The notes beneath the pieces are model-generated. The model was not told the origin of the DNA, did no database searches, and saw nothing but the letters and a program-made list of their open reading frames with translations. Shown in pieces: positions 1-36,976 of a stretch of DNA of 36,976 nucleotides. The stretch lies in contig PLLH01000061.1 in assembly GCA_003140895.1 (NCBI GenBank), forward strand, positions 1 through 36,976, read 5' to 3'. This stretch comes from Elusimicrobiota bacterium (lineage in GTDB: Bacteria; Elusimicrobiota; Elusimicrobia; F11). Position 1 is the stretch's first letter. Each line of letters starts with the position of its first letter. A program made the translations under genes and the position numbers.

Positions 1-1
1 G

Positions 2-574
2 CGCTTCTTGTCCGATGCCTTTATCAATAAACTCGATGGATACACCTCGTCAGAGGTGATTCGAAATTATCGGGAGGATTTTGAACGTGACGCGCCCGAC
101 GGTGCCGATGAGCTTCATTGGATGACGTATTTGGATTTGCGGTTCCGATTGCCGGAGCTGTTGCTCATGCGCGTCGATAAAATGACGATGGCCACCGCCG
201 TCGAAGCCCGCGTTCCCTTCTTGGATCAAGAATTTATCCGGCTTGTGATGGGGATTTCACAAAAGATGAAATTTAAAAATAAAACCCTGAAATATCTCCT
301 TAAGAAAGCCGTTGAGCCGCTTCTGCCGCGGGAGATTATTCATCGGCCCAAACAAGGGTTCGCGGTCCCGATTGATGAGTGGTTTCAGTCGCGGGCGCGC
401 GCGTGGTCGGATCGGAAGATCATGGATTTTGTCAAACGATCGCCCTATTTCAATAAAGAAGCCATGGCGTCCTTTTTGCAGCATTCCAACGGTAAGATGA
501 CGTGGTTTCTTCTTAATTTTGTTCTGTGGCATGAGACGTGGATTGAAGAGAAGTCGCTGGACCTGCCTTTTTAG
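2..574 (+). CDS. AsnB-type glutamine-dependent amidotransferase, C-terminal part (5' end outside window)
   Basis: This frame is open from the first full codon of the window, so the gene starts upstream and only about 190 C-terminal residues are visible. They match the end of the ATP-dependent synthetase domain of class B asparagine synthetases. The RVDKMTMATAVEARVPFLD stretch is the hallmark helix and loop of the family, followed by an LP..I..RPKQGF..P...W motif near the C terminus. Family members activate a carboxylate with ATP and amidate it with ammonia from glutamine. In polysaccharide loci they are often linked to amidation of uronic acids rather than to asparagine synthesis. The glutaminase domain and the SGGxDS loop lie outside the window and cannot be checked. 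The gene ends 12 bases before the heparinase-like gene and is probably co-transcribed with it. Confidence 0.9.
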   Translation, partial: RFLSDAFINKLDGYTSSEVIRNYREDFERDAPDGADELHWMTYLDLRFRLPELLLMRVDKMTMATAVEARVPFLDQEFIRLVMGISQKMKFKNKTLKYLLKKAVEPLLPREIIHRPKQGFAVPIDEWFQSRARAWSDRKIMDFVKRSPYFNKEAMASFLQHSNGKMTWFLLNFVLWHETWIEEKSLDLPF

Positions 575-586
575 AGGAATTGAACC

Positions 587-2623
587 TTGGATATCTTTCA
601 TCGCCTTCATCGTTTTGAACGTCTCTCGAAAACAGAGATCCCGCTGGTTGTTTTTCATCGGCTGAGGAGATCCTTCTGGAGCTTCCTCGAGCGTGTTTCA
701 TCCAAGTCAACGCCGACTTCCCCAAAACCCCATTCTCTTCGCCCGCTCTCGTTATTGCATAAAGATGTGATGACGCCGGGCTTTGGGCAATATTTTAGCG
801 AGATCTTTCCGGAGGAGGCCGCCGAACTGCTTCGAGAGGCCGACCTCGCCATTAACCTTATCGTGGATCTGTTGGGGTCCGGCCCGGTTGATCTGGCCTC
901 ATTTAAGACCCGGCCGAATTTGAAAGTGATTAAGGGAGCGCAGTTGAGCGCTGTTAAGCCGGGCCTGATCGGGCGTATCCCTTGGCACTTTGACGTCAAA
1001 TCGGGAATCGGATGGGATCCCGCCGCGTTTTATGCGGATATTCGTTATGGGGAAATCCTGGGGGCAGATATTAAAGTCCCGTGGGAATTATCTCGATGTC
1101 AGCATTTTGTGACGTTAGGCCAAGCCTACCGCCTGACCATGGATGAGAAATACGCCCGCTGTTTTGTTGAACAGGCTCAAGATTGGATGGACCAGAATCC
1201 CGTTAAAATCGGAGTCAATTGGTCATCTCCTATGGACGTCGCTCTGCGCGCCTGCAATTGGTTATTGGCGCTGGAGCTCTTTCAGGGGTCTTCATCGGTG
1301 TCCAATGGATTTAAGGAGCGGATATCGGCGACGTTGTGGGAACACGGACGCCATGTGGCGCGCCATTTGGAATGGGGCGGGCGGATTTCAACCAATCATT
1401 ATATTTCGAATTTGCTTGGGCTGGCTTACCTGGGAAAAGCCTTCGGGCATGTCCCGTGGGAACGGTTTGCCTCGAAGGAATTTCAAAAAGAAATCCTCAG
1501 TCAGACGTATGATGATGGCGCTGATTTTGAAGGGTCCACCGCCTACCATAAATTTGTTCTTGAGATGTTTTTCTTCGGATCTCGGATGTTGGACTTAAAA
1601 GAGGCTCCCTTCCACGCCCGGTTGCGTCTGATGTTTCAATGCCTTCAGCAGACCATGATGAGTGACGGGCATATTCCGCTTGTGGGGGACAACGACAGTG
1701 GCCGAATTCACTCGTTGTTTAGGCGCCCGGATTCGGATGGACGCGCCCTGCTGAATTGGGGAGCCCTTCATTTTAAGGATCATCAGCTCAAGGTGCACGG
1801 GTGGGAAAAGACATCTGACATTGCGTGGCTCTATGGCTTTTCAGGCTACGAATCATTTAAGGCGTATTATGGAATGAGTTCGTCGGAGATTCCGTCAAAA
1901 CAGCCGTCCTCCTCGGGCTTCCTGGTGCTTCGCGGGCCCAATCATTACCTCAGTTTCTCCGCCCAACCCAATGGAACGCGGGGCGTGGGGAATCACACGC
2001 ATAACGACAAATTGAGTTTTACGTTGTGCGTTGAAGGGCAACGGTATTTCGTGGACCCCGGAACGGTTCTCTATAGCTCAAATCCGTCGATGAGAAACCT
2101 GTTTCGGTCGACCGCCATGCACAACACGGTGCAAGTGGATGGGATGGAGCAAAATGAAATGAAACCCGACTCTCTTTTTTCATTGGGAGATGACGCGGAG
2201 GTTTCTGTTCACCAATTCATTCCGGGTCGGAAAATCAATGCCACTCATTCAGGGTATGAAAGGCTGGCCGATCCCGTGATCCATCGCCGGATCATTGAAA
2301 AAAGCGACCACGCGTTGGAATGGATGCTGGTGGATGAATTTTCAGGGACGGGGGAACATCGCTTTCAGTGGACCTTTATGTTGGACCCGGAAATTCGGGT
2401 TAAACGAATTTCGCCCGGCCAGGTCACTCTTTTTTCAAAGAAAGGAGGCCTGACGTTCGAATGTCTTAATCCCACCATGGAATCTCTGGTTGAGGACGTT
2501 TCAGTGGCGCCCGCTTACGGTGTTTTGCAGGAGTCCAAAGCCATTCGTTTTCGCGCGGAAGGAACCATGCCGATGCGCGTGGAGTTTAGAATTCGTTTCG
2601 ATGAAAAATTAAAGGAGCGTTAA
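587..2623 (+). CDS. Heparinase II/III-family protein (alginate lyase-like toroid plus beta-sheet domain)
   Basis: The 678-residue product has the two-part layout of heparinase II/III-like polysaccharide lyases. An N-terminal alpha/alpha-toroid half contains WHFDVKSGIGW and NHYISNLLGLAYLGKAF. A C-terminal half contains NHTHNDKLSFTL, then FVDPGT and HNTVQVDG, where the family keeps its histidines. These enzymes cleave uronic-acid glycans by beta-elimination. In biosynthesis clusters they often sit beside AsnB-type amidotransferases, as here, and their substrate is usually unknown. I see no signal peptide: the N terminus is basic and lacks a hydrophobic core, so export is uncertain. The start is a TTG with AGAGGA seven bases upstream. 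The downstream RmlD-like gene begins six bases after the stop. Confidence 0.85.
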   Translation: MDIFHRLHRFERLSKTEIPLVVFHRLRRSFWSFLERVSSKSTPTSPKPHSLRPLSLLHKDVMTPGFGQYFSEIFPEEAAELLREADLAINLIVDLLGSGPVDLASFKTRPNLKVIKGAQLSAVKPGLIGRIPWHFDVKSGIGWDPAAFYADIRYGEILGADIKVPWELSRCQHFVTLGQAYRLTMDEKYARCFVEQAQDWMDQNPVKIGVNWSSPMDVALRACNWLLALELFQGSSSVSNGFKERISATLWEHGRHVARHLEWGGRISTNHYISNLLGLAYLGKAFGHVPWERFASKEFQKEILSQTYDDGADFEGSTAYHKFVLEMFFFGSRMLDLKEAPFHARLRLMFQCLQQTMMSDGHIPLVGDNDSGRIHSLFRRPDSDGRALLNWGALHFKDHQLKVHGWEKTSDIAWLYGFSGYESFKAYYGMSSSEIPSKQPSSSGFLVLRGPNHYLSFSAQPNGTRGVGNHTHNDKLSFTLCVEGQRYFVDPGTVLYSSNPSMRNLFRSTAMHNTVQVDGMEQNEMKPDSLFSLGDDAEVSVHQFIPGRKINATHSGYERLADPVIHRRIIEKSDHALEWMLVDEFSGTGEHRFQWTFMLDPEIRVKRISPGQVTLFSKKGGLTFECLNPTMESLVEDVSVAPAYGVLQESKAIRFRAEGTMPMRVEFRIRFDEKLKER

Positions 2624-2628
2624 CACCG

Positions 2629-3465
2629 GTGAAAATTTCACTTTTTGGCGCGAAAGGCATGTTAGGGTCGGATTTGGTGAACCTAGCTCCGAAAGAGACC
2701 CGGATTTTATCTCACGATCTGGAAACGAATATCACGAACCTTAATACCGTGGAGGGAGCGTTGAAAGCAGATCGGCCCGATGGGGTCATCAACGCCGTGG
2801 CCTTCACCAACGTCGATGGGGCGGAAAAGGAGCCCGGAGAAGCGTTCCTCGTTAACGGAAAAGGCCCGGAGCACCTGGCCGTTGTTTGTGCGGAGCTGGA
2901 TATTCCGCTCATCCAGATATCCACCGATTTTGTCTTTGACGGGAATCGGGAATCGCTTTACACCGAAGAAGACCGACCCACTCCTCTTTCCAAATACGGA
3001 GAGTCGAAGTTGGCCGGAGAAACATCGGCCCGCCGATGGGTCAAACATTATATTTTGAGGACCAGTTCACTTTATGGCACCGGGCGCGATAATCACGCCG
3101 CACGCGTTTTGAAAGCCATCAAGAACAAAGAGAAGATTAATGTCGCGACTGATCTTTTTTGCTCGCCCACCTTCACGGGGGATTTGGCCCGGTGGATCTA
3201 TCAACTGATTGAAAAGAAGCCTCCATATGGGACGTATCATGTATGCCACACCGGGTTTTGTTCCCGATACGACTTTGCCGCGCGGATCTGTGAGCTTAAA
3301 AATGTGGATCCAAGCACCATTTTGAATCCCATCACAATGGAATCGCTTCACTTGCCAGCCAGACGCCCTCTGCATGCCTGCCTTTCGATGAACAAGTGGG
3401 AAAAACAGGTGGGAGCTCTATTGAGTTGGCAAGATGGGTTGGAAAACTACTTATCGGCTCTTTAA
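2629..3465 (+). CDS. rmlD: RmlD-like NAD(P)-dependent sugar-nucleotide reductase (dTDP-4-dehydrorhamnose reductase family)
   Basis: This 278-residue short-chain reductase has the extended-SDR layout. A GAKGMLG nucleotide-binding loop lies at residues 7-13, an STDFVFDG segment holds the catalytic Thr, and YGESK gives Tyr123 and Lys127. The length and the ISTDFVFDG/YGESKLAGE pair are typical of RmlD/SpsK, which reduces dTDP-4-keto-L-rhamnose to dTDP-L-rhamnose. No rmlA, rmlB or rmlC is in the window, so the substrate is either supplied from elsewhere or is different. The start is GTG, with AAAGGAG about 11 bases upstream. The gene converges with the PseI-like gene on the other strand across a 32-base gap. 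Confidence 0.82.
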   Translation: MKISLFGAKGMLGSDLVNLAPKETRILSHDLETNITNLNTVEGALKADRPDGVINAVAFTNVDGAEKEPGEAFLVNGKGPEHLAVVCAELDIPLIQISTDFVFDGNRESLYTEEDRPTPLSKYGESKLAGETSARRWVKHYILRTSSLYGTGRDNHAARVLKAIKNKEKINVATDLFCSPTFTGDLARWIYQLIEKKPPYGTYHVCHTGFCSRYDFAARICELKNVDPSTILNPITMESLHLPARRPLHACLSMNKWEKQVGALLSWQDGLENYLSAL

Positions 3466-3497
3466 GAGCTGATGGACATTAACGAGGTTATTCTACC

Positions 3498-4637
3498 TTA
3501 GTTCTTCGAAGCGAGTAAATGTTCCCAAGAAATCCCTTCTCCTGATTTGATGGAGTGAGTTGTCTTGCAGTTTAAAATGACCTTCCAAAAACGCGGATGC
3601 AATCCGGGCTTCAAATTCCGTTCCGAACGAAGAATACGAATGTTTTGAGGGGTCAGAACGCCGCCTTCGGGAATTGCCTGGACGGCGTGAATGCTTCTTT
3701 TGTCGCACGGATACAGGTCCGCTTCGGCCGGTGCGATTTCTTTCCGACCATGTCCCAGAATCACTTGCACTTGAGTCTTTCCGTAGGTTTCTTTCAGCGA
3801 ATTGAGTCGATCATCGGGTTTTATTTTCTCAATAGATCGTATGGCTGCCACCATTTCTTTGAGTTCATTTGGTTCAAGGGAAAAAGGATGATCAGGGCCG
3901 GCTGTGGCCCGGTTTAAAGTGAAATGTTTTTCGATAAAACAAGCTCCAACAGCCGTCGCCATTTGGGGAACGCATTGGTAATCCAATGAGTGATCGGAAA
4001 ATCCGATGGGCAGGCCGAAAGCGTTTGTGAGAGTTTCAATGATTTTAATGTTTAGTTGATCCATTGGACAGGGATAGGATGAAATGCAATGGAGTAACCC
4101 AATCGGAGCCTGTGGGTTGATGCCGCGGATAGTTGAAAGGGCTTCTTCGATATCTGCCATCGTGCTGATGCCCGTTGAGCATAGCAGGGGCTTCCCAAAG
4201 CGGGCTGCTTCTTCGAGAAGTGGAAGATGGTTCAATTCCGGAGAGGCAATTTTGAAAGCGGAAACCCCAAGAGAATTCAGGCGCAGAACGGCGTTTTCAT
4301 CAAAAGGAGAGCACAAGAACGCTATTCCCTGTTTCTCTGAGTATGATTTCAATTCTTCCAGCCACGAGTCCGGAATTTCATTTTTTCGAATGACATCAAA
4401 AAAATCCGCTTCTCCCATGGGAGTCGGAACCACGCCGCAATTGGGGGGATAGAGGTGCTCCGCATGAAAAAGCTGAAACTTGATGGCATCGGCTCCGGCT
4501 TCCGCCGCTACGTCGACCAGCTTGCGGGCTAAATTCAAGTCGCGATTGTGGTTGCTTCCGGCTTCGGCAATAACATAAACGGGATTCCCGATCCCGACTC
4601 TTTTCTTGCCGATGTTGAAGGTTGAGATGGGAGGCAT
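3498..4637 (-). CDS. pseI: Sialic-acid synthase family protein (NeuB/PseI) with C-terminal SAF domain
   Basis: The 379-residue protein opens with a NeuB-type TIM barrel: VIAEAGSNHNRDLNLA, then GADAIKFQ, SPFDE, KIASPE, STGIS, GFSDH and EKHFTLNR..GPDHPFSLEP. It ends in an antifreeze/SAF-like domain from about residue 310 (CDKRSIHAVQAIPEGGVL). The family condenses phosphoenolpyruvate with a six-carbon amino sugar to give a nonulosonic acid. With PseB, PseC and PseG homologues in the window, pseudaminic acid is the likely product. The motifs alone also fit NeuB or LegI, so the symbol rests on context. It lies five bases downstream of the methyltransferase on the minus strand and away from the rest of the pathway. 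Confidence 0.85.
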   Translation of the reverse strand: MPPISTFNIGKKRVGIGNPVYVIAEAGSNHNRDLNLARKLVDVAAEAGADAIKFQLFHAEHLYPPNCGVVPTPMGEADFFDVIRKNEIPDSWLEELKSYSEKQGIAFLCSPFDENAVLRLNSLGVSAFKIASPELNHLPLLEEAARFGKPLLCSTGISTMADIEEALSTIRGINPQAPIGLLHCISSYPCPMDQLNIKIIETLTNAFGLPIGFSDHSLDYQCVPQMATAVGACFIEKHFTLNRATAGPDHPFSLEPNELKEMVAAIRSIEKIKPDDRLNSLKETYGKTQVQVILGHGRKEIAPAEADLYPCDKRSIHAVQAIPEGGVLTPQNIRILRSERNLKPGLHPRFWKVILNCKTTHSIKSGEGISWEHLLASKN

Positions 4638-4642
4638 TTTCT

Positions 4643-5356
4643 TTATCGTTCCACCGTGATGAGCCAGTCCGAATTGACAGCTTTTCTATTTAGGAAGGAA
4701 ACCTCGGATTTTTCAAAACTGAGGTTCCGGAATTTATTAAATAACGACTTCACTTCTTTTTCCGAGACAAAATGTTGAACCGTCCCGGCTTCGTTGGTTT
4801 TTTGGGTTGATAATTTAAACGTGTGGGGTTCAACCTGTTTGCCTTTCCCAAAACGGAAATCGTCGGTTGTTCGGATGATAATGAAAGCCTTTCCTCCGGG
4901 TTTTAAAACTCGATGAACTTCTCCGATGGCTTTAGTCATGATGCGGGAATCGCCATAGTAGAAAACGCCGAAACTGATCACGGCGTCAAAAAAAGAGGAT
5001 TCAAAAGGCAGTTTCGTCATTGAGGCTTCAAAAAGGGAGGGTTTCAGATGCCACTGTTTCAGCCATTCCGCGCAATGCCGCAGCCCTTCAGCTGAAATAT
5101 CCACGCCATATGACTGGAAACCGAGTTCACCCAGTAATTTAAGATGTCGGCCGCCACCAACACCGATATCCAGAGCTTTGAGAATTTTTCTTCCCTGCAA
5201 CGCCTGCTTAAAGTGAACCATCAGGAACCGGACCACGTTTTCATTCGGATATTGAGGCCGAAAACGCTGGTGTTGATGCAAGGCGTCCCAAAACACAGAG
5301 TGTGTTCGAATTAAAGCGCCTTGATCCGCATCCGGGATGGGTTTTTTCTTAATCAT
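4643..5356 (-). CDS. Class I SAM-dependent methyltransferase
   Basis: About 237 residues with a standard Rossmann methyltransferase core. ALDIGVGGGRHLKLL is motif I, YGVDIS supplies the acidic residue at the end of beta 2, FDAVISFGVFYY is motif II, and VLKPGGKAFIII is the post-motif strand. The C-terminal third (EKEVKSLFNKF onwards) resembles other small-molecule methyltransferases of glycan loci. The acceptor cannot be read from sequence; a sugar hydroxyl or amine is likely from its place just upstream of the nonulosonate synthase gene. I chose the ATG at 5356, behind a close AGGTG. An in-frame GTG two codons upstream (5362) is possible but lacks a good ribosome site. Confidence 0.8.
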   Translation of the reverse strand: MIKKKPIPDADQGALIRTHSVFWDALHQHQRFRPQYPNENVVRFLMVHFKQALQGRKILKALDIGVGGGRHLKLLGELGFQSYGVDISAEGLRHCAEWLKQWHLKPSLFEASMTKLPFESSFFDAVISFGVFYYGDSRIMTKAIGEVHRVLKPGGKAFIIIRTTDDFRFGKGKQVEPHTFKLSTQKTNEAGTVQHFVSEKEVKSLFNKFRNLSFEKSEVSFLNRKAVNSDWLITVER

Positions 5357-5396
5357 ATACACCTGTGCGTCGGAGAAAATAACCAGAATTTTTTGT

Positions 5397-5411
5397 GTTC
5401 AGTTTGTGAAC
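5397..5411. promoter_or_regulatory. Palindrome GTTCA-N5-TGAAC, candidate operator 1
   Basis: A perfect 5-bp inverted repeat with a 5-base centre (GTTTG). It lies three bases upstream of a perfect TATAAT (5414-5419), where a bound repressor would occlude the promoter. A second site with the same core, TTCA-N5-TGAAC, occurs at 5564. Winged-helix regulators of the MarR type bind short palindromes of this kind. The link to the regulator encoded at 5603 is inferred. Confidence 0.45.
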
Positions 5412-5413
5412 GC

Positions 5414-5419
5414 TATAAT
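5414..5419. promoter_or_regulatory. TATAAT box, candidate -10
   Basis: A perfect plus-strand TATAAT. Its best upstream -35 partner is weak (TTTTGT at 5391-5396, 17-base spacer). On the minus strand the overlapping TATAGC (5417-5412) pairs with TTGACG (5438-5433) at a short 15-base spacing and could drive the methyltransferase. Direction is therefore not settled. Confidence 0.35.
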
Positions 5420-5426
5420 TTAGGTC

Positions 5427-5455
5427 ATTTATCGTCAAGATTTATCAACCGATAA
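5427..5455. repeat. Cluster of three TTATC/GATAA boxes
   Basis: ATTTATC occurs twice as a direct repeat (5427-5433 and 5440-5446), and CGATAA (5450-5455) forms an inverted repeat with TTATCG (5429-5434), about two helical turns apart. The arrangement looks like a protein-binding array in the middle of the divergent region, but the region is AT-rich and the boxes are short. Confidence 0.3.
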
Positions 5456-5459
5456 TAGC

Positions 5460-5488
5460 TTGACTTCTCGGCTTGTTTTGTGGAAAAT
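5460..5488 (+). promoter_or_regulatory. Candidate sigma-70-type promoter for the long operon
   Basis: TTGACT at 5460-5465 matches the -35 consensus at five of six positions and is followed after 17 bases by GAAAAT (5483-5488), four of six for the -10. Transcription from here would give a leader of roughly 105-110 bases before the regulator start at 5603. It would pass through the second palindrome at 5564. Confidence 0.4.
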
Positions 5489-5563
5489 ACGATATCCTTA
5501 AGAGAGACTGATGCTACCAGCGTATTGGATTCATATCCATGCGCTTTTTTTGTCTATGTTCCA

Positions 5564-5577
5564 TTCAATTATTGAAC
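5564..5577. promoter_or_regulatory. Palindrome TTCA-N5-TGAAC, candidate operator 2
   Basis: TTCAATTATTGAA is an inverted repeat broken only at its central base and followed by C, so it shares TTCA-N5-TGAAC with the site at 5398. The two cores are 166 bases apart. It lies 26 bases upstream of the regulator start codon, a usual place for an autoregulatory operator. Confidence 0.45.
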
Positions 5578-5602
5578 GGTGAGGGCCTGTTAACAAAAAT
5601 CC

Positions 5603-6232
5603 ATGAACAACAACCCTGATTCGATCGATGCACATTCAGCTCATCAAAGCGGAGACGTGGATGAAAACTCTCTACGGATCCTCGACCTGCTGGCCGAAGA
5701 GCCGTACGTCTCACAACGTGAACTCTCGGAAAAGGTGGGACTTTCGGTTGGGCTGATCAATTTAATCATCAAACGCCTCGCCACAACCGGTTACATCAAG
5801 ATTTCCAACCTAAACCCCAAAAAAGTGGGCTATTTTTTGACGAAAATGGGGTTGTCCGAGCAAATGCGCCGCTCCTATTATTACCTCAATAAGACGATCC
5901 AGACCTATAAAAACGTCATGAATCGGACCGACCAGTTAATCCTTAATTTGAAAGAGAAGGGGCATAAAAAATTCGTCATCGTGGGAGAGGGGGAAATCGC
6001 CGATCTGGTGACTCAAAGCTTTCGCCGATTGAACGACCCGGCCATCACCTGGACCCATGTTCCTGCCGAACCTCCGAAGGAATCGGAGAAAGAAGCGGTC
6101 ATTCTGGACGCCCGTTTTGGCGATAACGGCACCCCGGGGATTTCGGTTTTGTCGACGCTGATGAATATCAAACAACATCAGGTATTTGATTTTTCTCCGC
6201 TGGACGCCTCTCAGGGGGAACAGCTCCCATGA
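5603..6232 (+). CDS. Winged-helix (MarR/EPS-associated type) regulator with C-terminal Rossmann-like domain
   Basis: The 209-residue protein has a winged helix-turn-helix at about residues 22-80 (LRILDLLAEEPYVSQRELSE, then KVGLSVGLINLIIKRLATTG). This resembles the EPS-associated MarR-like regulators found at the head of exopolysaccharide loci. Those are often only about 110 residues long. Here a second domain follows, with KKFVIVGEGEIADLV near residues 120-134, a GxGxxA loop typical of nucleotide-binding Rossmann folds, and a later VILDARFG strand. I infer that it senses a nucleotide or nucleotide-sugar ligand. No strong ribosome site precedes the ATG. Its stop overlaps the start of pseC (ATGA), so the two are translationally coupled. 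It probably controls the divergent region just upstream. Confidence 0.8.
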   Translation: MNNNPDSIDAHSAHQSGDVDENSLRILDLLAEEPYVSQRELSEKVGLSVGLINLIIKRLATTGYIKISNLNPKKVGYFLTKMGLSEQMRRSYYYLNKTIQTYKNVMNRTDQLILNLKEKGHKKFVIVGEGEIADLVTQSFRRLNDPAITWTHVPAEPPKESEKEAVILDARFGDNGTPGISVLSTLMNIKQHQVFDFSPLDASQGEQLP

Positions 6233-7410
6233 AACAAGAGATGAAACACTCTCCTATTCCTTACGCCAAGCAATCAATTAATGACGAGGATATTGCCGCT
6301 GTCGTGGACGTCCTTAAGTCGCCGTATTTAACAACGGGGCCGAAAGTCAAAGAATTTGAAAACGCCGTCGCGAAAAAAGTTGGCGCCGCTTTTGGTGTTG
6401 CGGTGTCATCCGGAACGGCCGGACTCCATGCCGCCATGGCTGTAGCCGGAATCAAGCCGGGCGACGAAGTGCTCGTTTCAACGATGTCATTCCTGGCATC
6501 CTCTAATTGCGTTCTATACATGGGCGCCAAACCGGTTTTCGTTGATTCTCTCCCCAAGGGGTTTAATTTGGATCCCGCCGACGCCGCGAAGAAAATCACC
6601 TCCAAAACGAAGGCTCTCGTGGCTGTTGATTTTGCCGGAGAACCGGCTGACTGGGACGCCCTGTTGGCTCTGGCCAGAAAACACAAGCTCGTCGTTATTG
6701 AAGACGCGGCGCACGCCCTGGGAGCGGTGTATAGATCCAAACCGGTCGGCTCGTTCGCGGATATGACCGTGTTCAGTTTCCATCCGGTCAAACACATCAC
6801 CACCGGCGAAGGCGGCCTGGTCACAACGAACAACGAAATTTTTGCCAAACAACTGCGGAAATTCCGGCATCACGGCATCGACGTGGATGTGGTGGCGCGG
6901 GACGCTCAAAAAACCTGGAAATATGACATGGTGGAGTTGGGATACAACTTGCGTCTCTCCGACATCCAATGCGCCCTCGGCATTTCCCAGCTGAAACGTC
7001 TGGATTTATTTCTGTCCCGCCGGGACGAAATTGTCGTCGGTTACGACAAATTTTTTGGATCTCTGCCCTTTGTTGATCTTCCTCCTCGTCCCTCAACCGG
7101 AACCGGAAGCCGCCACGCCTGGCATCTCTACATTCTGTCTCTCCGGCTGGATAAATTGACCGCCTCCCGCGATGAAATTTTCTCTTTTATGAGGGAGGCG
7201 GGCATCGGCGTTCATGTTCACTACAAACCCATTCACCTTCATCCGTATTATTCGCAACAGGGATACAAAAAAGGGGATTGTCCTCAGGCGGAACTTATCC
7301 ATGAACGGATGCTGACTGTTCCTCTATACGCCGATTTGACGGACTTTGAACTGGCGCGCGTTGAAACGGCGTTTCAGGACTGTTTTAAACGATTTGGCAT
7401 TAAGAAGTAA
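6229..7410 (+). CDS. pseC: UDP-4-amino-4,6-dideoxy-L-AltNAc transaminase (PseC-type, DegT/DnrJ/EryC1 family)
   Basis: The 393-residue PLP enzyme matches PseC in layout. It opens with IPYAKQSINDEDIAAVVDVL and SPYLTTGP, then SSGTAGLHAA, the VIEDAAHALGA motif with Asp159 for the pyridine nitrogen, and VFSFHPVKHITTGEGG with the PLP lysine at 188. PseC aminates C4 of the 4-keto sugar made by PseB, using glutamate as the usual donor. The gene overlaps the regulator stop by four bases and is followed 21 bases later by pseB. C before B is the reverse of reaction order. An internal ATG at codon 5 could also serve as the start. Confidence 0.9.
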   Translation: MKQEMKHSPIPYAKQSINDEDIAAVVDVLKSPYLTTGPKVKEFENAVAKKVGAAFGVAVSSGTAGLHAAMAVAGIKPGDEVLVSTMSFLASSNCVLYMGAKPVFVDSLPKGFNLDPADAAKKITSKTKALVAVDFAGEPADWDALLALARKHKLVVIEDAAHALGAVYRSKPVGSFADMTVFSFHPVKHITTGEGGLVTTNNEIFAKQLRKFRHHGIDVDVVARDAQKTWKYDMVELGYNLRLSDIQCALGISQLKRLDLFLSRRDEIVVGYDKFFGSLPFVDLPPRPSTGTGSRHAWHLYILSLRLDKLTASRDEIFSFMREAGIGVHVHYKPIHLHPYYSQQGYKKGDCPQAELIHERMLTVPLYADLTDFELARVETAFQDCFKRFGIKK

Positions 7411-7431
7411 AAATTCATTTGAGGTGACATT

Positions 7432-8436
7432 ATGATTCTTAAAGACAAAGTAATCTTGGTAACAGGTGGAACAGGTTCCTTCGGGAAACGATTCGTGAAA
7501 ACAGTGCTGGAAAAGCACGCGCCCAAAAAACTCATTATTTTCAGCCGCGACGAGTTAAAACAATTTGAAATGGCTCATGACATCGGCAGCGACCCGCGGG
7601 TTCGCTTTTTCCTGGGAGACGTTCGGGACAAAGAGCGGCTGTTTCGGGCCTTTCACGGAGTGGATATCGTTGTCCATGCCGCCGCTCTGAAACAAGTTCC
7701 GATGTTGGAATATAACCCGTTTGAAGCGGTAAAAACGAACGTGATCGGTGCCGAAAACATCATCAACGCCGCGATCGACCAAAAAGTGGGGGCGGTTATC
7801 GCTCTCAGCACAGACAAGGCTGTCAATCCGTGCAATTTGTACGGGGCGACCAAACTGTGCGCCGAGAAGCTCTTCATTTCAGGCAATGCGTACACGGGAG
7901 AAGCCGTCACGCGTTTTGGCGTCGTTCGCTACGGAAACGTGGTGGGAAGCCGCGGAAGCGTGGTGCCTTTCTTCCAAAGCCGCCGGCACACCGGCGTTTT
8001 GCCGATCACCGATGATCGAATGACCCGTTTTTGGATCACCCTGGATCAAGCGGTGGAGCTGGTGCTCACGGCGCTTCGCCGGTTCAAAGGGGGCGAAATT
8101 TTCGTTCCGAAGATCCCCAGCATGAAGATTATGGACCTGGCCAAAGCCATCGCTCCTGAATGCAAGACAGAAATCATCGGTATTCGTCCCGGTGAAAAGC
8201 TTCATGAAGTGCTTTTGACTGAGGAAGAAGCCCGGCATACAGTCGAATTGGACGACTGTTACGTAATCCACCCGGAACAATATTGGTGGGCGGATCAGAA
8301 ACCAGCCCAAAAGACGGCCCTCCCGGCCGACTTCCGGTATTCCAGCGATGCCAACACATCATGGCTAACGCCGGATCAATTGATGGCGATGGCTTCCGGA
8401 AGCTCCGCGCCAAGCACCGGCCCGGCGCGCAAATAA
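7432..8436 (+). CDS. pseB: UDP-GlcNAc 4,6-dehydratase (inverting), PseB/FlaA1 type
   Basis: The 334-residue length is close to FlaA1/PseB. The N terminus has the GGTGSFGKRF NAD(P) loop, then FSRDELKQFEMA, AAALKQVPMLEYNP, and the STDKAVNP motif (Ser126, Asp128, Lys129). YGATK follows, with Tyr137 and Lys141. RYGNVVGSRGSVVPFF and RPGEKLHEVLLTEEEA are characteristic of the soluble inverting dehydratases. It converts UDP-GlcNAc to the 4-keto-6-deoxy-L-arabino intermediate used by PseC. The larger membrane-bound retaining dehydratase (PglF/WbpM type) has extra transmembrane segments that are absent here. GAGGTG sits six bases before the ATG. Confidence 0.93.
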   Translation: MILKDKVILVTGGTGSFGKRFVKTVLEKHAPKKLIIFSRDELKQFEMAHDIGSDPRVRFFLGDVRDKERLFRAFHGVDIVVHAAALKQVPMLEYNPFEAVKTNVIGAENIINAAIDQKVGAVIALSTDKAVNPCNLYGATKLCAEKLFISGNAYTGEAVTRFGVVRYGNVVGSRGSVVPFFQSRRHTGVLPITDDRMTRFWITLDQAVELVLTALRRFKGGEIFVPKIPSMKIMDLAKAIAPECKTEIIGIRPGEKLHEVLLTEEEARHTVELDDCYVIHPEQYWWADQKPAQKTALPADFRYSSDANTSWLTPDQLMAMASGSSAPSTGPARK

Positions 8437-8440
8437 AAAC

Positions 8441-8446
8441 AGGAGG
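8441..8446 (+). promoter_or_regulatory. Strong ribosome-binding site fixing a TTG start
   Basis: AGGAGG lies five bases before the TTG at 8452. This supports the unusual start codon of the membrane glycosyltransferase, since there is no in-frame ATG before residue 28 (MFHVAD), well inside the first hydrophobic helix. Confidence 0.7.
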
Positions 8447-8451
8447 CCTGT

Positions 8452-10296
8452 TTGAATAAATTTATATCCGTGTTCAAATCAGTTAAAAAAGTCGATGTCC
8501 TCATCGGCCTGACGTTTGTTCTGGCGATTTTCCTTCGCTGGTTCATGTTTCACGTGGCCGATCCAATGATCTTTGACGACACGGCCTCCTATGCGGGCGG
8601 TTCTAAATTTCTGGCAAAGACTTTTAGCTTTGCCAAATTGGGCAACCAGCGCCCGTTTCTTTATCCGGCAATAATCGGATTGATCCATTCCTGGTTCAAT
8701 GACTCCAATCGGGTGGTTGTCCTTATGCAATATCTATTCGGATTGGGAAGCATGGGGCTTTTGTTGCTCGTCTGTCGAAAAATATTTACAGAGAAAGGGC
8801 CCGCCTTCGCGGCACTCATGCTTTACGTCTGCAATATGCATCTGCTGGGATTCGAGAAATCAATCATGGCCGACTCTCTCCACGTATTTACGACTTTGCT
8901 TTATCTGCTGCTCTTTCTCACCCTCGTTCTCAATAAGAAAATGGGAGAGCCCAAGGATTTATTCCGAGGGTTTTTTCTGGCTTTCTTGGTTGGATTTGTG
9001 TTTTTTCTTGATGTGGCGCTCCGCCAGATCAGTCAATTTACGTTGGCGCTGCTTCTTCTCTTCATCTTTGTGTTTCGTTTCGTTCAGGCCCGACAACAGA
9101 TCTCTTTCTCTCGCATGATCCTTCAAAGTTGCGTCGAGACAGCGGGAGTGGCGGCGGGGTTTGTTCTCTTTCTCATTTTGATTAGCGCCAAAATGAAGGT
9201 GGACACAGGAATATTTGGCCTCACAGGTGTTGTTGAACGGTTTCCTACACTCTTTAAGGGGAATGGGCTTCTCGCCAAGTATTTCAGCCTTCCGCTCAGC
9301 TATTTATCTCTCTGTATGGCTCATCCAATCGAAATGTTCCGCAGCACTATTTCTTGGACGAATAACATGGTTTTTCGTGGTTCGATCGCTTTTTTCTTTC
9401 ATCAACTTAAGGATTTTCATTCGATTCATTTGTCCACGGTAGTGTTGAAACCGTTTCTCCTTCCAAAATACCTGGTTAAAGTTATCTTGGCGGGAATGAT
9501 TGAAACGAAAATTTATATTTCACTTGGCCTTGTCGGAGCGCTTCTCGCGATCAAAAAATGGCGGCCCGCCTTAAAGGAAAAAGGGGGGCTCGATCTCCTA
9601 TTGATTCTTTCGATTGTTGTCCTTCATATCGCCGTCGCGGTATCCTATTGGGCTCAAACGGACCATAGCGGAGTTACGATTTCTTCGTATCGTTTAAACT
9701 TGGAACCGTTACTGATGATTCTGGCCGCTTATCCCCTGTATTTCTTATGGACCTTGTTTGACCGCCTCATCCAAACGCGGTTCGCGCCAATCGCCCAACG
9801 ATTAACGGTTTCATTTTTTTCAATCACGGTTATTTTGTTCGTCTCAATATTGTTTGTTCTCGTCAAAGTTGGCTTATCCGCTACTTATTTGGCGACAAAC
9901 CCTTCAATTCTTGGAATCGTTCCCTGGAATAATGGAAATGACACCTCTGTATTTACGGAATTTGCCTGTGCATTTTCAACTCCAATGGATAAAACCACCG
10001 TTCAAAAGGCGCTTTATCTAAAAGATTTGGATAGCAACCAACAATTAATAGGCAAGAGCTATTGGAACGGAGATTCTTATCTCGTTTTCATTCCCAATGA
10101 TCCTCTGACGCCGTCACATCGCTACGAGTGGGGATTTGAATCCGGCGCCAGCTCAACAAGACAATTGCCTCTTACGGGATTTTCTTTAGTTCGTTTTCAA
10201 GCCGAACCAGTCGGCGGAGCGACGCAACCTTACAATGGATGCGACCGCCGGACGCCAAAAAGTGAAACCATCGCTGTCGAGAATCAGCCATCCTAG
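8452..10296 (+). CDS. Polytopic GT-C-like membrane glycosyltransferase
   Basis: The 614-residue integral membrane protein has about eleven hydrophobic segments spread over residues 15-490. The short first extracytoplasmic loop carries FDDTASYAGG, in the position where GT-C enzymes (PMT/ArnT type) keep catalytic acidic residues. A soluble C-terminal domain of about 120 residues follows the last helix. GT-C enzymes use polyprenyl-phosphate sugars on the outer face of the inner membrane. The next gene encodes a DPM1-like GT2 that could make such a donor. I cannot name the sugar or acceptor. The start is TTG with a perfect AGGAGG. Codon use looks more AT-rich than in pseB just upstream. Confidence 0.65.
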   Translation: MNKFISVFKSVKKVDVLIGLTFVLAIFLRWFMFHVADPMIFDDTASYAGGSKFLAKTFSFAKLGNQRPFLYPAIIGLIHSWFNDSNRVVVLMQYLFGLGSMGLLLLVCRKIFTEKGPAFAALMLYVCNMHLLGFEKSIMADSLHVFTTLLYLLLFLTLVLNKKMGEPKDLFRGFFLAFLVGFVFFLDVALRQISQFTLALLLLFIFVFRFVQARQQISFSRMILQSCVETAGVAAGFVLFLILISAKMKVDTGIFGLTGVVERFPTLFKGNGLLAKYFSLPLSYLSLCMAHPIEMFRSTISWTNNMVFRGSIAFFFHQLKDFHSIHLSTVVLKPFLLPKYLVKVILAGMIETKIYISLGLVGALLAIKKWRPALKEKGGLDLLLILSIVVLHIAVAVSYWAQTDHSGVTISSYRLNLEPLLMILAAYPLYFLWTLFDRLIQTRFAPIAQRLTVSFFSITVILFVSILFVLVKVGLSATYLATNPSILGIVPWNNGNDTSVFTEFACAFSTPMDKTTVQKALYLKDLDSNQQLIGKSYWNGDSYLVFIPNDPLTPSHRYEWGFESGASSTRQLPLTGFSLVRFQAEPVGGATQPYNGCDRRTPKSETIAVENQPS

Positions 10297-10314
10297 GGGA
10301 AAAGGGGAATCCGT

Positions 10315-11274
10315 ATGAGCGGTCATGACATAGAAATCTCCATCATCGCACCGATGTACAACGAAGAGTTGAACATCTTCACGACGCTGCAGGAACTGTC
10401 CAGAGAATTGGGCAAGCTCAATAAATCATTTGAAATCATCTTCGTGAACGACGGAAGCACGGACAAAACGTTGGAAGTCTGCGAGAAAGCCAAAAAACAA
10501 TATCCGAATCTGCATGTCGTCAGCTATTTCCCGAACCAGGGAAGAGGACGGGCGCTCCGGGAAGGGTTCAAAAAAGCCTCAGGGAAATACACCTTCACGA
10601 TCGATTTTGATCTCTCCTACGACGTCACCCACATAACGCGGATGTACCAGTTCCTGCAGGAGAACCCCATGACCGATATCGTTCTGGTGTCCTGCTACAT
10701 GCCGGGAGGACAAACGGTGGGAGTGACGCCGTCCCGGCTCTTTATCAGCAAGTTCGGGAACAAAGTGCTCTCGCACGCGTTTTCTCCGACGATTTACACG
10801 AGCACCTGCGTCGTTCGCGGTTACAAGACCGAGGTGATCAAGAAAATCCTTCTCGAAGCGGACGACAAAGAGATTCATTTGGAGATTCTCTCCAAGGCGC
10901 TGGCCTTGGGCCATGAGGTGAAGGAAATTCCAGGGACGCTCACAAAACGAAAGGCGGGCAAATCCAATTTTCGTTTCAAGGTGACGTCGCTTTCTCACAT
11001 TGTTTTCCTTTTGATTGAACGACCGGCCCTTCATTTCGGCGTGATCGGGATTGCGTTTCTTGGGCTCAGCTCGATTTCCGGACTGATGTTGCTTTTGAAC
11101 CGGCTTTTTCATATCGGGTTCCGGCATCGCCTGTTTGAATACATTTCTCCGGCTCTCGTCCTTTTGTTCCTGATGATCAGCCTGTTTTCCTTCTTTTTCA
11201 GTTTGATCGGTTCTCTGTTCACGAGTTTAAGGAGAGAAATCCTTAAAATTCAATCTCTGATCTTAAAGGACTAA
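10315..11274 (+). CDS. GT2 family glycosyltransferase, polyprenyl-phosphate sugar synthase type
   Basis: The 319-residue protein has an N-terminal GT-A domain: ISIIAPMYNEELNI, EIIFVNDGSTDKT, then GRGRALREGFKKASG. The metal-site region reads FTIDFDLSYD, where relatives usually have DADLQ. Two hydrophobic helices close the protein at about residues 234-259 and 276-301. Dolichol/undecaprenyl-phosphate mannosyl- or glucosyltransferases have this design, and transfer a sugar from a nucleotide donor to a polyprenyl phosphate on the cytoplasmic face. Its place 18 bases after a GT-C-like gene suggests a donor/transferase pair that decorates the polymer after export. GGGGAA-type ribosome site precedes the ATG. 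Confidence 0.78.
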   Translation: MSGHDIEISIIAPMYNEELNIFTTLQELSRELGKLNKSFEIIFVNDGSTDKTLEVCEKAKKQYPNLHVVSYFPNQGRGRALREGFKKASGKYTFTIDFDLSYDVTHITRMYQFLQENPMTDIVLVSCYMPGGQTVGVTPSRLFISKFGNKVLSHAFSPTIYTSTCVVRGYKTEVIKKILLEADDKEIHLEILSKALALGHEVKEIPGTLTKRKAGKSNFRFKVTSLSHIVFLLIERPALHFGVIGIAFLGLSSISGLMLLLNRLFHIGFRHRLFEYISPALVLLFLMISLFSFFFSLIGSLFTSLRREILKIQSLILKD

Positions 11275-11288
11275 CCCCTTCTCAATTT

Positions 11289-13163
11289 ATGTGCGGCATT
11301 TCTGGAATCCTCTCTCCGGCTTTAGCGGAAGCCCATCGAAACGACATCGTTCGCCAGATGATGAAGCTCCAACAACATCGCGGACCCGATGACAGCGGTA
11401 CTTATAGCGACGCTCAGATTTCGCTCGGCCACAACCGCCTTTCCATCCTTGATCTGGCGCACGGGAAACAGCCCATCTTCAACGAGTCTAAAAACGTGGT
11501 CGTCATTTACAACGGCGAAATGTACAACTACCGGGAGTTGAGGGCTGATCTCCTTCAAAAAGGCCACGTGTTTTCAACAAACACAGACACGGAAGTCATC
11601 GTCCACGCGTTTGAAGAGTGGGGGGAAGCCGCCTTCATTCGATTCAATGGGATGTTCGCCTTCGCGCTTTGGGACATCGCCAAACAGGAGCTTTATCTGG
11701 TTCGCGACCGGCTTGGAATTAAACCCCTCTACTATCTCACCGACGGGAAAAAGGTGTGTTTCTCCTCGGAAATAAAGGCGATGAACGCTCTCCCCGATTT
11801 CAATCTCGCCATCGATCCCGACGGGTTGGCAAGGTACCTGTGCTTCCAGAATCAGTTTGGAGCGAATACTCTTTACTCTCACGTGCAGAAGGTTGAACCC
11901 GCTTCTTATCACAAGGTAAACCGGGATCTCCTTTGCACGAAGAAGCAATATTTTCAGCTTCAATTTTCGATGGACTATTCAAAGTCTTTTTCGGATTGGA
12001 CGGAGGAGTTCTCTTCGGTCTTCAACGCTTCCGTTAAACGGCACATGATCGCGGACGTTCGCGTCGGCAGTTACTTGAGCGGAGGGTTCGATTCCTCCCT
12101 CGTGGCGTGGGGCGCTCAAAAAAACCTGGCGCCGGAACAGTTGTTCACATTTAATGGATATTTTGCCGAAGGCCCGGGCTATGACGAATCGCCTCTCGCC
12201 GAGGAAGTGGCGCGGTCCATAGGGTCAAACCATCACAAGGTGGTCATCACCTCGGATGATTTCCGAAACGAAATTGAAAAGATCGTTTATCACCTGGATG
12301 AACCCATGATGGGGCCCGGTTCCTTTTCGCAATACGTGGTGGCCCGGGAGATCGCCAAAGAAGTGAAGGTGGTGCTGACGGGGCATGGCGGGGATGAATT
12401 CATGGGGGGTTACCCTGTTTATAAAGCCGCTTTGTTAAAGGAGAATCCGTTCCGGTATAGAAAGGAAATATTCAACGGGTTGACCGTTCCGGATTTTATC
12501 CGGCTGGCGTATTTTTCCATTTTCCCGATGTTCCGGCCTCTATTGCGCTCTGGTTTGCATGTGTTGTTTACCCCACGCGACATCACGGCCCTCCTGGGTG
12601 ACGGAATCCTTCCCAACTCCTTAGAAAATAATCTGATGGCCGAAGCCATCCCCTTTATCCATTCGGATTTAAAGCCCTTTAATAAGACGTTGCATAATTA
12701 CATCAAGGGGTATCTCCCCGGCTTGTTTATCGTCGAAGATAAGATCAGCATGGCGCATTCGTTGGAATCCCGGACTCCCTTCTGCGACAACGAGATGCTC
12801 GCCCTTTCGACCAGAATTCCGGCGGACATGAAATTGCACGGGGGGCAACTCAAAGCCATTTCAAAGGCGTTCGCGAAAGACAAACTCCCCGCATCTTTGT
12901 ACAAACAACCCAAACGAGGATTCCCGACGCCGGTTCATTTGTGGTTTCAAGGACCTCTCAAGAAATGGATGGAGGACCGGATTCTCCAGAGCGGGAACTC
13001 TGTGTTCAACGCCAAAGCCGTAAAAAAGATATGGTCCACTTTTTTGAGCCTCCGGCATGACAATCTTTATACGTACAACTACGGCTGTAAACTGTTTTCA
13101 CTTCTTTGCGTTAACCTGCTGCTGACACAATCGGTAAACGGAAAGAAAATTCAAGTCAATTAA
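11289..13163 (+). CDS. asnB: AsnB-type glutamine-dependent amidotransferase, complete
   Basis: The 624-residue enzyme starts MCGISG, so the mature N-terminal cysteine nucleophile of the class II glutaminase domain is present. QHRGPDDSG, HNRLSI, YNGEMYNYRELR and FNGMFAFALWD follow. The synthetase domain has the ATP loop SGGFDSS at residues 264-270, LTGHGGDEFMGGY, and the C-terminal ISMAHSLESRTPFCD motif. The family makes amides from carboxylates with ATP and glutamine. In an O-antigen-type locus the substrate is more likely a uronic or nonulosonic acid than aspartate. No ribosome site is visible right before the ATG. The gene follows the GT2 by 14 bases, so coupled translation is possible. Confidence 0.88.
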   Translation: MCGISGILSPALAEAHRNDIVRQMMKLQQHRGPDDSGTYSDAQISLGHNRLSILDLAHGKQPIFNESKNVVVIYNGEMYNYRELRADLLQKGHVFSTNTDTEVIVHAFEEWGEAAFIRFNGMFAFALWDIAKQELYLVRDRLGIKPLYYLTDGKKVCFSSEIKAMNALPDFNLAIDPDGLARYLCFQNQFGANTLYSHVQKVEPASYHKVNRDLLCTKKQYFQLQFSMDYSKSFSDWTEEFSSVFNASVKRHMIADVRVGSYLSGGFDSSLVAWGAQKNLAPEQLFTFNGYFAEGPGYDESPLAEEVARSIGSNHHKVVITSDDFRNEIEKIVYHLDEPMMGPGSFSQYVVAREIAKEVKVVLTGHGGDEFMGGYPVYKAALLKENPFRYRKEIFNGLTVPDFIRLAYFSIFPMFRPLLRSGLHVLFTPRDITALLGDGILPNSLENNLMAEAIPFIHSDLKPFNKTLHNYIKGYLPGLFIVEDKISMAHSLESRTPFCDNEMLALSTRIPADMKLHGGQLKAISKAFAKDKLPASLYKQPKRGFPTPVHLWFQGPLKKWMEDRILQSGNSVFNAKAVKKIWSTFLSLRHDNLYTYNYGCKLFSLLCVNLLLTQSVNGKKIQVN

Positions 13164-13185
13164 ATCTAAACCAAGGTGGACTCTT

Positions 13186-14118
13186 ATGTTGGCGACCCAA
13201 ATTCCGTTGGACTTCATTAAATGCACGCAGTGCCATTCTAAACGCCCTCTCTCGTCTCATCAGCAAGGGGGGAATTCCTCTCTTCAATGCCCCGATTGCG
13301 GCTCCGTGTTTCCCAAAATCGACAACGTCGTCGGGATGATCTCGAAGGAACGGGATAAGGACACGCTGAAAAAATTTGAACACCAATGGGCCGTTTGGGG
13401 CGGGGACAAGGTTATCTTCGGGAAGACCTCGGAAGAATATGAGGACCGCTATTTGAAGGAATTCGCCAATCCCATAATCAAAAAGGGGTGGTTTGCCGGG
13501 AAGCGAACGTTGGACGCCGGTTGCGGCCACGGCATGATGGTGGAGGTTTTTAATCGTTTGGGCGCCGCGTCGGTGGGGCTGGAATTGGGGGACGGCGTGT
13601 TCCGCGCGGCCCGGCGGCTCGAAGGAAAAGACATTTTACTGGTGCAAGGCGACATCCTGGACATTCCGTTTCAGGAAAATAGCTTTGATTATGTCTACTC
13701 CAACGGCGTGATTCATCACACGCGAGATACGCGGCTGGCCTTTAAAAAACTGGCGTCGATAGTGAAACCCGGCGGCGGGCTCGATATCTGGCTTTATCCA
13801 AAGAAGGGGATTTTATGGGAGACGACCATGTATACCGGACGGCTTCTCACGACTCGAATCCCGCCGGCCCTTTTAAGCAAACTGGTTTATCTCCTCATTC
13901 CTCTCTTGTACGTTGTCCCGACCTGGAGCCGAACCTCGCCTCGCACGCACACGCTCAAGCAATGCGCGCAGGTGATCTACGATTGGCTGTCTCCGAAGTA
14001 TCAAACCCACCATACTTTCGATGAAGTGAAGAAGTGGTACGAAGAAGAAGGATTCGAGGGAATTGGAGAAGTTAAAACGACGCCTTTGTCCATGTTTGGA
14101 ACCAAAAAATCTCATTAG
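13186..14118 (+). CDS. SAM-dependent methyltransferase with N-terminal zinc-ribbon (Trm112-like) segment
   Basis: The 310-residue protein begins with two CxxC pairs (CTQC near residue 11 and CPDC near residue 37), which form a Trm112-like zinc ribbon. A class I methyltransferase core follows: RTLDAGCGHGMMVEVF as motif I, VGLELGD, VQGDILDIPF, FDYVYSNGVIHHT as motif II, and VKPGGGLDIWLY. After the core comes a stretch rich in hydrophobic residues. This is a common layout among methyltransferases of polysaccharide loci; the acceptor is unknown. AAGGTGG lies six bases before the ATG, and the flippase gene follows after 15 bases. Confidence 0.82.
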   Translation: MLATQIPLDFIKCTQCHSKRPLSSHQQGGNSSLQCPDCGSVFPKIDNVVGMISKERDKDTLKKFEHQWAVWGGDKVIFGKTSEEYEDRYLKEFANPIIKKGWFAGKRTLDAGCGHGMMVEVFNRLGAASVGLELGDGVFRAARRLEGKDILLVQGDILDIPFQENSFDYVYSNGVIHHTRDTRLAFKKLASIVKPGGGLDIWLYPKKGILWETTMYTGRLLTTRIPPALLSKLVYLLIPLLYVVPTWSRTSPRTHTLKQCAQVIYDWLSPKYQTHHTFDEVKKWYEEEGFEGIGEVKTTPLSMFGTKKSH

Positions 14119-14133
14119 GAAATAACGCACACA

Positions 14134-15666
14134 ATGACTGAAGAAAGCCAACACAACGAACCGATCCACGAGGGAAACCAGTTTAAGAAAATTCTTAAAC
14201 ATGGGTTTTGGTATCTCTTTTCCAGCCTTTCCACCAAAGTCATTCAACTGCTCCTGTTGCCTGTCTATACGCGTTATTTAAGCCCGGCGGATTATGGAGT
14301 CCTTGGAAGTCTCACCTCTATCACGCAACTCCTCCCCGTTTTTATTTCACTTTATATGGATTCGAGCTTTGACCGTTATTACTTTCTTGAGAAATCCATT
14401 TCCAGAGAGAGAATAAGATCGCTCTACAGCACGCACTTTTGGTTTGTTGGGATATGGGGTCTGTTTGTGACGACGATATTTTTTGTTGTTGCGCCCAGAA
14501 CAGTCCAGCCGCTCTTGCATATTCCCTTCGCTCCCTATATCCCGCTTGTCGGATTGGCTGCGCTCTTTAATCAAGTGGCAAATTTCGGGCTGATCTATTT
14601 GAGGTCCAACTTAAAAGCCAAGAAGCTGAATATTGTGAATTTAATAGGTTTTTTGCTCAATTCATCCTTGACTCTTTTGTTGTTGGTTTCGTTTCGCTGG
14701 GGGATTGTGGCGAACCTCGTCGGAAATTTCGCATTGGCCACTTTTCTGTTGATCTATTATCTCATGATGGCAAAGGGGGAATCGCTGCTGGTTTTTAAAA
14801 TTGACTTCGCCATTGTTAAGCGATCTCTTATTTATTCCATTCCCCTGCTCCCCAATATTATCGGCGGTTGGATTGCCGGACTTTCGGATCGACTGATCAT
14901 GGCTTTTTACGGCAAGATTACCCAAGTCGGACTCTATTCCATCGCGGTTCAAATGGCCCTCTCTTTGTATTTGGTGAACGAAGCGGTAACCAACGTTCAA
15001 GGTCCCATCAGCATGTCGGCCATGACCGCGAACAAAGAAGCCGGAAAAGCTCAAATTTCCGAATTTATCTCCTATTATCTTCTGATTATTCTTTTCGCTT
15101 ATTTGGCCGTGACGATGTTTTCAAAGGAGATGTTCGTGCTCTTAACGGGCAGCGATTATCACCAGGCCTATTCTCTTGTGGGGATTATCGCCTTGAACCA
15201 TGTCTTTAGCGGCTTTTATCGGGTGTTTTCCAACGTGTTGGCGATGAATCAGAAGATGTGGATTATCTCTGTTGCCGCAATTTTGCAAGCTTTGTCCAAC
15301 TTAACGCTCAACCTGATCTTCATCCCTCATTTTGCTCAGTATGCCGCCGCCTGGGCGGGAGTCGGAGGGATGGCCATTTACACCGCCTGCATCATCATTG
15401 GATCTCAGATATACGACCCCGTGCCGATCAATAAGCCCGTTGTTTTCACGTTGATTTGTTGGGCGGGAGTCATAGTCGGTTTTTATCTCTGCCTGGACAT
15501 TTATTGGCATCTCAATGATTATCTGAATTTCGCATTAAAATTGGGGTTGTTGGCGGCTTATTTTATACCGCTTTTTGTGCTTTCCCAAATGAAGGACTCA
15601 CGGGATCATCTTCAATTGCTTTTTAGGAAATCCTTGGTTAAACTCGTCGGACTCTATGGTAAGTGA
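14134..15666 (+). CDS. wzx: Wzx-type oligosaccharide flippase (MOP/MATE superfamily)
   Basis: The 510-residue membrane protein has a short hydrophilic N terminus, then 12-14 hydrophobic helices. The opening [20 protein letters not shown], then [15 protein letters not shown], is the signature of the Polysacc_synt flippases. [21 protein letters not shown] in the middle marks the start of the second half. Wzx proteins move undecaprenyl-pyrophosphate-linked repeat units across the inner membrane. Together with the Wzy/WaaL-like gene at 35207 this points to a Wzx/Wzy-type assembly route rather than an ABC exporter, of which I see no gene in the window. The symbol is by function, since Wzx sequences diverge strongly. 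Confidence 0.88.
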
Positions 15667-15679
15667 GGTAAACACTCGT

Positions 15680-17002
15680 ATGGCGGATAAAAAAATTGGC
15701 AACAGCAGATTAATCGAATTGCTTAACAGTAAAAAAGCCAAAATTGGCATCGTGGGGCTCGGATATGTGGGGCTCCCTTTGGCGCTTCGGTACACCAGCG
15801 TGGGGTACTCAGTTCTCGGACTTGATATTGACCCGAATAAAATCAAGAAAATAAGCCATGGGCAAACCTATATAGAGCACATCAGCTCCGATCGGATTCG
15901 CCAAGCCGTCAAAAAAGGGTTTCAAGCCACGACGGATTATAAAAAAGCCAAAGCCTGCGACGCGCTGATCATTTGCGTGCCGACGCCTCTTAATAAATAC
16001 CGCGAACCGGATTTGAGCTTCGTGACCGACACCGTCGACGCTTTGCTGCCGTACTTGAGGAATGGGCAAATTGTTTCTCTTGAAAGCACCACGTATCCGG
16101 GAACAACAGATGAGGAAATTCAGACCCGGATTGAGTCAAAAGGATTCGTCGTTGGAAAAGATATTTTCCTGGTTCATTCACCTGAACGGGAAGATCCGGG
16201 AAACCCCAATTTTGAAACGCAGACCATTCCGAAGATTTGCGGCGGGATTACGCCGGCTTGTCTTAAAGCCGGTTTGGCCTTGTACGGAAGCGTGATAGAC
16301 AAAGTCATTCCCGTGAGCTCCGCCAAAACGGCCGAACTCACCAAGCTTCTTGAAAATATCCATAGAGCCGTCAATATCGGCCTTGTGAATGAAATGAAAA
16401 TGGTGGCAGACAAAATGGGGATTGATATTCATGAGGTGATCCGGGCGGCGTCTTCGAAACCCTTCGGGTTTACGCCGTATTATCCGGGTCCCGGGATCGG
16501 CGGCCATTGCATTCCGATCGATCCGTTTTATCTGACCTGGAAAGCGCGGGAATACGGCCTTAATACGCGGTTTATCGAACTCGCGGGAGAAGTCAACAGC
16601 GGTATGCCGGCGTGGGTGGTGGCGAAAGTGGGGCATTCGCTCAATCAAAGGCAGAAATCAATTAAGGGCAGCCGGATTCTGGTTCTTGGAATCGCCTATA
16701 AGAAAAACGTGGATGACATGCGCGAATCGCCGTCCGTGTTTATTATGGAAATTTTAAGAAACCTGGGAGCTTTGCTCTCCTATTCCGATCCTCATGTCCC
16801 GGTGTTTCCCAAAATGAGGGAACATCATTTTGATTTGAAGAGCGTTCCGATCTCTCCATCTATGTTGGCTTCTTACGATTGCGTCCTTATCGCGACGGAT
16901 CATAAAAAGTTTGATTATGACAGCATCAAGAAACACGCCAAACTGATCGTCGACACCCGGGGCGTTTACACGCAGCCCGCTTCCAATGTGGTGAAGGCGT
17001 AA
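15680..17002 (+). CDS. wbpA: UDP-N-acetylglucosamine 6-dehydrogenase (WbpA type)
   Basis: The 440-residue UDP-sugar dehydrogenase has the [17 protein letters not shown] loop, [28 protein letters not shown], and [17 protein letters not shown]. The catalytic cysteine is at residue 277 in [15 protein letters not shown]. The C-terminal domain holds [19 protein letters not shown]. Length and motifs match WbpA, which oxidises UDP-GlcNAc at C6 to UDP-GlcNAcA with NAD+. The four wbp genes that follow support this substrate. I prefer the ATG at 15680, behind GTGAGG. An upstream ATG at 15656 would overlap wzx and has no ribosome site. Confidence 0.92.
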
Positions 17003-17013
17003 GAGGAATCCGA

Positions 17014-18090
17014 ATGAACAAACCCATCCTCGATCGGAAAATTCGCTTCGGCCTTGTGGGCTGCGGACGGATTTCAGCCAATCACCTCTCCGCCCTGGAA
17101 GTTCATTCGGACAAGGCGGAGATTGTCGGCGTGTGCGACGAAGACCCGGCGAAGCTCAAAGCGGCCATGGAGAAAACCGGGAAACCGGGTTATTCCACGC
17201 TCGCTGATTTACTGAAACACAGCAACGCCGATATAGTGTCTCTCACGACCCCCAGCGGACTTCATTCGGAACAAGCCATTCAAGTGGCCCGCGCAGGGAA
17301 ACACGTGCTGACCGAGAAACCCATGGCGACCCACTGGGAAGACGGACTTCGTATGCTTCAGGTTTGCGAAGAGGAAAACGTCCGGCTCTTCGTTGTTCTC
17401 CAGAACAGGAAGAACGAGACACTGGAACTTCTGAAGCGGGCCATCGAATTGGAGCGTTTCGGGAAAATTTACCTCGTGACGGTGAACGTCTTCTGGACGC
17501 GGCCGCAATCCTATTACGACGCCGCAAAATGGAGGGGGACTTGGAAATACGATGGCGGCGCCTTCATGAACCAGGCCAGCCATTACGTGGATTTGTTGAC
17601 GTGGCTTCTGGGCCCGCTGGAAAGCGTTCAGGCCTTTACGGCCACGCTGGCTCGGAAAATTGAGGCGGAAGACACGGGGGTCATGAGCCTGCGCTGGGCG
17701 TCGGGCGCCTTGGGATCCATCAACGTGACGATGCTGACCTATGACCGGAACCTGGAAGGCTCCATTACTGTATTGGGAGAGAAAGGGTCCGTGCGGGTGG
17801 GGGGCGTCGCGGTCAATGAAATCCAGCATTGGGAATTCGCCACGCCTCACGATGACGACCACAAAGTCTCAGGGGCGCGTTATCACACGGCCTCCGTTTA
17901 CGGATTCGGCCATCCGAAATATTACGATAACGTGATTCACGTGCTGAAAGGCAAAGAGGAACCAGACATCGATGGGCTGGAAGGCCTTAAATCCCTGGAA
18001 ACTCTGACGGCCTGCTATCGCTCAGCCAAATCCGGGCAGCGGGTTCATCTTCCGCTGGAGCGGGTTTCCCTGGCGGTGACTTCAAAATGA
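17014..18090 (+). CDS. wbpB: UDP-GlcNAcA 3-dehydrogenase (WbpB type, Gfo/Idh/MocA family)
   Basis: The 358-residue oxidoreductase has [18 protein letters not shown] as its NAD loop, [11 protein letters not shown], and the [17 protein letters not shown] segment with the family lysine in [21 protein letters not shown] and [15 protein letters not shown] are typical of the WbpB group. The enzyme oxidises C3 of UDP-GlcNAcA to the 3-keto sugar. In studied systems its NADH is recycled in a reaction coupled to WbpE. The start has AGAGGA six to seven bases upstream, and the stop overlaps wbpD (ATGA). Confidence 0.92.
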
Positions 18091-18659
18091 GCTTTTCCTC
18101 GCATCCCACGGCCATTATCGACAATGGAGCTTCCATTGGAGACAACACCCGCGTATGGCATTGGGTCCATGTCTGCGGGGGAGCCAAAATTGGGAACAAC
18201 TGCTCTTTGGGTCAAAATGTTTTCATCGGCAATAAAGCCGTTATCGGAAATAACGTCAAAATTCAGAACAACGTGTCAGTGTATGACGAAGTGATTCTGG
18301 ACGACGATGTTTTTTGCGGCCCCAGCATGGTGTTCACGAACGTCATAAATCCGCGAAGCCATATCGTTCGAAAAAATGAATACAAGCGGACACTGGTAAA
18401 AAAGGGCGCCACGATCGGCGCCAACGCCACGATTCTTTGCGGGACGGTGATCGGGAAGTTCGGTTTTGTCGGCGCCGGCGCCGTGGTCATCAAAGACGTG
18501 AGCGATTATTCTCTCGTGGTCGGTGTTCCCGCCAAACACGTCGGATGGATGTGCGCGTGCGGCAACCAAATTCAAAAAAAGAAAAATAATTCAGGAACCT
18601 GCCCCAGCTGTTCCAAAACATATCGGCTAACAGCCAAAACCTGCGTTCCAAAGGACTAA
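18087..18659 (+). CDS. wbpD: UDP-GlcNAc3NA 3-N-acetyltransferase (WbpD type, left-handed beta-helix)
   Basis: The 190-residue hexapeptide-repeat acetyltransferase shows the [LIV]GxxxxIG rhythm from about residue 8 to 150 ([46 protein letters not shown]). [20 protein letters not shown] follows. The last 40 residues carry CAC and CPSC, a small zinc-ribbon-like tail seen in WbpD-type enzymes. It acetylates the 3-amino group made by WbpE with acetyl-CoA. The length matches WbpD closely. It starts inside the wbpB stop codon and ends two bases before wbpE. Confidence 0.92.
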
Positions 18660-18661
18660 TT

Positions 18662-19774
18662 ATGTCAACGGCACAAACGGCAAAGAAAATTGATTTTATT
18701 GATTTAGTTGCTCAACAGTCCCGCATTCGAAAACAAATAGATGAGCGCATCCGGCGTGTATTGGATCACGGACAGTATATTTTGGGGCCGGAAGTAACTG
18801 AATTGGAGTCCAAACTGGCTCAGTTCGTGGGAGTCAAGGAAGCTCTCTCGATGGCGAGCGGGACAGACGCTCTTTTGATCGCTCTCATGGCGCTGGGCGT
18901 GGGCCCCGGGGATGAAGTCATTACAACTCCTTTTACCTTCATATCGACGGCGGAAGTCATCGCGCTTCTTCAAGCCAAACCGGTTTTCGTCGATATCGAT
19001 GAAAAAACATTCAACATCAACCCGGTTCTCATTGAGAAGGCCGTGACGAAAAAAACAAAAGCCATTATTCCCGTGAGTCTCTATGGTCAATGCGCCAACA
19101 TGGAAGCCATCAACGAGATCGCCAAAAAACACAACATCCCGGTTATCGAAGATGGCTGCCAAAGTTTTGGCTCTACCCGGCATGGGAAACAGTCTTGCTC
19201 CTTGAGCACAATCGGTTGCACCAGCTTCTTTCCTTCAAAACCGCTGGGCGGGTACGGGGATGGGGGGGCCTGCTTTACCAATGACCCCGCCTTGGCTCAG
19301 AAAATGAAATGGATACGAGTTCACGGGCAGGATAAACGGTACCATCACCCGTTGATTGGCGTCAACGGCCGTTTTGACACACTCCAGGCCGCCATTCTCC
19401 TTCCCAAATTGGAAATTTTCCCCGAGGAAGTAACGCTTCGAGCAAAAATCGGAGAACGGTACACGCAGCTCCTCAAAGGCGTCGTGGGCACACCTGCGAC
19501 GGACGCCGGGAACACGCATGTCTACGCTCAATACACGGTTCGGGTCAAAAACCGGGCGTCTTTCCAGGAATCCCTTAATAAAGCAGGAGTCCCCACGGCG
19601 GTTCACTATCCGATCCCTCTTCATCTTCAGCCGGCGTTTTCCTATTTGAATTACAAAGAGGGTTCATTGCCCGTGTCCGAACTGTGCGCGCGTGAAGTCG
19701 TGAGCCTTCCGATGCATCCCTATCTTTCGTCGGCGGACCAGGACAGAATCGTCGAAGCGGTGAAGCTGGCCTAG
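18662..19774 (+). CDS. wbpE: UDP-3-keto-GlcNAcA 3-aminotransferase (WbpE type, DegT/DnrJ/EryC1 family)
   Basis: The 370-residue PLP enzyme begins IDFIDLVAQQSRIRKQIDER, the usual WbpE opening, with GQYILGPEVTELE after it. SGTDALLIAL and VIEDGCQSFGS follow, the latter with Asp164 for the cofactor. The PLP lysine is at 193 in SFFPSKPLGGYGDGG. WbpE transfers an amino group from glutamate to C3 of the keto sugar made by WbpB. AAAGGA lies seven bases before the ATG. It is the third transaminase-type step in the locus counting pseC and the gene at 22151, and the three sequences are clearly distinct. Confidence 0.92.
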   Translation: MSTAQTAKKIDFIDLVAQQSRIRKQIDERIRRVLDHGQYILGPEVTELESKLAQFVGVKEALSMASGTDALLIALMALGVGPGDEVITTPFTFISTAEVIALLQAKPVFVDIDEKTFNINPVLIEKAVTKKTKAIIPVSLYGQCANMEAINEIAKKHNIPVIEDGCQSFGSTRHGKQSCSLSTIGCTSFFPSKPLGGYGDGGACFTNDPALAQKMKWIRVHGQDKRYHHPLIGVNGRFDTLQAAILLPKLEIFPEEVTLRAKIGERYTQLLKGVVGTPATDAGNTHVYAQYTVRVKNRASFQESLNKAGVPTAVHYPIPLHLQPAFSYLNYKEGSLPVSELCAREVVSLPMHPYLSSADQDRIVEAVKLA

Positions 19775-19803
19775 CTCCTGTTCGAATCAAAAAGGGGTTC
19801 TCA

Positions 19804-20904
19804 GTGATAAAAATTGTAACCATCGTCGGAGCGCGTCCTCAATTCGTTAAGGCCGCGGCGGTCTCCCGGGTCCTTCGAGGGCATCCAGGCGTCAAGGAAA
19901 TCCTGCTTCACACAGGACAGCATTACGACGACCAGATGTCCGAGATCTTTTTTCACGAGATGCAAATCCCGAAGCCGGATGTGAACCTCGGCGTGGGATC
20001 GGGCCCGCAAGGCGAACAAACGGGGCAGATGCTCTCGGGAATTGAAAAAATCCTTATTCAGGAAAAACCCCAATGGGTTCTCGTTTATGGGGACACCAAT
20101 TCCACATTGGCCGGGGCGCTCGCTGCGGTCAAACTCCATATCCCCGTGGCTCATGTCGAAGCCGGGCTTCGATCGTTTAATAAGGCCATGCCGGAAGAAA
20201 TTAACCGCATTTTGACCGATCATATGTCGGATTTGCTGCTGGCGCCCACCAAAACAGCGGTTGAACATCTTTTGTTGGAAGGGATTTCCGTCCATTCCAT
20301 CCGGAATGTGGGGGATGTCATGTACGATGCCGCCCTCTTTTACGCCCCTCAGGCTGAAAAGAAGAGCCGGATTCTGGAGGGGCTCTCCTTGACTCCCAAA
20401 GGGTTCGTGTTGGCCACTGTTCATCGAGCGGAGAACACCGATGACCCCATCATCCTTGAATCTCTATTCCAGGCCCTGAATTCGATATCGAAAGACCTCC
20501 CGGTTGTGTTGCCGCTCCACCCCAGAACGCGAAGTTCCTTGGAAAAGCTGAACATAAAGAAGAGTCTGAACTCATCATTTAAAATGATTGATCCTGTTGG
20601 ATACTTCGACATGATCAAGCTCACTCAAAATGCCCGGTTTGTTATGACCGATTCGGGAGGGCTGCAAAAAGAGGCTTTTTTTTATCGGACGCCCTGTTTG
20701 ACGCTTCGGACTGAAACGGAGTGGGTTGAACTGGTTGATTTGGGATGGAACGAGCTGGTTCCGCCGGTATCAAAAGAAGCGATTATCAGCAAAGCTCAAG
20801 CCCTTATGGAAAAACCCACCTCGTCCGCCAAAGAGGCCTCCCCTTATGGGAAAGGGCAGGCTTCGGTTAAAGTTCTGGACGCCCTGTTGAATATCGCTCA
20901 ATGA
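19804..20904 (+). CDS. wbpI: UDP-GlcNAc3NAcA 2-epimerase (WbpI type)
   Basis: The 366-residue non-hydrolysing epimerase has GARPQFVKAAAVSR, HTGQHYDDQMS, YGDTNSTLAGALAA, HVEAGLRSFNKAMPEEINR, TVHRAENTD and TDSGGLQKEAFF. The LRTETEWVELV stretch near residue 300 is characteristic of the WbpI group; WecB-type enzymes usually read TERPE there. It inverts C2 to give UDP-ManNAc3NAcA, the last step of the five-gene pathway. The start is GTG with AAGGGG about six bases upstream, and the stop overlaps the next gene (ATGA). Confidence 0.93.
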   Translation: MIKIVTIVGARPQFVKAAAVSRVLRGHPGVKEILLHTGQHYDDQMSEIFFHEMQIPKPDVNLGVGSGPQGEQTGQMLSGIEKILIQEKPQWVLVYGDTNSTLAGALAAVKLHIPVAHVEAGLRSFNKAMPEEINRILTDHMSDLLLAPTKTAVEHLLLEGISVHSIRNVGDVMYDAALFYAPQAEKKSRILEGLSLTPKGFVLATVHRAENTDDPIILESLFQALNSISKDLPVVLPLHPRTRSSLEKLNIKKSLNSSFKMIDPVGYFDMIKLTQNARFVMTDSGGLQKEAFFYRTPCLTLRTETEWVELVDLGWNELVPPVSKEAIISKAQALMEKPTSSAKEASPYGKGQASVKVLDALLNIAQ

Positions 20905-22151
20905 AACCGCTGTTGATCCTCTCATTTAAATTCCCGCCGATGGGGGGGGTGGGGACGAGGCGGTGGGCCAAATTTTCGAAATATTTGGCTCGAAAAGACT
21001 ACAAAGTCCATGTCGTCACCCTTCAATACCCCTTTCACGATGAAAATTCATGGGCGGCCGACGTTACGGACCCGCGGATTATTGTTCATCGCCTCCCTTG
21101 CCACGTTCCGCTTTGGATGATCAAGCGGGAAAACCGGATGTTTCTGGAAACGTGGGGTTCCATGATTTTTAAACGGATATTCCGGTCCTCCGCCATTGAT
21201 ATCGCCGACGGGTGGGAAAAATTCTGCGTTCCGTATGCCTTGAACCTGATTAAACAGGAGAACATTCGAAACGTTATCGTCACGGGGCCGCCCAGTTCGC
21301 TCCATTTTGCTGGGGCGCTCCTCAAAAAAGAGAATCCGGGAATCCATTTGATTCAGGATTACCGCGATCCCTGGAACACGGACAGGGATTACCAGCTTGG
21401 GCAGGGGCTCAAATCAACGATGGCTAAGGAACGGTCATTAAGAATGGAAAAAGAAGCTCTTCAGGCCGCGGATCGGGTGGTTGTGGTCACTCGCGACATG
21501 GAAAAACAATTAAAGGAACTGCATCCATCAATCACCGACCGCGTTTCGACGATCCACAACGGATTTGACCCGGATGAAACAATGCGAAATCACTCAAACC
21601 CCGCTCCGACATTCAGTCTTCTCTACTCCGGAATTTTGGGCACGGACCGGGCGCTCCGGCCCCGCGCGCTGGAACTCCTGGCCAACGCCATCGATTCGTT
21701 AAATGACGCCTTCATTCGGGAGAACCTGACAATTCACGTTACGAGCGACATCGACCTGGATTTTTTCAGTTTCAGCCCCATATTTGAGACGATCAAAAAG
21801 AATTTTCGCTTCCATCCCTTTATTAATCCGTCCAGAATTCCATCGCTCGTTCATGAGCATACGTATTGCCTGTCAATCAACGCGGAGGTGGATTCCCACG
21901 CCTTCGGGTCAAAAGTATTCGATTACATGGCCCAGGGGAAGAAAATCTTCCTTATCTCAAACGAGGGGGATTTGTCCGATGTACTCAAATCAAAGGGACT
22001 GTTCACGGCAACCTATGATCTGGAATCCGTGAAACAACAGCTGATTCGACTGAAAGAGGATTTTTTGGCGGGCGGCTACAAAACGCCGCTTGATTACTCT
22101 GAATTTGAACTGCCGCGTCTGGTTGAACGATTCGAGACGGTTTTAATTTAA
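20901..22151 (+). CDS. GT4-like glycosyltransferase
   Basis: The 416-residue protein has a GT-B layout. The N-terminal domain opens LLILSFKFPPMGGVGTRRW and continues with YKVHVVTL. A VTGPPSSLHFAG strand and LIQDYRDPW follow. The linker and C-terminal domain hold VSTIHNGFDPDE, LLYSGILG, and HAFGSKVFDYMAQGKKIFL, the position of the family E-x7-E region. Such proteins are retaining transferases that act on the cytoplasmic face of the membrane. The donor could be UDP-ManNAc3NAcA, because the gene is coupled to wbpI, but that is a guess. An eight-G run sits at 20942-20949 near the start of the frame. Confidence 0.8.
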   Translation: MKPLLILSFKFPPMGGVGTRRWAKFSKYLARKDYKVHVVTLQYPFHDENSWAADVTDPRIIVHRLPCHVPLWMIKRENRMFLETWGSMIFKRIFRSSAIDIADGWEKFCVPYALNLIKQENIRNVIVTGPPSSLHFAGALLKKENPGIHLIQDYRDPWNTDRDYQLGQGLKSTMAKERSLRMEKEALQAADRVVVVTRDMEKQLKELHPSITDRVSTIHNGFDPDETMRNHSNPAPTFSLLYSGILGTDRALRPRALELLANAIDSLNDAFIRENLTIHVTSDIDLDFFSFSPIFETIKKNFRFHPFINPSRIPSLVHEHTYCLSINAEVDSHAFGSKVFDYMAQGKKIFLISNEGDLSDVLKSKGLFTATYDLESVKQQLIRLKEDFLAGGYKTPLDYSEFELPRLVERFETVLI

Positions 22152-23335
22152 TGGAAACCATTCCCAAATTATTTCCTCGAGTTCCATATTTTCCTCCTGG
22201 TTGGGGCCGGGAAGAAGTCGCCACCGTCTGGCGTCATCTCCTTCATGGATTTTCAGACGACCCGGATGGTTTCGCTCATTTCAAAGAGCAGCTCGCTTCC
22301 GTTTTTCCGACAAAAAAAATGACTTTTTTTAATTCAGGAAAGGCGGCCATTTTTTCTCTCTTAAAACAGTGGAATGTCGGCCCCGGAGATGAGGTTATTA
22401 TCCCGGCTTTTATATGCGAGTCGGTTTATTTCCCCATTTTAATGTGCGGCGCCGTTCCCGTGGAAGCGGACGTGGATCCGGAAGACTTAAACATATCCAT
22501 CCCTTCGGTCATAAAGAAGATTTCCGCCAAGACGAAAGCGATTCTTGTGGCTCATCTTTACGGGAATCCGGCAAACATCGTTCCGTTGTTAGAGGTCGGA
22601 AAAAATAGAGGAATCAAAATTCTTGATGACGCCGCCCCTTCCTTTGGGGCCAGTTTGAACGGACAGCCAGTTGGGAGTTTTGGGAATGGAGGCGCCATCA
22701 GCATTGGGCCTGGGAAATCGACCTCCGGCGTTCGTGGGGCCATTTGCTTATCAAATGATCAGATTCCCGGATCGACTGAGAGAGAATCGGGAATCCGTTT
22801 GCTTCAGATATACCTCAAATTTCTTTTGACGAGACAATATCGAAAAGCGGCATATCCCTTAGTGCGATTACATCATTGGTGGGCCGGGTTAAATAAGAGA
22901 AAAGATGGGATCGAAATGGATACTCGCTTCACTATATCGCAAATGGCCGCCATTGACGCCGCCATCGGCTCACTTCAAGTTAATTCTGTTTTAGCCGGCG
23001 GCATAAAAAAAAGGCGGGCGAACTTTGACATTCTCGACGGAATTCTGCTGAAGGAAAGTAAAATTAAAGTCGTTCGGGCAAAGCGGGGGGAATCAGCCTA
23101 TGCCAAATATGTTTTTATCCTTCCTGAGGGAAATCCTCTGAAGTTATTTTCTTTTCTCCAGACCAAAGGTATTGAGGTTTTTACCACGTATTCTCCAAAA
23201 CCACGATTTGGAAGGAATGACCCCTATTTTGCGGACTCCTTGGCCGGCCGTGTTTTTGAATTTCCTCTCAATGAAACGCCGGACAACACGGCTTTTATCG
23301 GAGAATCAATCAAAGAAGGTCTAAACAGAATTTAA
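22151..23335 (+). CDS. DegT/DnrJ/EryC1-family PLP aminotransferase, divergent
   Basis: The 394-residue protein has the fold signature of sugar aminotransferases. NSGKAAIFSLLKQWNVGPGDEVIIPAFIC is followed by KILDDAAPSFGA, with Asp160 for the pyridine ring, and SIGPGKSTSG with a probable PLP lysine at 189. The cofactor residues are therefore kept. The rest departs from PseC and WbpE: the opening is VPYFPPGWGREE and the middle (residues 210-255) is rich in basic and aromatic residues. The sugar substrate cannot be read. The gene starts in a TAATG overlap with the GT4 and is followed by the FemAB-like gene after three bases, so it may supply an amine to be acylated. Confidence 0.82.
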   Translation: METIPKLFPRVPYFPPGWGREEVATVWRHLLHGFSDDPDGFAHFKEQLASVFPTKKMTFFNSGKAAIFSLLKQWNVGPGDEVIIPAFICESVYFPILMCGAVPVEADVDPEDLNISIPSVIKKISAKTKAILVAHLYGNPANIVPLLEVGKNRGIKILDDAAPSFGASLNGQPVGSFGNGGAISIGPGKSTSGVRGAICLSNDQIPGSTERESGIRLLQIYLKFLLTRQYRKAAYPLVRLHHWWAGLNKRKDGIEMDTRFTISQMAAIDAAIGSLQVNSVLAGGIKKRRANFDILDGILLKESKIKVVRAKRGESAYAKYVFILPEGNPLKLFSFLQTKGIEVFTTYSPKPRFGRNDPYFADSLAGRVFEFPLNETPDNTAFIGESIKEGLNRI

Positions 23336-23338
23336 ATT

Positions 23339-24388
23339 ATGGAATACCAACTCATCAGCCATATCGATTCCATCCCTTCGAAACTCTGGGAGACGCTGGG
23401 TCGAGAAGGAACGGTTTTTCATCAGAGGGAATTCATCGAATCCCAGTGCGCGACCTCTCCGGAGGCGGTTCAATTTTTCCTTGCCAAAGATGGAGATGAC
23501 GTCGTGGCGTTCCTGCCACTACTTGTGCGTCGTGTCCTTTTCTTTCGATACGCTGTGTTATTCGTTGAACCCTGGATTCAGGAAGGGGCGTCCCTAAAAC
23601 TCGCTGAGGTCTTGTGCAATTTCTTTTTAGAAGACAAAGGCTTTATGTGGATCGATGCGAACTCAACCATGGCGCGGTTTGGAAACGTGGAAGGATCTCA
23701 TGTCCGACGGGCTCCCTTTGGCTCATATGTGATAGATCTAACGCGGCCCGAAGATGAAATCTGGTCCAAAATCCATTCAAAGCACAAAAATTCCATCCGT
23801 TCGGCGGAAAAAAACAATGTTGTCGTTGAGATAATCCAAAAAATTGACGATATCTACCCCGTGCTGGACATAACGCACAAAATGGCCGGACTGCCCCTGC
23901 CTTCGTTATCCGAATTCCGGGGTTTATGGGAAGAGCTTCTTCAAAAAAACAAATGTCGACTCTATGCGGCCAAAAGCCATGGCGTCGTTCAAGGGGCGGT
24001 TCTGATCCCGTTCACCAAGCAACGCGCCTATTACTACTATGGTGGATCCATCGAAAACCATGTTCCTGGATCAATGAATTTGCTGCATTGGGAAGTTGTT
24101 AAAGATTTAAAAAAAACCGGCGTGTTAAAATATGACTTTGGGGGCGCCCGCGTGAACCCGGATAGAGAATCCAAAGCCTACGGTATTCAGCGTTTTAAAG
24201 AGAGATTCGGAGGGGAATTTGAAACGTGTTTCATCTGGGAAAAGATCAATAATTTATTGCTTTTTAAATTGTTCAAATGGGCAAAGCGTATTTCATTTCT
24301 TTGCCGGAACAAAACTTATCATGCCTCCTTGGTGGAACAGGAAATCTCGAGAGGGGCCATTCTCATGATAAAAGGTGAAACCCCATGA
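23339..24388 (+). CDS. FemAB-like acyl/aminoacyltransferase (double GNAT fold)
   Basis: The 349-residue protein matches the FemAB/FmhB family. The N-terminal part has TVFHQREFIES. The core carries IWSKIHSKHKNSIRSAEKNN near residue 140, YYYYGGSIENHVPGSMNLLHW, and KYDFGGARVNPDRESKAYGI, then QRFKERFGG, near residues 263-294. Well-studied members add amino acids from aminoacyl-tRNA to peptidoglycan precursors. Homologues in Gram-negative polysaccharide loci are mostly uncharacterised. It is not PseH, which is a single-GNAT protein of about 170-180 residues. The stop overlaps the next start (ATGA). An acyl or aminoacyl transfer to an amino sugar is my inference from its neighbours. Confidence 0.82.
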   Translation: MEYQLISHIDSIPSKLWETLGREGTVFHQREFIESQCATSPEAVQFFLAKDGDDVVAFLPLLVRRVLFFRYAVLFVEPWIQEGASLKLAEVLCNFFLEDKGFMWIDANSTMARFGNVEGSHVRRAPFGSYVIDLTRPEDEIWSKIHSKHKNSIRSAEKNNVVVEIIQKIDDIYPVLDITHKMAGLPLPSLSEFRGLWEELLQKNKCRLYAAKSHGVVQGAVLIPFTKQRAYYYYGGSIENHVPGSMNLLHWEVVKDLKKTGVLKYDFGGARVNPDRESKAYGIQRFKERFGGEFETCFIWEKINNLLLFKLFKWAKRISFLCRNKTYHASLVEQEISRGAILMIKGETP

Positions 24389-25734
24389 AGTTATCAGATC
24401 CTCAAAAAACGGTTCTCTTCTCCGAATGGAGAACCGAGGGTCGCGAGCTGGACATGTTATTGCCCGTGATCTATTTTCTCGAACGCAGAGAAATTGCTTG
24501 TTCCTACACTCCAATATTGGATTTGTGGGAGGTGCTCCGGAACGTTCCTGATCTAGCTATTCTTTCTGGCGGAATCGGATGTATTGAGAGTTTTCAATTT
24601 TCGAAACTCTGCCATCGCTCCGGTATTGATCTCTTTACGATGATCACGGAAGGATCTTTTTCTCCGTCTCAGGCCGATAGCATGCTTTGGGGATGGAATA
24701 AGGATCGGATTCTATACGAGAACAGTACCTTTATGTGGTCGGAAAATTCCTACGATATTGTGAAGGAAATTTATGAGGGACCTAAGGGGAAGATTAAAGT
24801 CAGCGGGTCTCCAGGACACGATAAGTACAAGATTTATAAACCGCTGATGAGGCTGGATAGAATGAATTTTAAGAAAGTTATTGGAATTGGAGGGAATGCC
24901 TTTGAATATCTTAAGGCTCATTCAAAAGAGATTATTCGGGTAACGAGTCAGCAGTATTATGATATTTGTGCAAGTTATGAAAAAATCTCAAATTCGATCA
25001 TGAAAAAGTTGGTGAAACAAAATCCCGATATTCTTTTCATCATCAAATCGCATCCCGCCGACAACCTGATGGTTCCGCTTGAAGTCGCCGGCTTTGAGAA
25101 TGAACATAACCTCCGCATTGTTCACGACGATTTCCCTATTTTTGAATTGATCGCCAATTCTGATTTTTGGCTTAGCTTTGCTTCGTCGACAACTCTGGAA
25201 GCGTGGCTTATGGGAAAGCCATGCCTTTCCTTTGGCACCCGCAAAGAGATTTTGGAGCATACGTATGTCAGCACCGGAGGACTTCTATCGGAGGATGCAG
25301 ATCAGATTCAATGTTACATCGATGAATACTTCAGCACCGGCAAGATTGTTGATTTCGAGAACAAGGCAGATATACGTCGTCGTCTGGCGCATGATTTGAT
25401 CGGGTTCGACGACGGGCTCAACCACGTCCGCTTTCTTTCCTTTTTGAGGCCTCTCATTGAAGGGGCACCCGGACAAAAAGGTCGATGGGACCTTGGTTGG
25501 ATTGAGAAAGCCAAGCTCTATGTAAAACACTTGCGCGCATTGGCGGCGAAACGGAAAAAGACATGGCCTTTATTGAGACAGCATGCCAAGATCTATGAAA
25601 TGTTTAACCTCGATAAACTAAACGAGATAAAGAAATGTCGGTACCCCCAGCTCGATGCTTTTTACGCAGAGCATTCGGACCGAATCGAACACCTTTATCG
25701 GTCCTATGCCGATGAGTGGAACAGGAGTCATTGA
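24385..25734 (+). CDS. GT-B-like surface carbohydrate biosynthesis protein
   Basis: The 449-residue protein resembles the group annotated as surface carbohydrate biosynthesis proteins, distant relatives of capsule and CDP-glycerol-type transferases. The start, VLFSEWRTEGRELDMLLPVI, is typical. The second half has IIKSHPADN and FWLSFASSTTLEAWLMGKPCLSFG, which correspond to the donor-binding side of a GT-B fold. The reaction is unknown; transfer of a sugar or phospho-polyol is possible. Base composition looks more AT-rich than in the wbp block. It overlaps the FemAB-like gene by four bases and ends two bases before the asnB start, so it belongs to the same coupled block. Confidence 0.7.
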   Translation: MKLSDPQKTVLFSEWRTEGRELDMLLPVIYFLERREIACSYTPILDLWEVLRNVPDLAILSGGIGCIESFQFSKLCHRSGIDLFTMITEGSFSPSQADSMLWGWNKDRILYENSTFMWSENSYDIVKEIYEGPKGKIKVSGSPGHDKYKIYKPLMRLDRMNFKKVIGIGGNAFEYLKAHSKEIIRVTSQQYYDICASYEKISNSIMKKLVKQNPDILFIIKSHPADNLMVPLEVAGFENEHNLRIVHDDFPIFELIANSDFWLSFASSTTLEAWLMGKPCLSFGTRKEILEHTYVSTGGLLSEDADQIQCYIDEYFSTGKIVDFENKADIRRRLAHDLIGFDDGLNHVRFLSFLRPLIEGAPGQKGRWDLGWIEKAKLYVKHLRALAAKRKKTWPLLRQHAKIYEMFNLDKLNEIKKCRYPQLDAFYAEHSDRIEHLYRSYADEWNRSH

Positions 25735-25736
25735 GA

Positions 25737-27635
25737 ATGTGTTCCATATGCGGATATTTTTCCAGAACAAAGCCGATCGCTGTCGCTGAATTTGAACATG
25801 CGAACCGGCTGCTGTCCCACCGCGGGCCCGATCATGCGGGAACGGCTTCTTTCGATTTGAATGGACTGCGCTCACCTTCTCACGCGACGTCCACCCACGC
25901 CTGGATCGGACATAACCGGTTGAGTATCGTCGATTTATCCGATCAAGCGAATCAGCCATTTCATTCAAAATGCGGGCGATATGTCATGGTTTTTAACGGC
26001 GAGATTTATAATTTTCTTGAGCTTAAAAGTGAATTGTCCGGCTTGGGGTTTGAATTCACGACGACCAGCGATTCTGAGGTCCTTTTAAACGCCTATCTCG
26101 CCTGGGGCAAGCGGTGCGTGGAACGTTTCAATGGAATGTGGGCCTTTGCCATCGTCGACTCCGTTAAAGGAACGATTTTCGCTTCGCGAGATCGATTCGG
26201 CAAAAAACCGTTTTTCTATCACTTCGATTCGCCTTCCCACACCTTCATCTTTGCATCGGAAATGAAATTTATCCGCCGCTTCGTTTCGACCACCCAAAAC
26301 GAAAGAAGCGTCCGGAAATACCTCTTATATGGGGAAAATCAAAACACGCCTGAGTCCTTTTATCAGGAAATCAAGATTCTTGGTCCGGGACATGTCCTCG
26401 AATACGGGCTTAAAGACAATCAATTGTCCGTTGAACGCTTCTGGGATCTTCGTCCCAAAGCCGTCGATCACTCTTTGGAATCCATTGAATCTTTATTGCA
26501 TGATTCCGTCCGACTTCGTTTGAGAAACGATATCCCGGTGCTCGGCGCCTCTTTGAGCGGGGGAATGGATTCGAGCATGATTGTCTCCTTGCTGGATGAA
26601 ACCATTCGCCAGGACCGCATTCCAAAACGTCTTCACACGTTTACCGCCTACTTCCCCGGTCTCGAAAACCGAGAATTGGATTACGCCAAAGAAGTCATGA
26701 ACAGGATCGATGGAGACCATCATCTCATCACCCCCAAATATGACGACATGATCCGCGAATTCGAGATGATGATGGAACACCAGGAGCAGCCCGTGCTGAG
26801 CATTGCGATCTTCGTTCATTGGCTGATCATGAAGGAAGTGTCGAAACACAACATCCGGGTCTACTTTTCGGGACACGGAGGGGATGAATTGTTCGGGGGG
26901 TACTACGAGCATTTCATTAATCTAATAATTGACGATCTTGTTCGTTGCAATCCGGCCTTTGTTAAACGGCTGGCGCAATTCAACCGCATCCGTCCGGGAT
27001 TTAATCGGATTATTCGGTCGCTCCTTCGAACACTGATTTCCAATTCCCGACTCGTTGACGGGTTGAAAGCAACGGCAGGCGCATTGGGCGTTAAAAGCCA
27101 TTCATTTCGGCCTTTCTTTAATTTTATCGAAGAGAAAACGAAATATCCCAACCCGTTTCCCGGGGAATGGCTCAAGTACAAGGTTTATACCGAAATCAAG
27201 TCCCATCCGCTGCACGAATGGCTTCAATATGAAGATCGGAACGCGATGGCGTTTGCCATTGAGTCTCGGGTGCCGTTTCTTGACTATCGTCTCGTGGAAG
27301 CAACTGTCAATCTATCCAATGATTTTAAATTCGGAGATGATCGGTTCAAATATCTACTTCGTCGGTTGGGTGAAGGCCGCCTGCCTCAAAGCCTGTTGAA
27401 TAGAACGGATAAATACGGATTTACGAGTCACGATTTTTACAACAACAATCAATTCCGCTCTTTCGTCATGGATCATGTCATGTCTTCTGAACTCCGATCG
27501 ACCGGATTGGTTAATCGGAAGCGGCTCGAACATTTTCTAAAGGAACGCGACAGAATCGACGATCCGTTCGTCTGGCGCATTTTTAATTTGGCGTTTTGGC
27601 TCCGAATGCAACCTCCCAAAGGAAACGCGGGATGA
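25737..27635 (+). CDS. asnB: AsnB-type glutamine-dependent amidotransferase, complete
   Basis: The 632-residue enzyme starts MCSICGYF, which places the catalytic cysteine at position 2. An in-frame start at 25716 would bury it, so 25737 is the better choice. LLSHRGPDHAG, HNRLSIVDL, FNGEIYNF and FNGMWAFAIVD complete the glutaminase domain. The synthetase domain has SGGMDSS at 274-280, SGHGGDELFGGYY, and YEDRNAMAFAIESRVPFLD. It is clearly different from the AsnB at 11289. Similar proteins in O-antigen loci amidate uronic acids. It is coupled to the CapA-family gene by an ATGA overlap, and that gene is coupled to the degenerate AsnB homologue. Confidence 0.88.
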   Translation: MCSICGYFSRTKPIAVAEFEHANRLLSHRGPDHAGTASFDLNGLRSPSHATSTHAWIGHNRLSIVDLSDQANQPFHSKCGRYVMVFNGEIYNFLELKSELSGLGFEFTTTSDSEVLLNAYLAWGKRCVERFNGMWAFAIVDSVKGTIFASRDRFGKKPFFYHFDSPSHTFIFASEMKFIRRFVSTTQNERSVRKYLLYGENQNTPESFYQEIKILGPGHVLEYGLKDNQLSVERFWDLRPKAVDHSLESIESLLHDSVRLRLRNDIPVLGASLSGGMDSSMIVSLLDETIRQDRIPKRLHTFTAYFPGLENRELDYAKEVMNRIDGDHHLITPKYDDMIREFEMMMEHQEQPVLSIAIFVHWLIMKEVSKHNIRVYFSGHGGDELFGGYYEHFINLIIDDLVRCNPAFVKRLAQFNRIRPGFNRIIRSLLRTLISNSRLVDGLKATAGALGVKSHSFRPFFNFIEEKTKYPNPFPGEWLKYKVYTEIKSHPLHEWLQYEDRNAMAFAIESRVPFLDYRLVEATVNLSNDFKFGDDRFKYLLRRLGEGRLPQSLLNRTDKYGFTSHDFYNNNQFRSFVMDHVMSSELRSTGLVNRKRLEHFLKERDRIDDPFVWRIFNLAFWLRMQPPKGNAG

Positions 27636-28771
27636 GCGGTTTAGCGCCCAAATTGGTCAGTTCTCAGGGAAATGAAATTGTGTTTACCGGAGATTTTGCC
27701 CCAACCGAAACCGGTTTTTGGTTTTCCAACGAATTAAACACATTTCTTCATGCCGCTGGCACCGTGTGCCTTAATTTTGAGGGAGCCGTCACGCGTCAAC
27801 CCATTCGATCCGATAAGACAGGAGCCGCCCTGAATTTATCAACGGATCTCCTTCCAACTTTTTCTGAGGCTCTACTTCTGGCCGGATTGAACAACAATCA
27901 CACAATGGATTTTGGCTCGGAGGGGCTATCTGAGACGATGGAGTTCTTCCGGCTGAATAATATTTCCTGTTTTGGAGCTGGGAAAGATCGGCGTGAAGCC
28001 CTCCAGCCGCTTATCGTAAATCTGGGGTCAAAACGAGTAGGCGTCATAGGGTTCTGTATGCCGGATCTCGAGCTCGTTTTCGCCAATGAGCAGGGCGCCG
28101 GCGTTGTGGCTCCGTTCGGTCAATGGAATTACGTCAAGAAATTGAAGCAGATGGTTGATCATCTTATTGTGACATGTCATGGCGGAATCGAATTCATCGA
28201 TCAACCGGCGCCCTCCATCGTTCGACTCTTTAGAAAGTTTATTGAGTCCGGAGCGGATGCGGTGATCGGGCACCACCCCCATGTCCCGCAGGGATGGGAA
28301 TCATATCGCGGCGGACGGATTTTCTACAGCCTTGGGAATTTTGTCTTTAATCACCCTTATCACAGTAAATTCCGTAACACCGATATGGGATATTTGGTTC
28401 GGTGCCGGTTCGGGATGGGCATCGATTATGACGTCATTCCCGTGAAACGGGCAGGAACAACGATCGAGGCAAGACCGGATCTCGCCGCTCAACTCCCGGG
28501 TTTACGCCTTCATGAGGGGGGAATTGACCATAGCGAATGGCGCAAACAATGCTTTGAATGGTTGTTTCCATCATGGAGTCCGACAAGTTCGATCTCCATC
28601 GGCGAGGGACAAACGGATAAGCAGCCTCCGGCTGGCAATAAAATTCGCCGTCTGGGTAAGTCGATCGTTCGAAAGATGCGCCATATTTTTCTCTTATTAT
28701 CCCTGCCCGTCTATAGGGATATTGTTATCGGAGCGGCCCTCTACGGTTGGAAGAGGTTATGGAAAAACTAA
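27632..28771 (+). CDS. capA: CapA/PgsA-family metallophosphatase-like capsule protein
   Basis: The 379-residue protein carries the CapA (calcineurin-like) motifs in order: TGDF at 19-22, NFEGA at 48, NNNH at 87-90, CHGGIEF from 182, HHPH at 214-217 and YSLGNFVF after it. The founding members take part in poly-gamma-glutamate capsule export or anchoring, and their biochemical role is still debated. This one has no N-terminal signal or membrane anchor. A hydrophobic stretch near the C terminus (IFLLLSLPVY) could touch the membrane. The ATG at 27632 overlaps the asnB stop (ATGA) and has AAAGGA upstream; a TTG further upstream is less likely. Confidence 0.85.
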   Translation: MSGLAPKLVSSQGNEIVFTGDFAPTETGFWFSNELNTFLHAAGTVCLNFEGAVTRQPIRSDKTGAALNLSTDLLPTFSEALLLAGLNNNHTMDFGSEGLSETMEFFRLNNISCFGAGKDRREALQPLIVNLGSKRVGVIGFCMPDLELVFANEQGAGVVAPFGQWNYVKKLKQMVDHLIVTCHGGIEFIDQPAPSIVRLFRKFIESGADAVIGHHPHVPQGWESYRGGRIFYSLGNFVFNHPYHSKFRNTDMGYLVRCRFGMGIDYDVIPVKRAGTTIEARPDLAAQLPGLRLHEGGIDHSEWRKQCFEWLFPSWSPTSSISIGEGQTDKQPPAGNKIRRLGKSIVRKMRHIFLLLSLPVYRDIVIGAALYGWKRLWKN

Positions 28772-30411
28772 CGATACGCTCGGAAACTCTATCGATCCGA
28801 CTGGTGGATCAAGCCGGCCGTTGGAAGCTTCTGGAAAATAAGAAGTCAGGCCTTCTTTTTAGCGGATACTTCTGGTTTGGAGATCAATTGTATGACGGAG
28901 ACTCCGCCCTCCATTTTCTCTCGAATCATGCATTCTGCATTATGGAAGAACCCGCGCTGGATCAGATATTTAAAAAAATGAACGGATCTTGGGCTTTGAT
29001 CGCATGGAATGGCCCTGATGTCCTCATCGCCGCCGATTTGATTCGATCAATTCCTGTATTTTATACGGTGAAAAATGGCGCTGCGGCGATTTCGGATTCA
29101 AGCCATCATCTTGTTGAACAAATGAATCTTACGAGCCACTCACCTGAAAATATCAGCTTCTATCTTCGCGCCCTCACCTGTTTCTCCGGAGAAACCATCG
29201 TTAAAAACCTCCATGATGTGGCGGCCGGCGAATATGTTCGAATTTTCAATCTACAGGCTGTTCGGCGTCGATATTGGCACATGCCACCGAAATCAGAACA
29301 ACTTCAAACGACAAAAGACCCGGTGGCACTCGTTGCGGACATGTTTGACGTCGTTTTTCGACGTATGGCTCAATATCTGGACCGAGTGAAGATGCCCATA
29401 TTTCTTCCGCTCAGCGGGGGAATGGACTCAAGACTTCTCGCGTGGGCGATACGAAAATACAAAATCGAAAACAAGGTGATCGCTTTCACGTACGGCCGAG
29501 ATGAAACGGTGGAAGAAGCCGTTCTCAGTCGGCGGGTAGCGGAGACACTGGGGATGCAATGGGAGTTTGTGAAATATGAGCCGCATGATTGGAAAACGTT
29601 ACGAGATGATTTTCCGAAAATCATCAAATCGCTTAATCCCGAAAAAGCACCTCCTCATTTTCAAGATTATTTTGCCGTTTGTCGCCTCGTCGAACAGTAC
29701 GGTGTTGGCCTGGTTTTGCCCGGGTTATGCCTTGATGGTTTGACCGGACTGACAATTCCCAAGGGCTTGGCTTTCAGCGGGCCGGCCCGGTTCACGCAAT
29801 TTTTTGATTATGGTTCCTTATTCAAGACGGAAATGGAAAGGAGGGCAACTTCTTCCAACCAGCTGGAGAATTTTGAATTATTCAACATCACGCATAAGTG
29901 GAGTTCTTATGTTGTGAATAGTGTGCGAACATACGAATTGCTTGGATGTCCGTATTACTTGCCCTACTGGGATTCGGAGTTAACTGACCTTTGGCTGTCT
30001 TTGCCCACCGCTCTCCGGTATGATCGCGTCTTATTTCGGCGATACTTGAATCGAGTCGCTTATGTCGGTCCCTATGCGCCATTGCTGCAAATCCCCATCG
30101 CTCTCGGTCGAAGGATGGATGAATTTTCTCAGCCGATCAGTGTCTTGGAAAAAACGCAGCTCAGCGCAAAATATTTGATCAAGCGGCTTCTGGGCGATCG
30201 CAAGGTATTTCCACAATCACTTCAAGAAAAAGTGTCGAAAAATCGGCGGGACGACTACGTGGGTTTTTATGACTTTTTTGCGGAGGCTTCACTTCAAGAA
30301 ATTAAGGAAATTCGAAGCTATTTCGGATTAAATCCCAACAAACCCCTCCATTCATATTCTTATAATGATTTATTCACTTTATATGCACTCAACGCTTTAC
30401 TATCAAAATGA
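28759..30411 (+). CDS. Degenerate AsnB homologue lacking the glutaminase cysteine
   Basis: The 550-residue protein aligns by eye with class B asparagine synthetases but begins MEKLTIRS, so the Cys2 nucleophile is missing. A worn remnant of the glutaminase fold remains (MNGSWALIAWNGPDVLIAAD, where relatives have FNGMFAFALWD). The ATP loop is intact, SGGMDSR at 219-225. The usual GHGGDELFGGY is replaced by PGLCLDGLTG, with Asp326 as the only clear acidic survivor. It cannot use glutamine by the standard route. Beta-lactam synthetase is a known relative that lost the cysteine and makes amide bonds from an amine on the substrate. The start overlaps capA by 13 bases; a TTG at 28747 is an alternative. 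Confidence 0.8.
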   Translation: MEKLTIRSETLSIRLVDQAGRWKLLENKKSGLLFSGYFWFGDQLYDGDSALHFLSNHAFCIMEEPALDQIFKKMNGSWALIAWNGPDVLIAADLIRSIPVFYTVKNGAAAISDSSHHLVEQMNLTSHSPENISFYLRALTCFSGETIVKNLHDVAAGEYVRIFNLQAVRRRYWHMPPKSEQLQTTKDPVALVADMFDVVFRRMAQYLDRVKMPIFLPLSGGMDSRLLAWAIRKYKIENKVIAFTYGRDETVEEAVLSRRVAETLGMQWEFVKYEPHDWKTLRDDFPKIIKSLNPEKAPPHFQDYFAVCRLVEQYGVGLVLPGLCLDGLTGLTIPKGLAFSGPARFTQFFDYGSLFKTEMERRATSSNQLENFELFNITHKWSSYVVNSVRTYELLGCPYYLPYWDSELTDLWLSLPTALRYDRVLFRRYLNRVAYVGPYAPLLQIPIALGRRMDEFSQPISVLEKTQLSAKYLIKRLLGDRKVFPQSLQEKVSKNRRDDYVGFYDFFAEASLQEIKEIRSYFGLNPNKPLHSYSYNDLFTLYALNALLSK

Positions 30412-31166
30412 ATATGAGTAAGGAAAAAATAAAATTAGTCGCGATTGTTCAAGCCCGGATGACGTCGGAGCGGCTTCCGGGGAAAGTGTTAATGACTGTC
30501 CTTGAAAAACCTCTATTGGAATATCAGATCGAACGGCTCAAGCGGGTCAAGCTGATTAATGAGCTCGTTATCGCGACCACGGAAAACAAAACCGATGATC
30601 CGATCGTGGGTCTTTGCTCCCGGCTTTCGATCTCGTTCTTCCGAGGGTCCGAACATGACGTTTTATCAAGGTATTACGACGCGGCTGTCCAATACGGAGC
30701 CGACGTGGTGACCCGCATCACGTCAGATTGCCCGCTCATTGATCCGGCTGTCATCGATCAATCCATTCAATTTTTTCTTGACCACCGGCATCAATTGGAT
30801 TACGTCTCAAATGTCGGGCCGGGCTATTACCCGCGAGGCATGGACTGCGAAGTGTTCTCGTTTCGCGCTCTCAAAGAAGCGTTTCAGGAGGCAACGGAGG
30901 CGTACGACCGCGAACATGTGACTCCCTTCATCGCTCACCGTCCGCAGCGTTTTAAATCAGGTGGAGTTCCGCACCCCATTGATCTAAGCCATCATCGATG
31001 GACCGTAGATACGCCGGATGATTTTGAGCTGATTAGACGTATTCTGACTTCTCTCTATCCTTCCAAGCCGGAGTTTACATTGGCTGATATCATCCAATTA
31101 CTTGAACAGCATCCTGATTGGCAAAATGTCAACGCTCACGTTAAGCAGAAGGCAAACCCATCATGA
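30408..31166 (+). CDS. SpsF-type cytidylyltransferase family protein (likely CMP-nonulosonate step)
   Basis: The 252-residue nucleotidyltransferase has VAIVQARMTSERLPGKVL at its N terminus, EYQIERLKR, FFRGSEHDVLSRYYDAA, and RITSDCPLIDPAVID. This is the SpsF branch of the cytidylyltransferases, not the NeuA branch, which reads PARGGSKR at the same place. In Bacillus sps loci spsF lies beside a NeuB-like and a PseG-like gene. Here it is coupled to pseG by ATGA. I infer that it activates the nonulosonic acid with CTP in place of PseF. The first ATG (30408) overlaps the upstream stop; a second ATG two codons later is possible. Confidence 0.8.
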   Translation: MNMSKEKIKLVAIVQARMTSERLPGKVLMTVLEKPLLEYQIERLKRVKLINELVIATTENKTDDPIVGLCSRLSISFFRGSEHDVLSRYYDAAVQYGADVVTRITSDCPLIDPAVIDQSIQFFLDHRHQLDYVSNVGPGYYPRGMDCEVFSFRALKEAFQEATEAYDREHVTPFIAHRPQRFKSGGVPHPIDLSHHRWTVDTPDDFELIRRILTSLYPSKPEFTLADIIQLLEQHPDWQNVNAHVKQKANPS

Positions 31167-32209
31167 CCTCCAAAACGATCCTATTCCGTGTCGATGCCGA
31201 CAGTGAAATCGGCGCGGGGCATCTCATGCGATGTCTGGCGTTGGCGCAAGCTTGGAAATCGCGCGGTGCTTCCGTCGTATTCGCCATGGCCAGATCAGCG
31301 CCCCTGTTGAAGAACCGCTTAGTCGAAAACGGAATCGAGGTTGTTCCCTTGTCGGTGGAACCAGGGACGACCGGTGACGCGGAGAAGACAGTCTTGTCAG
31401 CGCGGAATATTAACGCCGTTTGGATCGTGGTGGATGGGTATGTTTTTGATGCGGCATTCCAGCGGATTCTCAAGGAAAACAATCAACGGGTTTTGTTTAT
31501 CGACGACTACGGCCATGCGGCGCATTATTCCGCCGATATTATTTTGAATCAGAATTTGACGGCGGACGAGAAACTGTATAAGAATCGAGAAGCGTTCACG
31601 CGCCTTCTTTTGGGAGCACGATACGCGTTATTGAGATCGGAATTCAATTCATATCGGGGATGGAAACGCCGAATTGAGACGGACGTTAAGAAAATCCTGG
31701 TCACAATCGGCGACGGAGACAAGCCCAACGCCACATTGTCGGTTATTCGAGCTGTTCAATCGCTCAGCGACAACGGAATCGAATTGACGGTCGTTGCAGG
31801 GGGGAGCAATCCGCATTTTGATGAATTAAAAAACGTATGCGGGCATTCGCCGCTCTCCATTCGACTGGAGAGAAATGTCCCGAACATGCCTTCTCTCATG
31901 GCCTGGGCCGATATGGCCGTCTGCGGGGCCGGAAGCACGAGCTGGGAAACGGCGTTCATGGGGCTTCCCAATCTAGTCTTGGTCATGGCGGATAATCAGG
32001 CGCCCTTGTCTCACGTGCTTGAAGAAAAACAAATCGCAGTAAATTTGGGCTGGTTTCATCGATTAACGCCTCAGGGTATCGCAACGTCATTGCGGTCATT
32101 GATGAAGGACAAGGAAAGGCGCGTGAAAATGTCGGAAGCGGGTCCTGCTCTTGTCGACGGGAAAGGCGCGGAGCGAATCATCGACGAGCAAATAAGGATG
32201 TCAAAATGA
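31163..32209 (+). CDS. pseG: PseG-type UDP-sugar hydrolase (UDP-2,4-diacetamido-2,4,6-trideoxy-L-altropyranose hydrolase)
   Basis: The 348-residue GT-B-like hydrolase begins with FRVDADSEIGAGHLMRCLAL, where His20 corresponds to the catalytic histidine of PseG. VVDGYVFDAAFQ, LFIDDYGH and LLLGARYALLR follow. The second domain has ILVTIGDGDKPN and ADMAVCGAGSTSWETAFMGL, then PNLVLVMADNQ. It removes UDP to release 6-deoxy-AltdiNAc for the PseI condensation. The SpsG branch is closely related, so the exact substrate rests on PseB and PseC elsewhere in the locus. Start and stop both sit in ATGA overlaps. Confidence 0.85.
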   Translation: MTSKTILFRVDADSEIGAGHLMRCLALAQAWKSRGASVVFAMARSAPLLKNRLVENGIEVVPLSVEPGTTGDAEKTVLSARNINAVWIVVDGYVFDAAFQRILKENNQRVLFIDDYGHAAHYSADIILNQNLTADEKLYKNREAFTRLLLGARYALLRSEFNSYRGWKRRIETDVKKILVTIGDGDKPNATLSVIRAVQSLSDNGIELTVVAGGSNPHFDELKNVCGHSPLSIRLERNVPNMPSLMAWADMAVCGAGSTSWETAFMGLPNLVLVMADNQAPLSHVLEEKQIAVNLGWFHRLTPQGIATSLRSLMKDKERRVKMSEAGPALVDGKGAERIIDEQIRMSK

Positions 32210-32895
32210 AGTGTGCCATCATGCAGCCTCACTATATGCCCTGGTCGGGCTATTTCAATTTAATCGCGTCCGTTGATAAGTTTGTTTTCTATGACGATGT
32301 CCAATTTGAAAAACAGAGCTGGCAAAATCGCAATCGCATTCTTTTAAATCACCAGTCCTTTTTTATAACCGTTCCCTCTCATCGTGAACATTTGGAGCAA
32401 CCCATTCATTTGATCCGGATCGAGGACGGAAGCAATTGGAGAGAAAAACAAATCCGGCTTCTTCAGCAAACATACGCGAAACACCCGTTTTCCTCTGACA
32501 TGTTGGAGATCGCCAAGATCGTTTTGGATAAATCAAACACCCTGCTGGCGGATCTTGACATCAAAATCATTGAAGCTGTGTGTTCCAAATTGGGACTCTC
32601 AAAAACCTTTGTTCGTTCTTCTTCTCTGAATATTTTAGGTGACAGGTCCGACCGCCTGATCAATATTTGCAAAGCTCTGGATTGCGATGAATACCTTAGC
32701 CCGCCCGGCTCACGTGACTATATCGAAGAAGACGGGAAATTCCGCGACAACCCCATTAAGTTGAGGTTTCAAAATTTTGAACCGCAACCATATGTTCAAA
32801 AAAATGAACAAGCCTTCGTAAGCCATTTGTCGTTTCTAGACGTGGTCGCCAACCTGGGTTGGGCAAAAACACTGGATTACATTACTCCGCGATGA
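32206..32895 (+). CDS. wbqC: WbqC-family protein
   Basis: The 229-residue protein has the WbqC signature MQPHYMPWSGYFNLIASVDK, then FVFYDDVQFEKQSWQNRNRI, and ends YVQKNEQAFVSHLSFLDVV followed by NLGW. The family is widespread in O-antigen and capsule loci and its function is not firmly known. A role in modifying an amino sugar or lipid-linked intermediate is often supposed. It is soluble by sequence. It overlaps pseG upstream and the deacetylase gene downstream, each by ATGA, so it may act on the nonulosonate branch. Confidence 0.82.
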   Translation: MKCAIMQPHYMPWSGYFNLIASVDKFVFYDDVQFEKQSWQNRNRILLNHQSFFITVPSHREHLEQPIHLIRIEDGSNWREKQIRLLQQTYAKHPFSSDMLEIAKIVLDKSNTLLADLDIKIIEAVCSKLGLSKTFVRSSSLNILGDRSDRLINICKALDCDEYLSPPGSRDYIEEDGKFRDNPIKLRFQNFEPQPYVQKNEQAFVSHLSFLDVVANLGWAKTLDYITPR

Positions 32896-33935
32896 AACCA
32901 TCTCTTTCTGTGACCTTGGATTATGAGCTTTTTCTAGGCGTCAAATCCGGAACCCCGGAAAATTGCCTTAATACTCCCACCATTCATCTCCTCAATCTCT
33001 TCCGCGACTACGGGGTTCGGGCGACTGTTTTCTTCGATATTCTTTATTATTGGCGTGTTCTGAACGGGGTCTCATCAAATCCGGCGCTAAGAGCAGATTT
33101 GGACATTATTAAAACCAACGTCGCGTCATTCTTAAAAAATGGACACGAGCTTGAACTCCACCTTCATCCGCACTGGCTTGACGCGACCTACGCGGAGGGG
33201 GAATGGACATTTCCGCATTACAAACGCTTCCGGCTCCATTCGTTAAAAACGGACAACAACCCATCTGATATCAACACGATTTGCGGATGCATCACCATGG
33301 GGAAACGTCTGCTGGAAGACCTTTGTTCTGAAACGACGCCCCATTACAAGGTTAATGCTTTCCGCGCGGGGGGATGGTCTCTGGAGCCCATGAAACAATT
33401 GGCTCCGTATCTCAAGGAAAACGGATTAACCATCGATTCCTCCGTGGCTCCGGGCCTTGTGGTTCAGAACGCCATTCATGATGTCAATTTTGAGTCCTGT
33501 CCGGATAAAGACGGCTGGCGGTTTGAGGACGACGCTAGAGTCCCGACGGAAAATGGTTCTTTTAAAGAGATCCCTATATCAACGTTTAAGAACGATTTGA
33601 TAACGAAATGCCGTTCTTTTTGGGAAAAGTATACCGTCGAACCCAACGTGAAAAAGATCTATGGCGATGGAACTGCCATCCCGTTCCCACGGAGCCGTTT
33701 CTTTCAGAAGATGGCTCCCTCGGTCAAAATACTGACGTTCGAGAATTTAACCTTCTTTGAGATGATGCGAGGGTTTGATTCTCTTGTTTCGCGCGGTCAC
33801 CGGCGACTCGTGATGGCCGGTCATCCCAAATACGTATCTCCCTTTGCTATATCGGAAACGGAGAGGTTCTTCAGCGTGCTTCGATCGAGAGGCGTTCGAT
33901 TTACTCCGTTGACCGAGACGGCTTCAACTCTCTAA
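32892..33935 (+). CDS. Polysaccharide deacetylase (NodB-homology) family protein
   Basis: The 347-residue protein begins SVTLDYELFLG, with Asp10 in the place of the catalytic aspartate of NodB-type deacetylases. ATVFFDILYYW and the metal-site stretch HELELHLHPHW follow, with His90, His92 and His94. NAFRAGGWSLEPM matches the later arginine motif. No signal peptide is present, so action on a cytoplasmic intermediate is more likely than on the finished polymer. Removal of an N- or O-acetyl group is the expected reaction. The ATG at 32892 overlaps the wbqC stop. A TTG start upstream at 32859 would only extend the protein into the wbqC frame. Confidence 0.78.
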   Translation: MKPSLSVTLDYELFLGVKSGTPENCLNTPTIHLLNLFRDYGVRATVFFDILYYWRVLNGVSSNPALRADLDIIKTNVASFLKNGHELELHLHPHWLDATYAEGEWTFPHYKRFRLHSLKTDNNPSDINTICGCITMGKRLLEDLCSETTPHYKVNAFRAGGWSLEPMKQLAPYLKENGLTIDSSVAPGLVVQNAIHDVNFESCPDKDGWRFEDDARVPTENGSFKEIPISTFKNDLITKCRSFWEKYTVEPNVKKIYGDGTAIPFPRSRFFQKMAPSVKILTFENLTFFEMMRGFDSLVSRGHRRLVMAGHPKYVSPFAISETERFFSVLRSRGVRFTPLTETASTL

Positions 33936-33956
33936 AGGATTTTCCAGGGTCAATCA

Positions 33957-35210
33957 ATGAATTCAATGGCGCACATCATTTATTTCAACCACGACGGATC
34001 GGAAGGAAGCGTTTTTGATTCCCAAGTCGTGGCCCCGCTTAAGAAGATCAAGGAACGCTATGTCAACCCCATCACTCTTCTGTCGTTTGACCGGCCAAGC
34101 CTGTTTTTTAATGTTAAAAAACGGAGAGCCCTGAAAATTAAATTAAACGCCGCCGGCCTGGACATCGTTTTATTGCCGCGGTTTCCTTATATTTTTAACT
34201 CCTTTTTAAGTCTATACGCGGTTCCACTTTTGTTCTTCTTTAAACGGCGACAAACTCCTCAGTCCTTTATTTTTCATTGCCGGGGCGCCCTCTCTGCTCG
34301 AATTGCCATCGCCGTTAAACGGTTATGCCGATGGATTCATGTTGAGAAGATCATCTACGACTGCCGCGGAGATGGGGTGGCAGAAACGGAGCTCTATTGG
34401 AAGAAACCGCGATGGATCAAAACGATTCGGCTGAATCAACTCAAAAAACTCGAGACGTTTGTCCTGTCGCAGGTCGATCATGTTATCGCGGTCTCAGAAG
34501 CGCTGAAAGACCATCTTCGCCGAACGTATTCCGTCGCCTGTGAGGTGACCGTTGTTCCCAGCGCCGTCGATTTAGGAGGATGGACTTTTAATACGTCGGA
34601 ACGCCAAAAACGCCGCCAGTCTTTTGGAATCGATGATCGATTGGTCGTCGTCTATTCCGGCTCATTTCTCCCGTGGCAAGTCCCTGATAAGATGTTGGAG
34701 GTCTTTTCCTGCTTTCGCCAATACGAACCTCGTTCGATATTTTTGGTGTTAACAAAAGATGTTGAAATCGCTATTTCCCACCTAAATCGATCTGGCTTGG
34801 ATCGAGAGTTCTTTAAAGTGATAAACGTTGATTATGATAAACTCCCGCACTCGTTGTGTTGCGCGGACGTGGGGCTCTTGATTCGTGAAACAAATGGCGT
34901 CAACCGTGTCGCTTCTCCCACAAAATTTTCCGAATACGTGGGGTGCGGAGTCCCTGTCTTACTCACTCGTTCTATCGGAGACACGGAATCCTATGTCAAA
35001 CAAATCAACGGCGGCTGGGTTCTGGATTCGCTGGAGTCCCCAACGGCCCTTGAAGGATGCGTCTTAGATATCCTCCGTGACATTCGAACGGGCTTCATAA
35101 ATCATGAATCGATTGCAGCCAACGCGCATGACTTCTTTTCACTTGAAACAACCATCAATCAACGAGCGTCGATTTACGGTGACTCAACCATGAGGAAGAA
35201 AACGCCATGA
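33957..35210 (+). CDS. GT4 family glycosyltransferase
   Basis: The 417-residue GT-B transferase has an N-terminal domain with FHCRGALSARIAIAVKRL and KIIYDCRGDGVAE. It has VIAVSEALKDHL at the domain junction, followed by VPSAVDLGGW. The donor domain has VVVYSGSFLPWQ and the VASPTKFSEYVGCGVPVLL motif with the family glutamate. It should be a retaining, cytoplasmic transferase for one linkage of the repeat unit. Donor and acceptor are unknown. AGGG lies about seven bases before the first ATG; a second in-frame ATG three codons on has no such site. The stop overlaps the ligase/polymerase gene. Confidence 0.82.
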   Translation: MNSMAHIIYFNHDGSEGSVFDSQVVAPLKKIKERYVNPITLLSFDRPSLFFNVKKRRALKIKLNAAGLDIVLLPRFPYIFNSFLSLYAVPLLFFFKRRQTPQSFIFHCRGALSARIAIAVKRLCRWIHVEKIIYDCRGDGVAETELYWKKPRWIKTIRLNQLKKLETFVLSQVDHVIAVSEALKDHLRRTYSVACEVTVVPSAVDLGGWTFNTSERQKRRQSFGIDDRLVVVYSGSFLPWQVPDKMLEVFSCFRQYEPRSIFLVLTKDVEIAISHLNRSGLDREFFKVINVDYDKLPHSLCCADVGLLIRETNGVNRVASPTKFSEYVGCGVPVLLTRSIGDTESYVKQINGGWVLDSLESPTALEGCVLDILRDIRTGFINHESIAANAHDFFSLETTINQRASIYGDSTMRKKTP

Positions 35211-36865
35211 CGAAAGACAGGGTCTTACGCCTCACGCAGGGCGTTTCCACTCATTTAATTGGTCTTTGGGTGGCCGCCATGTTTGTTTTTGATAAAGGCC
35301 TGGCTTACGCCCATATCTGGATCGGTCCCATTCCTCTTTTTATCACCGAAATAGTTCTTTTGATTTTATTCGTCCTGTGGCTTATCCATTCCTCTGCTGC
35401 AAGACACATAACATTGCCCGACAGCAAAATCGCGACGATTTTTTTGGGGCTTTTCTGGCTGGTCGGCCTGGTGGCCGTATGTCATATTTTCAAGCTGCAT
35501 GATAAAGAGTCGGTTATTTATGGCCTTAAAAAATCGGCGCTTTTTTATTACAGCGCGTTCGCATTCTTCACACTGGCCCTTGTTCGCGAAAAAAGCCGGG
35601 TTCAAACCGTTCTCCATTGGATGGCGGGGGGGGCTTTTGCATCCGGAGTGTTCCACGTGATGAAAATGCTTTACCCCAATCCGGATTTTTGGCCGGCGAG
35701 CGTGATCATCGCCAATGACACAGCCTGGGCTTTTGGGTTTATTTATTGTTTGGTACTGGTCTGGCGCAGGTCCTCTTCGTGGTTTACCTACCTTGTTGGG
35801 GACTTGTCAGGAGTCCTCCTTCTCTATACCAACGCGAGAAGCGCCCTCCTCGCTTTTTTTCTGATTTGTACCCTTCTTTTGATATTTCTGATCATGACGT
35901 CCGATAAGAAAGATCGGTTTGGCTGGGTCAAGGGAATGTCGAAAATGGCTTCGTCCTTTATTTTGGTTTTTTGCTTTTTCATCGTTTTGATCGGCCCCCC
36001 GGGTGGATTTGAACGGTTCGGTTTTATCAATGGGATTCAAAAATTCATTATGGATCAGCATGGAACGGTGGAACCTCAGCCGATCGCGGTACGTCCGGCA
36101 TCGATAGAGACGTTTCAACCGATCGTCCATGCTCCCAACATTTCCGATATCTCACCATCTTCTCAGGCAAGCGCTCAGATTGTTAACATCCTTGATGGGG
36201 CTGATATTTTTGTTAGTCCCGGATCGAAAACAATAAACACCTTTTTTACGTTTTTAGATAAATACATTTCCACGAATGGAACGGGCGGGAACGTCACCTG
36301 GCGGCTGAAAGTTTGGCTGGAAGCCCTGAATAAAGGCGTGATGAATCATTTCTGGATGGGGGCCGGAGTCACGAACCCGTTCGTTTCGACGTGGGTCACC
36401 CCGTATAAAGGAGTCGATCGGGTTTTGTACGCCATTTCTCTGATTAAACAAACGTATAATTTTTATGGAAGGTTGAAGAATGAAGATATCAATCCGTCAC
36501 ACGACATCGAACCCGGTTATCCGACAAAACTGACACCGTCGGAAGAAAAATCTTCTTTTTATTCTTATCATTGGTATGACATCGACCTCCACAATTCCCA
36601 TATCGCTATTTTTTACCGGTTCGGATTTTTGGGATTTCTATTTTACGGTTGTCTCTTCTTGATTGCGTTGGTGCGGTCTGGGTTGGGCGCTTTTCTCAAC
36701 GACAAGAGCGCCCTCATCCTTTTCGGATTTCTCCTTTGGTTTCTCGTTATTAATTCATTCAACGTCGTTCTTGAAGGTCCCTTTTTAGGCTCCATTTTTT
36801 GGATCGTGCTCGGCCTTACGCTCAGAAAAAAAAGCGAAACAGGGGAAGATGTGCCGGTTCGATGA
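35207..36865 (+). CDS. O-antigen ligase/polymerase-type membrane protein (Wzy_C/WaaL family)
   Basis: The 552-residue protein has 10-12 hydrophobic helices and the family marker YTNARSALLAFFLI. A large extracytoplasmic region of about 190 residues (roughly 268-461) ends in HNSHIAIFYRFGFLG, where His462 fits the conserved histidine of the ligase family. This loop is longer than I expect for a typical WaaL and is rich in Pro, Ser and Thr. The protein could polymerise repeat units (Wzy), ligate the polymer to lipid A core, or act as a protein O-oligosaccharyltransferase; sequence alone does not decide. An eight-G run lies at 35626-35633. Both ends overlap neighbours by ATGA. Confidence 0.78.
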   Translation: MTKDRVLRLTQGVSTHLIGLWVAAMFVFDKGLAYAHIWIGPIPLFITEIVLLILFVLWLIHSSAARHITLPDSKIATIFLGLFWLVGLVAVCHIFKLHDKESVIYGLKKSALFYYSAFAFFTLALVREKSRVQTVLHWMAGGAFASGVFHVMKMLYPNPDFWPASVIIANDTAWAFGFIYCLVLVWRRSSSWFTYLVGDLSGVLLLYTNARSALLAFFLICTLLLIFLIMTSDKKDRFGWVKGMSKMASSFILVFCFFIVLIGPPGGFERFGFINGIQKFIMDQHGTVEPQPIAVRPASIETFQPIVHAPNISDISPSSQASAQIVNILDGADIFVSPGSKTINTFFTFLDKYISTNGTGGNVTWRLKVWLEALNKGVMNHFWMGAGVTNPFVSTWVTPYKGVDRVLYAISLIKQTYNFYGRLKNEDINPSHDIEPGYPTKLTPSEEKSSFYSYHWYDIDLHNSHIAIFYRFGFLGFLFYGCLFLIALVRSGLGAFLNDKSALILFGFLLWFLVINSFNVVLEGPFLGSIFWIVLGLTLRKKSETGEDVPVR

Positions 36866-36976
36866 GCACGCCAGTAACGTCCATCATCCCTTCCAAACGA
36901 ACATACCTATTGGATTGTCCCATCGATCTGCTCACCATGGATGAAACCGTAGCCGAAGTCCACCATATCATTGGCC
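36862..36976 (+). CDS. WecG/TagA/CpsF (GT26) family glycosyltransferase, N-terminal fragment
   Basis: The frame starts with ATG inside the stop codon of the ligase-type gene and is open to the window edge, giving 38 residues. The segment LLDCPIDLLTMDETVAEV corresponds to the characteristic opening of GT26 proteins (PIDxLTMxETV). These enzymes add ManNAc-type sugars to lipid-linked intermediates, for example ManNAcA transfer by WecG. A substrate such as ManNAc3NAcA would fit the Wbp pathway in this locus, but too little is visible to test this. Confidence 0.75.
   Translation, partial: MSTPVTSIIPSKRTYLLDCPIDLLTMDETVAEVHHIIG

Follow-up and report, generated by a model that had tools for sequence, protein, structure and literature searches.

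Do the six closely packed genes at 22151-30411 of the window (the whole stretch of DNA analysed, 36,976 nucleotides) form a pathway that attaches amino acids or amides to an acidic glycan, as was proposed in the initial annotation? The six genes and their named families were recovered by Pfam and NCBIfam scores and by motifs, in the following order.

22151..23335, + strand: DegT/DnrJ/EryC1 aminotransferase, atypical subtype (PF01041, 134 bits)
23339..24388, + strand: FemAB/GNAT acyl- or aminoacyl-transferase, VimA-like (PF02388, PF13480)
24385..25734, + strand: BFO_1060-family glycosyltransferase (NF046086, 280 bits, over the cut-off of 200)
25737 (ATG)..27635, + strand: AsnB2, intact glutamine-dependent amidotransferase (TIGR01536, 386 bits, cut-off 267)
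27632 (ATG)..28771, + strand: CapA (PGA_cap; PF09587, 148 bits, over the cut-off of 27; metal motifs)
28759 (ATG)..30411, + strand: AsnBdeg, Cys-less AsnB-like amide ligase (PF00733, 29.9 bits)

With the assigned starts, the junctions of the block measure -1, +3, -4, +2, -4, -13 and -4 bases, in agreement with the small overlaps (-4, -13) and gaps (+2, +3) given earlier. The spacing that had defined a block of six consecutive genes was thus confirmed but is not peculiar to them, as every junction from Wzx at 14134 to Wzy at 36865 (18/18) lies between -13 and +29 bases. Because tight spacing spans all of these junctions, the six-gene boundary is an arbitrary cut from an operon-like run, which also includes WbpA/B/D/E/I and pseudaminic-acid-type genes. 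The other features considered were as follows.

3498-4637, - strand: NeuB/PseI (PseI/NeuB models below cut-off)
6229-7410, + strand: PseC (over cut-off, TIGR03588/TIGR03589 pair with PseB)
7432-8436, + strand: PseB (over cut-off, same pair)
11289..13163, + strand: AsnB1, second intact AsnB (TIGR03108, the WbpS family, 422 bits)
14134..15666, + strand: Wzx-type flippase (PF13440)
15656-17002, + strand: WbpA (Pfam/NCBIfam families)
17014-18090, + strand: WbpB (family match, no dedicated equivalog over cut-off)
18087-18659, + strand: WbpD (family match, no dedicated equivalog over cut-off)
18662-19774, + strand: WbpE (family match, no dedicated equivalog over cut-off)
19804-20904, + strand: WbpI (Pfam/NCBIfam families)
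30408..31166, + strand: PseF-type cytidylyltransferase, CTP_transf_3 (PF02348; PseF model 30 bits, below cut-off)
31163..32209, + strand: PseG UDP-sugar hydrolase (TIGR03590, 231 bits, cut-off 153.6)
32206..32895, + strand: WbqC family protein (PF08889, 228 bits)
32892..33935, + strand: putative CE4/NodB-like deacetylase, VimE-like candidate (motifs DxE, HxxxH, RAGG)
35207..36865, + strand: Wzy/O-antigen ligase-like membrane protein (PF04932, 22 bits, below the cut-off of 31.7)

On balance, a reading of the six genes as the acylation and amidation part of a long surface-glycan operon is slightly favoured, with a repeat that would contain a Wbp-type diacetamido uronic acid and a nonulosonic acid. 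The Wbp genes at 15656..20904 lie in the order A, B, D, E, then I, and by analogy with the known pathway their product would be a UDP-ManNAc3NAcA-type uronic acid. The pseudaminic acid set (PseB, C, H, G, I, F) is incomplete, with B, C and G over and I and F below their cut-offs and no PseH above cut-off genome-wide (25 vs 93 bits). Given that PseH is missing, another N-acyltransferase may be needed, which points to an alternative N-acylation of the nonulosonic acid precursor. The motifs of the deacetylase-like gene are conserved in alignment A5, and a relative in locus L211 matches PF01522 weakly; the gene itself had no Pfam, NCBIfam or PDB match, and its poor model (pLDDT 48) gave no significant fold-search result. 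No useful literature on WbqC with glycine was found.

The nearest described system is the experimentally supported Wbp/Vim pathway of Porphyromonas gingivalis and Tannerella forsythia, in which a Wbp sugar is modified by the FemAB-like VimA (adding Ser/Gly), the AsnB-like WbpS (forming a uronamide) and the CE4-type deacetylase VimE (PMC7468200). Wbp genes, a FemAB-type transferase, an AsnB amidotransferase and a candidate CE4 gene are all present in the window. The pathway as described has neither CapA nor a Cys-less AsnB, whereas the window has both, together with interleaved Pse-type genes, a deacetylase that is only putative and no demonstrated T9SS link. In the initial annotation no described system was recognised; this stands for CapA with the Cys-less AsnB, a combination for which no literature description was found, but not for the remainder, which has the Wbp/Vim precedent (PMC7468200).

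The locus could accordingly be read as an ordinary variant of this pathway, with FemAB, AsnB and the deacetylase-like gene producing an aminoacylated uronamide linking sugar and with CapA and the Cys-less AsnB as unrelated neighbours or regulators. That reading draws on the complete Wbp set of a known pathway (PMC7468200), a FemAB match to the VimA-associated TIGR03019 (54.6 bits, below the cut-off of 260), two intact AsnBs, and a CE4-like gene in the run. It is nonetheless considered unlikely: CapA and the Cys-less AsnB share 4-13 bases with the genes next to them and turn up together at other loci, and no exosortase (PF09721) was found in the genome. Anchoring of the product by an exosortase was set aside for the latter reason; for a sortase of the C25/PorU kind the PF01364 search carries no weight, its controls having been silent. 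A second comparison is the T. forsythia O-glycan cluster with Wzx, pseBCFHGI, asnB and wecB/C (PMC6120980), which likewise brings together nonulosonic acid, ManNAc-type uronic acid, AsnB and Wzx; the window differs in lacking PseH and in its extra FemAB, CapA, Cys-less AsnB, WbqC and Wbp 3-amino branch.

Within the block, DegT carries the PLP lysine (SIGPGKSTSGVRGA, motif), and the DegT-FemAB pair was also found in Spirosoma (L212). PF02388 and PF13480 were over cut-off for FemAB, and its PDB matches were a Lipid II glycyltransferase (6snr) and an aa-tRNA-dependent peptide synthase (9wqw). The glycosyltransferase is likely a nonulosonic-acid transferase; the only two other over-cut-off NF046086 members in 295 phylum genomes both lie beside PseI/PseG.

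AsnB2 has Cys2 (MCSICG), the PP-loop SGGMDSS and both domains of TIGR01536. AsnB1 lies nearer the WbpS family, with TIGR03108 scores of 422 bits vs 292 for AsnB2 (cut-off 817). The third AsnB-like protein lacks Cys2 and falls outside TIGR01536 (62 vs 267 bits), and it had been called degenerate. This label is misleading, as the PP-loop (SGGMDSR) is intact, and SGGxDSR was present in 12/20 Cys-less and 0/39 Cys-bearing AsnB relatives, other phyla included. Because the Cys-less state and SGGxDSR are common to relatives in other phyla, decay is not indicated. A Cys-less amide ligase of the beta-lactam synthetase kind is matched by the missing Cys2 and intact PP-loop, and in fold by a low-confidence model (pLDDT 64), whose closest structures are asparagine and beta-lactam synthetases. 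Close relatives were not found in a GTDB peptide scan, the sampled phylum gave one weak match, and no phage relatives were found. A quick tree with long branches placed AsnB2 and the Cys-less AsnB with Sedimenticola genes (unstarred support 89 and 82).

CapA (27632-28771) is less easily assigned. A tie to poly-gamma-glutamate as such was not supported: a Pfam scan of the window genes other than 10315-11274 gave no CapB Mur-type ligase or CapC. CapA/PgsA proteins of that system also accompany an ATP-dependent amide ligase; the block CapA shows no N-terminal signal in its hydropathy and lies within a Wzx/Wzy glycan operon. PgsA does raise D-glutamate content, the D/L ratio of the polymer being 5/95 without and 75/25 with pgsA (PMC6029982). 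The analysis turned up one solved structure in the CapA family, that of MslH (PDB 8gq9), a lasso peptide epimerase with a calcineurin-like metallophosphoesterase fold and one metal (PMC10406935). The profile of CapA alignment A1 matches MslH at 7e-28. CapA has both MslH-type dyads, D21/H217 and H90/D93, and the ligands E50, N89 and H183; MslH His88/Asp91 and His295 correspond to H90/D93 and H217 by HMMER alignment, while D21, the counterpart of Asp11, was assigned by motif and falls outside the aligned stretch. MslH differs in acting on a peptide, its calcium ligand His261 is a non-histidine residue in the block CapA (HGGIE), and CapA scores 59 vs 700 bits for the MslH epimerase family NF038314, far below cut-off. 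The MslH cluster also encodes MslC, a macrocyclase of AsnB type. A lasso-peptide-like reading prompted by NCBIfam matches was rejected, given scores far below cut-offs and the glycan-operon context.

By analogy with MslH, CapA is tentatively regarded as an epimerase. Alternatively, it could act hydrolytically, as a phosphatase or de-acylase, to proofread or clear amide ligase products, a role suited to the metallophosphoesterase fold of its solved relative and to locus L285, where a calcineurin-like phosphoesterase takes the place of CapA and has a Cys-less AsnB, an ATP-grasp and WbqC nearby. Since that relative is itself an epimerase and loss of PgsA alters the product D/L ratio, a hydrolase is thought rather improbable.

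A tie of CapA to amide ligases is supported across phyla: in the loci surveyed, an amide ligase (ATP-grasp or AsnB) was present within 4 kb of CapA (<=4 kb) in 19/28 glycan-context loci vs 8/95 other CapA loci, the latter class containing some glycan loci overlooked by the classifier. The same TupA/RimK ATP-grasps occurred in 0/31 control loci without CapA, a control that covers only those subfamilies, as the genes from which both models derive lie next to CapA. TupA is known from teichuronopeptide. In the TupA-like pairs a CapA of ~380 aa adjoins an amide ligase among glycosyltransferases, as in the block, but the ligase is an ATP-grasp rather than AsnB-type. CapA in 47 phylum loci had no AsnB or FemAB nearby, and two glycan loci among them had a TupA ATP-grasp. 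Plasmid matches to the Cys-less AsnB or CapA (Haladaptatus, Natronorubrum, Halomontanus, Natrononativus, Vitreoscilla) showed no CapA-ligase neighbourhood in their annotation.

It had been asked whether the block is gained and lost as a unit, and this found no support: no counterpart was detected in the 295 genomes of the phylum that were searched, two of the same family included, and inheritance of the AsnB/Cys-less AsnB/CapA triad as a unit was likewise not supported by the CapA tree. As CapAs linked to Cys-less AsnB form no clade in that tree, the sequences suggest that the association may have been assembled repeatedly. Gene transfer might even have built a patchwork locus for glycan synthesis in which the six genes adjoin by chance, without a common pathway. 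The unclustered tree, the scarcity of Cys-less AsnB relatives and the lack of FemAB, Cys-less AsnB and the deacetylase-like gene in the same-family genomes would fit this. It is judged the least probable reading in view of the CapA-amide ligase link, the Spirosoma pair, an overlapping triad in Sedimenticola (L134), the one other genome in which it was found, and a same-phylum locus (L244) with NeuB, a methyltransferase, FemAB and Cys-less AsnB. A CapA/Cys-less AsnB pair is also carried by L174. Some co-occurrence is expected, FemAB and AsnB-like genes being common in glycan loci.

The block is probably an amide/aminoacyl tailoring set. From the observed gene content, motifs, family matches and recurring CapA-ligase link, we infer every reaction, their order and the target sugar. 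DegT would make an amine on a sugar, to which FemAB, like VimA, would add an amino acid or acyl group. AsnB2 would convert a carboxylate to a carboxamide with Gln-derived ammonia, like WbpS. Modelled on beta-lactam synthetase or lasso cyclases, the Cys-less AsnB would activate a carboxylate as acyl-AMP and join it to an amine that is not ammonia from Gln. CapA, as a metal-dependent, calcineurin-fold enzyme, would epimerise the amide-linked amino acid, like MslH and perhaps like PgsA in poly-gamma-glutamate, and the BFO_1060 glycosyltransferase would transfer the finished nonulosonic acid. That the tailored sugar is the nonulosonic acid has close to even chances; the Wbp uronic acid is a less favoured candidate. 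The proposed attachment of amino acids or amides to an acidic glycan fits the Wbp set, nonulosonic-acid genes, WbqC, deacetylase-like gene and Wbp/Vim precedent, and taken as a whole the initial interpretation has partial support.

Annotation of CapA genes as encoding poly-gamma-glutamate synthesis proteins is widespread in genomes without a known polymer of this kind. Should CapA prove to be an epimerase that is linked to glycan-locus amide ligases, such annotations would predict, in a testable way, surface sugars that bear D-amino acids. It is conceivable, though somewhat doubtful, that glycan-locus CapAs as a general class are metal-dependent epimerases and, in partnership with amide ligases (ATP-grasp or Cys-less AsnB), place D-amino acids onto sugars, the window holding a rare AsnB-based version; CapA would then mark D-aminoacyl glycans across phyla. 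SGGxDSR offers a simple first sign for telling Cys-less AsnB ligases from true amidotransferases. Among the FemAB plasmid matches that were opened, those of Methylobacterium and Parabacteroides lay outside glycan loci and that of Rhodovastum in a glycan locus.

The six genes named in the initial annotation between 22151 and 30411 were all found in place, in the families given. Together with neighboring genes used below they are:

11289-13163, AsnB1
22151-30411, the block: DegT aminotransferase, FemAB, BFO_1060-type glycosyltransferase (at 24385), AsnB2 (25737-27635), CapA (from 27632), Cys-less AsnB (28759-30411)
32206-32895, WbqC-family protein
32892-33935, putative deacetylase

Junctions along the block were tight (-1, +3, -4, +2, -4, -13 and -4 bases), using likely ATG starts for AsnB2 (25737), CapA (27632) and the Cys-less AsnB (28759). 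The six genes do not form a separate unit, given that spacing was also tight across the whole run from Wzx (14134) to Wzy (36865), with all junctions within -13 to +29 bases; the block is thus a stretch of one operon-like run. It is probably an amide and aminoacyl tailoring set inside an acidic-glycan operon and, judged from sequence, would be of the known Wbp/Vim kind, extended by CapA and the Cys-less AsnB, a pair of putative chemistry. The window is an entire contig (C95) of a 2.53 Mb genome that is 99.8% complete. At its start (8-574), directly preceding a heparinase II/III-like gene (587-2623), lies the C-terminal piece of a further AsnB; a pseudogene reading was rejected, the piece being truncated by the contig start, an assembly edge.

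Homologues of WbpA, B, D, E and I lie upstream of the block and, taking the product from the known pathway, would lead to UDP-2,3-diacetamido uronic acids. In the precedent, known from P. gingivalis and T. forsythia, VimE is thought to deacetylate the Wbp sugar and VimA, which matches TIGR03019 as the window FemAB does below the cut-off, to add Ser or Gly to it; in P. gingivalis the AsnB homologue WbpS amidates it (PMC7468200). The FemAB, AsnB and Wbp genes of the window fit this pathway, so that part of the finding is already of a known kind, and the earlier remark that no described system with this exact combination was known falls for these genes; it stands for the Cys-less AsnB and CapA, which the window has and the precedent lacks. 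Against the WbpS family, AsnB1 scored higher than AsnB2 (422 versus 292 bits), and the uronamide step may therefore be carried out by AsnB1 rather than AsnB2.

A uronic acid is favored as the target by the completeness of the Wbp set and by the Wbp/Vim precedent. Only three BFO_1060-family members exceeded the cut-off in 295 genomes of the phylum; the glycosyltransferase at 24385 is among them, and PseI and PseG adjoin both others. In L244, a locus from the same phylum, FemAB and a Cys-less AsnB occur with a NeuB synthase and a methyltransferase (L244:10529-11221) that resembles the window's own next to PseI (4643-5362). These neighborhoods favor a nonulosonic acid as the target. Scores lay above curated cut-offs for PseB, PseC and PseG; no single model gave a score over its cut-off for the NeuB/PseI synthase or the PseF-type cytidylyltransferase. 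PseH is the usual N-acetyltransferase of the Pse pathway, and a genome-wide search reached its cut-off nowhere (best 25 versus 93 bits). The WbqC-family protein downstream of the block (strong match, 228 bits) is a possible further N-acyl transfer step.

The last gene of the block had been called a degenerate AsnB. Among 59 AsnB-type proteins gathered, the PP-loop SGGxDS had Arg as its next residue (or took the DGR form) in 12/20 Cys-less and 0/39 Cys-bearing members (Fisher p = 1e-7, with counts from related genomes and hence not independent). By this shared mark the protein is of a recurring type and is no decayed copy. The predicted model (pLDDT 64) was like asparagine and beta-lactam synthetases. 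A glycan locus of the same class (L285:8678-17296) is a CapA-free analogue of the block, with a Cys-less AsnB (SAGYDSR), calcineurin-like phosphoesterase, ATP-grasp, WbqC and deacetylase.

In Sedimenticola (L134), AsnB, Cys-less AsnB and CapA overlap by 4 and 14 bases, and in another locus (L174) CapA is followed by a Cys-less AsnB that shares 42% identity with its L134 counterpart. CapAs linked to Cys-less AsnBs did not cluster in the CapA tree; given this scatter, the partnership seems to have arisen more than once. The CapA survey covered the best 80 relatives in GTDB and 43 loci of the phylum that gave a usable match. An amide ligase (TupA/RimK ATP-grasp or AsnB) lay within 4 kb of CapA in 19/28 glycan-context loci versus 8/95 other loci (Fisher p = 8e-10). 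The TupA/RimK ATP-grasps of the survey occurred in 0/31 CapA-less control loci, taken around glycan, FemAB or AsnB genes (p = 8e-8), a control valid only for those subfamilies because the models were partly trained on surveyed genes. Pfam confirmed seven ATP-grasps as TupA-like and two as RimK-like, with one more ATP-grasp hit weak and below the cut-off. A bolder reading, less likely than not, would make CapA a general marker of D-aminoacyl glycans. A soluble CapA of ~380 aa adjoins, or lies within two genes of, a TupA-like ATP-grasp in these glycan loci:

L122, L125, L137, L145, L156, L163, L200 (Bacillota, Bacteroidota and the window's phylum)

The only solved CapA relative found was MslH, a peptide epimerase that has the calcineurin fold and depends on a metal; its dyads are His88/Asp91 and His295/Asp11, and its ligands are Glu44, Asn87, His259 and His261 (PMC10406935). 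At aligned places the window CapA has H90/D93, H217, E50, N89 and H183, and D21 was assigned by motif; the ligand His261 has no counterpart. In B. subtilis, poly-gamma-glutamate has a D/L ratio of 5/95 without pgsA versus 75/25 otherwise (PMC6029982). From the kept residues and this shift, CapA is, tentatively and by analogy, a candidate for epimerizing amino acids held in amide linkage.

Downstream of the block, the gene at 32892-33935 shows the CE4-type deacetylase motifs DxE, HxxxH and RAGG, an identity confirmed by neither library searches nor a fold search. An AAC(3)-like N-acyltransferase directly precedes a relative of it in three separate loci (Pfam check in one):

L211:9147-10996
L238:1769-3753
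L239:9145-11171

By sequence, each pairing may be a deacetylase-reacylase pair, for which there is no family name. On a Spirosoma oryzicola plasmid (L212:9635-11829), the genes for a FemAB (33% identity) and an atypical DegT aminotransferase overlap; this pair is shared with the window, and an N-acetyl sugar amidotransferase adjoins it on the plasmid.
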